Source: Strigamia acuminata (lineage: Eukaryota > Arthropoda > Chilopoda > Geophilomorpha > Linotaeniidae). Taken from it: a stretch of DNA of 64,000 nt. The notes under the pieces are model-generated. The model did not search any database. It had not been told where the DNA came from and was given only the letters and a program-made list of their open reading frames with translations. This document shows positions 1-64,000 of the stretch, one piece after another. The position numbers and the translations under genes were made by a program. The stretch's first letter is position 1. Every line of letters starts with the position of its first letter. The stretch spans positions 4,898,001 through 4,962,000 of the forward strand of contig OX442322.1 in NCBI GenBank assembly GCA_949358305.1, read 5' to 3'.

Positions 1-369
1 GTTAAAATTAACAAATCTCGAAAAGTAATACTACATTATTAAAAGACAACTAGTTTAATTAAATTAGTCAATTATACAAAGAATATCAAGTCTTTCTAAA
101 AAATCGACTCCAGTTATGATAATTAAGGGGGACAATCATGATTTCTAATTGTCAAATCTTATCATCCGAAAACTATTATTTATAGCGATACATCTGACTA
201 GGCATATAAAATAAATATTTTTGTGATAACACAAATGATGATTTTATGTACGACGAAGGTTTCTTCAAAAGAAGACTTGGAAATAAATTCTCAACTTGAA
301 TTTGTACTATTAGAAAAGTTATTTCGGCAGAAATCCAGAACTTAGATAAGTTAATTGGTTTACGTTAAC
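1..369. other. AT-rich stretch with no recognisable gene
   Basis: I see no coding similarity, LTR end or RNA gene here. The copia gag similarity of the next feature begins only at about 370, so this may be unrelated flanking DNA or a part of the element that has decayed beyond recognition. Confidence 0.5.
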
Positions 370-3300
370 TCAAATTCAGAAGAAATTAGCGGATGTGAAA
401 CACAAGCTAGAGGACTTATACCAGGCTTTTCAACTAATTAGATATTTGCCCCAGGAGTACCAGTCCATTGTACAGGCCATCTACAGATGGGAGGACGTGA
501 ATTTCACTTTGGAGAAAGTGGAAGTGGAACTTGTTGCCGAAGAAGGACATCTTGCTCAACAGAGGAGAGATTCAGGCCAGGGGCCAACGACAGACGCCTT
601 CAGCACGAGTCCCACCAACGCTAAGAGTAGTGAAAATTCTTCAAAACCTCAACAACAACAAGGAAATTTTGGACAAAATAATCGAGGCTACCAGGGCGGA
701 CAAAGGGGCGGCAAATCAAATTATCGAGGAGGAAGAAACACAAGAGGAAATTTTCGAAGAAATACGACCGGGTCAACGGGACGGGGGCCGTGTTTCCGAT
801 GCAATCAGCCAGGTCACTGGGCGAGGAATTGCACCGTCCAACTTACGCCAACTAATAGCCAAAACACGAACACTGTCGAGGAATTGGAAACGAATATGAT
901 GAATGTTGGTTTCCTCACCGAACTGAGTGAACAGGAGATGTTGCAGTGCGGCGCAGCCAACAACTGTTGGATCTATGACACAGGGGCCACTGGACATTTC
1001 TGTAAAGACAGGAACCAATTCGTAAACTTCACAGAAATGAAAGGAACCATAAGCCAAGCAGACAAGAAAACTTTAATACAAATCCAAGGAGTTGGAGACG
1101 TTTGTGTAATGTGTGTGGTGGGAAACGACACAATCCCAATCACATTGAAGAAAGTGTACTACGCACCAGATTTAAGAAGAAATCTACTGTCAGGACCTTG
1201 CATCGACGAAGCAAGATGCAAAGTGGCAATTGGTTCGGGATTAGTTAAGGTTTACGATCCACAATGGAAACGACAACTGATGGAAGCAGTTAAGAGAGAC
1301 AGACTTTATTATGTCAAAACAAGTGATTTGAAACCAGACATTGAAAAATTGAAGAAAGCAACAAGGCGAGTACTGGATAACAACAAACACAACAAGCACA
1401 AGAGTCAACTAGTTCAAACAAAAAGGCATCTAATCCAGAAGAAGCGAGATTATGGCATGAGAGACTTGGACATATCCACTTCCCGAGCGTGCAAGAAATG
1501 AGCAAGCGAGATGCAGTAGTTGGACTACCGATTTTGGACGTGCCAATCGCGCAATGTGACGTTTGCACGCTGGCGAAGAAAAAGGCCATCTCTCATAAAT
1601 CTTTACCAGGAATTAGGTCAAAGCAACCGTTGGAACTTTTACACATGGATGTGTGCGGGGCTTTTTCAACGCCAACAGTTTCGGGGAATAGGTATTTTCT
1701 TATCATTACGGGTGATTTTTCCCGTTATTCCACGGTTTACCTGATGAAACAAAAGGACGAAGTGTTTAACATTTTCCAAAAACACGCAAATTGGATTGAG
1801 AGACTACTCGGAAAGTCAATCTTGGCCATCCGCACGGACAACGGGATGGAGTTTTGTTCGAACAAGTTTGGTGAATATCTTGATCAACAAGGGATCGCTC
1901 ACGAAAGGACAAATGCGTACACACCTGCCCAAAACGGCGTTTCGGAGAGATTGAATCAGACGTTAGCAAATGGGATGCGGGCTCTCATTTACGACGCGCA
2001 ACTCGAACATCGATTTTGGGGCGAGGCAATTTTAACTTTCAACTACCTCAGGAATAGGATAGCGAAGATAAACTCAGACAAAACATCAATGGAGTTATAT
2101 TATGGCCAAAAACCATCACTTTGGCACTTACGAAAATTTGGAAGTCTGTGTTTTGTACAAAAGAGAGTACGTGATGGAAAAATCGATAACAAAGGACTAC
2201 ACGGAATCATGTTAGGATATTCCAGAATCACAAAAGGATACAGAGTCTGGTTACCTGATTTTTCAAAAGTTATTGAAACCAGCGATGTCAAATTCGTTGA
2301 AAGCAGGCGCGGAGTTGAAGGCGTGCTGGGTCTGCCGGAGAGATACACGACCTACATTGATAATCTCAATGATAATTTGGACAATGACAACGATCGTCAA
2401 TACTACTCCGACGAAGACGTGAGGCCACCGCTACCCCCGCCGCAACCTATCAAGAGGAAAGAGGGAGAGGAATTACCTCAAGTTAGATTGAAGTTCAGAC
2501 TGCCGGAAGATGCATTGCGACACAACTTACCAGCAGTGAAGCAACCAAACATTTTGCAACAACCTGGACAGGTTCTTCCAAACCCAATTCCGACCATACC
2601 AGCTCTCGTGTGGAAAAAGACCGAGAAGACAAGACCAACAGGTCAAAAAGACATTGAATACACAATTCAAGGATATGATAAACCAAGATTGCGTTCAATT
2701 CCGGAAGTGAAACGCTATTGCGTGGAGCACAACCTTCCCATTCCGGAACACCTTTTCGAAGATAAAAGGAAAAAGAAGCCATCTGAATCCAATGTAACTG
2801 CAGATGACATTGACATTGAATTAGAAGCGAATCATCTCGAAGTTTTTATACCAACGCGCTTTGAACAAGTAGCCAATACACCTGAAAAACAAGAGTGGGA
2901 TCAAGCGATGTGTGACGAGATTGATACGATGCACGAGCGTGAAGTGTGGGAGTTGGTTCCACCACCGCCTGACACCAAGATAATTGGGTGCAAGTGGATC
3001 TACACCTCCAAACAAAACGATGAAGGGAAAATCGCACGCTACAAAGCGAGACTTGTCGCGCAAGGCTTTTCACAAGTCTACGGCGAGTCATACGAAGAGA
3101 CATTCTCACCTGTTGTGGACTTTTCTATCGTTCGTTTTATGTTTACGTTGCTCGTTTGCATGCTTAAGTGGAGTTATATCCAGGCCGACGTAAAGTGTGC
3201 TTACCTGTATGCGAAATTACATAAAACGATATACGTGCGTCAACCAAAAGGCTTTATTTGTCGAGGCAAGGAGAATTACGTTTGTAAACTTCTCCGAGCA

Positions 3301-4034
3301 ATTTACGGTTTGCATCAGTCAGGAAGGGAGTGGGGCATTGAACTGGAGGACACTTTGCTGCAACTCGGACTGCAACACGTAAATTGGTGCAACTGCGTCT
3401 ACAAGTATGGGAACATCGCATATTTGATCGTCTACGTGGACGATATTGTCGTTTTTAGGAAACGTTACGAAGACGCAATGAAAGTGCTCGACATGGTCAA
3501 CACACAATTCGATTTGGTCATTTTGGGACAGACGAAAAAATTAGTAGGCGTCGAATTTACCTCATACAGGAAGCAAATGGTGTTACATCAAAAGACCTAC
3601 ATCAATAAAGTCTTGCTGAGATTCAACGACCACTTGAAGTCAGTGAAGATTCGATCGCAGCCAATGGTAAAGTCTACCATTCTCACCAAACAACAATGTC
3701 CGAGCACGATCGAAGACTTTAGAATTATGGAGAGAATACCCTACCGGAATCTACTTGGGTGTTTGGCATTTATTGGATCAAAAACCAGACCCGACTTGAC
3801 CTATGCCATCAATATCCTTAGCCAGTTCCGGTCCAATCCAGGATGGGACCATTGGATCGCATTGCTGGATTTACTTAGTTACCTCAGAACAACAAAGAGC
3901 CTTGGGTTGATGTTTTTCCCGAATGATCGAGTGGAGGTCGTTGGCTACAGTGATTCGAATTATGCCAACAATAGGGACGACCGAATCTCTGTTGGAGGAA
4001 CTATTATATTGCTAGGGAATTCACCCGTGTATTG
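370..4034 (+). pseudogene. Copia-A1 gag-pol, 5'-truncated and frameshifted
   Basis: Ty1/copia polyprotein remnant. Gag starts abruptly inside the capsid-like region (AFQLIRYLPQEY) without its N terminus or LTR. It has a CCHC zinc knuckle (CFRCNQPGHWARNC, near 800-840) and then a protease with DTGA (near 975). A frameshift between about 1390 and 1430 moves the reading frame, so the rest is read from about 1430 to 4034. The second frame holds the integrase (HMDVCGAF; RTDNGMEF; NGVSERLN: Asp, Asp and Glu all present), RT with YVDDIVVF near 3436, and the start of RNase H. The frame stops at 4034, where Copia-A2 is inserted after SPVY. The missing RNase H continues at 16033. Compared with A2 and A3 it is more diverged, so it is the oldest layer here. 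Confidence 0.9.
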
Positions 4035-4343
4035 TGTTAAGATATCATATGTATTAGTTGCCCTTTATATGCGTGTATATATATCTTTATCGTATTATCG
4101 TATTGTATAATATTGCTGCTTGTATTTAGCCAACGTGAATAATCACGTTGATTGTTTACATACAGTGTTTGTATGCCGCCTACAGGTGGCTCTTTATGCA
4201 ACAGGTCATGTGACCAATGAATAAAGCTCACTTGATGTTTTGATTCACACCTGTGAAGATGATGTGTTTTTCTTTCACCTGATGCATTTTTCCAATCCAC
4301 TACATTTGCCATTATTTTTACAAGTTTACAGCACAACTCAACA
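4035..4343 (+). repeat. 5' LTR of Copia-A2
   Basis: Starts tgttaagatatc and ends actcaaca. It matches 15724-16032 almost base for base and is clearly related to the LTR at 40980-41290. AATAAA (within gaataaagctcac) near 4220 is a likely polyadenylation signal. Confidence 0.93.
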
Positions 4344-5054
4344 AGGTTATGGGCCGCAAACAACGTGGGAAAAACGTGCAGAGTGACTGAAAAACAATCC
4401 AAGTCAACCACAGGTGAAAAAGAGGGAGTTTCTCCTCCAAATCCAAGACGGCGGCGCCCATGAGGAATGGAAGCAACCTGTGTCTCAGCCAAGCATCCAC
4501 GGTTTAACAAGCGATTATTGGCCATCAAATGACGCAGAAACAATAAATGGGTTCGAACATTACGAAACTTTTCATTAATAAGTTCAATTTTCCAATTTTC
4601 GGACAATTTTTCCGAATATCGCGAGGCGCGATACGTTTTGTCAACGTGTCGTTGATTCTTTCGTCGAGAAAACGACTCAACGAGGAAGACGTAACGACGA
4701 CGACTCTCGGCAACCACACGGGAAGTGTGAACGAGCTGCGGACGAAAAACGATTGGAAAAACGCGAAAAAGTTTAATGGACGAATTTTCGAGGCGAAAAA
4801 GACACTAAAACGAGGAGAAAACAACACAAGAAGACTAGAACTTTTGTTTATAATCGATATTGATATTTATTTGGAATATATTGTTGATATAATTGTTAGA
4901 TTAGTGCTGTGATAGGATTGACACTAACATAATCTTAAGAGCGCACTAACCTCGTGGAAATTGCACTATTTTTCACGAGTAACCGTTTTGAAAGTGTTTT
5001 TGCTGAAAAAGTGTGTGTGTGTGCAGTTTGAAGAGATTGTTTTCCTAAATCACA
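4344..5054 (+). other. 5' leader of Copia-A2
   Basis: Non-coding leader between LTR and gag. It contains a perfect short hairpin with arms TATCGCG/CGCGATA and loop AGG (4617-4633), which is also present in the A3 leader at 41561-41577. I see no conserved ORF. Confidence 0.7.
4345..4355 (+). promoter_or_regulatory. Primer-binding site, half initiator tRNA-Met type
   Basis: GGTTATGGGCC lies one base after the LTR. It is complementary to the anticodon-stem part of animal initiator tRNA-Met (ggcccataacc), not to the 3' CCA end. This is the half-tRNA primer arrangement established for Drosophila copia. The same sequence follows the A3 LTR at 41292. Confidence 0.8.
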
Positions 5055-7267
5055 ATGGATACGGACAAACCGGAAAGGAAAATAACACTTTTGAACAGAA
5101 CAAACTATGACACTTGGAAACAGCAAATCAAAGTGCTGTTGATGCATCACGGATGTTGGGCAAGAAGCGCTGGCACCGGGAGCATCTTGGCGAGATCGTT
5201 CGGATTATCAACTACGGAAGGGACGAGCATTCAGCCTAATTTATTACGCCATTGAAGAGCAATATCACGAATTGCTCAGCGGGACCGAGGATGCGAAAAC
5301 AGCGTGGGACACGCTGAAAACCAACTTCGAACCGGTCTCGAGGGCGAGGATAATACGTCTGCTGGACGAATTTTTCAGCCTTAAATACGATCCGACGACG
5401 GAAACGATCGGCGTATTCGCGGCGAAGATACGCAATGCGGCGAAGCGACTAGCCGACGTCAAACACGATTTAGACAACTTGTATCAGGCGTTTCAGCTCA
5501 TTCGATACCTGCCACAAGAGTACCAGTCCATTGTTCAAAGCATTTATCGATGGGAGGATAAGGACTTCACGTTGGAAAACGTTGAAGCGGAATTGGTCGC
5601 CGAAGAGGGCAGACTCGCGCAACAAAGAAGGGATTCGGGTCAAGGACCAATTGTGGACGCATTCAACATGGGAACAAGTTCCCCCAACGCTAAGAACAGT
5701 GACAATTCGTCTAAATCCCAAAAACAGCAAGGGAACAGCAGCCAAAACAGCCGAGGCGGACAAAGGGGCGGCAAATCGAATTATCGAGGCGGCAAAAATT
5801 CGCGGAATTTCAGAGGAAATACGACCGGATCATCACCACAGGGGCCGTGTTTCCGGTGCAATCAACCAGGCCACTGGGCGAGGGATTGCACAGCACAATT
5901 ACCGTCGAATAACAGCCAGAACACAAATACGGCGGAAGAATTGGACACAAACATGTTCGATGTCGGTTTTCTCACCGAATTGAGCGAGGAAGAAATGTTG
6001 CAGTGCAGCGCAGCCAACAACTGTTGGATCTACGACACCGGGGCCACTGGACATTTCTGCAATGACAGGAACCAATTCTTTAACTTCAAGGAAACCACAG
6101 GGACAATAAGTCAAGCGGATAAGAAAACTTTGATTCAAATTCAGGGCGTCGGGGACGTTTGCGTGATGTGTTTGGTTGGAAGTGAGACAATTCCAATCAC
6201 ATTGAAGAAAGTCTATTATGCGCCGGACATGCGAAGAAATTTATTGTCGGGACCGTGCATCGACGAAGCACGATGCAAAGTCGCCGTTGGCTCCGGACTG
6301 GTCAAGATATACGATCCTCAGTGGAAGAGACAGCTGATGGAAGGCGTGAAGAAGGATCGTTTATATTATATCAAACTAAGCGACCAGAAGCCAGACTTTG
6401 ACAAGTTACGACAAAAAGCGAAGAACAAGGCGAACGTTGGCGAACAAAAAAAACAAGAGCCAACTATTTCAACACAGAGTACAACAAAGAGCGCGTCTAA
6501 TCCTGAGGAAGCAAGACTTTGGCATGAGCGGCTCGGACACATCTATTTTCCAAGCGTGCAAGCAATGAGCAAAGGAGGTGCAGTAATTGGATTGCCAATT
6601 TTGGATGTGCCAATCACACAATGCGATGTTTGCACATTAACCAAGAAGAAAGCGGTTTCTCATAAGTCATTGCCAGGAATTAGATCGACAGAGCCACTCC
6701 AATTGCTACACATGGATGTATGTGGAGCATTTAGCACACCAACACTCTCGGGAAACATATACTTCTTAACTATCACGGACAACTTCTCTCGTTATTCCAC
6801 AGTCTACTTAATGAAGAAGAAGGACGAAGTATTTGACATTTTCCAAAAACACGTGAAACGAATAGAACGATTGCTCGGGAAATCGGTTCTCGCAATTCGT
6901 ACGGATAACGGTATGGAGTTCTGCTCAAACAAGTTTGGAGAGTATCTCCAAGGTCTAGGAATCGCCCACAAAAGGACTAACGCGTACACTCCTGTCCAAA
7001 ATGGCGTTTCCGAAAGACTTAACCAGACATTAGCAAATGGGATGCGAGCGCTTGTCTACGATGCCGGCTTGGAACATCGATTCTGGGGAGAAGCCATCCT
7101 GACGTTCAACTACCTCAGGAACAGGATCGCAAAGCTGAATTCGGACAAGACGCCAATGGAATTGTACTACGGACGGAAACCATCACTTAGACATTTGAGG
7201 AAATTCGGGAGTTTATGCTTTGTGCAGAAAAGAATTCGAGATGGCAAGATCGATAACAAGAGTCTGC
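5055..7267 (+). pseudogene. Copia-A2 gag, protease and integrase part of pol
   Basis: Starts at an ATG (MDTDKPERKITLLNRTNY), followed by a copia gag N terminus. Compared with A3 (42078 onward), 17 bases are missing near 5162, which shifts the frame. The original frame is then open through 5272-7267. It contains gag, a zinc knuckle (CFRCNQPGHWARDC), protease (DTGATGHF), a GAG-pre-integrase motif (LWHERLGHI...CDVCTL) and an integrase with the Asp, Asp and Glu motifs (HMDVC, RTDNGMEF, NGVSERLN). It ends at KIDNKSL where Copia-D is inserted and continues after 13419 in the matching frame. Confidence 0.9.
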
Positions 7268-7804
7268 TGTAGCAGAGGAGTGCGCAATATTCGGTGGAAA
7301 TACCGAATGGGAAGCGTGCACAAGGCGTCGCAAATGTGCGATGGTTAATTCCGATAACGGAAATTGACGGTCGTGCTTCTCCGCACAGCTCCGTGTGTGT
7401 GGCCTTGTTTGGCACTTATATCCCGTGCCATACACAAAACAAACGATATATAAACTATATTAAACTCTTTTATAAACATAATAACTTACATAACTGCAAA
7501 ATACACATTGGAAAAGGAATGAGTGGCCAACCTTCATGTAGGCTGCCATCTTGGATTGAAAAGGCAATATCAAGTGGCACCTAGTGCCGGGAATTAACAT
7601 TATCATAGGATAAATCATTGAATGTAAGAACAAATCAGATGAGAATATAAACACTATATGGAATTACATATGTGACAGCGCTAAATAAACATGAATATTG
7701 AAAACAATCAAATAATAATTAATATACGCTGAATATCTAAATACAATGTGAAAGATAAACGAAATAAATATATTCATCGATAATATGTGGTCTTTAGACC
7801 AACA
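7268..7804 (-). repeat. 3' LTR of Copia-D
   Basis: 537 bp, tgtagcagagg to agaccaaca as read on the plus strand. It is nearly identical to 12878-13414. The adjoining sequence 7805-7816 is the complement of a polypurine tract (GAAGAGGGGATT on the minus strand), which fixes the orientation. Confidence 0.93.
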
Positions 7805-8020
7805 AATCCCCTCTTCGATGGAAATATATACAGGAGATAAAAGCAATCGGGTACTGGAATTACAGTATATAATTGACGAGAGAACTAAACAATAAAGTCG
7901 AATCATCGAGCCGGGTACTATGATTGAAGAACTCTTCTCTAAGGAAGCTCAAAAATTCCCTCAGAAACTTGATGATCCTCGAAATCGGGTGAAAACTAAA
8001 TTAGGAATGTCACGATAAGT

Positions 8021-11000
8021 TTATGCTCGGAAGATCTTCAAAGTCAGTGATCGTAAACGGTCTGATGCGAGCCATTTTGTAAAAATGTCCGCGATGTTAA
8101 TCTCGCCGGCCACTTTTCGAAGATCGAAGACTCCCGCCGTAAACCACTCCCTGAGCCAATGATATTTCACGCGAATGTGTTTCGTTTTCGCGTTTTCGAT
8201 GTCGTTGGACGTAAATTGAATAGAGGCCAGGGCGTCGGAATATACAATGGGTCGAGACAGTCGATTGAGAATCGGAAAATCGGTGTAGACGTGGTCGAGC
8301 CAGAAAAGTTCTTTCACACACTCTACTAGGGCGATAAATTCTGCTTCCATAGTAGAGCATGCGACGGTCGACTGTTTACGACAGGACCAGCCGATGGGAA
8401 TATTTCCGACATAGACGATGTATCCTCCAAAGCTCAACGATGTTTCCGGGTCGCTCGCCCATGATGCATCGGTGTAAGCTGATAGTTGGCTGGAAGCACA
8501 ACCGGATAGTTCGATGCAAAGGTCTGCAGTATTTGCCACGTACTGCAGAACCTGTAACAAAGCGCGAATGTGGGTTCGATTATAGCACGTGTTGAACTGT
8601 GCTAGAGCGATAACGGAATATAGAATGTCGGGACGTGTTCTCGATGCCAGGAACAGTAATGAGCCGATTAGAGATCGGTAAGGAAAATCCTCCAAATTTT
8701 CGGTTGACCCTCTGACGAGTGTGGTTCCAGGGGTCACTGGCACTTTAACGAGGTTGTTAGTCGTTGTCCCGAACTTCTTAACAATCTTTGCGATATAGGC
8801 ACGTTGGGTGATGAACGTGCGTCCGGCGTCGCGGATGAATTCGACGCCCAGGAGCTTCGTGATCGGGCCAAGATTTACGATGTCGAATTTCGAGCTGATG
8901 AGTTGAATCAGTTGTTTAAAAGCACTGTCGGATGCATAAAACAGAACAATATCGTCCACGTAAACCAGCATGACAGCTGTATTGCCGAATACAGAGACGC
9001 AGTTGCATGCCGGCATCTTTCGAAATCCGAGGGCCCGAAGTGTTTCGTCGAGTTTTTCGAACCACTGTCTTCCGGACTGGTGGAGGCCGTAGAGTGATTT
9101 GATGAGTAGCCACACATTATTTGGATCGGAACATGTGGCACCTGCGGGGATCTTCATATAGACTTTATGCTTTAATTCCCCGTATAGGTACGCACATTTC
9201 ACGTCGAGATGAGCGTCCTTCCACCCACGTAACACGACCAGAAGACAGAAGAATAAACGAATCAAAATGAAGTTGACTACCGGACTAAACACTTCATCGA
9301 AGTCGACACCGAGGGTTTGACGAAAACCTTGCGCTACTAAGCGTGCTCGATATCGGGTGACGGTTCCAGCTGCATCGGTCTTGAGTTTGAAAATCCACTT
9401 GCAGTCGAGTATCGTGGTGTCCGGTGGTCTTGGAACTTCGGTGTAAATTTCCCTTTCTTTGAAAGTGTCTAATTCTTCTTGTATGGCTTCATGCCATTTC
9501 GGAGCGTCGTTGAACTTCGGAATCTCAGCGTATGAAGCTGGTTCAGTTCGGCATAAATGAGCCGCATGACGAACGCCCGGAAGAGTCGGCAATTTGTGTT
9601 CGAGGTTACCGAAGAAGAAAAGTTCGGGTTCATAATCGATGTTATTCAACATGCAGTAATCTTCAATATCCTTGTAAGATCTGAGTCGAATCTTTGGAGT
9701 CGGAAAATAATAAACATCGATCAAAATGGATCCCGGTTTTTGATCTTTCCTAAGATGTTCTTCACGGACCCACTCGCTGCACTCCCCGTTGCCACCGACA
9801 AATCGCCACATGTGAGTTGTATGGCGAGCAGTTGCTGCAGCAACTTCAGTCCCTAATACAGGTGCTGGTGACATGGGAGCCGGATCGAAGACTTGTAACG
9901 TGTGCGATGTAGGGTCATCAGCACGTTGTTGGCGACGTGTCGTAACAAATCTTAGCGGATCACGTGGAGGAGAATGAAGCGTTGTGCGTCGAGGTGACGG
10001 TGGCGCAGACGGAAAAGGCGTAGATGGAGGTGTTTGACGTGGTGATTGGTCGGGTGATGTGCCAGTAAATTCGGATGTGCCCGGATACATGGATGCACTC
10101 TCAATGGGTTCAACATCGTCTGCCGTATCACCTCCTTCCTCTTCATATAATTTGGGATATGATTGAGAATATCGCAACGTTGCTGAACCTGGTGGTTGGG
10201 TTGCACATAGATCCAACAATAGTTGTTCCGGTGTCGTCGGAGGTGGCAAGAAAATATGCGGAAAAATTGGCGGCGTGTGCATTGTCACAGATGTGGAGGT
10301 CTGGTTGCCGTTGCTGTCATCGGAATCATTATCCGAACGATTTGATCCTTCGGAGTCAGATCCCCTCGGCCAAGCGTGATACCTGACATCATCACTGAAT
10401 GAAACTGACTGTTGTCCGGGACTGGTAAATGATTCCTCAGGTCGTTGGGTCGAAGTTCTGATGGATTTACGATACGACTGTCGTTCGTCGACCTTGACAT
10501 GGATAGATTCATAGACTTTGTTATCGACCGGGTTCCAAACTCTGTATCCACGGGTCCCTGTGGCGTAGCCGACTAAATACCCCTCCCAGGCCCGCGGATC
10601 CAGCTTCTTGCGGCCTGGTGCGGTGAAATGCACCCAGCATTTAGATCCTAGTTTGCGTAGGTGTCGTAATGACAAGGCTCTCTGCCGCCAAAGGATGTAA
10701 GGGACTTGATTGTTTAGCCGTGAATGAGGACTCCGATTTTTGATGTAAGAAAACGAAACTGCAAGTTTGGCCCAGAGCGCTTCCGGTAATTTGGTTTCGG
10801 ATAGGACTGCACGAAAGTTGTCGGCCATTGTCCGATTTATGCGCTCGGTTGTGCCATTCATCTGTGGCGATGACGGGTTCGTTCGCTGTCCCTGAATACC
10901 CTTGTCTTGAAGGTAGCGGAGAAACTCATTCGACAAAAATTCGCCGCCTCGATCGGTACGTATCGCTTTGACGCTTGTTTCTTGTATTCGCTCGACTCTT

Positions 11001-12520
11001 GCCACAAAGTCTTTGAAAGATGCGAAAACCTGCGATTTCTGGGCTAATGGAATGATCCAACAATAGCGAGTGGCGTCGTCAATGATAGTGAGTACAAAAC
11101 GCGCTCCTCCGAATGATGGGGCGGGAGCCGGTCCCCAAACATCCATGTGGAGAAGGTCCAATGGTTTAGACGTAGAAGGGTTCGGGTCGGGTTTATGTGA
11201 TGCTCTCGTAGACTTTGCGATACGACAGTCATTGCAGGCCAGCTCTCGTTGAACTTCTCCCGGTTCCATCCCGTAGACTTGGTCGTTAGCGGCCAAAAGT
11301 TTCATCGCGTTGGTATGTAAATGGCCTAAGCGACTATGCCATAAACCGGTGGCATCCTTGACGGAAGTCAGATTGGCGATGATCTTCTTTTGTGATTGAG
11401 AATTGCGACCAAGCGGAGGGAAGGCGTTCATGGTCGGAATAGATTGTAACGCAGTTGCATAGGATGGGAGGATAGGCGGGTTGGTGAGGGTGTGTGTGAG
11501 TGTAGGAACAGGAGGAGGGATAGAATTGACTGGGATAGGAACTTGTTGGTTAGGAATTGGCTTCGCATTCTCAACAGGTGGCATCACTATCCGAAAGTCT
11601 GTGATCGGTCTTTTCCCCTTTCTCTGTTTTGGGATGTTGATAAAATCCTCTTCGGTCGTTACGAATGTTTGGACCGGTGGGGTGGTCGGTTCGGTCGCCG
11701 CAATATTTATCGGTTGAGCTGGCGTAGAAATCGTCGTCGCAAATGTCGGTGTCGAACACAAGCCGTCCACGTAATATAAACCGCCTCTCTCTTTTGCACG
11801 AATGAGAGGGCTACGAATGTCTGTTTGATAAACATGAATTTCACTGTTGAAGATGTGAATGTGATGTCGAGCCTTATCTATCTTCGAAACCGAAATCAAG
11901 TTTGCCTCAAAATTCGGCGCGTATAAGACATTTGTCAAGTTCACGGTGCAGCGGGTCTTATCGATGGCTAAAAGAAGTCGGACGGTTCCCTTTCCTGTTA
12001 CTTGGGATTTCCCCTGCCCGAGTTCGATATCGAAGGAAATGCAATCGGCGAAATCGGTGAACCAGGCACGGACATGCGAAACATGGTCTGTGGCACCGCA
12101 GTCCAGTATCCACTCGTTGGATTGCATAAAATGGGCGACTGGACGATGAATAACTTGCGGTGCATTGACGAAAAATGTCCCCTCTCGATGCGGATGGGAA
12201 CTTTCGCGGGGCCGGTTGGGATTCGATTTCGTAGCGGCGTTCTTGTTTCGTTGTCGACTCTTACTGCGTGACGAGCGTTGCACTGAAACCATTGGCTGAT
12301 TCGGATTTTGACGACGTGGGAGCGGACATCGATTGGCATAGTGCCCAAATTGTTCGCAATTAAAACATTTGATAGTCGACAGATCACGAGGGCCAGATTT
12401 ATTGCGTTGACGGAATTGCCCTTTTTCAGAAGCGTGAGCCGTCGATGGAGTTGTCCCGAATAGTCCAATCGATTTCATGTCGGGAATCAAATCACTCGAA
12501 GAATGGGCTGGTTTCTGCAT
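8021..12520 (-). CDS. Copia-D gag-pol polyprotein lacking the gag N-terminal domain
   Basis: One uninterrupted frame of 1,499 codons from the ATG at 12520. The frame is open without ATG up to 12556. Order: CCHC knuckle (CFNCEQFGHYANRC, about residues 52-65), aspartic protease (DCGATDHV, about 140), GAG-pre-integrase (LWHSRLGHLHTN...CNDC), integrase core with Asp/Asp/Glu (LLHMDVWG; RTDRGGEF; NGTTERINR), copia RT with YVDDIVLF (about 1185) and RNase H (AYTDASWASD, about 1350; STMEAEF; KTKHIRVKYH). All catalytic motifs are present. The usual copia gag start seen in Copia-C (NYELWQRSMRMVL region) is missing, so the element probably depended on gag supplied by relatives. Closest neighbour in the window is Copia-C, judging by shared motifs. 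Confidence 0.92.
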   Translation of the reverse strand: MQKPAHSSSDLIPDMKSIGLFGTTPSTAHASEKGQFRQRNKSGPRDLSTIKCFNCEQFGHYANRCPLPRRQNPNQPMVSVQRSSRSKSRQRNKNAATKSNPNRPRESSHPHREGTFFVNAPQVIHRPVAHFMQSNEWILDCGATDHVSHVRAWFTDFADCISFDIELGQGKSQVTGKGTVRLLLAIDKTRCTVNLTNVLYAPNFEANLISVSKIDKARHHIHIFNSEIHVYQTDIRSPLIRAKERGGLYYVDGLCSTPTFATTISTPAQPINIAATEPTTPPVQTFVTTEEDFINIPKQRKGKRPITDFRIVMPPVENAKPIPNQQVPIPVNSIPPPVPTLTHTLTNPPILPSYATALQSIPTMNAFPPLGRNSQSQKKIIANLTSVKDATGLWHSRLGHLHTNAMKLLAANDQVYGMEPGEVQRELACNDCRIAKSTRASHKPDPNPSTSKPLDLLHMDVWGPAPAPSFGGARFVLTIIDDATRYCWIIPLAQKSQVFASFKDFVARVERIQETSVKAIRTDRGGEFLSNEFLRYLQDKGIQGQRTNPSSPQMNGTTERINRTMADNFRAVLSETKLPEALWAKLAVSFSYIKNRSPHSRLNNQVPYILWRQRALSLRHLRKLGSKCWVHFTAPGRKKLDPRAWEGYLVGYATGTRGYRVWNPVDNKVYESIHVKVDERQSYRKSIRTSTQRPEESFTSPGQQSVSFSDDVRYHAWPRGSDSEGSNRSDNDSDDSNGNQTSTSVTMHTPPIFPHIFLPPPTTPEQLLLDLCATQPPGSATLRYSQSYPKLYEEEGGDTADDVEPIESASMYPGTSEFTGTSPDQSPRQTPPSTPFPSAPPSPRRTTLHSPPRDPLRFVTTRRQQRADDPTSHTLQVFDPAPMSPAPVLGTEVAAATARHTTHMWRFVGGNGECSEWVREEHLRKDQKPGSILIDVYYFPTPKIRLRSYKDIEDYCMLNNIDYEPELFFFGNLEHKLPTLPGVRHAAHLCRTEPASYAEIPKFNDAPKWHEAIQEELDTFKEREIYTEVPRPPDTTILDCKWIFKLKTDAAGTVTRYRARLVAQGFRQTLGVDFDEVFSPVVNFILIRLFFCLLVVLRGWKDAHLDVKCAYLYGELKHKVYMKIPAGATCSDPNNVWLLIKSLYGLHQSGRQWFEKLDETLRALGFRKMPACNCVSVFGNTAVMLVYVDDIVLFYASDSAFKQLIQLISSKFDIVNLGPITKLLGVEFIRDAGRTFITQRAYIAKIVKKFGTTTNNLVKVPVTPGTTLVRGSTENLEDFPYRSLIGSLLFLASRTRPDILYSVIALAQFNTCYNRTHIRALLQVLQYVANTADLCIELSGCASSQLSAYTDASWASDPETSLSFGGYIVYVGNIPIGWSCRKQSTVACSTMEAEFIALVECVKELFWLDHVYTDFPILNRLSRPIVYSDALASIQFTSNDIENAKTKHIRVKYHWLREWFTAGVFDLRKVAGEINIADIFTKWLASDRLRSLTLKIFRA

Positions 12521-12877
12521 CGCTGAACAAAGAACAAAACACGACGCGGAAAACACAAAGGCTCAGAGAATGGCACTGTCGAAAGGCACTGAATCGGAGC
12601 ACTGAACTGGCGCACTTCACTAGCACTTGAGGTTCGAAGCGGAAAGACCAGAATTGGGAGGCAATGCTACAATTGCCTGATAACCCGTGATAAGTGTCCC
12701 CCTGACACTCCCGTCGTACGAATCGTGTAGCGAACGAAAATCGTCTCGGAAATCGAAAATTGCCGCAGAAATCTGAAAATAAACGTTACGTCGCAAAATC
12801 GCGAATTTCGCAAATTCTGCGCCGAAAATTAAGCAAATAACGATGGAATTTAGCAACAAACCATCCTCTGCTACCAA
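12521..12877 (-). other. 5' leader of Copia-D
   Basis: Non-coding on the minus strand between the primer site and the first ATG. No gag N-terminal coding sequence is found here, in line with an internal deletion. The cluster tcgcaaaatcgcgaatttcgc is a small imperfect inverted repeat. Confidence 0.6.
12861..12876 (-). promoter_or_regulatory. Primer-binding site, 3' end of initiator tRNA-Met
   Basis: On the minus strand the sequence after the LTR reads TGGTAGCAGAGGATGG. This is the exact complement of the animal initiator tRNA-Met 3' end including CCA. Copia-B has a shorter version of it at 47458. Confidence 0.85.
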
Positions 12878-13414
12878 TGTAGCAGAGGAGTGCGCAATAT
12901 TCGGTGGAAATACCGAATGGGAAGCGTGCACAAGGCGTCGCAAATGTGCGATGGTTAATTCCGATAACGGAAATTGACGGGCGTGCTTCTCCGCACAGCT
13001 CTGTGTGTGTGGCCTTGTTTGGCACTTATATCCCGTGCCATACACAAAACAAACGATATATAAACTATATTAAACTCTTTTATAAACATAATAACTTACA
13101 TAACTGCAAAATACACATTGGAAAAGGAATGAGTGGCCAACCTTCATGTAGGCTGCCATCTTGGATTGAAAAGGCAATATCAAGTGGCACCTAGTGCCGG
13201 GAATTAACATTATCATAGGATAAATCATTGAATGTAAGAACAAATCATATGAGAATATAAACACTATATGGAATTACATATGTGACAGCGCTAAATAAAC
13301 ATGAATATTGAAAACAATCAAATAATAATTAATATATGCTGAATATCTAAATACAATGTGAAAGATAAACGAAATAAATATATTCATCGATAATATGTGG
13401 TCTTTAGACCAACA
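12878..13414 (-). repeat. 5' LTR of Copia-D
   Basis: 537 bp, partner of 7268-7804. Differences seen include one in gacggg/gacggt, one in gctctg/gctccg, one in caaatcata/caaatcaga and one in atatatgc/atatacgc. Confidence 0.93.
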
Positions 13415-15693
13415 TCTGCATGGCATTATGCTCGGGTATTCGAGAATCACGAAAGGATATCGAGTATGGCTGCCGGAATTTTCCAAAGTAATCGAGACAA
13501 GCGATGTCAAGTTCGTAGAAAGCAGGCGCGGAGTTGAAGGCGTGCTGGGCTTACCAGAAAAGTACACGACTTACATCGATAATTTGGATGACAATTTAGA
13601 TAATGACAATGAGCGCCAATATTATTCGGATGAAGATGTCAGGCCGCCACTACCCCCGCCAGTACCAGTCAAGAAGGAAGAGGACCCACAACTGGAATTA
13701 CCTCAAGTCAAATTGAAGTTTAGATTGCCTGAAGAGAAACTTCAAACCAATTTGCCAAATGTTAGACCAGAAGTGAAGTTGCAAGGCACTTTGCCACAAC
13801 CTGGACAAGGACTTTTGAATCCAGTTCCAACTATTCCTGCACTAGTTTGGAAGAAAACAGAAAAGATCAGGCCAACTGGACAGAAGGATGTCGAGTACAC
13901 GATCCAGGATTATGACAAACCCAAATTACGCTCAATACCTGACGTGAAGCGTTACTGTGCCGACCACAATCTTCGTGTTCCTGAGCATCTGTTTGAGGAC
14001 AAAAGGAAGAAAAAGCCCTCAGAATCGAATACGACGACAGATAGTCTTGACGTGGACTTTGATGATATGAATATCAACTTCGAAGCCAATCACCTAGAAG
14101 TCTACGTACCCGTGCGTTATGAGGAAATTGCGACTTTACCCGAAAGAAATGAATGGCGCCAAGCGATGAACGACGAGATAGACACCATGCATGAGCGCGA
14201 GGTTTGGGAACTCGTTCCACCACCGCCCAACACTAAGATAGTGGGTTGTAGATGGATTTATACAACCAAACAGAATGAAGAGGGGGAAATCGCACGTTAT
14301 AAGGCGAGACTTGTCACGCAAGGTTTCTCCCAAGTCTACGGCGAGTCGTATGAGGAGACATTCTCACCCGTGGTGGACTTTTCAATCGTGCGCTTCATGT
14401 TCACGCTACTCGTTTGTATGCTCAAATGGTCTTACATTCAAGCTGACGTCAAGTGTGCGTATCTTTACGCAAAATTGCATAAAACTGTCTACATGCGTCA
14501 GCCAAAAAGTTTCATTTCCGAAGGCAAGGAGAACTATGTCTGCAAGCTCCTCCGAGCCATATACGGACTGCACCAATCTGGAAGAGAATGGGGCATAGAA
14601 CTGGAAGAAACTTTATTGAAACTAGGACTTGAGCACGTGAATTGGTGCAATTGCGTTTATAAGTACGGAGATATCGCGTATCTAATCGTCTACGTTGACG
14701 ATATTGTAGTTTTCGGAAAGCAGCACGAACATGCGGTGCAAATACTCAATATGATCGGAACGCAATTTGACCTGGTGATCCTCGGACAAACAAAGAAGTT
14801 GTTGGGAGTAGAATTTCATTCATACAAACAACAATTAATTCTTCACCAAAGATCATACGTGAACAAAGTATTGTTGAAGTTCAAGAACCACCTCGAACAC
14901 GTGAAAATTCGATCTCAACCAATGACGAAAGCAACTATCCTCACAAAAAAAGATTGTCCGTAGTCGGACAATCTTTTTTTATCGATGATTCAAAATTATG
15001 GAAGGAATTCCATATCAAAGCTTACTTGGATGTCTGACTTTTATCGCGTCGAGAACAAGGCCCGACATGACTTATGCGGTTAACATCTTAAGCCAATTTC
15101 AATCGAATCCGAGATGGGATCACTGGATTGCGTTACTGGACCTACTCAGTTATCTGAGAACAACAAGAACTCATGGATTAATGTTGTTCCCCAGTAATCG
15201 GATCGAGGTAATTGGGTACAGTGACTCCGATTACGCGAACAACAGAGACGACAGAATCTCCGTTGGAGGAACGTTAATAACACTGGGCAGTACGCCCATT
15301 TACTGGAGAACATTCAAACAAACGAATGTGACACTGTCTACGATGGAGGCAGAATACGTAGCCCTGACAGAGACTGTTAAGGACTATATCTGGATTGTTC
15401 GTGTCCTGCACGAAATTTCTCCTGCGTTGGCAAATGATTTCCCTCATCACGTCATGTGCGATAACATTTCGACAGTAGACTTTACAAAGTCTTGTATTGA
15501 AAATAGGAAAACAAAGCACATTGATGTCCGTTACCATTTTATAAGGGAGCTTGTGAAAAGAGATAATCTCCAAATTCTTCACGTGGGCACGAAGTCTAAT
15601 CATGCGGACATTTTTACAAAGTCAGTCGATAAAACTGACTTAGTGAAATTTTGCGATTGTTTTTTAATCGATTTGAGAATTCTGCATGTTTGA
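13415..15693 (+). pseudogene. Copia-A2 pol, RT and RNase H part
   Basis: Continues the Copia-A2 frame after the Copia-D insertion (HGIMLGYSRITKGYRVW). It contains the integrase C-terminal/linker region rich in Pro and Lys, then RT with KARLVTQGF, DVKCAYLYAKL and YVDDIVVF near 14694. The frame ends at a TAG inside a perfect palindrome (14945-14980). There is also a small deletion just downstream, after which RNase H resumes from the ATG at 14998 (GYSDSDYANN; STMEAEYVALTE; ENRKTKHIDVRYHF) to its stop at 15693. A polypurine tract (gagggggccgat) precedes the LTR at 15724. Confidence 0.9.
14945..14980. repeat. Perfect 16-bp inverted repeat in Copia-A2 pol
   Basis: Arms 14945-14960 and 14965-14980 are exact reverse complements (seven A, then gattgtccg), separated by tagt. 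The related copies A1 and A3-type sequences have no such structure. It creates the stop codon that ends the pol frame. Confidence 0.95.
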
Positions 15694-15723
15694 TGCGAAG
15701 CAGGATAATACGAGGGGGCCGAT

Positions 15724-16032
15724 TGTTAAGATATCATATGTATTAGTTGCCCTTTATATGCGTGTATATATATCTTTATCGTATTATCGTATTGTATAAT
15801 ATTGCTGCTTGTATTTAGCCAACGTGAATAATCACGTTGATTGTTTACATACAGTGTTTGTATGCCGCCTACAGGTGGCTCTTTATGCAACAGGTCATGT
15901 GACCAATGAATAAAGCTCACTTGATGTTTTGATTCACACCTGTGAAAATGATGTGTTTTTCTTTCACCTGATGCATTTTTCCAATCCACTACATTTGCCA
16001 TTATTTCTACAAGTTTACAGCACAACTCAAAA
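15724..16032 (+). repeat. 3' LTR of Copia-A2
   Basis: 309 bp, partner of 4035-4343. The terminal dinucleotide is aa instead of ca, a point change at the LTR tip. It is followed directly by the target duplication tattg. Confidence 0.92.
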
Positions 16033-16155
16033 TATTGGAGAACATTCAAACAACGGAATGTCACGTTATCGACCATGGAGGCAGAGTATGTAGCTCTTAC
16101 TGAAACAGTAAAAGACTACATATGGATTCTAAGAGTGCTATACGAAATCGTTCCC
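16033..16155 (+). pseudogene. Distal RNase H fragment of Copia-A1
   Basis: Continues Copia-A1 after the A2 insertion: RTFKQRNVTLSTMEAEYVAL then VKDYIWILRVLYEI. Similarity stops at about 16155, where a different copia LTR begins. The last part of A1 and its own 3' LTR are lost. Confidence 0.88.
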
Positions 16156-16158
16156 ATA

Positions 16159-16474
16159 TGTCGTATTGTCAAGCAGTGACACTTTATATTTATCGTGACC
16201 TTTTGTTAACTTTTGCTTTTGGCTAAACAAATAGCCGATGCTCTATTTACATGTGTGTTTGTATTTATTCCCATAAGGTGGCGTTGTATACCTATTGGCA
16301 TGTCATGTGACTTGAGAAATAAAACTCACTCTATGTTTGATTTTATACCTGTAAACACCTGTGTTTTACTTTGGACATTTTCTACACCATTGCTGCAGAA
16401 CTATGCAATTAACACAAATATACAAGCAATTTCAACAAAATACAATTTAACTACCATTTCTGCGGGACAGAACA
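16159..16474 (+). repeat. Diverged solo or partial copia LTR
   Basis: About 316 bp from tgtcgtattg to cagaaca. The order of motifs follows the Copia-A LTR: tttacatgtgtgtttgta, an aggtggc box, gtcatgtgac, then an AATAAA in front of actcac and a tacctgtaaacacctgtg block. The sequence is clearly diverged. No target duplication and no primer site are visible, so this is a leftover of a related family. Confidence 0.6.
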
Positions 16475-17935
16475 TTTAGCGATCAATTGATCGTTCCTTC
16501 GATCTGATTGGTGGATCCATTTCCGGTCCTGGGTATCCAGTTCCGGTTGTGGTGAGAATTAACATAGTGCTCTTCCGTATCCATTTCCGGTGATACGGGA
16601 TTGGAGGGATTCGTGGAACCCATGTTCCAATTGGATGACTGGATTAATCCTTAATCCAGCCAGGATATATATACCCGAACAACAGGCCATTCCGCGGCTC
16701 TGTTTGATTATTTCTCTTTGGTATTGTTACTTAAGAAATATGATTCGTTGTCCATTAAAAACCATTTGGTTCTTTGTTGATTTATTCGCAAAGAACCGCG
16801 GCATGATTCTACCGAATCATGCAACCCCCGGCAACTGAAGCTGACGTATTGGATTCTTATGTTGCATAACTGTTTCAACAATACGGTCTCGCCGAGGAGA
16901 ACCTGCCTTCTGTGCAATTCAGTATCCTCCGGGCAGGACAAAGTGGCCATTTTTGGTATGAACGTATTCCGTTACCGCAAGTAAGCACCGATATTGTTGG
17001 GAGTTGGTTCCTTCACTTGATGGTGCCAAAACAGTCTGTTTTACAGTAACCACGAGTAGCACCAAGTGTTTGGCAAGCTGATTCCCATGGTATTTGGTGC
17101 CAAAGCAGTCGGTTTGCAATTAGTACCGCGAAGGGTTAAACTGCTGTGCGGAGCCGCAAGCTATCGACTCCTGTGTTTTGCGATACCGTCAATCACTAGA
17201 TGAACAACCGTGTTGCTGCGCAGGGAACGCTTGATACCGTTCTGCATGGCAAGGCGTTTCTATTGATGGCAACTGTGTGATTGCGACGGGAAGCCTAATC
17301 ATTACTTATTTTATAGCAACAATAAAGACAACCAAGAATTGACTTGAATACAAGTCAAACAATCCATCGTACGATTGAATTACATGCTTAACAAATCATT
17401 GTTTTGTAATGATAAATTGGCGACAATTTATCGGCGAACTAAATCACAACACCTCGAATTAAATATAATTCGTAATCGGAATATTGGTAAGTAAATGAAT
17501 CCATTTACTTAAACCAATATCCTCCCAAAGTTGTGGCGGTGCACGAAAGTCAACCGCACCTCTCGGATCCACTGATATATCAACCCAGGATGATTTACAC
17601 GACGAACCAAGACAGTGAAGCCGACACCGACGGAAGCCACGAGGATCACGAAGCCATCCCAGACTCGAGGACGCAGCCAGACCGGCCCCGATGACATCTA
17701 TAACCAAGTCGAGCAATGGGGAAACCGCTGCCGTAATCCAGGACACGTAATGTTATTATTTTAGAGCCATTCGACTACTTGTTGTATAGTTTAATTGTAC
17801 TTTTAACTGGCCAAATGTCGGCATTGATCTCATGTATAACTTTATTAGCGATTATATTGTTTGGTAACAATAAATATAATTGTTTTGACAACCATCTTTG
17901 TCTTGTATTTATCTCGTTATTATTCACTGTTTATG
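16475..17935 (+). repeat. LTR-F1, old copy of a long hairpin-rich LTR
   Basis: No ORF of note. A TATA stretch lies at 16665-16673. From about 17510 to 17900 the order of segments (aaccaatatcctcccaaag..., ggccaaatgtcggcat, aacaataaatat) follows that of 22315-22640, so this is a diverged copy of the same long LTR. Short stem-loops include GACTTG/CAAGTC near 17340, TAAATTG/CAATTTA near 17413 and AGTAAATG/CATTTACT near 17490. Boundaries are approximate. Confidence 0.5.
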
Positions 17936-17949
17936 CGACTTATACCCGG

Positions 17950-19531
17950 TACTAGCAGAGCTAGGAAGTTGTGGTTGTCACCTTCACAAGTATTTCACCT
18001 CTCTTGACTTTACCAAAGGTTATTATCAGGTCGAGATGGGCGAGGAAGATAGACAAAAGACAGCCTTTTATACCCCAAAAGAAAACTACCAATTTGTCTG
18101 CATGCCTTTTGGTCTTTGCAACGCGCCGTGTACCTTTCAGTTCTTAATGGAACAAGTAATGGGCGAAGCATTATACAAACATGCATTAGTCTATTTAGAT
18201 GATGTCATAATTTTCTCCACCACCTAGAAGAAACATCTTGGACACATCAAAAATGTGTTAGAAAGATTGGATAGAGCCAACTTATCAGTGAATAAGGAAA
18301 AATCAAAATTTGGAAAAACTACACTCAAATTTTTGGGACATTTAATAACTCCAACTGGATTAGCACCTGACCCAGATAAGATAGCTTCTGTTAGGAAATA
18401 TCCTAAACCCACGAACTCAAAGAATATTTAACGATTCCACGGCTTATCAAATTTCTTCCGGAAATTCATTCCCGATCATGCAAAAATTGCTAGACCACTA
18501 CTAGTATGATGCATGACAAAGCCACATTTAAATGGGGAAAAGAACAAGAGGATGCCTTTGAGGCCATAAAAAATATTTTATGTGACAAAACACAAGTCTT
18601 GTTAATGCCAAATATGATGAAACCATTTGTCATTTTGACCGACGCATCACATGATGGGCTTGGAGCTGTGTTATGTCAAGACGTGGAATTTTTTGATGAA
18701 AACAAAGGAAAAACAATTATTACTCCTAGACCCGTAGCTTATGCTAGTCGTGTCTTACGAGGAGTGGAACTACGCTACTCAACACCCGAACTCGAGTGTT
18801 TAGCAGTAGTGTGGGCAGTAGAACGATTCCGACCGTACATTGAATATACGACATTTACTTTGGAATCAGACGCAGAAGCGTTGAAATGGCTGATGGGTAC
18901 ACCAGAACCATCGGGCCGATTTGGTCGTTGGGCGATTAATCTTGAATGCGGCGCCTTCAAGATTAAATATTGACGAGGCACTCAGAATCAAGTTGCCGAC
19001 GCATTTTCAAGAGCTCCTTTGGACATTGATGACATTCCAGAAGACGATTATTGTGAGCCAATTGAAATTACTCAATTTTGGCCAGAATGGGACGGAAATC
19101 GAGAAATTATTCGAAGGAATAATAGAGAAGATTGCCAATTCCTAACGAATGTGCAGCTTCATTTCGATTATTCCAAATTATTATACAATACTTTGGAAAA
19201 GGGGGAGGAGATAGATGAAGCTACAGAAGAAACACTATTCAGTGCTTTAAATGAAGTCTTAAAAGAAGTCCCACTGACTCGAGAAGAGATCATAGAAGCT
19301 CAATTAGCCGATAAAGAATGTAAAATGATAATCGATCATCTAAAACGAGATGAAATTGAACAAAGAAAGTTTAAAAAAACTAAAGAATGGATGAAAGCAG
19401 TCCAAGGTTACCAATTAGATTTTCAAGAGGAAAATGGTAACGAAATGCTGATTTACTTCAAACCAACGTTTGAAGAAGAATTGAATGACTCTGGAAACGG
19501 GTTTAAAGCCGTTATTTCTGTTGAATCGTAG
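17950..19531 (+). pseudogene. Gypsy-type RT and RNase H remnant
   Basis: 5'-truncated Ty3/gypsy pol. RT: SLDFTKGYYQVEMG, MPFGLCNAPCTFQ and YLDDVIIF (near 18200). It then hits a TAG at 18225. A further stretch has FLGHLITPTGLAPD, with a TAA near 18429 and a small frame change before 18506. RNase H: ILTDASHDGLGAVL, YASRVLRGVELRYSTPELECLAVVWAV. A TGA lies at 18971. The tail to 19531 corresponds to the RNase H-integrase spacer, with no integrase zinc motif. At least three stops plus indels make it non-functional. The integrase tail at 26608 may belong to the same family. Confidence 0.85.
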
Positions 19532-19619
19532 CGGAGAATGATGTGGATTCACTAATTCCGCAGTGGTGTGGAAAAACCCCGTTTGTAGAAAGAAATACAC
19601 GAGATCTTAAGTGGTTTAA

Positions 19620-19837
19620 AGCAAAACATAAAGTGAGTGTTTATTCTGATGTCACGTGACTTCCACCGGTATACAGTGCCACCTGTTGGCATGACATAGT
19701 AATAACACACTAGAATGATCGCAAATACTCGTAATGTTAAATGCGAACGTAAACAAATACATATACATATGTGAGAACAATGTTGATTGATAATACGATA
19801 TAATTACAGCAAGATTAATAAACACAATAAGCTAACA
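19620..19837 (-). repeat. Truncated 3' LTR of Copia-A4
   Basis: On the minus strand the LTR starts TGTTAGC at 19837, directly after the polypurine tract (complement of cggccccctcg, 19840-19850). The aggtggc, cacgtgac and AATAAA blocks keep the Copia-A LTR order. The end after AATAAA is missing, so the LTR is cut at about 19620. Confidence 0.65.
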
Positions 19838-19855
19838 ATCGGCCCCCTCGTATAA

Positions 19856-20614
19856 TCAAGCGCTTAACACATTAAGACCAACCAAAAATCGATTACAAAA
19901 TTGTATTAAGTCAGTTTTGTCAACCGATTTTGTGAATATATCAGCGAAATTTGATTTAGTTCCCACATGTACTACTTGGAGATTCTCCCTTTTGACGAGT
20001 TCCCGTATAAAATGGTATCTTACATCGATATGTTTCGTCTTCCGATTCTCGATATTCGACTTTGTAAAGTCTACGAAAGAAATATTATCACACAATACTC
20101 GGTGATAAAATTTGTTTGCCAAATCAGGGACGATCTCGTATAATACTCTGACAATCCAAATGTAGTCTTTCACAATTTTGGTGAGAGCCACATATTCTGC
20201 CTCCATGGTTGACAGTGTCACATTACGCTGTTTAAATGTTCTCCAGTAGATGGGCGCGTTGCCCAACGTTATAAGGGTTCCGCCAACGGAAATTCGATCA
20301 TCTCGATTGTTGGCGTAATCCGAATCGCTATAGCCAATGACTTCAATTCGGTCGTTAGGGAACAACATCAGTCCAAGGTCCTTTGTTGTCCTTAAATAGC
20401 TAAGTAACTCCAACAACACGATCCAATGGTCCTATCCTGGATTGGACTGGAATTGACTCAAAATGTTGATTGCGTACGTCATATCTGGCCTCATTCTTGA
20501 TCCTATAAATGCTAAAGAACCAAGCAAGCTTCTATATGGTATCTTCTCCATGATTTTGAAATCTTCAATTGTCGTGGTGCATTGCTGTTTTGTGAGAATG
20601 GTTGACTTGATCAT
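19856..20614 (-). pseudogene. Copia-A4 RNase H fragment
   Basis: Reverse-oriented copia piece covering the end of RT and all of RNase H: ILTKQQC, PYRSLLGSLAFIG, GYSDSDYANNRDDR, STMEAEYVALT, ENRKTKHIDVRYHF, HADIFTKS-like FADIFTKSVDKTD. One in-frame TAG at 20432-20434 replaces the Trp seen in A1 and A2 (NPGWDHW). It is cut at about 20615, where Tigger-like transposase sequence begins. Confidence 0.88.
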
Positions 20615-20617
20615 TGG

Positions 20618-21190
20618 TTAAACTAAAATCAAATTTGGTTTGAAATAACCTCGTGGTCGAGGTTTCCAAACCTTCTGCTTGTATTCATTCATTAATTTAG
20701 AGGTCATAGACACTTTCATTGCGACCGTAACGACTATATCCTTGGGAAAAACCCCTTTAGGAACATTTTTAAGCCCCTTAAAAATTATCATCGGATTTAA
20801 TTTACTGTCATCTGCCATTGCACTAAGGACCACGGTGTAACGCAATTTTACATACCCAGTAGTCTTGCAAATTACAGATTTTACACCCTTAAAGTCAATG
20901 GTGTTTGTGTTTGGCATATCAAACCACATTGAGCTTTCATCCATATTTCCAATACACGAATCTGTAACCGAAGCTGTAGTAATCGCCGAATCGAGATAAA
21001 CAAAGAAAGCTTTAGCAAGTTTAGGTGCATTAGAAGGGACTTTTTGACCGACACTGGTTACACGACAATTAACAAGGTCATGACGATCATGCAGTCGCTC
21101 ATCGATATAACGACAAATTACGCCAATAGATGGCGCTGGCGACCACAAGCGGCAAATTCGAGTAGAATTTGTCACTTGATGTAAAACCAC
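20618..21190 (-). pseudogene. Tigger/pogo-like DDE transposase fragment
   Basis: Read on the minus strand, the central part matches the Tc1/mariner-pogo-Tigger superfamily DDE_1 pattern. It has the first catalytic Asp in the NMDESSMWFDMP motif, followed by a KLRYTVVLSAMAD strand and KLNPMIIFKG, ending near VWKPRP. The N-terminal DNA-binding domains and the second half of the catalytic core are missing. No terminal inverted repeats are found. The fragment abuts the Copia-A4 remnant within a few bases. Confidence 0.75.
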
Positions 21191-21576
21191 ATAAAATGCA
21201 ACTTTTATGAGATTTTAAGACAGAGAATCGACTTTATCTTATATTTATGGCAATAAATATAGATATTATGTTGTTTTGTGGTAACTCTGCAAAGTTGCCT
21301 CAAAACTAGGTTTAGGGGATTAAATCTCCCTCTCGCACCTGCTCCAAGCGTGGACCCCCGTGGATCAAGTTGAAAGACTTAATCCAAAAGTGTTCCTCGC
21401 TATCCAGTTCCTGTCCCGACCTAGCAGAGAGCTATGGTCTGTCTTGTTGACCACCTGGACTGAAAATGTGTCCTGAGTATCCCATCACCTGGACCAGTGA
21501 TTGGGGGGATTTGCAGGACCATTGCTCTCATTGGAGCAATGGCCAAGCTATTGTTTTCCCCGAGTATATACTTCCT

Positions 21577-22780
21577 CGCAACAGGAAGTAGCTCGCTCTT
21601 GACCAGATATTTTGACTATATGTTTTCTTGAGCCCTTTCTACTACTTCAGTGTTATGTTGATTGCGCAAACACAAGCATGGCTGTTGATTGCGCAGTCAA
21701 TGCCCCTTATTCTGCGGGCCTATGAGAACATACATACGGCGCACACTTGACGTGGAGATGGGTGATATGATGCCTCCATGTCCGGGTGCCCGATGACGGT
21801 TGTGTGACCGTGAGGAGATCAGGTCGCGGCGATGAGTAGTAAGAATCCCGTCGGGCCGGATATAATTCAACATGTGTTCCACAAGGCCTGCCAGTTACAG
21901 TAAACCATGGCTGCCGAACAGCGTGTCGAAAATGTAACATTAGGGTTGAAATAACTAAACTCGGAAAAGTTTAGTTAGATTAAATCCCCAGCTAGTTTAT
22001 GTCACAACTCAGCATTGTGCATAAACATGGATACTTCTTCCAGAACTGTACAAAACTGAAGACTAGCTACATTAGCATTTACTTGCCAGTAAATGTGTAG
22101 CTAAATTGCCAACTTTATGTAAGCAGAATTATTACGAATATTTACTGAAAAGTAATACTCTAATAAATACATCCATTACACGGAACCAGAAGTTATGATT
22201 GTAAACTCGCAACAGTTTACTCTCGTATGAAGAACCATTTGACGTATCACACCAATTATAAATGTCTTAAAACATTTATAAGAGGTCAATTGGTAAATGG
22301 CTCTCACAAGCCATTTAAACCAATAACCGCCCCAAGTTTGTAGCGATGCAGATACCGTCAACCGGACGTCTTCGGATACTAACCTTTTCATTACAGATTC
22401 GAACCAGACCCCGATGTACAATTAAAACCAAATAATCAACCGATTCAGACGACATCTTATCCACCCGATGAAGCCGACTTGATATTATCATAGCGCCGTT
22501 TAGGCGACTGTAAGTATAGTTAATCGACCAATTTATATGGCCAATTGTCGGCATAGTTACTGTATAATTGTATTTCATGCAAATTGATTAATATAATCAC
22601 TTTACGGTGATTATATTTAGATATCAATAAATATGTTATGTCTCGATAACCGCATGTGTCATTATTTTACCCAGTTCACACTTTAGGTTTTGTCAATCCT
22701 ATCTCTCAACTACTGAATAGATAGACTAGCTTGTTATGCCAAAATACACATTTTGAGCGGATAGCGTCATCAAAAGTCAT
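21577..22780 (+). repeat. LTR-F tandem unit 1 (1,204 bp)
   Basis: Starts cgcaacaggaag six bases after the TATA-like stretch. It contains stem-loops such as AACTAAACT/AGTTTAGTT (21953-21976), TAGCTACATTAGCATTTACT with a matching right arm (22063-22103), GTAAACT/AGTTTAC (22201-22220), ATAAATGT/ACATTTAT (22258-22279) and TATAATCAC/GTGATTATA near 22594-22617. Confidence 0.95.
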
Positions 22781-23982
22781 CGCAACAGGAAGTAGCTCGC
22801 TCTTGACCAGATATTTTGACTATATGTTTTCTTGAGCCCTTTCTACTACTTCAGTGTTATGTTGATTGCGCAAACACAAGCATGGCTGTTGATTGCGCAG
22901 TCAATGCCCCTTATTCTGCGGGCCTATGAGAACATACATACGGCGCACACTTGACGTGGAGATGGGTGATATGATGCCTCCATGTCCGGGTGCCCGATGA
23001 CGGTTGTGTGACCGTGAGGAGATCAGGTCGCGGCGATGAGTAGTAAGAATCCCGTCGGGCCGGATATAATTCAACATGTGTTCCACAAGGCCTGCCAGTT
23101 ACAGTAAACCATGGCTGCCGAACAGCGTGTCGAAAATGTAACATTAGGGTTGAAATAACTAAACTCGGAAAAGTTTAGTTAGATTAAATCCCCAGCTAGT
23201 TTATGTCACAACTCAGCATTGTGCATAAACATGGATACTTCTTCCAGAACTGTACAAAACTGAAGACTAACTACATTAGCATTTACTTGCCAGTAAATGT
23301 GTAGCTAAATTGCCAACTTTATACAAGCAGAATTATTACGAATATTTACTGAAAAGTAATACTCTAATAAATACATCCATTACACGGAACCAGAAGTTAT
23401 GATTGTAAACTCGCAACAGTTTACTCTCGTATGAAGAACCATTTGACGTATCACACCAATTATAAATGTCTTAAAACATTTATAAGAGGTCAATTGGTAA
23501 ATGGCTCTCACAAGCCATTTAAACCAATAACCGCCCCAAGTTTGTAGCGATGCAGATACCGTCAACCGGACGTCTTCGGATACTAACCTTTTCATTACAG
23601 ATTCGAACCAGACCCCGATGTACAATTAAAACCAAATAATCAACCGATTCAGACGACATCTTATCCACCCGATGAAGCCGACTTGATATTATCATAGCGC
23701 CGTTTAGGCGACTGTAATTATAGTTAATCGACCAATTTATATGGCCAATTGTCGGCATAGTTACTGTATAATTGTATTTCATGCAAATTGATTAATATAA
23801 TCACTTTACGGTGATTATATTTAGATATCAATAAATGTTATGTCTCGATAACCGCATGTGTCATTATTTTACCCAGTTCACACTTTAGGTTTTGTCAATC
23901 CTATCTCTCAACTACTGAATAGATAGACTAGCTTGTTATGCCAAAATACACATTTTGAGCGGATAGCGTCATCAAAAGTCAT
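22781..23982 (+). repeat. LTR-F tandem unit 2 (1,202 bp)
   Basis: Nearly identical to unit 1. Differences seen include actaactac for actagctac, tatacaagc for tatgtaagc, and aataaatgtt for aataaatatgtt. Confidence 0.95.
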
Positions 23983-25186
23983 CGCAACAGGAAGTAGCTC
24001 GCTCTTGACCAGATATTTTGACTATATGTTTTCTTGAGCCCTTTCTACTACTTCAGTGTTATGTTGATTGCGCAAACACAAGCATGGCTGTTGATTGCGC
24101 AGTCAATGCCCTTTATTCTGCGGGCCTATGAGAACATACATACGGCGCACACTTGACGTGGAGATGGGTGATATGATGCCTCCATGTCCGGGTGCCCGAT
24201 GATGGTTGTGTGACCGTGAGGAGATCAGGTCGCGGCGATGAGTAGTAAGAATCCCGTCGGGCCGGATATAATTCAACATGTGTTCCACAAGGCCTGCCAG
24301 TTACAGTAAACCATGGCTGCCGAACAGCGTGTCGAAAATGTAACATTAGGGTTGAAATAACTAAACTCGGAAAAGTTTAGTTAGATTAAATCCCCAGCTA
24401 GTTTATGTCACAACTCAGCATTGTGCATAAACATGGATACTTCTTCCAGAACTGTACAAAACTAAAGACTAGCTACATTAGCATTTACTTGCCAGTAAAT
24501 GTGTAGCTAAATTGCCAACTTTATGTAAGCAGAATTATTACGAATATTTACTGAAAAGTAATACTCTAATAAATACATCCATTACACGGAACCAGAAGTT
24601 ATGATTGTAAACTCGCAACAGTTTACTCTCGTATGAAGAACCATTTGACGTATCACACCAATTATAAATGTCTTAAAACATTTATAAGAGGTCAATTGGT
24701 AAATGGCTCTCACAAGCCATTTAAACCAATAACCGCCCCAAGTTTGTGGCGATGCAGATACCGTCAACCGGACGTCTTCGGATACTAACCTTTTCATTAC
24801 AGATTCGAACCAGACCCCGATGTACAATTAAAACCAAATAATCAACCGATTCAGACGACATCTTATCCACCCGATGAAGCCGACTTGATATTATCATAGC
24901 GCCGTTTAGGCGACTGTAAGTATAGTTAATCGACCAATTTATATGGCCAATTGTCGGCATAGTTACTGTATAATTGTATTTCATGCAAATTGATTAATAT
25001 AATCACTTTACGGTGATTATATTTAGATATCAATAAATATGTTATGTCTCGATAACCGCATGTGTCATTATTTTACCCAGTTCACACTTTAGGTTTTGTC
25101 AATCCTATCTCTCAACTACTGAATAGATAGACTAGCTTGTTATGCCAAAATACACATTTTGAGCGGATAGCGTCATCGAAAAGTCA
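23983..25186 (+). repeat. LTR-F tandem unit 3
   Basis: Nearly identical to units 1 and 2, with ccctttattc for ccccttattc and gatggttg for gacggttg. It alone runs on into gtcatcgtcaca, the probable true LTR end, while units 1 and 2 switch back to cgcaacagg at gtcatcg. Confidence 0.93.
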
Positions 25187-25196
25187 TCGTCACACG

Positions 25197-25213
25197 TGGA
25201 GGTTCTACCGAGA
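25197..25213 (+). promoter_or_regulatory. Probable primer-binding site, tRNA-Gln-like
   Basis: TGGAGGTTCTACCGAGA lies two bases after the likely LTR end. The complement of an animal tRNA-Gln 3' end would read TGGAGGTTCCACCGAGA, so there is one mismatch. This supports a retroelement reading rightward from LTR-F. Confidence 0.65.
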
Positions 25214-25241
25214 TAGGTTGCAAGCTAAAAGTGAACTTTTT

Positions 25242-25590
25242 GTTGTAATTTTTCTTTACCAAGAAAATTATGGCTGAGTTGTAATTTTCCTAACCAGAAA
25301 ATTATAACTAAATGTCCGCGTTGTAAATTTTTCTTGCAAAAGAAATTTATAACCGTTTCGTTCGTGTTGTGATTTTCTTTAACGAGAAAATTACGACTAT
25401 TGATTTGTTTGTTGTATTTTCTCTTGAAAAAGAAAATATAATCACAAATTCCACAGTGTTGTTAATATTTTAATCAAAATATTATTTGAACACTGTCCCC
25501 CGAGTCTAGTTGCATTTTTCTCGCAAGAATGTGTAACAAGTAGACTACCGTACGTTATTTATTATTTCGCGAGAAATATAAATAAATTTG
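25242..25590 (+). repeat. Series of about eight evenly spaced stem-loops
   Basis: Inverted repeats start near 25242, 25278, 25320, 25366, 25410, 25454, 25503 and 25555, spaced 36 to 52 bases. The first five share a left arm of the form GTTGT(A/G)(A)ATTTTC and a right arm ending in (A/C)AC or ATC. Examples: GTTGTAATTTTC ctaacca GAAAATTATAAC; TTAATATTTT aatc AAAATATTA. The loops and stems differ in sequence, so the structure is kept more than the sequence. It lies in the presumed leader downstream of the primer site. Confidence 0.8.
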
Positions 25591-26607
25591 CCAGACGTTT
25601 GTTGGGCCAATTCTTTTGAATAAAAAGTTTTGACTCTCAAAACAAACAGAAGTTTTTACGACTTGAAGAATTCACGATGCTGTCCATTGTTTAAGTTATT
25701 TCTAATCAAAATGCTTAAACTTTAACTTTTTGTCCGAAAAGTTAACGATACTTGGATGGTAGTCTAAAAACGGTCATATTTTCTCACTAAAAATGTGACT
25801 AATGGTAGTATTTTGTTGTTATTTCACAAAAAAGAAATAAAAACAATTTTCTCTTTACAAAGAGACTGGAGATTGTCAAGCAGCTGTGGAGAATGGGCGA
25901 TTTTGACTTGTCTTAAAAAACAGGTTAATCTTGCTGACAAGAATGGCAAAGTTCAAATTCTCGAAAATAGAATTTGGACCAAAACTCAGTGGGTGGCATA
26001 TCCAAAAAAGGAAATGCATTTTTGGGTGATGAATGAGTGACACACGTCAAATGTGTCATTTTTTCATTCGTCCAATCCCACTGAACGGATTAACCCAAAG
26101 ATCCATTTTTGGGAAGTGTGAAGAACCACTTGCATTCTTGCATCCACACCGACTGGACGTCTCCTGACCACCATTTGGACCGTGACCACCTTGTTCGTTT
26201 GGACCATTTGCATCCGAAAAAGCCGTAAAGTTAAGTGTAATTTTGTTAAAACATTGCAGTTTAAAAGCGCACCTTCCTAAGCGCTAGTTTAGTATAAAAA
26301 GTGTATTTCGTTTTTGTAGTTTAAGTGTGCTTTGACCACACCAAGTTTAAAGAATCATTGTACTATTCTTTCTCTAGTTTTAATTTAGGCGTGACTGTTT
26401 CTCCGCGCTAGTTGTTGTATTAAAATCCTTCGTACTCCAATCTATTTTGAGTGTTTTGGGCGTTATTTTCTTGTTGTTTTTCGTGTACCCCACAGTACAC
26501 GTTTTAACACCGAACCTATCGCCAATTTTTTCGATTCTGTCGGTTACGTACGAATAGTACGTGATCTCACACCGAATCTATCGCCAATTTTTTCAACTTT
26601 TCACCTT
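25591..26607 (+). other. Probable retroelement leader without recognisable gene
   Basis: No coding similarity seen. An 81-codon ORF (25795-26040) has no recognisable features. A direct repeat (caccgaacctatcgccaatt and its near copy) occurs at about 26508 and 26568. A tataaaa stretch lies near 26294. More short stem-loops are present, for example AACTTTT tgtccg AAAAGTT near 25725. The gag and most of pol expected here are absent. Confidence 0.45.
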
Positions 26608-27240
26608 GTGTTTTATATTTTCGAACAAAAATATCAATTCGTGTCTACTGTCTATAGTGACTTTTGTAAAAAACATCACATAGACATGGCACATGTCAGC
26701 CCATATCATGCCTCGGCAAACCCGACAGAAAGGGCTAACCGTGATTTGAAGATGATGCTGGCAATTTATTCCGACCTGCACTCGCAATGGCCGCGATTCT
26801 TGAACGAATTTGCGTTTGCCACGCGAACTGCTATATCGGACGCAACGGGATTTAGCCCAATGATGCTGAATACGGGAAGGACGGTACCACTACCATTCGA
26901 TCCACGTATGATGGAACACGGGATTAAGTTCGATAAGAACAAACCCGAAGAATACGTACATAGCATTCTGGATGTGCTTAGAAGAGCACATCAAGAAATG
27001 CACCGGAAAATCCAGGAGAATTATGTCCGACATGACAAGATTCACCGTAACAAGTATCATATTTGTCAATATGCAGTTGGCGATCTAGTTTGGAAGGCCA
27101 CTCATATTTTGTCAAATAAGGAAAAAGGGATCACCGCTGGTTTCGCCGAAAAGCGAGACGGCCCCTGGGAAATTACAGCAGTATTAAAAGGAGGCTCGTA
27201 TTCATTAGCGATGATTTCGTACAAAAAATGCAAGAATTAA
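26608..27240 (+). pseudogene. Gypsy-type integrase C-terminal fragment
   Basis: Starts just after where the second catalytic Asp would be (FCKKHHIDMAHVSPYHASAN), includes the catalytic Glu in NPTERANRDLK, then GFSPMMLNTGR and a post-core domain (YAVGDLVWKATHIL...GPWEITAVL) like the gypsy GPY/F region. The frame is open for 210 codons to a stop at 27240. The zinc-binding domain, the first two catalytic Asp residues and everything upstream are missing, so it is not functional on its own. Confidence 0.8.
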
Positions 27241-28199
27241 ATATTTCCGAAAAGAATATTTATTTCATGAAGCATGCACACCTCTACTTTGAAGAGACGA
27301 CTCATCCATGCTATTTTTAAAACAAGATAGTGTAAATGAGTCATCAACCAATCACAGAGCTCGGTCTAAAAAATAGACACCTGCTTTGAGGTTGAACTTC
27401 GACCTCATTCTCGTAGTTTCACTACAGTTGACACATCGCTTAGCCAGTTTTCAACTCGTAAAGCTCTTCTCAACGCGAAAAATCGGATAATTTGTGAGTG
27501 AATTGATTCTTACAAGTCTCGGAAAAGACACCTATTCATTCGATTTTATTTAGTTAGGAGGTTTGCCCAAACTTCGTAGCTAAACCACGTGGGTTTAGTC
27601 GCGAAAAAACATCGTTTCGCCAAACTCAATTGAAGGTCAACGACGTCAGTTAACCCACCCGCTTGTTTAGCCGAACAACGAGGTTTATTAGTAAGTCAAA
27701 TTTTCCTAAAGAATTACGTTTACAACAATATTCTAATAGGAAACTTCTTCCGTCACTCATCTTGTGCGACTATATTACGTCGGCGGAGGAAATTTTCGTG
27801 ATTTTCAACCGAAGTTACGAACAAGATTCAACAATGAGTGGTAAAGTGTTATTTTGTATGTAAAAATATTCAAATACACCGCCATTTGCTCGAGAATTTA
27901 TCCAGAGAGATAAAAACTCGCCAAGTCATGTACGAGGTGCAGACAGTCCTCACTAGAGGGTGTTCGCCATCTTTTAAAACACGTGTTGAAGAATTCATCA
28001 TCCGAATTATCGCCTTTTAATTGGTTAAATTAAATTTTTAAATTTATTAGTCGATTATAAGACAATATTGGTGATATTACGGACCTTTCCAAAAAAGGAA
28101 AATACGTAGAATAATATAAAATTTGTTCGATGTTCAATTTGAATATTTAAACTTCACCGTTTAAATATACGTTAATTGTGAAGAGCCGAAAGGGCCTGT
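27241..28199 (+). other. Non-coding, hairpin-rich region
   Basis: No gene recognised. Short inverted repeats continue the style seen upstream: AAATATT/AATATTT near 27240, GAGGT/ACCTC near 27389 and ATATTTAAAC/GTTTAAATAT near 28143. It may be the 3' part of the LTR-F type element, but no second LTR copy is identifiable. Confidence 0.35.
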
Positions 28200-28643
28200 G
28201 CGCTGCAGAAATAACTGGAAACATCCTTTTTGGCTGGGCGGATAAATCGGACACGCGTCCGCCATCTTTTATTACAAAAGTATGTGTAACATAAAAACCC
28301 GATTCGAGGCTAATCGCCCTCGATCTCAAACACAAAGAAAATCATAGAACAAATCATTGTTTCAATACACTGACTTGTTCTTTACAAAAAGACAAAACTA
28401 ATAGATAAAACAAACAAAACAACATAAACAATAACTGCTCATTTCAGCAGATGACAGGTTGTGTGTGTTGTCACGTAATAGGAGTCGGTTGCGGTACAAA
28501 ACCAGCATTGGGATTAAAAATCAGAATCAACCGACTGCGATACGGGACATCAACATGGCAACACACTGATTGCATTTATCCACAATATGCAATCTGATAA
28601 TCTACGCGGATGCGAGGACAAACAGGAAAACGTCAACCTAACA
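28200..28643 (-). repeat. 3' LTR of Copia-E (distal end uncertain)
   Basis: On the minus strand TGTTAGGTTGACG begins at 28643, directly after a polypurine tract (GAAGGGGGATT, complement of 28644-28654). The far end is not defined because no second LTR is in the window. I put it near 28200 by comparison with the 475-537 bp LTRs of Copia-C and -D. Confidence 0.55.
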
Positions 28644-28660
28644 AATCCCCCTTCGTTTAG

Positions 28661-30907
28661 CTATTTGTCAATTACAAAGATGTATTCGCATAGCGCGTTC
28701 AGTCTGGATTTAGCTAACCATTTTGTCAGAATATCTGCGACATTTAATTCGCCGGAAACATGCTTGATCAAAAACGTTCCTTTCTCAAACCAATCTCTAA
28801 CGAAATGAAGCTTCACGTCTATATGTTTATTTGCCCTGTTCTCAATCCTATTCTTACAGTATTGGATAGCCGGCTGGCTATCCGCAAAAACACAGGGCGT
28901 ATTTCGCTTGAGACAAAACATTATTTTCGCGTCGTAAAGGCGCTCGAGCCAAATAACTTCTTTCACCCCATCGACCACGGCGAGAAATTGGCTCTCCATG
29001 ATCGACAGGGAGGTCATCGATTGTTTGTGGCAATTCCACGAGATGGGAATGCCACCCATATAGACAATATGTCCCCCAAAGCTTCGTCGTCTGTCTTGAT
29101 CTAGGGCAAACGACGCGTCGGTGTAAACTGTCAAATTCTCGTTTTTACAGTTCGATAAGTTAATCGAATAATTCGACGTGGTGGCCAAATATCGCAGGAC
29201 CTGCAGTAACATATTGACATGGCGCGCCGAATGCGTCTCGTTATACTGAGAAAGCACTATTACTGAAAACAGTATGTCGGGTCTGGTTTGGCTGGCGATG
29301 AACAATAGACTTCCGACCAAAGATCTGTACGGGAATGAAGTATCGACTTTTTCCCCGGTTCTCACACTTTGAATCATGGTTCCCGGGGTTACTGGAACTC
29401 TTACTCGATGGCACGAGTCAATCCCGTACGCATTACAAAGCTTTTCAATATATTTCCGTTGGTGGATTTTAATCATGCCCCCGGACCTATCAAACTCGAT
29501 TCCTAAAAGTAAAGTTACGGGTCCCAGACTCACTACTTCAAACGATTCCCGTAACCACTTCAAAACGCATTGTTCCACATAGTCATCCTTCGAGAATAGC
29601 ACGATATCGTCCACGTAGAAGATGACTATCGCGTCGTTGTCTAGGGCATAGACACAGTTTAAACCCAACAATAGTTGGAAGCCCAATTCAAGTAGTCGTA
29701 TGTGGAGAACCTGGTACCACATACGACCGGACTGGTGTAATCCATAAAGTGATTTTAAAAGCATCCAGCATTTATGCTTATTATGGGCGGTACGATATCC
29801 CTTGGGGATCTCCATGTACTGTACCGTATCGAGGTCCCCGTAAAGGTACGCGGCTTTGATATCCAGGTGTAAGTCCCGCCATCCCTTGAGTATTACCAAA
29901 GTGCAAAAGAACACTATTACTAGCACGAAGTTGACGACGGGGGAGAACACCTCCGTAAAGTCAACTCCGGGCTTTTGCTTAAAGCCCTGTGCGACGAGTC
30001 GGGCTCGGTAGCGTTGGATAACACCTGTGTGGTCGCGCTTCATTTTATATATCCATTTCGATCCCAAGAGAGTCGTACCCTCGTCTAAAGTTGTTTTGTC
30101 AACTTCCCTGTAAACCGTTCTTTCATCAAACACATCAATTTCTTCCCTCATAGCTTTAATCCAATCAGGGCGCTTGATGTGGTACATGGCTTCTTCGTAG
30201 GTTTCTGGCTCGACGGCGCAGAAACCTGCAAACCCTAACGGTTCACCGTCCCCTTCTAATGTCTTAAAGTCAAATAAGGTCGCATCATATGCATACCCTT
30301 CTTCATCGCACCACCGTGCAATATCAACTCGACTTCTTATCTTATCCTTTAAGGGCGTGATGTAAACAACATCTATTTGTCCCGCCGTCGCTCCGTCTTT
30401 ACGGACGGATGCGCGTTGTTTCCATTCCGCCATATTTAACGGCAGTAGTTCCGGGTGTAACCTCACGTCCCCTTTCTTTTTCTTTGATCGTGATCCACGT
30501 CGTGTTTGAATCCCAGGGGGAATTTCAGGTTCCCCATCATCGTCAGGATAGACGTTGAAGTAATTCCCATCATCCCCCTTCGCCCCACCAATTTCTTTAA
30601 CAGGCTCATCCCCTGTATCCCTGTCCCCAAGAATAGGGTTCCCCTCAACGGGTATAAGTGGGGGTTGCTGAGCTGCCTGTTTAGCGACTGGCTTCAATTC
30701 AGGTCTAAAAGCAGGCTTTGGGGTCGTGGGCAATGCGGGTTTCACTATTTGCTGCGGAACAGGTTGTGGGACTTCCTGTATCGCAGGAGGGGGTTCTGGG
30801 ATATCCGGAGTGTTGTTGTAAAAAGTACGCTCCGAGATCACGCAATTAACATGTGATTCTTCATTTCTGCTCCAAAAGGAATTTGAAGGCCAGGGATGAG
30901 CTCGAGG
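28661..30907 (-). pseudogene. Copia-E pol, 5'-truncated
   Basis: Reverse-oriented copia pol. The frame is open on the minus strand from at least 30907 to a stop near 28661, with no ATG at its start. It holds a Pro-rich linker (EPPPAIQEVPQPVP), then RT (GSKWIYKMKRD; RYRARLVAQGF; DIKAAYLYGDL; YVDDIVLFS near 29600) and RNase H (VYTDASFALDQDRRRSFGG; SIMESQFLAVVDG; ENRANKHIDVKLHF; DILTKWLAKS). All RT and RNase H motifs are intact. Gag, protease and the integrase core are absent. The CC-LTR element is inserted just upstream at 30912; whether the copia frame continues beyond 34052 could not be shown, because that frame soon meets a stop. Confidence 0.88.
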
Positions 30908-30911
30908 GTAG

Positions 30912-31204
30912 TGTTAGATTTTGATAATAAATGATAACTGGTTTCACTGCACAATCAATCGTGGTATTTATTTGCACTGGGCTCGATTATACTTGTGTGT
31001 TCTGAACACTAATTTAGTAAAGCTTTAAACTCGTTCGTTACAAGATTTGATACAGCTTGTTTACATGTTTTTCGTATCTAAACTTAATGTGTATTGTTAT
31101 ATCGACACGCTACATTGTATTATTTCCTTCGCACGCATTCACTAATTGATTTGATTAACTTTTATGCAAACTAATTTAGGTTATAATTGATTCACAATAC
31201 AACA
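30912..31204 (-). repeat. 3' LTR of CC-LTR element
   Basis: 293 bp, plus-strand tgttagatttt to cacaatacaaca. I saw no difference from 33760-34052. The stop codon of the internal ORF lies inside this LTR, 12 bases from its edge. Confidence 0.95.
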
Positions 31205-33540
31205 GCTCCCCGGAAATCTAGCTGAAAGCTAATTTCCTTTACGTTTCTGTTGTTGATGCTATTGTTGTGTTTGTTTCGGGGTCGTTGTCCCCTGTTGCTG
31301 TTGATACGGACCCCAAGCGTGGTCAAAATTCTGTTGGAATTGGCCTCGATAATCGCTTGGTAGCTGTCCCAAATGTTGCTGTTGCGCTTGCTGTTGTTGT
31401 AGTTGTTGTTGTCATTGTTGGTGCTGTTGTTGTTGTTGTTGTTTCGTTGCTCGTTGATCTCGTTGTTTGTGCAATCCCGATGTGGATGCTCGATGCTCGC
31501 ACGCCTGTACAGCTCGTGTTTGTCGCTCGCGCTTTTGCGCAGTTCGTATCTGTTGGTTGCGCGTTTGCGCATTTCAAATTTGTCGCGTTTGGCGTCCGTC
31601 TTGTCGCTCGAGCGCCCGGTCATTTCGATTTCCTCGTCGACACGTTTGACGGCCGCGGCTTTGTCGCCGAATTCGATTGTCCGGCTGAGGCGTTTGGCCT
31701 CAATCGCACGTTGGGCGACATAAGTCGCGTTTTTCTTCACTTTTATAACACCCGCCACATCCAATTTGTTGCAAATTAATTTATGCAGCATATGTTCAGT
31801 CTTTTGCGGTTTTTTTTTCAAGTTAATTAGCTGCTCAACATCAAAGTTGAGATGCACTTGAAGTCCATCAACCCAAAACTTTTGCTCAGAAATTAGCGGT
31901 CGCTCGATTTCCGCGATCGTTTTGAGCAGGTTTTCCATGTTGAACTGCGTAGCGTTGACTTGGTGCTGGAATTCTGCATACACACGGTCGACTCCCTCTT
32001 GTTGGTCTCTCAATGTCAAACATTGATTCATAATGTCCGTATGCACTTGCTGCAATTTTGCAATAGCAATTTGGTGTTGCAATTCACGATTTTGAGCAAA
32101 CTTTTTACAAACATCCTTGTTCTCTATCTTTCCGAGCTTGTAATGCGGGTACAGATATCTGTTGATGTGTTCTACTAATGCTTGCTTTTCGTTCTGGTAC
32201 TGTGGTGCCGGGTTGGTCGGTGCAGCCTGGGTTTTAAATCTTTTACTGTCGGTATTGCTCTCAGCCTCGTCCTGGCTCCAATCGGGGCATTTTCTTTTAT
32301 TCAGATTTGGAAATTCAAACTGCGTTTGCACACTCGTGTCGAAGCTGGTTCTAGTAATCTGGTTTTGGTGACCCGTAGTCGTCTTTGACTTGTTGTGCAT
32401 GGTCGTCGAATCCGCGCTCATTCTGTGACTGTCTTGCTTTTGACATCCCAACAGATTTTGTATACTCTGCATGCTCGAATCGGCACTCATTCTTTTTCCC
32501 TGCGGTGGAAAACTAGGTGTGCGTTGCCCGTTGTTCGTGCCGAAAATCGAGGTCGTTCCTTCATCCTGAATGTTCAAATCCGTCTTAATTTGTGCGCTTG
32601 AATCCTGTTTCCTTTGTGCTTTCTGTTTGCACGCAAAGAAGTGCGCTATTTCATTCGGTTTCTGTTTCTGCTGTGGATTTGTATTCTTTCTTTGATTCAA
32701 ACTTTCATTCGTTTTTGGAATTGTGTGGTTTTCAAACTCGTCGTCGTCAGAATCAAGCTGAATGCAAGGGATCTCCTTTCTTTCGATTTTCGCCGCTACA
32801 GTGTGTTTTTTCGAAATGGCCAAATCATCTTTTCCTATCACGAGACTGCAATCATTTGAGGTCGCATCTGCTAAGCTTATTCTTGAATTACAGCTACTAT
32901 CAATCAAGTGTTCACTCGTTCCGGGAACTGCAATCGCATTTGTCTTTTTCTGGTTTTTACAAAACAACGAAGCTGCGGTGGTTGTTGCACTTAATGCGTT
33001 TTTCGGCTTGTCGCTTTTCGTTTTGTCGTTTTCCGTCATGTTGGACAATAACAGCGTGTCATATAAGTTTGTTACGGCCATGTTCATTTCGATTGCTGCC
33101 TCCATCATCTTGTGGTCGGTTTGCAGTTTGCTCAGCGACCTGAGCGCGTCTTTGATGCACAATTTCTCTATTCTGCAGTACTCGTCTTGGAATTTCATCA
33201 CGTCGCCCATCAAATTGTTGGTCAAGCTTCGTTCCTCTTTGGCGTGTTCCTGTATGTCATTGCGGATGGTTTTCAACAGTTTGTCCGTCAATTCCTTCTC
33301 GTTGCTCGAGTCCACGTCCTTCTCGCGTTTCAAACCCTTATTCAGTTGCGCCAAGCGATTCGTGTTGTCGTTTTTAAATCCTTCCTCGAGTGCCACGAGG
33401 AATTTCGCTCGTTCGCGTTGCAGCATTCGGTTGTGTTCGGTGCAAACTTGCGCGATTTCCACGAGCAGTTGGTCCCGTTCTTTATGCTTGGAATCCATGG
33501 ACGAACTGAGTTCGTCGCGAATCTGTTCAATCGTGGCCAT
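31192..33540 (-). CDS. Coiled-coil, Asn-rich protein of unknown function carried by an LTR element
   Basis: ORF of 782 codons from the ATG at 33540, chosen because it has a strong initiation context (acgATGGcc). The frame stays open upstream to 33663 without another ATG. I do not recognise the family. The N-terminal third is charged and heptad-like (for example KHKERDQLLVEIAQVCTEH), suggesting a coiled coil. The middle is Ser/Thr/Gln-rich with two MSADS repeats. A second helical part follows (about residues 460-600). Near the C terminus three short repeats of the type KFEMRKRAT / RYELRKSAS / KHELYRRAS precede a run of Asn. There is no CCHC knuckle, DTG, YxDD or DDE motif. It could be a very divergent gag or a captured cellular gene. 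The stop codon is inside the 3' LTR, so coding and LTR sequence have co-evolved. Confidence 0.8.
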   Translation of the reverse strand: MATIEQIRDELSSSMDSKHKERDQLLVEIAQVCTEHNRMLQRERAKFLVALEEGFKNDNTNRLAQLNKGLKREKDVDSSNEKELTDKLLKTIRNDIQEHAKEERSLTNNLMGDVMKFQDEYCRIEKLCIKDALRSLSKLQTDHKMMEAAIEMNMAVTNLYDTLLLSNMTENDKTKSDKPKNALSATTTAASLFCKNQKKTNAIAVPGTSEHLIDSSCNSRISLADATSNDCSLVIGKDDLAISKKHTVAAKIERKEIPCIQLDSDDDEFENHTIPKTNESLNQRKNTNPQQKQKPNEIAHFFACKQKAQRKQDSSAQIKTDLNIQDEGTTSIFGTNNGQRTPSFPPQGKRMSADSSMQSIQNLLGCQKQDSHRMSADSTTMHNKSKTTTGHQNQITRTSFDTSVQTQFEFPNLNKRKCPDWSQDEAESNTDSKRFKTQAAPTNPAPQYQNEKQALVEHINRYLYPHYKLGKIENKDVCKKFAQNRELQHQIAIAKLQQVHTDIMNQCLTLRDQQEGVDRVYAEFQHQVNATQFNMENLLKTIAEIERPLISEQKFWVDGLQVHLNFDVEQLINLKKKPQKTEHMLHKLICNKLDVAGVIKVKKNATYVAQRAIEAKRLSRTIEFGDKAAAVKRVDEEIEMTGRSSDKTDAKRDKFEMRKRATNRYELRKSASDKHELYRRASIEHPHRDCTNNEINEQRNNNNNNSTNNDNNNYNNSKRNSNIWDSYQAIIEANSNRILTTLGVRINSNRGQRPRNKHNNSINNRNVKEISFQLDFRGAVVL

Positions 33541-33744
33541 CGTTTTTTCCTCGTTCGAAATTTGATTCGTTTCAAGCTTCCTAGTTCGTGTTGAAGTTGG
33601 TTTAATCTTTCTAGTAGGCGTTTTCTCTCCATTCACAACGGCATAACCAATGGCCCATCTCAAACGTAATTTTTGGTAAGCTCTCGAATTTTTATGTTGT
33701 AAGGATTAGGGTTACCGCGATAAACAGTGGATTCGATCCGTTTA

Positions 33745-33756
33745 CGCTCGTCGCCA
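33745..33756 (-). promoter_or_regulatory. Probable primer-binding site, tRNA-Ser-like
   Basis: Three bases inside the LTR the minus strand reads TGGCGACGAGCG. The first ten bases are complementary to the 3' end of an animal tRNA-Ser (ctcgtcgcca). Confidence 0.65.
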
Positions 33757-33759
33757 GCA

Positions 33760-34052
33760 TGTTAGATTTTGATAATAAATGATAACTGGTTTCACTGCAC
33801 AATCAATCGTGGTATTTATTTGCACTGGGCTCGATTATACTTGTGTGTTCTGAACACTAATTTAGTAAAGCTTTAAACTCGTTCGTTACAAGATTTGATA
33901 CAGCTTGTTTACATGTTTTTCGTATCTAAACTTAATGTGTATTGTTATATCGACACGCTACATTGTATTATTTCCTTCGCACGCATTCACTAATTGATTT
34001 GATTAACTTTTATGCAAACTAATTTAGGTTATAATTGATTCACAATACAACA
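33760..34052 (-). repeat. 5' LTR of CC-LTR element
   Basis: 293 bp, partner of 30912-31204, reads as identical. Confidence 0.95.
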
Positions 34053-34360
34053 GGTAGGTGAATGAACTGTCGGGAGTGGATGTTTTTGATTTGAAATTTA
34101 TGGCCAGATTATTACAAATACGATATGACTGTCGTATGCCTATTTTTTAATTTTTTAATTTTTCCAATATTTGGAGGGGTGGGTTTGGTTCCAAACACAG
34201 CATGTCTGTTGCATGCGCATCATTAGGATAATTCGATTGACCTAGTTTTTTTTTCCAACACTTGCAACCGCTAGACTAGGTGTTGGCTCCATTGCACATC
34301 TTCGCCCAGCGACTAGGCAAATTTTCGGGTTCGGTTCCAAATACAACACGTCCGTCCGAT

Positions 34361-34790
34361 GCGCACAAATGTCACGTGATCGTGTTTCAACCAATGGGCA
34401 TAAAGGAAAAATAAAAAAATAAAAAAATTAAAAAAATTAAAATTTTAACCAATGGCCATCCAGCACAAATGTCACGTGATCGAGTTTTAACCAATGAGCA
34501 TGAAGGAAAAATTAAAAAATTAAAAAATTAAAAAATTAAAATTTTAACCAATGGCCATCCAGCACAAATGTCACGTGATCGAGTTATCAACCAATCGGCA
34601 TGAAGAAAAAATTAAAAAATTAAAAAATTAAAATTTTACCCAATGGTCATCCAGCACAAATGTCACGTGATCGAGTTTCAACCAATGGGCATGAAGAAAA
34701 AATTAAAAAATTAAAAAATTAAAAAATTAAAATTTTAACCAATGACCATCCAGCACAAATGTCACGTGATCGAGTTATCAACGTGGGAAA
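34361..34790 (+). repeat. About 100-bp tandem repeats with CCAAT and CACGTG motifs
   Basis: Five copies of gtCACGTGat occur at 34373, 34473, 34572, 34664 and 34763, spaced 100, 99, 92 and 99 bases. Each unit also contains CCAAT boxes (caaccaatgg, ttttaaccaatgg) and an A/T tract of repeated ttaaaaa. A less regular unit precedes at about 34190-34360 (ggttccaaa...gatgcgc). The array ends about 280 bases upstream of a TATA box. Confidence 0.9.
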
Positions 34791-35065
34791 AAAATAAATG
34801 GTTGTCTGTTTCATCTTTCCCAAGTTCTATTATTTTGAAAAATTTTCTAAGTTCAGATCTAAAAAAAAACACTGCCAACTGATGCAGAGTTAAGGTGCAA
34901 TTGTAAAAATTCTATTTTTACATTTTTGCAAGTGGACCATTCCCATTATACCGGTAGAGGGATGGAAGGTTGGAAATTTCTTTAGTTTTCTATTATGAAT
35001 TAATGGGTTTATTCCATTTTCTTACCTTTTTCGATAATGGGTATGGCCCACTACCTGTTTAAGGG

Positions 35066-35072
35066 TATATAA
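35066..35072 (+). promoter_or_regulatory. TATA box upstream of the first Polinton ORF
   Basis: TATATAA within gggtatataaggag, about 120 bases before the ATG at 35190 and downstream of the E-box repeat array. It fits a core promoter for the plus-strand gene. Confidence 0.6.
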
Positions 35073-35189
35073 GGAGCTGCAAAAAAACCTGTTTTTTTAG
35101 ATTTGCATGGACCCTGCTGGAGTAGCGAAGCCCTGGTCAAAAATCCCATTTTTCCCTAAAAATAACTTTGAAATTTTTTTTTAAAAAAT

Positions 35190-35702
35190 ATGTCGAAGGA
35201 TTCTAAATATGTTGTTTTAAGCAGCATTTTACATGGATTTTGTCGTGAATACAGTGTCATGTTTGACAAAACAATTAATACAATAGAAGTCGTTTTGAAT
35301 AACGCTGCAGTAAAGATCCGCTCAGTGGCAAAAGAAGTTGCTTTTGACAATTATTCGTGCCAATTGATGTTTAGGCTGAAATGTAAATACCAGCATTCTG
35401 AGAAATCGCACGCTTATTTCTGGCGAACATCAGGTCCTCACGTGATGATAGGAGATAATGTGAATTATATCCTCTCTTTGGCAACAAAACAATTAGTAGA
35501 AGATGATATTGAATTTAAAGAAACGGACAACTACTGTCTTGTAGGTGTAGAAATTGTACAAATAGATGTACAAACCCTTCGCCGTACCAGTGAAAGGGCA
35601 AAAAAAAGAAAAAGATTTTATGCTTCATTAACAGGAGATAAATATGAGAAGTTTGACACTAGAAGGCGTCATATTTTGAGGTCAAAGCACATTTCTGAAT
35701 GA
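35190..35702 (+). CDS. Unknown Polinton-associated protein, 170 aa
   Basis: Intact ORF from an ATG (MSKDSKYVVLSSILHGF) to a TGA. I do not recognise the family. The middle contains several Cys and aromatic residues (CQLMFRLKCKY; AYFWRTSGPHVM). The C terminus is basic (RRTSERAKKRKRFYASL...RRRHILRSK), as expected for a nucleic-acid-binding or virion protein. No signal peptide or membrane segment is evident. It stands alone on the plus strand, convergent with the minus-strand gene at 35761, and has its own TATA box, so it may be an early or regulatory gene. Function unknown. Confidence 0.65.
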   Translation: MSKDSKYVVLSSILHGFCREYSVMFDKTINTIEVVLNNAAVKIRSVAKEVAFDNYSCQLMFRLKCKYQHSEKSHAYFWRTSGPHVMIGDNVNYILSLATKQLVEDDIEFKETDNYCLVGVEIVQIDVQTLRRTSERAKKRKRFYASLTGDKYEKFDTRRRHILRSKHISE

Positions 35703-35760
35703 AGGTTAAACAAAAACTTATTAACCTTTACTTTATAAATTGATGTTTATTCTTGTTTGT

Positions 35761-36042
35761 TTAACCAAATAAATGGCTGATTTTATCCAATTCCTCGATT
35801 TCGGCAAGAGTCACAGTTTCGTGTACGTATCTAATACTTTCGATGTTGTCGTCATAAAACTTGCCAAGTTTTCCTGCCAGGGTTTGTGCTTTAATTGGGA
35901 ATGCCGGTCGCCACAAAAGTAAGGAATCGGTTTTCTCATCTATTGTGCCTCCCCAATTGACTAATAGATATAACGATAAGTTTTTCAAAATTACTTTCTT
36001 TTCTTCGGAAGTTTTTTGGTTCTGGATTTCAAAGAGATACAT
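35761..36042 (-). CDS. Unknown small Polinton-associated protein, 93 aa
   Basis: Intact ORF from ATG at 36042 (MYLFEIQNQKTSEEKKVIL). Predicted mostly helical, with a Trp-containing centre (LLVNWGGTIDEKTDSLLLWRP) and acidic C-terminal helix (ETVTLAEIEELDKISHLFG). Not recognised. It lies downstream of the protease gene on the same strand, separated by an AT-rich 216-base gap, so it could be the last gene of the minus-strand group. Confidence 0.5.
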   Translation of the reverse strand: MYLFEIQNQKTSEEKKVILKNLSLYLLVNWGGTIDEKTDSLLLWRPAFPIKAQTLAGKLGKFYDDNIESIRYVHETVTLAEIEELDKISHLFG

Positions 36043-36258
36043 TTTTTCTTAGATTTCTCAATTTGAATTTAATGTAATGATATTGTTTTTTTTATATATA
36101 CGAAATATTTATAACGAGTTTTTTCAATTTAATGCGGATTCCCACGTATTTTTTTTCATCTCCCGCATGATTTAATTCAAATCTTCGTTAAATTGAAAAT
36201 AATTATTATTTATTTTTTTTAAAAAATTTTACTTTTTTGCGAAAAACGACAATTGGGT

Positions 36259-36681
36259 TTACTGTAGTAAATCGAGACTCGTCATTCCTCGAATAATTTT
36301 TAAAATTGTATTTTGTCTCAAGTTCAAATTCGCCGCCAAATAGAGCGCGAAGAGGCAAAAAATTCCGCAACAATTCTCTTTCTTAGACGAACAAATCTCT
36401 TTCGTATTGTAATCTATGATGACGTCTTTACCGACGAAATCAATTACTTCTTTTGGAGGAACGTGTCCTAAATTATCGAAGTACATGGCTCTATCATTAC
36501 ACAAATATAAGCTAACCCAGTGAGAGCCCTGGCCCGTCGATGGGTCTAAATTGATAACGAAACTTTCTATTTTCTTTTTATGTTTAGATAGGGGTTTCAA
36601 ACAATCGATGGGCAAGACATTGTTGAAATGTGCAATTTGTAATTTATTTTTTGCCCAGTTGTATACTTCCACGTTGTTCAT
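36259..36681 (-). CDS. Adenain-like cysteine protease
   Basis: 140-aa ORF of the adenovirus-type/Ulp1-like (C5/C48 fold) maturation protease family found in Polintons, where it processes capsid precursors. His54 lies in GSHWVSLYL, Asp69 in MYFDNLGHVPP and the nucleophile Cys105 in ENCCGIFCLF. The spacing fits the family. The Gln usually found seven residues before the Cys is not seen (CSSKKENCCG), so the oxyanion-hole residue may be altered. The ATG at 36681 overlaps the stop codon of the upstream integrase frame by four bases (36678-36681), a compact arrangement that suggests translation from one transcript. Confidence 0.85.
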   Translation of the reverse strand: MNNVEVYNWAKNKLQIAHFNNVLPIDCLKPLSKHKKKIESFVINLDPSTGQGSHWVSLYLCNDRAMYFDNLGHVPPKEVIDFVGKDVIIDYNTKEICSSKKENCCGIFCLFALYLAANLNLRQNTILKIIRGMTSLDLLQ

Positions 36682-37628
36682 TTTTTAATGTCCACGAGTT
36701 CGTCCACCCACGAGTTATGCTTCTGATCGTAGCCTTGCCATTTGACTAGGTACTTAAATGTGCCATCCTTGTTTTTCTTTTTCCTGATTACCTTTTCGAC
36801 CAACATCAAATCTTCTTTGTCGGTTTTGGTTTTTTGTAGTTCCTCTGTGTAAAACGAACCACTTATCGGCTCATTGAGAGAATCGATTAGCTTGTATATT
36901 GGCGGTTCGTACATCGAGTCAACCTTTTCTACCGTAAACAGTTCATCCGTCCAATTTTGAAGGTAGCCTTTGTCAAATATGGATTTCGACTTGGATATGC
37001 GCACTCTGTCACCAACCTTGAATTTAGGCTTGGATGTTGCCGGTGCGGGAAGTAATTTTAATCTGAGCGCCTTTTCGTGCTCGGGAGCCACGTCTTTGGG
37101 TTTCAAGTTTATCGTTCTATGAACCGAAGAATTGTATCGGCTCAACAAATGCGGTAAAACCGACACCCACTTTCTGCTTCCTTTCAAAGTAAAATGTTTA
37201 TACATCAGTTCCTTAAGTGTACGATTGAAACGTTCAACCATACTCGCTTTCAAGATGGAATGTGTAGAAAAATGGTTGATGTCGTTTAACTTCATGAGCG
37301 CCTTGAAATGGGAATTGTAAAATTCTTTGCCCCAATCAGATGCCAAGTTCACCGGCCCTTTATTTCCCGCTTTGACGAGCACCTTTTCGAATGCGGCGAT
37401 TACGTCTTTGCCGGTCTTTGATTTGATGGGTATCGCGTACGCGAATTTCGAGAATGCGTCTATTACCGTTAATAAATACTTGTAGCCTTGATTTTGCCTA
37501 GAAAAGGGAATCATTTCCACCAAGTCAATTTGCCATAAGTCGTTTATTCCAAAAGACACGACCGGACGTCTGACGTAATGCCTGCGTGCCGGTTTATGTA
37601 ATTCAGATACCAGTTGTTCTATATCTTG
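36678..37628 (-). pseudogene. Polinton integrase (rve) with C-terminal chromodomain, start missing
   Basis: DDE integrase of the retroviral superfamily that inserts Polinton DNA. Catalytic Asp in DLWQIDLVEM, Asp in LASDWGKEFYNS, Glu in KASMVERFNRTLK. An SH3-like region follows (KFKVGDRVRISKSKSIFDKGY), and then a chromodomain (VIRKKKNKDGTFKYLVKWQGYDQKHNSW) at the C terminus. There is no ATG. The frame opens directly after a run of 20 A (minus strand, complement of 37632-37651), and the usual N-terminal zinc-binding part is not seen. Either the N terminus was deleted or the ORF is reached by slippage from the upstream PLA2 frame. Everything from the HKPARR segment on is intact. Confidence 0.85.
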
Positions 37629-38132
37629 CAATTTTTTTTTTTTTTTTTTTTAGTCTTATTCCCAGTTTAAGTTTGGTATTGAACGTTGCTTTAATTGCTT
37701 TAGCGGCTAATTTTGTGCTTAAACTGATCGTTGGATCGGCTATGATTAAAACACACGCTTCAATCAACTTTCTATCTGCTTCGTGCCTCGCTTCTAGATT
37801 TTCATTTATGTAAGCAATGTCGTGCAGCTTACACGTTTCGTCCAACGGGTTTATGCCTTTATCGCCTCTAGCTAAACGCTTATCTAATTTTGTGCCCGGG
37901 CCGCAATAGTTGTAGCTGGGGATATGCATTTCGAACGGTAGTTTATTGATTAGCTTATTGAAAAGTCCTTTTCCGGTTGCTGGAGATTTTTTTTTTTTAT
38001 GAACTGATATTTTATTATTCCACATGCGGAACATTTGCCTCTTTTGTAGGCTCTGTTGTTCTTAGTGACTCCCAGTTCCAATGTGCCCGTAGGCGTAACC
38101 TTTCGGCATTTAACGCAAAACATGTTCTTCAT
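37603..38132 (-). pseudogene. Zinc-ribbon plus phospholipase A2-like virion gene, frameshifted
   Basis: Two overlapping minus-strand frames appear to be one gene. The first (38132 down, ATG) encodes a zinc ribbon with FCVKCRK and CSACGI Cys pairs, resembling DUF5679. The second (to 37603) encodes a parvovirus-VP1-like phospholipase A2 domain with YCGPGTKLDKRL (Ca-binding loop) and KLHDIAY (His-Asp catalytic pair). Both frames meet at an 11-base homopolymer (37987-37997), where a one-base slip would join them. In related elements such domains occur together. PLA2 domains help parvoviral particles escape endosomes; that role is only inferred here. The gene is head-to-head with the ATPase gene, 27 bases apart. 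Confidence 0.75.
37632..37651. repeat. T20 homopolymer between PLA2 and integrase frames
   Basis: Twenty consecutive T on the plus strand (A20 on the coding strand). The PLA2 frame reads through it and ends 28 bases beyond it, and the integrase frame opens at its far edge. One base fewer would put the two in the same frame. Confidence 0.95.
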
Positions 38133-38159
38133 CTTTTTTATTTACGGCAATATAAAAAA

Positions 38160-38837
38160 ATGAACGTCATAAATTTTGACACGGGGCATTTGGACAAATG
38201 TGATAAGACGATTTTGCCGAAAAACATAAGATGCATCATGTGTGGCCCTGCCGAATGCGGAAAAACGAATCTGTTGCTAAACTTTCTACATTGGTTACGG
38301 TTCGACAAGCTGATGGTATTTTCTAAAACATTATTTCAACCAAAATACGAACGGTTAAGACGGTTGTTCGAGGATCTAGAATCGGAATTGGGTGTACAGG
38401 TAGCTCATTTCTTCCCGAGCAACGAAGATGTTCCGTCTCCCGAACAACTTTTTGATAAAACCGTGAACAAGTCTATTTTCGTGTTTGACGATGTCATGAC
38501 CGACAAGCAACATAACATTGAGAAGTATTTTGCCCAGGGCCGTCATAGTAACGTAGACTCTTTTTACTTGTGTCAAACTTATTCCCGAATCCCAAAACAG
38601 GTGATAAGAGACAATGCCAATTTAATAATCATGTTCAGACAAGACGAAAGAAACATGAAACACGTTTTCGACAACCATGTTGGAACGGACATGACGTACG
38701 TTTGTTTCAGAGACGTTTGTAAATCATGTTGGGACAATGATACGTTCGGGTTTCTCACGATCGACAAGACCAAGTCTATGTCGAGCGGGAGATATAAAAA
38801 TAAATTTTCCCCATTTTTAAAAAATGAACATGAATAA
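38160..38837 (+). CDS. FtsK/HerA-type DNA packaging ATPase
   Basis: Intact 225-aa ORF, ATG at 38160. Walker A GPAECGKT is at residues 29-36 and a Walker B-like strand with FVFDDV near residue 112. A sensor-like asparagine region follows (RHSNVDSFYLCQTYSRIP), and an arginine-containing segment (MFRQDERNMKH). This is the A32-like genome-packaging ATPase conserved in Polintons, adintoviruses and virophages, slightly short compared with many. It starts the plus-strand structural block and overlaps the next frame by 14 bases. Confidence 0.88.
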   Translation: MNVINFDTGHLDKCDKTILPKNIRCIMCGPAECGKTNLLLNFLHWLRFDKLMVFSKTLFQPKYERLRRLFEDLESELGVQVAHFFPSNEDVPSPEQLFDKTVNKSIFVFDDVMTDKQHNIEKYFAQGRHSNVDSFYLCQTYSRIPKQVIRDNANLIIMFRQDERNMKHVFDNHVGTDMTYVCFRDVCKSCWDNDTFGFLTIDKTKSMSSGRYKNKFSPFLKNEHE

Positions 38838-39946
38838 ACAACAGCGTGGAAATTACGAAAAATTAAAACAGAGCTTGAAAAAAAAGTTTCTGCAAGATAA
38901 GTTAAACAGAGGATCCGAAGATGAAGCGCTCGATGCATTCTTCAAACCGCATTGCATAGCCTGCCGCAGCAGCAGCAGCATCTCCACCCCAACCCATGTC
39001 TTTCAATCCGTCACCTTCCACTATCGTTAAAAGCGAGCCTAAGAAGACAATGTCAAAAATGGATATAGAGACACCCGTCAGAAATTGGGAAAATGCATCC
39101 ATTAAAAGACAGTTCTTACGCCAAAGCTTGTCCTCTAGTCATCGTGGAACTCCTCAAAGTTTAGTTGAACACGATGAAGAGAACAATACATCACTTCGAA
39201 ATGTGGAAGAAGAAGAAGCAAATCTTGGTGACGATGCTGATGCTGATGATGTTTCTGATAAATATCGCACGGAAGTACGTAGAAGTCTCGAATGGAAAAA
39301 GAAAGAAACAGATCCGGAAGACACGTATCAGCAATCTTTTATAGATTATTATTCTGCAAATGCGGGTAATATAGACCGTGTGTTTGAAATCAGATTTGAT
39401 ACTAAAGACTTAAAATTTAAAATAGGAGTCGAAGAAGTTACATTAATCCCGGATCATATTTCTGTAAGAAATAAAACATATAGATTCGATAAAGAATTAA
39501 AGGATTTCCTCTTGAACAAAGTTCCAGCATTGGATCCATATCAGAATCAGAAGGCATTAAATAATTATGCCGACATTCTAATCAAACCTAAAGCATTATT
39601 TAGTAAACATGATCCAGCAACTAATAGGCCAAAATCTTCTAAAGGAGAGAAGTATCTGAAAATGATTAAACCAATTTGGCAACACTACAAAAAACATCAA
39701 GCACAATATCTACAATCGGGCCAAGGTATGAAGAAAACGTTTCGTCTGCACAACTTCGTAGACTATAAGTATTACAATAACCCGGACGAATTAATAGACA
39801 GACTGCGATTGTTACACGCATCACGGGATGCCGGAAACCAATCTCACAACAACGAAATTATAGAAATACTTATGGAACTGAAAGAGGAAAGAGTCCTCGA
39901 TAAAACCAAATTTGAAACCATGCATAAGAAAATTCTCACGAATTAA
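38824..39946 (+). pseudogene. DUF8207-like Polinton protein, frameshifted near its N terminus
   Basis: The first frame (ATG 38824) gives a basic helical N terminus (GNYEKLKQSLKKKFLQDKL...FFKP) and ends out of frame at 39030. The second frame carries the body and its first ATG is 38996. A small insertion and a TAG around 38942-38955 separate the two, next to a (gca)n run. The body has an acidic low-complexity part (EEEEANLGDDADADDVSD) and then the domain seen in Polinton-linked DUF8207 proteins (FEIRFD...KFKIGVEEVTLI...NRPKSSKGEKYLKMIKPIW). The 316-codon second frame is intact to 39946, so a shortened product might still be made. Its role in the particle is unknown. Confidence 0.7.
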
Positions 39947-39955
39947 AAAAACAAC

Positions 39956-40687
39956 ATGTCGATTGTACTGAGTAGCACAAAGACCGATTTTCTCACCACT
40001 TTCTCATCGCCTTTATTACTGGGCGAGGATGAATTTGAATTGGGATTAGTGAGTCTGGAGACTTTTAATTCGATGCCAAATATCACCGAGGATAACAACG
40101 TATTCGTGTATTCGATCGACAAAACGAAAACATCGCTAATCATTACTTTCCCTCCCGGTAGTTATGAACTCGTCGACATTATCGCCCGATTACATACCGA
40201 GATGAAAGCGAGAGATCATTGGGACATGAAAAATGACCTTCCGTTCATCGACATAAAAGAGAATATTAACACTTTGTCCACGACGTTGACGATAAGTCAA
40301 ATCGAATATGCCGTGCATTTCACGCACGAGAATAACATGGCTCATTTATTCGGATTTGAAAAACGCGAATATACGGCCGGAACCAGCGAGTCGGTCAATC
40401 CCGTTAACATTTTTCACATAAACACCGTACTGGTGAATTGCGATTTAATTACTGATTCATACTTGAACGGTGAGGCATCTCCGATTATTTACGCGTTTTT
40501 CCCGAATGTTCCGGCCGGTTTCAAAATAGTCGAAATGCCAAATAATATACTGTACTTGCCGGTAAAAAATCAATCTAAAATTCACGAAGTCAGGATATGG
40601 TTGACCGATCAAGATAGTAAGCCCATCGATCTGAGAGGGGAAGTTTTTACCGCACGGTTCCATTTGAGAAGAAAAACATCCGTTTAA
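39956..40687 (+). CDS. Penton-like minor capsid protein
   Basis: Intact 243-aa ORF (MSIVLSSTKTDFL) resembling the single-jelly-roll minor capsid (penton) protein of Polintons. The best-kept part is C-terminal: IIYAFFPNVPAGFKIVEMP, YLPVKNQSKIHEVRIWLTDQ, then DLRGEVFTARFHL. It forms the vertices of icosahedral particles in related viruses. Directly preceded by aaaaaaacaac and followed after 12 bases by another small ORF. No defect seen. Confidence 0.8.
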   Translation: MSIVLSSTKTDFLTTFSSPLLLGEDEFELGLVSLETFNSMPNITEDNNVFVYSIDKTKTSLIITFPPGSYELVDIIARLHTEMKARDHWDMKNDLPFIDIKENINTLSTTLTISQIEYAVHFTHENNMAHLFGFEKREYTAGTSESVNPVNIFHINTVLVNCDLITDSYLNGEASPIIYAFFPNVPAGFKIVEMPNNILYLPVKNQSKIHEVRIWLTDQDSKPIDLRGEVFTARFHLRRKTSV

Positions 40688-40699
40688 AAAAATAACAAC

Positions 40700-40855
40700 A
40701 TGCCGATTATATTTAAGAAAAAAAATATTACGACGCATTATGTCGTCGCAAAAGAGAATTTGTCAATAGAACCGGCTATGAGAGGCGGTGGCAATTTGGA
40801 AATGAAAGTAACTTCGATTCGTCCCGATAACCGAGATTATATAAACTCTTTTTAA
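40700..40855 (+). CDS. Small basic Polinton ORF, 51 aa
   Basis: ATG at 40700, in the same aataacaac-ATG context as its neighbours, stop at 40853-40855. Lys-rich N terminus (MPIIFKKKNITTHYVV) and a Gly run (AMRGGGNLEMKV) followed by RPDNRDYINSF. Not recognised. Position between penton and major capsid genes and the shared leader motif suggest a real virion-related gene. Confidence 0.5.
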   Translation: MPIIFKKKNITTHYVVAKENLSIEPAMRGGGNLEMKVTSIRPDNRDYINSF

Positions 40856-40885
40856 AAAAAATTACGTAATTAAAAAATAGCAAAC

Positions 40886-40979
40886 ATGCAAGTCGCCGAA
40901 AATTATTTAGACGTCGAACAGCCGTTCGTCATCGACGAATCCGTAAATGCGTACAGATACCACGAGTATTGTTAAGATA
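40886..40979 (+). pseudogene. Major capsid gene, first 28 codons only
   Basis: ATG at 40886 with 28 codons (ending FVIDESVNAYRYHEY) similar to the N terminus of the double-jelly-roll major capsid protein of Polintons. The Copia-A3 LTR starts immediately after, at 40980, and supplies a stop at once. The rest of the gene and any genes beyond are not in the window. Confidence 0.65.
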
Positions 40980-41290
40980 TGACGTATATTAATAAGCAAT
41001 TACTATTTACAACATGTATATATATATATCTTTTCGTATTATCATGTAACCCGGTATTAATGCATGCATTTGGCCAATGCGAGTAATCGCAGTGTTTGTT
41101 TACATACAGTGTTTGTATGCTGCCTACAGGTGGCTTTTATTGCAAAGAGGTCATGTGACCAATCAATAAAACTCACTTGATGTTTTGATTCTCACCTGCA
41201 AGGATGATGTGTCATTTTGTCTACACAACTAATGTTTTTCTCAGCCACTGTCTACACAAGTTTGCAGTTGTTTTATAGCAACACACAACA
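40980..41290 (+). repeat. 5' LTR of Copia-A3
   Basis: 311 bp from tgttaagatatgacg to cacaaca. Same motif order as the A2 LTRs but diverged, so A3 is a separate subfamily. Confidence 0.85.
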
Positions 41291-41291
41291 A

Positions 41292-41302
41292 GGTTATGGG
41301 CC
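41292..41302 (+). promoter_or_regulatory. Primer-binding site of Copia-A3
   Basis: GGTTATGGGCC, same half initiator tRNA-Met type as in Copia-A2 at 4345. Confidence 0.8.
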
Positions 41303-42077
41303 ACAAACAATGTGGGAAAAACATCCAGAGTGATTTCAAGCATTCCAAGTCAACCAGGTGAAAAAGAAGGCGTTTCTCCTCCAAATCCAACATGGCGGCG
41401 TCCATGAGGAAAGTAATCAACCTGTGTTTATGCCAAGGATCCACGGTTCTACAAGCGATTATTGGTCATCAAGCGACGCAGGAACATTAATTGGGTTCGG
41501 ACATTATTGAACATTTAATTAATAAGTTTATTTTGACCATTTTCGGACAATTTCTCCGAATATCGCGAGGCGCGATACGTAACGTCGACGTGGCGTTAAT
41601 TTTCGCTGAGAAAACAACTCGACGACAAATACGCAAGGACGACGACGCTCGACAACCACACGGGAAGTGTGAACGAGCAATAAACGAACGGGAATTGCCA
41701 AAAACGAGAAAATTCTCGAAGGAACTGAATTTTTCGAGACGTAAGACGGAAAAACGAGGAAAAATCAGCGATACGCAGGACGACAATTTTTCTCAACCAC
41801 AAGTGAAGTGTGATTCAAAGCTGTCAGTACGAAACAAGTGGATAGTCTACAGCAGGAAGACAACATACATGAACTATTTATTTCGTTTATTTTGTTTACT
41901 ATTGTTGGATACCATTATTAGCTTAGTGTTGTTAATAGGATACACTAACTTAGTTTAAGAGCGCATTAACCTCGTGGAAATTGCACTATTTTCCACGAGT
42001 AACAGTTTTGAAAGTGTTTTTGAGGAAATCTGTGTGTGTATACAGTGTTTAACAAGTGGTGGACACCCAATTTCACA
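41303..42077 (+). other. 5' leader of Copia-A3
   Basis: Non-coding. Contains the same TATCGCG/CGCGATA hairpin as the A2 leader (41561-41577), preceded by a second small inverted repeat (cgga...tccg). A 155-codon ORF in this stretch has no recognisable domain and is not kept intact in A2. Confidence 0.6.
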
Positions 42078-45000
42078 ATGGACACGGAAAAACTCGACCG
42101 GAAAATTACACTTTTGAACAGGACGAATTACGATACGTGGAAACAGCAAATCAAAGTGCTGTTGATGCACCACGGATGTTGGGCTTTCAGCGACGGGACA
42201 CAAGAAGCGCTGGCACCGGGAGCGTCTTGGCGAGATCGCTCGGACTTTCAATTGCGAAAAGGGCGAGCTTTCAGCCTAATTTATTACGCCATTGAGGAGC
42301 AATATCACGAATTGCTCAGCGGGACCGAAGATGCAAAAACAGCGTGGGACACGCTGAAGACAAACTTCGAACCGGTCTCGAGGGCGAGAATTATACGTCG
42401 GCTGGACGAATTCTTTAATTTAAAATACGATCCAGCGACGGAGACGATCGGCGTATTCGCGGCGAAGATACGCAATGCAGCAAAGCGATTAGCCGACGTC
42501 AAACACGACTTGGACAATTTGTATCAGGCATTCCAGCTCATCCGATACCTGCCACAAGAATACCAGTCAATTGTGCAGAGTATTTATCGATGGGACGATA
42601 AGGATTTCACACTGGAAAAGGTTGAAGCAGAATTGGTCGCCGAGGAGGGCAGACTCGCGCAACAACGCAGAGATTCGGGCCAAGCGCCAATTACGGACGC
42701 TTTCAACATGGGAACAAGCACAAAGAACAATGATAATTCGTCTAAATCCCAACAACAGCAAGGAAACAGCAGCCAAAACAACCGAGGCGGACAAAGGGGC
42801 GGCAAATCGAATTATCGAGGCGGCAAAAATTCGCGGAATTTCAGAGGAAATACGACCGGATCATCACCACGGGGGCCGTGTTTTCGGTGCAATCAACCAG
42901 GGCACTGGGCGAGGGATTGTACAGCACAATTACCGTCGAATAACAGTCAGAACACAAATACAGCGGAAGAATTGGACACAAACATGTTCGATGTCGGTTT
43001 TCTCACCGAGTTGAGCGAAGAAGAGATGTTACAGTGCAGCGCAGCCAACAACTGTTGGATCTACGACACCGGGGCCACTGGACATTTCTGCAAAAACAGG
43101 AACCAATTCTTCAACTTCAAGGAAACCACAGGGACAATAAGTCAAGCGGATAAGAAAACTTTGATTCAAATTCAGGGCGTCGGGGACGTTTGCGTGATGT
43201 GTTTGGTTGGAAGTGAGACAATTCCAATCACATTGAAGAAAGTCTATTATGCGCCGGACATGCGAAGAAATTTATTGTCGGGACCGTGCATCGACGAAGC
43301 ACGATGCAAAGTCGCCGTTGGCTCGGGACTGGTCAAAATATACGATCCTCAGTAGAAGAGACAGCTGATGGAAGGCGTGAAGAAGGATCGTTTATACTAC
43401 ATCAAGCTAAGCGACCAGAAGCCAGACTTTGAGAAGTTACGACAAAAAGCGAATAGCAAGGCGAATGTCGGCGAACAGAAGAAAGAAGAGCCAACCAATT
43501 TAATAAAGAACACAACAAAGAGCACATCTAATCCTGAGGAAGCAAGACTTTGGCATGAGCGGCTTGGCCATATCTATTTTCCGAGCGTGCAAGCAATGAG
43601 CAAAGGAGGTGCAGTAATTGGATTGCCAATTTTGGATGTGCCAATCACACAATGCGACGTTTGCACATTAGCCAAGAAGAAAGCGATTTCTCATAAGTCA
43701 TTGCCAGGAATTAGATCGACAGAGCCACTCCAATTGCTACACATGGATGTATGTGGAGCATTTAGCACACCAACACTCTCGGGAAACATATACTTCTTAA
43801 CTATCACGGACAACTTCTCTCGTTATTCCACAGTCTACTTAATGAAGAAGAAGGACGAAGTATTTGACATTTTCCAAAAACACTTGAAACGGATAGAACG
43901 ATTGCTTGGAAAATCGGTTCTAGCAATTCGTACGGATAACGGTATGGAGTTCTGCTCAAACAAGTTTGGAGAGTACCTCCAAGGACTAGGAATCGCCCAC
44001 GAGAGGACTAACGCGTACATTCCTGTCCAAAATGGCGTTTCCGAGAGACTCAACCAGACATTAGCAAATGGAATGCGAGCGCTTGTGTACGATGCCGGCT
44101 TGGAACATCGATTCTGGGGAGAAGCCATCCTGACTTTCAACTATTTCAGGAACAGGATTGTGAAGCTGAATTCGGACAAGACGCCGATGGAATTGTACTA
44201 CGGACGCAAACCATTACTGAGACATTTGAGAAAATTCGGAAGTTTATGCTTTGTGCAGAAAAGAATTCGAGATGGCAAAATCGACAACAAGAGTCTGCAT
44301 GGCATTATGCTCGGCTATTCGAGAATCACGAGGGGATATAGAGTATGGCTACCAGAATTTTCCAAAGTAATCGAGACAAGCGATGTCAAATTCGTAGAAA
44401 GCAGGCGCAGTGTTGAAGGCGTGCTGGGCTTACCAGAAAAATACACGACATACATCGATAATTTGGACGACAATTTGGACATTGACAATGAGCGCCAATA
44501 TTATTCGAATGAAGATGTCAGGCCACCACTACCATCGCCAGTACCAGTTAAGAAGAAGGAAGATCCGCAACTGGAATTGCCCTCAGTCAAATTGAAATTT
44601 AGACTGCCAGACGACAAGTTGCGTCATAATTTACCAGAAGTGAAGTTGCAGAGCACTTTGCCACAACCCGGACAAGGACTTTTGAATCCAGTTCCAACTA
44701 TTCCTGCACTAGTTTGGAAGAAAACGGAGAAAGTCAGACCGACTGGACAGAGGGATGTCGAGTATACAATCGAGGGCTACGACAAACCCAAGTTACGCTC
44801 GATACCCGACGTGAAGCGTTACTGTACTGACCACAATCTTCGCGTACCAGAGCATCTGTTTGAGGACAAAAGAAAGAAAAAGCCCTCAGAATCAAACACG
44901 ACGACAGATAGTCTTGACGTGGACTTTGACGATATGAATATCAACTTCGAAGCCAATCATCTAGAGGTCCACGTACCCGTACGCTATGAGGAAATTGCGA

Positions 45001-45726
45001 CTTTACCCGAAAGGAATGAATGGCGCCAAGCGATGAACGACGAGATTGACACCATGCATGAGCGCGAGGTTTGGGAACTTGTTCCACCACCGCCCAACAC
45101 TAAGATAGTGGGTTGCAGATGGATTTACACGACCAAACAGAACGAAGAGGGGGAAATTGCATGTTATAAGGCGAGACTTGTCGCGCAAGGTTTCTCCCAA
45201 GTCTACGGCGAGTCGTATGAGGAGACATTCTCACCCGTGGTGGACTTTTCAATCGTGCGCTTTATGTTCACGCTACTCGTTTGTATGCTCAAGTGGTCAT
45301 ACATTCAGGCAGACGTCAAGTGTGCGTATCTTTACGCAAAGTTGCATAAAACAGTCTACATGCGTCAGCCAAAAGGTTTCATCATTGAAGGCAAAGAGAA
45401 CTATGTCTGCAGACTCCTCTGAGCCATATATGGTTTACACCAATCTGGAAGAGAATGGGGAATAGAACTGGAGGAAACTTTGTTGAAACTAGGACTTGAA
45501 CACGTAAATTGGTGCAATTGCGTCTATAAATACGGAGATATTCCGTATCTAATCGTCTACGTTGACGATATCGTTGTCTTTGGAAAGCAGTATGAAGATG
45601 CGATAAAAATACTCAACATGATTAGAACGTAATTTGATTTAGTGATACTAGGACAAACGAAAAAGTTGCTAGAAGTCGAATTTCATTCGCATCAACAACA
45701 ATTAGTTTTTCACCAAAGGTCGTACG
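42078..45726 (+). pseudogene. Copia-A3 gag-pol with nonsense codons
   Basis: Starts at ATG 42078 (MDTEKLDRKITLLN). Gag, zinc knuckle (CFRCNQPGHWARDC, about residues 270-284) and protease (DTGATGHF) are intact, and a TAG at 43353-43355 replaces a Trp codon kept in A2. The following frame (43368-45422) has GAG-pre-integrase, integrase with Asp/Asp/Glu motifs, and RT up to VCRLL, where TGA (45420) replaces CGA. Another TAA follows in late RT (near 45630). The 3' part is cut at 45726 by the LTR of Copia-B. The nonsense changes are transitions. Confidence 0.9.
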
Positions 45727-45943
45727 TGTTAGAAAAATGCCCAACTGTTTGATCTTCTCGGTTGCATGTTTCCGGTTAAATGCAACGTGTATGTCATTGC
45801 AATTCTGTATTTGTGTTACATTGGTTGATATTGACTTTTAAACCCTTATTCCTGTGCTAAGTGCCGCAACCAATGTGCTTATTAGCAATGACATACCGAT
45901 ATGTCGTCTGCTCGAATATGAGCACTTATCTTTTAGTTTCTCA
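44676..45943 (+). repeat. Tandem duplication unit 1 (1,268 bp)
   Basis: Covers Copia-A3 RT (44676-45726) plus the first 217 bases of the Copia-B LTR (45727-45943). The identical layout repeats from 45944. This unit carries the CGA-to-TGA and CAA-to-TAA changes that unit 2 lacks. Confidence 0.95.
45727..45943 (+). repeat. Partial Copia-B LTR at the duplication joint
   Basis: First 217 bases of the LTR found complete at 46995 (tgttagaaaaatgccc...), cut at tttctca and joined to the second copy of Copia-A3 pol. Confidence 0.95.
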
Positions 45944-46994
45944 GGACTTTTGAATCCAGTTCCAACTATTCCTGCACTAGTTTGGAAGAAAACGGAGAAA
46001 GTCAGACCGACTGGACAGAGGGATGTCGAGTATACGATCGAGGGCTACGACAAACCCAAGTTACGCTCGATACCCGACGTGAAGCGTTACTGTACTGACC
46101 ACAATCTTCGCGTACCAGAGCATCTGTTTGAGGACAAAAGAAAGAAAAAGCCCTCAGAATCAAACACGACGACAGATAGTCTTGACGTGGACTTTGACGA
46201 TATGAATATCAACTTCGAAGCCAATCATCTAGAGGTCCACGTACCCGTGCGCTATGAGGAAATTGCGACTTTACCCGAAAGGAATGAATGGCGCCAAGCG
46301 ATGAAAGACGAGATTGAAACCATGCATGAGCGCGAGGTTTGGGAACTTGTTCCACCACCGCCCAACACTAAGATAGTGGGTTGCAGATGGATTTACAAGA
46401 CCAAACAGAACGAAGAGGGGGAAATTGCATGTTATAAGGCGAGACTTGTCGCGCAAGGTTTCTCCCAAGTCTACGGCGAGTCGTATGAGGAGACATTCTC
46501 ACCCGTGGTGGACTTTTCAATCGTGCGCTTTATGTTCACGCTACTCGTTTGTATGCTCAAGTGGTCATACATTCAGGCAGACGTCAAGTGTGCGTATCTT
46601 TACGCAAAGTTGCATAAAACAGTCTACATGCGTCAGCCAAAAGGTTTCATCATTGAAGGCAAAGAGAACTATGTCTGCAGACTCCTCCGAGCCATATATG
46701 GTTTACACCAATCTGGAAGAGAATGGGGAATAGAACTGGAGGAGACTTTGTTGAAACTAAGACTTGAACACGTAAATTGGTGCAATTGCGTCTATAAATA
46801 CGGAGATATTGCGTATCTAATCGTCTACGTTGACGATATCGTTGTCTTTGGAAAGCAGTACGAAGATGCGATAAAAATACTCAACATGATTAGAACGCAA
46901 TTTGATTTAGTGATACTAGGACAAACGAAAAAGTTGCTAGGAGTCGAATTTCATTTGCATCAACAACAATTAGTTCTTCACCAAAGGTCGTACG
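45944..46994 (+). pseudogene. Second copy of Copia-A3 RT region
   Basis: Frame open from LLNPVPTIPALVWKK through RT (KARLVAQGF-like, DVKCAYLYAKL, YVDDIVVF near 46835) to the Copia-B LTR at 46995. It has no start of its own; upstream codons in frame are LTR sequence. CGA and CAA codons are intact here, so unit 2 preserves the older state. Confidence 0.9.
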
Positions 46995-47211
46995 TGTTAG
47001 AAAAATGCCCAACTGTTTGATCTTCTCGGTTGCATGTTTCCGGTTAAATGCAACGTGTATGTCATTGCAATTCTGTATTTGTGTTACATTGGTTGATATT
47101 GACTTTTAAACCCTTATTCCTGTGCTAAGTGCCGCAACCAATGTGCTTATTAGCAATGACATACCGATATGTCGTCTGCTCGAATATGAGCACTTATCTT
47201 TTAGTTTCTCA
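45944..47211 (+). repeat. Tandem duplication unit 2 (1,268 bp)
   Basis: Copy of 44676-45943. It contains Copia-A3 RT to 46994 and the first 217 bases of the full Copia-B LTR. Few differences from unit 1 are visible. Confidence 0.95.
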
Positions 47212-47455
47212 TGGCTTTTGTTTACATTACCGATTATTTATGCCGTTGTTTTGCCTTTGTCATGTAAAGAATGAATCTTTGCCTGTTAACAATGATTCAT
47301 TCTACTTTAAGCTTTGTAGCCTCGAAAGAGGTGCGCTTTTATGTTCCCTCTCATCACGATGAATAAAGATGGCGGTCGCATAATGCGAGTTCCCGCACCG
47401 TTTAAATCGAGTGTCAGCTCCTTTTCATTGATGTCCGGCGCCTACAAACCTATCA
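46995..47455 (+). repeat. 5' LTR of Copia-B
   Basis: About 461 bp from tgttagaaaaatg to cctatca, followed by a primer site. AATAAA lies near 47361. The element's body is split by Copia-C and runs past the window end. Confidence 0.75.
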
Positions 47456-47457
47456 TT

Positions 47458-47470
47458 TGGTAGCAGAGGG
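47458..47470 (+). promoter_or_regulatory. Primer-binding site of Copia-B
   Basis: TGGTAGCAGAGGG, complementary over 12 bases to the 3' end of initiator tRNA-Met, the same tRNA end used by Copia-D. Confidence 0.8.
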
Positions 47471-47789
47471 TGGTTGACGACGCGGCCAACCGTTTGTGAT
47501 ACGTTTGCGGCAAGTTTCGTGACGAAACGGACATCGCGGATCCTCGCCAGTATCGTCGCAGAGACGTATCGTCGGATTCGAGGTGTTAGTAAAGCTGACA
47601 ACGTGTGCGGACGTTTGCGGAGGCATTTCTGGATTGAACAGTGTAAGAATTGTCGAAATTCTGTGCGAAATAAGCACATTGCTCGATATAAAGAAGATTT
47701 TCTTTTGCGGGCGCCATTTTGTTTTGGTTTCATCGCGACCAGCTGTGAAGCCAGCTGAGAATCGTGTGTACGGGTTGACACACGCTCTC
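47471..47789 (+). other. Copia-B leader, left part
   Basis: Non-coding leader ending in ctctc (47785-47789), the target duplication of Copia-C. It continues at 63386. Confidence 0.8.
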
Positions 47790-48262
47790 TGTTGTTTTCC
47801 GATCCCAAATAGTCCTCCGTACTCATCACGGACATTATTAGTATTTTTCCCAGCATCAAGCTGCTTCCTATATTTATTTAGTCTTTAATTGATTATTTAG
47901 CATTGGGCATAATGCTGCCCGCAGCTTAGTATTATATAAGTTTACCTTTTCCAACACCAGATGGTGTCACTTGTATCTTTCCACAAATCCAAGATGTCAG
48001 CCTGCACGTATGCAGTGCTTTATCATTGCTTTTCATCCAAATGGATTCACATTGTAAGTTTTGCTTTTATTTATTAAATATATGTTATTTTTACACTGCC
48101 TAGTTGTAGTTTAGCTGCAGATAAGCACGTTTTCCACGTGCGGCAGCTCTTTTCTGCTTGCCATTAGCGGCGACGTCGCGCGCCCGCCATTTCGGCCGCG
48201 CATTCGCGTTATTCACGCTTCCACACGGTCGTACAGACCGCCAAGCGCCTCCTCCTCTGCTA
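47790..48262 (+). repeat. 5' LTR of Copia-C
   Basis: Tgttgttttccg to cctctgcta, very close to 62906-63380. It lacks the terminal CA, and the following agggggatttt is not a primer site, suggesting a small deletion or rearrangement at this edge. Confidence 0.9.
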
Positions 48263-48589
48263 AGGGGGATTTTGGAGTGGGTTTATTAGAATCCTTGGCA
48301 CCCTACGCTCGAATCCGGGCAAGTGTCATTGTATTCTGTGATTAGGCTGAGCCCTGCGCCACCTAGCATTCCCGAGACCCCAGGCGGTCGCAAAGGACGC
48401 TAGGGGGACACTAATCACAGGTTGTCAGTCAATCTTAGAATTGACTCCCCTTCTGGTTATCCGCTTAGAACCACGTGGGATTGTGAAGTGTTGTGAAGTG
48501 TTGTGCTCCAGAATCATCGTGTGCTTCAAACGTACCATTCCTAGTCCATTGTGCTTCATTACGAATTATTTCGCCGTCTTCACGTCATT
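48263..48589 (+). other. 5' leader of Copia-C
   Basis: No gene. A ctcgaatccggg stretch near 48310 recalls a tRNA B box but no cloverleaf could be drawn. A direct repeat gtgaagtgttgtgaagtgttgtg lies near 48483. Confidence 0.55.
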
Positions 48590-51500
48590 ATGTCGAAATC
48601 CGCAGATGGCAATTCCGGACGTCTCCCAATTCTCAGCGTAGGAAACTACGAACTTTGGCAGCGCTCAATGCGCATGGTGCTGAGAAGCGTGGAATTATGG
48701 GACCACGTGACGGAAGAAGAAGAAGTGGAATTCTTAAAAACTGCCGGAGAAATAGAGAAAAAGAAATACAAGCGTCGCAAAGCCAAAGCGTTAGGACTCA
48801 TATATTGTTCCGTGAGCGAGGCTAAAAAGTCTGCGCTAGATGACTGCAAGACCCCTAAAGAGGCTTGGGACATTTTAGCCAATATTTACGCGCCATCATC
48901 ACGTGCGCGACAGGCAGCCATGCGCCGTGAATTTCTGAATTTGCGCCTGGAACAAGGCGAAGACATGGCTGATTTCCTAAGTCGCGTTGACTACCATGTC
49001 CGCCAAATGAAGGACATCGGAGAGATAACTTCGCCTGATCACCATGCTTACCAATACTTGGACTTATTGCCTCGTGAATATTCACAGATTTCATTCACAA
49101 CATATCATTTGCCCAACGGTGAATTTACGCCAAAGAAAGTGGCTGAGCAATTACTCGCGGAACACATGCGACTTAAAGCGATGGACTCGCGCGATTTGGA
49201 CAATTCGAAATCATCACGTGCCTACGCTGGTGAAAAACAGCGTGGAAGAAACCGTTCCCGACCCCCTAGACAGTTATCTTCGGTGCAATGCTTCAATTGC
49301 CAGGAATATGGACATTATGCTAACAAATGCCCATTACCACCTCGCTGAGATGACAAAAATCAACCGACGGCATCACTTCAAAGGAAGCCGAAGAGTTCAA
49401 GCCGTAAACGCAACAAGAACTCGAACCGGGGTGATTCCAGACCAAGGGGGAATTCCAGCGCCAGGCGGGAAACAAACTTTTTCGCCAGTGCTCTGCAAGC
49501 CATGCAGTTGCCCACAATTCACTTTACTCAGTCACATGAATGGATTGTGGATTGTGGGGCGACCGACCACGTGTGCCACGTTCAAGCATGGTTTCAGGAT
49601 TTCGTCAAGGTTGTGCCATTTAACATTGCATTAGGCCAAGGACACTCTGAAGTTCTCGGCAAGGGCAAAGTCCGAATTGTCACGATGATCAACAACGTAG
49701 AATGTATTGCAAATCTTCAAGATGTGCTGTTCGCGCCAAAATTCGAGGCGAATCTAATTTCCGTGTCAAAAATGGACAAAGCCAAACATCACATCCACAT
49801 TTGGGATGGTGGAGTTCACGTTTACAAATCGGATATCGATCATCCAATGCTTCGAGCCAAAGAAAAGGGCGGCCTCTATTATGTGGACGGTTTGTGCCCA
49901 CCTTTAACACTGATGTCAACAGTGGATGCACCTATTGCGCAGTCCACCGCTCCGACTCGAACATTAGTCACAGCGGAAGAGGATTTCATCCAGTATCCGA
50001 AGGCAAGGAAAAAGTCGAAAGATCCTGAACTCTTCACTGATTTTCGGCTCGAATTTCCTCCCTTGCCAAATGAACTTCCTCCACCTATTCCTACCAAGAC
50101 AACCCAGTCCAAGATACCTCCCGTGCCTGTCCCTACCAAGACATTACCTCAAGTCCCGTCCTTTGCCGACACATTAAAGGCAATTCCCTCAAATCCGAAA
50201 CCGAATTCAAAGCCAACCAACGCAAAGACGGTTGCAGCGCCTACGGTCAGAAAGGATGCGACGGGGATATGGCACAGCAGACTGGGTCATCTACACACCA
50301 ATGCTATGAAACTTCTGGCCGGAAATGAACAAGTGTATGGAGTAACACCGGCAGAAGTGAATAAGGAACTTTCTTGCAATCATTGCAGAATTGCAAAATC
50401 AACCCGTGTTTCTCACAAACCGGATGAACATCCAATTTCCACAAAGGCTTTAGATCTCCTGCACATGGACGTGTGGGGAGCTTCAAGAACGACTTCCTAC
50501 GGGGGCGCGCGTTACGTCCTAACTATAATAGATGATGCCACGCGCTACGCCTGGATATTTCCAATGGCCCAGAAATCCCAAGTATTTGGACTTTTCAAGG
50601 ATTATGTCACACGAATCGAGCGAGTGACTAACAAGCGGGTTAAGGCCATCCGGACTGACCGAGGAGGAGAATTCATGTCGAATGAATTTGAGCGATATCT
50701 GAAAGAAACTGGAATTCAAGCCCAGCGGACCAATCCCCATAGTCCCGCTATGAATGGCACAGCTGAACGCATAAATCGTACAATGGCAGATTACACCCGT
50801 GCCATATTAGATGAAACTGGTCTTCCAAATGAACTTTGGGCGGAATTCGCAGTGACTTTCTCCTACATAAAGAATCGATGCCCTCATTCTCGTCTCAAAA
50901 ATGAGGTGCCCTATATCCCATGGCGACAACGTGCCCTTTCACTCCGACACCTTCGGAAATTAGGTTCCAAGTGCTGGGTCCACCATACAGCGCCTGGCAG
51001 GGACAAATTAGATCCACGAGCTTGGGAGGGCTATTTAGTCGGATACGCCACAACAACAAGAGGATATCGCGTTTGGAATCCACAGGATAATAAGGTCATT
51101 GAGTCGATCCATGTCCAGATTGATGAGCGGCAATCATATAGACGCTCTAACCATTACCGCGGTCCACAAGACCCATGGATGGGACCAGATTTGGACCAAG
51201 CGCAATCAATCTCGCATAATCGCCAAATGCAGCAAACTTCTCGACCACAAGTGAGATTTGACGACGGTCTGCAGTATACCGATTGGCCTAAATTTTCGGA
51301 TTCAGAAGACGAAAATGATACGGATTATGATTCTGACGATTCAACTCCGCAAGGTGCTCAATACCGGACCCCGCCAGTCACTCCACCTCCGGGATCTCCC
51401 ATACGAGCTCCACTGATTACTCCAGTGATAACACCAGTGCCGAGTCCAGTTATTACTCCCGGCAACACTCCAAGTCATACACCGCCAGGAACACCACCAG

Positions 51501-52423
51501 GTTCACCTCCGAGTTTTGTAAATGCTCGTCGAGGCTCTCGTGGGAATGCGCCTCAAGCTCATCAAGCGGCACACCATGGTCCGCCTCCAACTGGAGCCGC
51601 AACGGCTTACAAATGGCGTTACATTGGTGGAGATACTGAGTGCAGACACTGGAAACGAGAGGAACATTTACGCAAAGTGCAGGAACCTGGCAAATTAAAA
51701 ACAGATGTTTATTATTTCCCGGTAGCAGGACTCCGACTAGGTTCTAGAGGTGACGTTGAGGAATTCTGCCACATGAACAACATTCCGTATGATCCCGAAC
51801 TATTCTATTTTGGAAATATGGAATATGAATTAGAGAATCTCCCACCACCACTTCCCAGAGTGCACCTTTGTCGTCGTGATCCCACAAGTTACGCAGAGGC
51901 TGTAAGATTTCCGGATGCGACAAAATGGCAAGAAGCCATTAATGAGGAGTTGGACACTTTTGCAAAGAGAGGCGTCTACGAAGAAGTCCCAAAACCGGAA
52001 AATACGACAATATTGGGATGCAAGTGGCTCTTCAAACTAAAGGAGGATTCTCAGGGCAAACCTGCGAGATATCGCGCCAGATTAGTGGCACAGGGCTTTC
52101 GTCAAACGTTAGGAGTAGACTATGATGAGGTCTTCAGCCCTGTTGTCAACTTCGTTCTTATACGCCTGTTTTTCTGCCTGTTAGTTGTCCTTAAAGGATG
52201 GAAGGACGTGCATTTGGACGTCAAATGCGCGTACCTATACGGCGATCTTGCACATAAAGTGTACATGCGTATTCCAGCTGGCGCAACATGCTCAAATCCA
52301 AATCACGTATGGTTATTGATTAGGTCGCTCTATGGACTCCACCAATCGGGGCGACAATGGTTTGAAAAGCTTGACCAAACCTTGCGTGATTTAGGCTTTC
52401 GAAGATTACCAGGGTGCAACTGC
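48590..52423 (+). pseudogene. Copia-C gag-pol, part before the Gypsy-U insertion
   Basis: ATG 48590 (MSKSADGNSGRLPILSVGNY) begins a copia gag with the capsid-like region (YELWQRSMRMVLRSVELW), an Arg-rich part and a CCHC knuckle (CFNCQEYGHYANKC). A TGA at 49346-49348 interrupts the frame where Copia-D has an Arg codon. The same frame then continues open from 49349 through protease (DCGATDHVCH), GAG-pre-integrase, integrase (LLHMDVWG; RTDRGGEF; NGTAERINR), a Pro-rich linker and RT up to PGCNC. The frame breaks at 52424 at the Gypsy-U target site and resumes at 61715 without loss. Confidence 0.92.
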
Positions 52424-52427
52424 GTAT

Positions 52428-52932
52428 TGTTACGCGGTGGGCGAGCACGCTGTGAATCAGCTGTCGCCACCTCGCTTCCGTAGTTAATCATTAGAGAATT
52501 CCCCTGAAACTCTCACTAGAGTCCGCCTTAAGCGGATGAGGTAATGACTTTACCTATCACTGAGTAATAGAACGATCGAGCTCTATTTAATGTTTGACAA
52601 GAGCCAAATTGGCACAGAGGTTGTCAGGCAGTTATTGCAGTGGCATCTCGAGGTTTTCCCATCCCAATAGTTATTCATGCTTATTTAGTCTTAGGTTATT
52701 TTTAAGATAGTTTTAGAATTTAGTTTAAGTTAAATTATATTTGTTTTCAGATTGTATTTATGGTTTAATAAACATACTGTTATATTTTAATAATAATACA
52801 ATGAGTCCTCTTCATTTCCTTCTTATTAGCAACACAGTTTAAATGTTAGTTTAACTTAATGCAATTGCAAACCCCCAGTTATAATAAAAAGTATTTACGT
52901 GGTCAAACAGTAGTCAGTCTGGCCACGTAACA
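52428..52932 (+). repeat. 5' LTR of Gypsy-U
   Basis: 505 bp, tgttacgcggtgg to ccacgtaaca. Differences from the 3' LTR seen: cccctgaaac versus cccctaaaac, and gttagtttaac versus gttagtgtaac. Confidence 0.95.
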
Positions 52933-53581
52933 AAGTGGTGGAGATTGCGGTTCTTTCTATTTGAGACCCATTAATTGGCTAAAAGTAGTGAAAAGTAGTA
53001 AAAGTAAAGTGAAATTGGCCAGTTATTTGCTAAAATTAGAAGATCCACTTAAAATCCGTACAAATTTGCATTAAAATTCAGTAAAATTCAAGTGAAACTC
53101 ATATAAAATTTTGAAAAGTTGCAAACTCATTTGCATGAGTGATAAGATTGAAAGGTGACTCATTGTGAAAATTGACCTGGAAAAGGCAATTGTAGTTGAA
53201 TATTTAATTATAGTGCACTAACAAGATTTACATTTTTGAATTTATTAAAGATATTTACCCAAGTTGAATATATAATAAAATGAGGTTGTTTTGGAGATTA
53301 AGAGTGGTGAATATTCAATGTTTGTTTAATGATAAAACTTATATTAATAATGATTCAATTATAGGAAATGTTTTCTTTTTGGTTTATGTAGAAGTTTATG
53401 TTGATTTTGATGATTAATTTTGATTATTTTTCAGAAAATAATAATAATTTTTTTTGTTATTGAAATTTATTTTGAATTAGTGACTAATTGTGATAATTAA
53501 TTGTGCATGAGTTTATTTCAGGTTTAGTGAAAGTTGTGAGTTGCTACAGCGTTTTGTGAATAAAGTGAAGGTATAATTTAA
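52933..53581 (+). other. 5' leader of Gypsy-U
   Basis: A probable primer site starts at TGGTGGAGATTGCGG (52937); I could not name the tRNA. The rest is AT-rich and non-coding. A good 5' splice-site-like sequence (gaag|gtataat) lies at 53570/53571. Confidence 0.6.
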
Positions 53582-53590
53582 GGCTTAACA

Positions 53591-54940
53591 GTGGATCAGC
53601 CAGTTAAGTTATCACAGGCGCAAGTGGATAATCTACTGGACTTGAAGAATCAAGAATTAGAAAGGGAATTAGCAAGGACAGTGGATGATTCCAAGGTAGC
53701 GTGTAGAAAGAGAAAAACAACTTCACAGTCGGAGCCTGAAATAAAGGAGGTTGAACAGAATAATTCCACAGTGGATGATAAAACTGTTTTTGCAACCCCA
53801 TTAAAATTTGCGCAATCAAAGTCTTTTCAATCAGTATTTGAATTATTAACACCAGTAAAATTAAAGGAATCCACATCAAAAGGAACTGTATCCAAGATGG
53901 CGGATCCAACAACAGTTTTAACTGATCTTCTCAAGGGTATTTTGATACAAAAGCGCGAAGTAGTTTGTTATGATACAGAAAAAGGTAACATCGACCAATG
54001 GCTTGTGGCTTATGAAGCTACAATAGCATCAGAGGATGAACGAGTGAAACAATTGCCGTTAGCCCTTAAGACTGACGGACTGGCTTGGTTTGTGGAACAA
54101 TATAAAGCGAATCCAACTTGGACTTGGAAGGAATGGAAGCCACAAATCGAAAAGAAGTTCAGGAAAAGCCAGGAAAATGTATTGAACATTCTTCATTTTA
54201 TGAGGCATACGGAAGGTAAAGCCGATGCATTTATGAAGAAAGTCTTGGCCGAATGTGCTTTTGCGCGACCAGAATTGCCCGAGATGTTGAAGATTAATTA
54301 CATTTTTCAAGGATTGAAGCCCGAAATGCAAAAAATGTTGATTACTGTATTCCCGAAGACTTTGGCGGATATGGAAGAGAGAATTAAGTTATTTGAAAGT
54401 CATAAAATAAAAGATCCAGCAGATGTTCTACTCACGGCGTTTAAAAAAATCGTGGATGAAAAGGTGATCCCGGTAACAGCAGGTAAACTGAGTGGAACTG
54501 TGGGGACCCAACCAACCCACGCTGAATTGTTAGCTGAAGTCGCTGAGTTAAAGCAGCGATTGTTAGAAGCGGAGTCAGTGGATTTGCTGGATGAAGAGTC
54601 AATACTGATACAAAATCAGTGGTATGCTCCAATAAGGAATAGGGGACAGTATAATCAAGGAGGTAGAAGTAGAGGTGGAAGACAAGGCTTTAATCCTAAT
54701 TACAATAATTATAACACTAACAATAGTAATAATTCTAATAACCGTTCATGCGGATGTTATCATCATTTCAGCTGTGAGTTTTATAATCCACCCAGGCAAC
54801 AACAACAACAGCAACAACAGCAACAGGAAAGAGGTGGAAGTAACAGCTGGAAGTGGAATAAAAAGAGGAGAAGAGGTGAAAATCCAGGTGGAAACCCTAA
54901 TCCTCAGGCGCAGACGAAGGACCAGAATCCGAAAAACTAG
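53591..54940 (+). CDS. Gypsy-U gag
   Basis: Frame of 449 codons ending in TAG at 54938. There is no ATG at its head: it is open from 53582, with GTG at 53591, and the first in-frame ATG is 53897 (aagATGGcg, strong context). The charged, Ser/Thr-rich first 102 codons may be translated only if an ATG was lost or initiation is non-AUG. The central part (DQWLVAYEATIASEDERV...WFVEQYKANPTW...KKFRKSQENVLNILHFMRH) has the retrotransposon gag capsid pattern. The C terminus is Arg/Gly/Asn-rich with a Cys/His cluster (CGCYHHFSC) in place of a normal CCHC knuckle and a Gln run. Gag packages the RNA in cytoplasmic particles. Confidence 0.82.
   Translation: MDQPVKLSQAQVDNLLDLKNQELERELARTVDDSKVACRKRKTTSQSEPEIKEVEQNNSTVDDKTVFATPLKFAQSKSFQSVFELLTPVKLKESTSKGTVSKMADPTTVLTDLLKGILIQKREVVCYDTEKGNIDQWLVAYEATIASEDERVKQLPLALKTDGLAWFVEQYKANPTWTWKEWKPQIEKKFRKSQENVLNILHFMRHTEGKADAFMKKVLAECAFARPELPEMLKINYIFQGLKPEMQKMLITVFPKTLADMEERIKLFESHKIKDPADVLLTAFKKIVDEKVIPVTAGKLSGTVGTQPTHAELLAEVAELKQRLLEAESVDLLDEESILIQNQWYAPIRNRGQYNQGGRSRGGRQGFNPNYNNYNTNNSNNSNNRSCGCYHHFSCEFYNPPRQQQQQQQQQQERGGSNSWKWNKKRRRGENPGGNPNPQAQTKDQNPKN
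54931..54937 (+). promoter_or_regulatory. Possible -1 ribosomal frameshift site between gag and pol
   Basis: GAAAAAC lies directly before the gag TAG. The -1 frame is open from here into pol (IIIVDVQVSESLLEIPVIV), so a -1 slip would make Gag-Pol. The heptamer fits the shape G AAA AAC, which is not the strongest class. Confidence 0.5.
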
Positions 54941-57900
54941 TTGGACGGCCACAGAGAAATTGTTGCCACCCAAAGAAAAGGAAAAGACAAAAGAAGAAGA
55001 GTAAGATAATTATAGTTGACGTTCAGGTATCAGAGTCATTGTTGGAAATCCCAGTAATTGTAAAAGAAATGGAAATAAAAGCGGTAATGGATACTGGAGC
55101 CAAACGAAACCTTCTAAGTGAAGAAGTCGCAATAGCCCTTCAATTGGATTATTCACCCAGCCCTAACATTAGGCTACGTGGGATAGGAAAGGATTTGGTA
55201 GTTCCAGTGGGTAAAACAAAAATGAACATTGCAATTGGAAAACTGACCTATAGAGTGGAAGTGTTAATAGTGTCAGGATTTCATCATCAGCTTTTATTGG
55301 GGGATCCATTCATGAGGTCAACGAGAACTGTCGTCGATTATGATTTACAAAAAATCTTTGTGGGCCGGAACAATGTTAGTGGAGTAAAAGAAGCAGTTTT
55401 TCCAATAAACAAAACATTTTCGGACCAGAGTTATGTCGCCAGAGTGATGAAGAATATTTCAATTCCACCAATGCATGAATGCGTTATACCAGTTTATTTA
55501 AATACAAAACTAACCACAGAAATGTTTATGGAACCTCTAGGAAATGTAATAGATAGGTTTGGAATTTTGTGTTGTAAAACATTAACAAATTTTGAGTATG
55601 GTAAAGGAGTTCTGCGTGTGGCTAATCCAACGAACAAATCAGTCTTCTTGAAGGAGAAATCTGCAATTGGTAAGGCGTATTACATCATTGAGATTGGGTT
55701 GTTGGATGAAAAGCAAGTGCATTGCTCTGACTCCTCAACCAAAGCGGTTGAGTTGCCGAATGAAAAGCAAGTGCATTGCTTTGACTTTGACTCCTCAATT
55801 GCTAAAGATAAGATGAACAAAAGCCAACAAGAGCAGATGAAGCAGTTACTTCAAAGGAATCAGGATAGATTTGCAGCCACAGACAAAGACTTAGGTAGAG
55901 TAACAACATTTAAACACAAAATTGATACGGGGGACCATGATCCAATACATTTGCAGCCTTATAGACGTTCAATCGCAGAAAAAGAAGTAGAGGCAGAAGA
56001 GACCAGAAAGTTGCTTGAGATGGGAGTCATTAGGGAGTCAGAAAGTCCATGGAGTGCACCAGTACTACTCATCAAGAAAAGAGACGGTAAATGGAGGTTT
56101 TGTGTCGATTGGAGGAGGTTAAACGCCATCACAAAGAAAATGGTATACCCACTGCCCAGAATTGACGATACATTGGACCAACTGGCAGGGGCCCAGTATT
56201 TTTCGATGATGGATCTTATCCAAGGATATTATCAAGTCGAAATAGATGAACAAGATCGTGAAAAAACAGCGTTTACCACTTCAAGCGGACATTTTGAGTT
56301 TAACGTCCTAGGAATGGGATTATGTAATAGCCCAGCTGCGTTTCAGAAATTGATGAATAAGGTGCTTGGTAATCTCCTTGGTAAGGTCTGTATAGCTTAT
56401 ATTGACGACCTTATAATCTTCTCGAAGACTTTTGATCAGCATCTGGAGGATCTCGATGCTGTCTTCAGCAAGCTGCGTTTGGCAAATCTAAAGGTCAAAT
56501 TGAGTAAGTGCACATTTGGTACTAATACCATCAAATATTTAGGCCACATAGTTGATTCTGATGGAGTGTCACCTGATCCACGGAATTTGGAAAGTGTCGC
56601 CAAATTTCCAAAACCAACGAATTTAAAGCAGTTGAGAGGGTTTTTGGGTTTATGTTCGTATTATCGTAAGTACATTCCAGGATTTGCGGACGTATCAAAA
56701 CCATTAGCCAACTTGACTCGCAAGGATGAAGCTTTTGATTGGGGACCACCACAGGAAACAGCGTTTAAGGCCTTACGAACAGCTTTAGTCACGGTACCAG
56801 TGTTGGCACATCCGAATTTCGCTGAGCCATTCATTGTATCTACGGATGCAAGTGCTTATGGGCTCGGTGCAATTTTGAAGCAACGTATTAACAAGCAAGA
56901 ACATGTGATTTGTTACGCCAGTCGATTGTTAAGTACAGCGGAACAAAATTACAATGCAACCGAAAGAGAATGTTTAGCCATAATATTCGGCATTAACAAG
57001 TACAGACCATATCTCTACGGTAGGAAATTTACAATTGTAACAGACCATTCAGCGTTACAATGGTTGAAAAGCGTAAAGAATCCCAACGGTAGGTTGGCCA
57101 GGTGGAGTTTACAACTGGTAGATTATGACTACGATGTGGTGCACAAGTCAGGCAAGAAGCACACAGATGCAGATGCTCTTAGCCGAATCCAAGAAGAGAG
57201 TGGTGAGGAAGAAAAAGAAATTATTCCCTTATTACTTCTCGAAAAACTCAACTTACCTGTAGAACAGCGTAAGGACGAGAAAATTTTGGAGATCATCACC
57301 GCAATGGAGAACATTGAGCAACTTCCAAGAAACAGGAAACGTCCTTTAAAACAGTTCGTTCTCCTGGATAACACGTTGTTTAGAAAGAAAAGTTACAATT
57401 CTCTAAACATGGAAGGAAACCTTTTAGTAGTACCGCAGCATTTACGTAAGCAAGTGTTAGAAGAAATGCATGACGGGCTCGTAGGTGCTCATCTCGGCCT
57501 AAATAAGACGTGGAAAAGAATTAGAGTAAGATTCTTTTGGCCGAGGATATATAGGGACGTAAGGAATTACGTACTCTCTTGTCCACATTGCGCAGGTAGT
57601 AAGTCCATGACCACTCCACAAAAAGGTTTATTACAACCTTGGTCGACGATTTCAAGACCGTTCGAGAGGATTGGAATAGACACGTTAGGAAGTTTTCCAG
57701 TTTCAAATAGTGGAAATAAATTTGTTTTTGTCATCACTGATTATTTGTCGCGTGCAGTCATCGCTAGAGCGGCTCCAGCATGTACAGCGTTGGAAGCAGC
57801 AAAAACTCTTGTATTCGAGGTAATGCTCAAAGAGGGAAGTCCACGCGAGATACTCAGCAATAAGAGGACGGAGTACAGGAACGAAATGATTAATGAGGTA

Positions 57901-58227
57901 TCAGCACTGTTTAAATCCCAGCACAAATCTACTTCCGGGTACCATCCAAGGACCAACGGATTAACGGAAAGATTCAATGCAACGTTTGCCAAAATGTTGA
58001 CATGTTATACTAATAAAGATCACACGGATTGGGATGAATTTTTACCATTTGTCATTTTCTCCTATAATTCCGGAGTCCATGAAACAACTGGATATACCCC
58101 ATATTATTTGTTGAAAGGTTATGAGGTTGATTTGAATGTGGACGTGAACTTGAACCTCCCTCGAAAGGAATTCACTCTTCGCACTTCTAGATTTATGCGG
58201 GAGATGCGGAAAATTGCCAACGAGTGA
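54941..58227 (+). CDS. Gypsy-U pol (protease, RT, RNase H, integrase)
   Basis: The pol frame is open from the gag stop; 1,062 codons run from 55039. Numbered from 55039: protease DTGAKRNLL about residue 19; RT with FCVDWRRLN about 355, YFSMMDLIQGYYQ, and YIDDLIIF about 453; RNase H STDASAYGLGAIL about 600 and TERECLAIIFG; integrase zinc motif HLGLNKTW...CPHC about 815-852; core Asp in RIGIDTLGSFP about 879 and Glu977 in GLTERFN. The second catalytic Asp is replaced by Asn941 (SNKRTEY where SDRGTEY-like is expected), 35 residues before the Glu. The frame ends at 58227 and the integrase tail continues in another frame. RT looks intact; integrase is probably inactive in this copy. Confidence 0.9.
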
Positions 58228-58780
58228 GAAGAGCAAGAGAAGATTTGATTTGGACAGAATTGTGGTGGAATTCGAACCAGAAGAATTAGTTTACTTGAAA
58301 ACCCCAAATAGGAAAGTAGGGTTAAGCGAAAAACTACTGCCACCGTTTTCTGGACCATATGAAATAGTTAGACGCACAGCGCCAAACGATTATGAAGTAA
58401 GGAATTCATCAGGAAAGAAAACTAGCATTGTCAATGTGGAGCGTTTAAAACCATACAAGCCACGAGAGGAAATTCCAGAAACTATTCTGCAGGATTTACC
58501 ACCAAAGAAAGTAACATTTTCTGATGAAGTGCAAGAAAGTTCGCAAAAAGACGATCAAAATGCGGAAATTGTGAAGAAAGACGAAGCTGATTTAGAACAG
58601 CAAAATCAGTTGCCGAAACCGTCACCAGACGAAAACAAGAAGAATCGGTTGCAGAAACCATCACCAGGTGTCGCAAGTGCCGTAAGTACTGACGCGCATG
58701 CGCGACTACCTGCTGAAAGTGATTTCCGGTCACGCCGACTTCGACAGCAGCCACGCCAGGATTATACTTCGTTTTACTAG
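58214..58780 (+). pseudogene. Gypsy-U integrase C-terminal tail, shifted frame
   Basis: 188 codons that continue the integrase: KSKRRFDLDRIVVEFEPEEL, VYLKTPNRKVGLSEKLLPPF, SGPYEIVRR (GPY/F-type module), then an acidic/Gln-rich tail to 58780. It overlaps the end of pol by 14 bases in a different frame, so a one-base change near 58214-58227 separates them. No programmed shift signal is evident. Confidence 0.75.
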
Positions 58781-59342
58781 CGAAATTCTGACGTGAACGC
58801 AAGTGGATTGCCGTGAACGAAGGAAAAACCTTGTTTTTCGTTGTGTTTTGACGAACAGAGAGCATTTTTTGGTGACAACAGGTATTTTGTAATTGAAATA
58901 TATTGAGATGAACGTGAAGGCGACATGATTGATATTTATTTGGTCGGATTTTTTGAGGTGAACGCAAGTTATTTGCAGTGACCCGAGATTAATTCTGATT
59001 AAACTTTGATTAATTCTATTTATCTGAGCGAAGTTGAAACGTTTTCTTCGCACGATAGACGTAGGATATTTAACATACGCCAAAAGTGATTAAAACGAAA
59101 CGAATCTATCGCCATTTTTCCGACGATTAAAATGACTTAGCACAAATTTTGAAATGTTAGCTTGACATTTAAATTTAAAAATCAATAGAAATAGCTTTGA
59201 ATATTTAATAAAATTGCTTAGAATAATTTGAATATTGTATAAAGTTAAAAGTTTAATGAAATTTAGACAAATTGATTGTATATTATATTGGTCATTGATG
59301 AATTTTAATTAATGAATTTAATTTATTTTCTGCACATATTAG
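58781..59342 (+). other. Spacer before Gypsy-U ORF3, ending in a splice-acceptor-like sequence
   Basis: AT-rich, no ORF recognised. It ends with a pyrimidine-rich tract and cacatattag (AG at 59341-59342), seven bases before the ORF3 ATG. This is what a 3' splice site for a subgenomic ORF3 mRNA would look like. Confidence 0.5.
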
Positions 59343-59348
59343 ACTTAA

Positions 59349-60701
59349 ATGGACGACATGACGGGGAAGTTTAGTAGAATGGATGTGAAAGATAGTTCAG
59401 ACGAGGACGACAACATTTCCGTTTGTTCGGGAGTTTCAACTCAGATGTTTGACTTATACGACAGGCAGTCGGAGTTGGAACACTTGGATGTCTTGGCAGA
59501 GGAGGAAGACATTGCAACTGTTCCCATCAAACCATTGTCCGAACTGGTAACATTTAAGCGACCATTCTCCGAACGTAAAGAACTCGGTGCGCGGCCGAAA
59601 GTATATGACAAGCCCTTGACGCCGAAACAACTTAGCAAGATTGAGCGCCGAAAACGTTGTGAGCAAAGGAGAAGAATGGCGGATACAGCGGAAAAGCGCG
59701 CATTCACGGAAAAGGGACTTCAAGTCATCAAGAACCAGGCTGAGAAGACAGTAACCCGAAATGAGAAGCGTCTTGGAGAACTTAGAGTCGAGCAGCGCTG
59801 TATGACTGAAGAAGTGAAAAAAAAAGGTCTTAAAGGCCTTGATGGACGTCTGGTGTTCGAAGCATGGTTTCGAGCAGCAGATAAGTTACTACAGCATGAG
59901 GCTAAAATTCGTCGCAATATTCAACGAGCAAAGGCACTCGGACGCCGGGAATTTAAATTAGACCCATGTGTGATTTTGCCCAAGGAATTGGTGCTTTATA
60001 GCGTTCGTTTACAAGGAGACCAACAGATGGAGGCGTTGGAAGCGACGGTAGCTTTTAGTTATCGACCAAAGCATGAAACAGCGATCACTATGTCAGATGA
60101 CCCGTCCATAATTATAACCAACAGGGAAATGGCGTCTCTTGGACACCTTGCGCCAGGTGAAAGGGCTTGGGTTCATTCAAGTGTAATTGACCATTATTTG
60201 CGGATGCTCGCAAAATTTAACGAACGAGTATGGGCAGTCAGAGTCGACTTTGTCGAAATGATACTAGACTCTAAGCGGTTCCCAGAAGCGAGGAGATGGA
60301 TGAAGAAAACCCATGACCATTGCGGGAAGTCAATTTGGATACCGGAAATCGATCACTGGCAATTATTCGTGGTCGATTGGACCAAATTTCCAACTCAGGT
60401 AACGTTCTACGATCCGAGTGGGGTTCTGACTTTCAGTTGTACTGCTTGGGAGCGTGTGCATAATTGTATCATTGGAGCTGGAATGGTGTTTCCACGGGGC
60501 TATGAGAAGTGGGACCCGCCCCGCATGCAACAGCTTGACGGTGATAGCTGCGGGCCCACTATCTTATATTTTGCACGGAGGTATATCGAAGATAGGGATA
60601 ATATGCGACATGGCCATCCCATCGATTTGCGCCAGCGTATAGTGTACGAAATTCTACACGAGAAGTTGATCCCATTCGAGAAGGAAGAAAACCAGCCTTA
60701 A
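59349..60701 (+). CDS. Ulp1-like (C48) cysteine protease, third ORF of Gypsy-U
   Basis: Intact 450-aa ORF from ATG 59349. N-terminal half: acidic Ser-rich start, then a long charged helical region (about residues 90-200, for example KIERRKRCEQRRRMADTAEK), probably coiled coil. C-terminal half: Ulp1/SENP-type peptidase. It has WVHSSVIDHYL (about 274), a His336 in PEIDHWQLFVVDW, Asp355 in VTFYDPSG, Gln395 and Cys401 in QQLDGDSCGPTILYFA. The His-Asp-Gln-Cys set and spacing match deubiquitinase-like SUMO proteases, so activity is plausible. No signal peptide or membrane span, so it is not an envelope gene. It lies in the env position between pol and the polypurine tract. Possible roles are desumoylation of host factors or processing of element proteins; both are inference. 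Confidence 0.88.
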   Translation: MDDMTGKFSRMDVKDSSDEDDNISVCSGVSTQMFDLYDRQSELEHLDVLAEEEDIATVPIKPLSELVTFKRPFSERKELGARPKVYDKPLTPKQLSKIERRKRCEQRRRMADTAEKRAFTEKGLQVIKNQAEKTVTRNEKRLGELRVEQRCMTEEVKKKGLKGLDGRLVFEAWFRAADKLLQHEAKIRRNIQRAKALGRREFKLDPCVILPKELVLYSVRLQGDQQMEALEATVAFSYRPKHETAITMSDDPSIIITNREMASLGHLAPGERAWVHSSVIDHYLRMLAKFNERVWAVRVDFVEMILDSKRFPEARRWMKKTHDHCGKSIWIPEIDHWQLFVVDWTKFPTQVTFYDPSGVLTFSCTAWERVHNCIIGAGMVFPRGYEKWDPPRMQQLDGDSCGPTILYFARRYIEDRDNMRHGHPIDLRQRIVYEILHEKLIPFEKEENQP

Positions 60702-61209
60702 TCGGACATTAAGTGTTGTGTGAAATTATTTTTTTTTGTGTATTATTTATTTTTTTATTGTTTTGTCAGTGAAGTGAGCCCAGGTGTACTGGAGCGAGCA
60801 GAGACATTATTATTTTCTTATTATTTGAAGTTGATATTGTTTTTTTTTTTAATTTTGTCATTGTTTTCATTTTCATTCACATTGAATGTAGTGTATATTG
60901 TTTTTTTTTTGAATTATTAGTTTGTATAGAAAATAGGAAAACTGTAAACAAAAAAAATTAATATAAGTGAGAAAAACATCAAAAAGTGTTATCTTTAAAA
61001 AGTGTATTGTGTTGAAATTGACATATCATTTGATTTCATAGTTTGAAATTGTGTTTGATTATTTTATTGTTTGAATTGGAGTGTGAATTATGTAAAAGCA
61101 TGAATAACATGGGAAACAGACTTATAAACATGAATAACATGGTTAGCTAATTGGGTTAATTATTTAGGTATTTTGTTTTCGAGAGTCCGAAAAAGCTAAA
61201 GGAGGGGGC
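60702..61209 (+). other. 3' region of Gypsy-U
   Basis: AT-rich with long T runs and no ORF recognised. A 15-base direct repeat (catgaataacatggg-like) occurs at about 61099 and 61129. Ends in the polypurine tract aaaggagggggc (61198-61209). Confidence 0.6.
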
Positions 61210-61714
61210 TGTTACGCGGTGGGCGAGCACGCTGTGAATCAGCTGTCGCCACCTCGCTTCCGTAGTTAATCATTAGAGAATTCCCCTAAAACTCTCACTA
61301 GAGTCCGCCTTAAGCGGATGAGGTAATGACTTTACCTATCACTGAGTAATAGAACGATCGAGCTCTATTTAATGTTTGACAAGAGCCAAATTGGCACAGA
61401 GGTTGTCAGGCAGTTATTGCAGTGGCATCTCGAGGTTTTCCCATCCCAATAGTTATTCATGCTTATTTAGTCTTAGGTTATTTTTAAGATAGTTTTAGAA
61501 TTTAGTTTAAGTTAAATTATATTTGTTTTCAGATTGTATTTATGGTTTAATAAACATACTGTTATATTTTAATAATAATACAATGAGTCCTCTTCATTTC
61601 CTTCTTATTAGCAACACAGTTTAAATGTTAGTGTAACTTAATGCAATTGCAAACCCCCAGTTATAATAAAAAGTATTTACGTGGTCAAACAGTAGTCAGT
61701 CTGGCCACGTAACA
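61210..61714 (+). repeat. 3' LTR of Gypsy-U
   Basis: 505 bp, partner of 52428-52932. Confidence 0.95.
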
Positions 61715-62705
61715 GTATACATCTACGGGACTTCTGCCGTGATGCTCATCTATGTCGATGACATTGTTTTATTTTACGCAACCGATGGCATCCGGACTCA
61801 TCTAATCGCTCTCATCAGTATCAAATTTGACATTGTAAATTTGGGTCCCATCTCGAAACTCTTAGGCGTTGAGTTCATCCGCACATCAAAAGGGATCTAT
61901 ATCTCTCAAAAGTCATACATCCAAAAGATCCTTAAGAAGTTCGAGATCACACCCGACAAACTCATCAAAGTGCCCGTGACTCCAGGGATTAGCTCGTCAA
62001 AGGGTCAAAAGAGAATTTGCCCGAGTTTCCATACCGTTCGTTGATAGGCTCACTTCTCTTCCTCGCGTCGAGGACACGACCTGACATTCTATATTCAGTT
62101 ATCCTGTTATCCCAGTTCAACAACTGCTATGATCACACCCACATCAAAGCTTTAATGCAGGTGGTTCGCTATGTGGGAAATACCATTGATTATGCCATTG
62201 AACTTTCAAACTGCACTAGTGGACAGCTTTGGGGATATACTGTTGCGTCCTGGGCTACGGACATCACCACGTCATTAAGCTTCGGTGGATATATTGCATA
62301 CATTGGAAATGTCCCCATCGGATGGAGTTGCCGAAAACAAACCAGCGTGGCGTGCTCAACGATGGAAGCGGAATTTGTCGCCCTCGTTGAGTGCGTTCGG
62401 GAGCTGTATTGGTTGGACTATGTTTATAGTTCCGTCCCGATGTTGAATCGATCAACGAAGCCAATAGTGTTCTCCGACGCGCTTTCTTCCATCCAATTCA
62501 CTTCAAATGACGTGGAGAATACAGTAGTAAGACGAAACATATCCGAGTAAAGTTTCATTGGATTCGGGAATGGTACACGGCAGGTGCATTCGAACTGAGA
62601 AAGATTCCTGGACCAATGAATGTAGCAGACATCTTCACCAAATGGTTGGGCTCAACACAACTACGTCTGCTAATCTCTCGGATCTTCAACTTCAACTTAT
62701 CATGA
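61715..62705 (+). pseudogene. Copia-C pol, part after the Gypsy-U insertion
   Basis: Continues the RT frame: VMLIYVDDIVLFYA, LGVEFI. A one-base change near 62010 shifts into the frame 62017-62550 (MPEFPYRSLIGSLLFLASRTRPD) with RNase H. The usual RNase H motif YTDASW reads YTVASW here, so the first catalytic Asp is lost. STMEAEFVALVE is kept. Another small insertion near 62523 shifts the last part (KTKHIRVK, ADIFTKWL equivalents), which ends at TGA 62703. Three defects in about 1 kb make it non-functional. Confidence 0.88.
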
Positions 62706-62905
62706 CATTCCTTATTTATTTACCCAATTTCGAGAATCATCAAGTTCCAGTGGGAATTTTCGGGCTTCCGTAGCGATTGCATTAACAGTACCCAGCTTGA
62801 TGGTTCGCCCTTTTATTTCCTTTTATTGTATAATGTAAAGTTACATTTGAATTATCCCCACTTATGTTCGATTAGCTTTTACTATTTGGCATCGAAGGGG
62901 GAAAT
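62706..62905 (+). other. 3' untranslated region of Copia-C
   Basis: Non-coding, ending in the polypurine tract gaagggggaaat before the LTR. Confidence 0.75.
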
Positions 62906-63380
62906 TGTTGTTTTCCGATCCCAAATAGTCCTCCGTACTCATCACGGACATCATTAGTATTTTTCCCAGCATCAAGCTGCTTCCTATATTTATTTAGTCT
63001 TTAATTGATTATTTAGCATTGGGCATAATGCTGCCCGCAGCTTAGTATTATATAAGTTTACCTTTTCCAACACCAGATGGTGTCACTTGTATCTTTCCAC
63101 AAATCCAAGATGTCAGCCTGCACGTATGCAGTGCTTTATCATTGCTTTTCATCCAAATGGATTCACATTGTAAGTTTTGCTTTTATTTATTAAATATATG
63201 TTATTTTTACACTGCCTAGTTGTAGTTTAGCTGCAGATAAGCACGTTTTCCACGTGCGGCAGCTCTTTTCTGCTCGCCATTAGCGGCGACGTCGCGCGCC
63301 CGCCATTTCGGCCGCGCATTCGCGTTATTTACGCTTCCACACGGTCGTACAGACCGCCAAGCGCCTCCTCCTCTGCTACA
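62906..63380 (+). repeat. 3' LTR of Copia-C
   Basis: 475 bp, tgttgttttccg to ctctgctaca, followed by the target duplication ctctc. Confidence 0.92.
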
Positions 63381-63385
63381 CTCTC

Positions 63386-64000
63386 ATCGTGTTTCGACGC
63401 GAGAATACGTCGAATCGACGTCGTTTTTGGATCGTTTCGTCGTGGGAAAGCACGGAAGTCATCGTACGAAGCGAATTCTTCGACGGCGGCCATTTTCGTC
63501 AAAGTAGGCGAAAAACGACGTGTTTATTTCCATTTGAGGAGAGAAGTCCTGTTAGCGGGTTAAACATACGCGCAGGCATTCGACCAGAAGACCAGTTAGC
63601 GGGTTAAACATACGCGCTGGCATTTTTCCCGAGGTTTTGTGCACGGAGCACATCCTACGAAGGTGCGGACGAGCACGTTGAGTCGACGTGCATCCATTTC
63701 ACGACGTGGGATCAACGCGGGAGATTTGCGACGCAAACCAACCCGCAAAACAACGGATTTTCACCTTGCCAACTATTATTTAGTTTTAAGTTGTCGAAAT
63801 TCCTTGTTAATAAGCTTAAGGTTTTGTTCGGGGGTTTTGTAGTATCCTTTCCACCCTTTACGCAGTCGCGTAGTGGAATTGTATTTTTGCGTAGGCTTTC
63901 TCTGGCCACCGAGTGTCCCGCGGTCCTAGGAGTCCGGTCGGAACTCGGGAGATACTACGTAAAGTTTTTCATCTCATTTAGTGAGATTTGTCCAAGGGAG
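63386..64000 (+). other. Copia-B leader, right part
   Basis: Continuation of the leader from 47789. No coding start is reached before the window ends. A 46-base-spaced direct repeat (gttagcgggttaaacatacg, then cgcaggcatt / cgctggcatt) lies at about 63549 and 63595. Confidence 0.65.

Follow-up and report, generated by a model that had tools for sequence, protein, structure and literature searches.

The window analysed here, a stretch of 64 kb, contains a Ty3/gypsy LTR retrotransposon 9.29 kb in length (52428-61714) that interrupts the pol frame of a copia element. GTAT target site duplications (TSDs) flank it on the left (52424-52427) and on the right (61715-61718), as read from the sequence, and comparison of its ends defines two 505-bp LTRs of the form TGTTACG...CGTAACA (5' LTR, 52428-52932; 3' LTR, 61210-61714). 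All coding features of the element lie on the forward strand. A gag open frame of 452 codons (53582-54937) overlaps by 37 nt with a pol open frame (54901-58224) encoding protease, reverse transcriptase (RT), RNase H and integrase, in that order. The pol frame is -1 relative to gag, and the same relation is present in three relatives that were read over 10 kb (one each of families B, C and D, see below). The C-terminal part of the integrase (Integrase_p58_C) lies at 58154-58777. An AT-rich spacer of 568 bp (58781-59348, GC 29.5%) then separates pol from a third open reading frame (ORF3, 59349-60701), whose product of 450 amino acids has an acidic N-terminus, a basic middle and a C48/SENP-like protease domain (residues 248-441). 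The ORF3 stop is followed after 508 bp by the 3' LTR, which adjoins a polypurine tract (61198-61209, sequence read). The spacer holds two 31-nt direct repeats (58786-58816 and 58951-58981, 81% identical), a possible regulatory motif. A longer direct repeat outside the element (48000-48262 and 63116-63378, 99% identical) possibly represents LTR parts of the interrupted copia element. No tRNA genes were found in the window.

The closest solved relative of the pol product is Ty3 Gag-Pol (E 4.2e-112). Paired LTRs, TG..CA ends and a target duplication were found in the window element and in three other copies. An earlier note on this DNA had called the element young, and the LTRs bear this out with 2 differences in 505 bp. 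The pol of this copy changes frame between 58154 and 58224, so that the integrase end stands in a different frame from the rest of pol. In the relatives from B, C and D the integrase end lies within the pol frame, and the frame of the window copy is therefore considered broken. Its integrase triad also carries a substitution at one acidic position, by comparison with the Ty3 and PFV integrases and with three relatives. The window copy is young, but for these two reasons probably non-autonomous.

Other features of the window were noted as well. Pieces of the pol of another gypsy element occupy 17988-19012 in two frames and are 38-46% identical to the pol described above. An 823-codon open frame without a Pfam match above cut-off lies on the minus strand at 31192-33663. 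The remains of a Polinton/Maverick-like element (36259-40687) include an integrase with a chromodomain, a phospholipase A2-like ORF, a packaging-type ATPase (Pox_A32 match) and two ORFs that score above no Pfam cut-off. A 140-aa ORF of these remains (36259-36681, minus strand) weakly matches the asfarvirus protease S273R (E 0.0067). It was considered as a source of ORF3 and rejected, there being no significant similarity between the two by BLASTP or phmmer.

ORF3 starts with ATG, and an in-frame stop lies immediately 5' of it (59346-59348). The chance of an open frame as long as this is approximately 2e-12 in random DNA of the same base composition. A splice acceptor beside the ATG ranks only 32 of 636 by a home-made score. 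The earlier note had placed a 450-codon ORF at these coordinates in a Ty3/gypsy element and had assigned H336, D355, Q395 and C401 to it; all of this was confirmed. Alignment to SENP1 puts the protease domain at 60090-60671. Within it are Trp274 (60168-60170), the catalytic His336 (60354-60356), Asp355 (60411-60413) and Cys401 (60549-60551), and Gln395 at the oxyanion-hole position (60531-60533). These five residues, together with W337, S400 and G402, are invariant in an alignment of 41 intact ORF3 copies from the genome, and the H-D-Q-C catalytic order of peptidase family C48 is present in all 41. The description of the window ORF as "intact" may be too strong, as its product has 450 residues against 453 in the other intact frames of its family. 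The three missing residues fall shortly before the catalytic His336 in an alignment with three other copies of that family.

The assignment to C48, likewise made in the earlier note, depends on the method used. The Pfam profile (PF02902) gives the window protein 12.3 bits (E 0.16), below the cut-off of 20.7, so that the profile search suggested in the earlier note would by itself have failed. With an E limit of 1, the same profile matches 12 of 15 ORF3 relatives, the best of them at 8.6e-4, and two other copies pass the cut-off in a genome scan (C13:4705981 and C3:1992208). Sequence searches of the PDB support the assignment: the window protein matches SENP1 over residues 248-441 (4e-8), the protease domain alone does so at 1.6e-8, and a profile of the 15 family members finds SENP1 (2.7e-11) and SENP5 (3.1e-8), then SENP2 and SENP3, followed by yeast Ulp1 (4.7e-5) and, weakly, XopD (3.3e-3). 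The resemblance to the solved SENP/Ulp1 proteins extends over the whole protease domain. No adenovirus or asfarvirus protease is among the 16 matches of the profile at E up to 0.01. For the N-terminal 229 residues, neither the PDB nor Pfam gave a match up to E 1. Residues 1-60 are acidic (17 D+E against 4 K+R) and residues 92-200 are basic (33 K+R against 15 D+E). Single-sequence AlphaFold2 models, made without an alignment of relatives, gave no confident fold (pLDDT 39 and 37). Searches of viral, prokaryotic, phage and plasmid collections returned no relative of ORF3. Although ORF3 sits where errantiviruses carry env, an identity as env was rejected: the product is a protease homologue, not a fusion glycoprotein.

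From its sequence the ORF3 product likely cleaves SUMO or a related modifier. A WLND motif includes an Asp that we take to be a SUMO contact; 19 of the 41 copies retain this Asp (all 13 of family C and 6 of family D), and it is replaced in the other 22 (all 12 of family A and 10 of family B). Because it is replaced in A and B, some families may act on a modifier other than SUMO, and the substrates may differ between families.

The genome to which the window belongs (237.5 Mb) was searched with ORF3. This yielded at least 96 matches (94 of 444 candidates scored), some of which are two pieces of one copy, and so answered the earlier call to look for other copies. By hand count among the matches listed, 82 of the 96 have no stop, and 66 of the 74 that span residue 1 to at least 445 are stop-free. 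The long matches fall into four families by rough identity to the window ORF3: A (92-96%), to which the window element belongs, B (47-56%), C (40-43%) and D (38-42%). Fifty loci were fetched and the 41 intact frames aligned; the nine left out have stops (L006, L016) or are partial (L014, L015, L017, L022, L029, L030, L044). Pol or the end of the integrase lies upstream of ORF3 in 44 of the 50 loci; four have none (L015, L020, L030, L047) and two have a weak match alone (L049, L050). Downstream of the family C ORF3 of L040 lies an antisense piece of a family-A-like ORF3 (4044-4220, minus strand; residues 373-431, 92% identical).

One 10-kb stretch was read for each of families B, C and D. All three have the order LTR-gag-pol-ORF3-LTR with gag, pol and ORF3 open. 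Their LTRs are identical over 512 bp (B), 503 bp (C) and at least 192 bp (D, where the stretch ends). Identity to the window element in these single copies is 81%, 79% and 70% for pol (B, C and D respectively), 62%, 54% and 34% for gag, and 47%, 40% and 38% for ORF3. By these comparisons ORF3 diverges faster than pol and in a somewhat gag-like manner. Such divergence would fit a partnership with Gag, and ORF3 might accordingly be a particle protein that cuts Gag or another structural protein at assembly or uncoating, in addition to the aspartic protease of Pol. Adenovirus and asfarvirus cysteine proteases of the same clan do such cutting in DNA viruses. Particles could also be complemented in trans, which makes a particle role compatible with the losses of ORF3 described below. 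It is nevertheless unlikely: the profile matches are SENPs, Ulp1 and XopD rather than the proteases of those viruses, an aspartic protease is already present in Pol, and ORF3 is a separate ORF downstream of pol.

The earlier note had pointed to the open state of ORF3 beside a mutated pol. Both halves of the observation hold, but they say little in so young a copy, and the real evidence is the ratio of nonsynonymous to synonymous change (dN/dS), which that note had proposed to measure. We calculated it for within-family pairs with dS between 0.05 and 1.0, the remaining pairs being too similar or saturated, among 40 of the 41 intact copies (L047 was left out); the pairs share history and are not independent. 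Median dN/dS is low in every family and comparable to that of the neighbouring part of the integrase. It is 0.063 for ORF3 (55 of 66 pairs) and 0.069 for the C-terminal segment of the integrase (59 pairs) in family A, 0.141 (6 of 45 pairs) and 0.137 (17 pairs) in B, 0.063 (64 of 78 pairs) and 0.042 (60 pairs) in C, and 0.115 (4 of 10 pairs) and 0.067 (3 pairs) in D. A single pair of low divergence is higher (L018/L019, 0.39 at dS 0.017). Synonymous sites are saturated between families. For 16 copies, in which D is represented by three of one subtype (L045, L046 and L048), an ORF3 tree and a tree of the integrase end both group A, B, C and D; their deeper order differs or is unresolved, and long branches are flagged. 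The agreement is consistent with shared descent of ORF3 and integrase, with exchange between families possible.

The base composition of ORF3 hints at a separate origin, with a GC content of 0.47 against 0.40 in gag and pol and a GC3 of 0.48 against 0.365-0.395. It could be taken to mean that a fragment of a host SENP gene rides as a passenger in one or a few copies, which was also the alternative raised in the earlier note. The number of matches and of stop-free frames, the four diverged families, the invariant residues and the low dN/dS contradict this and refute it for this genome, so we regard it as extremely improbable. Because ORF3 is present in many copies and in four families, has low dN/dS and is carried by recent insertions of B, C and D, it is best viewed as a working gene of the family and not a stray capture. 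That it is a conserved, functional, SENP-like gene of these elements is, judging from these comparisons, very probable.

ORF3 could in principle belong to a DNA transposon of the MULE or Ginger type nested inside the gypsy element. The genome does contain MULE transposases with a fused C48 domain (L057 and L058 on C1, with 6 and 9 matches of equal frame length, respectively, among the matches listed; a PHD finger match in L057 falls slightly short of its cut-off), so that this genome has additional kinds of transposon that carry Ulp1. However, neither protein is a significant match to the ORF3 profile (L057, E 0.16; L058, not below 1), inverted arms around ORF3 are not above chance (best score 8, median of shuffles 10) and the position of ORF3 is constant in four families, which leaves nesting with hardly any probability. 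A Kaonashi-type MULE identity for the element was rejected as well, there being no MULE match among the four element ORFs scanned. The same applies to Ginger1: the element has LTRs and RT, a separate ORF3 and no inverted arms around it. An open frame of more than 1300 codons noticed elsewhere (L059, C1:22249000-22253500) has a C48 domain and, at E up to 0.001, matches no other Pfam family; its frame length is shared by two matches among the matches listed.

Loci collected by their ORF3 are unfit to gauge how often ORF3 is absent. An integrase search of the genome was therefore used instead (150 of 4573 candidates scored), and an ORF3 match was sought up to 4 kb downstream. Among the matches listed, ORF3 is found near 17 of 45 integrases of at least 89% identity (family A) and not near the other 28, near 12 of 51 at 82-88%, near 29 of 36 at 81% and near 0 of 18 at 80%; these counts of ORF3 are lower bounds ("at least"), and for this reason or through a nested insertion a copy could also be scored as lacking it. 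The earlier question of whether ORF3 is fixed in its family thus has a divided answer: family A retains the gene in part of its copies, and copies without it exist. The 80% band appears to be a related gypsy family that lost ORF3 early or never had it.

Six loci scored as lacking ORF3, which are not a random sample, were read (3 of the 28 in family A, 2 of the 39 in the 82-88% band and 1 of the 18 in the 80% band). L051 and L052 lack ORF3 and share one junction. L053 keeps residues 404-450 alone. L055 and L056, of family B, keep approximately the last 48 residues and again share one junction. The copy from the 80% group (L054) shows no trace of ORF3. Because remnants persist, L053 and L055/L056 are read as certain deletions, while in L051/L052 loss would be the parsimonious reading, as all four families have ORF3 in one and the same position. 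Inspected by eye, the junctions of L053 and L055/L056 show no GT..AG ends and share a few bases, like simple deletions, which counts against loss through retro-copying of a spliced RNA.

The copies without ORF3 have moved recently. LTR pairs were compared for three of the five A and B copies with ORF3 absent or truncated, and are 99.8-100% identical (L051, 518/519; L053, 507/507; L055, 514/514), and those of L053 are 98% identical to the LTRs of the window element. Their target duplications are ATAC (L051) and ATAT (L053 and L055). With GTAT of the window element, all four duplications read fit RTAY, a regularity that would suit a role in integration. In that case ORF3 would trim SUMO or ubiquitin from the integrase or from target chromatin proteins, or would do so during DNA repair. 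Such a role has been proposed for the Ulp1 and OTU domains of Ginger1 transposases (in the portion of PMC2836005 available), and the order integrase-Ulp1 is common to Ginger1 and the gypsy elements with ORF3. Against it, three copies without ORF3 likewise produced 4-bp duplications of this type on insertion, and ORF3 and integrase are unfused. We consider it quite improbable.

Because copies that lack ORF3 have near-identical LTRs, and hence inserted recently, ORF3 is dispensable in cis for transposition, yet it is constrained where it is kept. This combination is expected of a shared, diffusible product that acts in trans, although the losses could alternatively mean that the benefit of ORF3 is weak. 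That the product acts in trans on conjugates of ubiquitin-like modifiers we judge to be rather probable.

The explanation that we prefer is as follows, and as a whole we give it an even chance of being correct. ORF3 is a constitutive third gene of a Ty3/gypsy clade, probably acquired once before the families split, and encodes a SENP/Ulp1-like cysteine protease. In trans, its product would remove SUMO, or a different ubiquitin-like modifier, from proteins of the host or of the element, and this removal would raise the expression or spread of the element. Since the product would be shared, copies without ORF3 could still be mobilised while relatives bearing it remain. Candidate targets are silencing factors, Gag and integrase, and the likeliest would be SUMO-dependent transcriptional repression. 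Silencing factors are favoured because SUMO depletion derepresses transposons in the fly ovary (in the part of PMC7676866 consulted) and because KIU genes, which are Ulp1-bearing VANC genes of plant Vandal MULEs, release related copies from silencing in trans and cause their hypomethylation, the role of the Ulp1 part being stated as unknown in the portion of PMC13317346 available. More desumoylation need not mean less silencing, however, since in yeast the transcription of Ty1 is restricted by Ulp1 anchored at the nuclear pore (PMC8585004, in part) and knock-down of Ulp1 in flies raised R1 and R2 (PMC7676866, in part). An anti-silencing function for ORF3 is accordingly a tentative proposal.

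A broader reading is one that we put forward with still more reserve. In it the gene encodes a trans-acting protease of ubiquitin-like modifiers that counters silencing or boosts expression, of which it would be the first example from an LTR retrotransposon, and the clade forms a system of producers and cheaters. Copies with ORF3 would supply the enzyme under strong selection; lineages without it would ride along and, in family A, would be at least as common as those with it. If this reading is true, a gypsy element with an integrase followed by Ulp1 also becomes a candidate source of the integrase-Ulp1 pair of Ginger1. Whichever reading holds, close relatives with and without ORF3 have recently moved in one genome and constitute a natural experiment. 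The case also shows that a gypsy element can carry something other than env as its third gene. The acquisition of Ulp1 domains by several kinds of transposons suggests that control over SUMO and similar tags is important to mobile DNA.

In the parts of open-access papers covered, no LTR retrotransposon with an Ulp1-type ORF3 was found. As a third gene of a gypsy clade ORF3 is apparently undescribed, although Repbase or subscription papers may contain an unremarked family. The earlier note had named MULEs as carriers of Ulp1 domains, which is correct but incomplete: Mutator elements carry the domains, as does Ginger1, where they stand beside a Gypsy-like integrase (PMC2836005, in part), and they are present too in the nematode non-LTR elements NeSL and Utopia (PMC4640811, in part).

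The element shares with other Ty3/gypsy elements (Metaviridae) its LTRs, TG..CA ends, 4-bp duplication, gag, the domain order PR-RT-RNaseH-INT and an H2C2 zinc finger, and differs in the Ulp1/SENP-like ORF3 between pol and the 3' LTR. The protease domain and catalytic residues of ORF3 are those of SENP1/Ulp1 (PDB 6nnq, 2ckg, 1euv), although the relationship is distant and the N-terminal 229 residues are without a match there. The LTR elements of bdelloid rotifers also have an enzymatic third ORF that some families carry and others lack, but the enzymes are a GDSL esterase/lipase and a DEDDy exonuclease, and Ulp1, C48 and cysteine protease do not appear in the main text of that report (PMC5408684). 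NeSL and Utopia-1_TSP are retrotransposons with an Ulp1-like cysteine protease; unlike the element described here they are non-LTR elements with the protease N-terminal in the RT protein (PMC4640811, in part). KIU/Kaonashi of Vandal MULEs is likewise a conserved Ulp1 protein borne by a transposon, with a trans effect on related copies that would parallel the putative trans action of ORF3, but it belongs to a plant DNA transposon in which the function of the Ulp1 part is given as unknown (PMC13317346, in part). Ginger1 has the same succession of a Gypsy-like integrase, there with a GPY/F motif, and an Ulp1 domain, for which its authors suggest a role in DNA repair; it is a cut-and-paste DNA transposon with inverted ends, and its Ulp1 is fused to the transposase (PMC2836005, in part), whereas in the gypsy elements ORF3 is a gene of its own.
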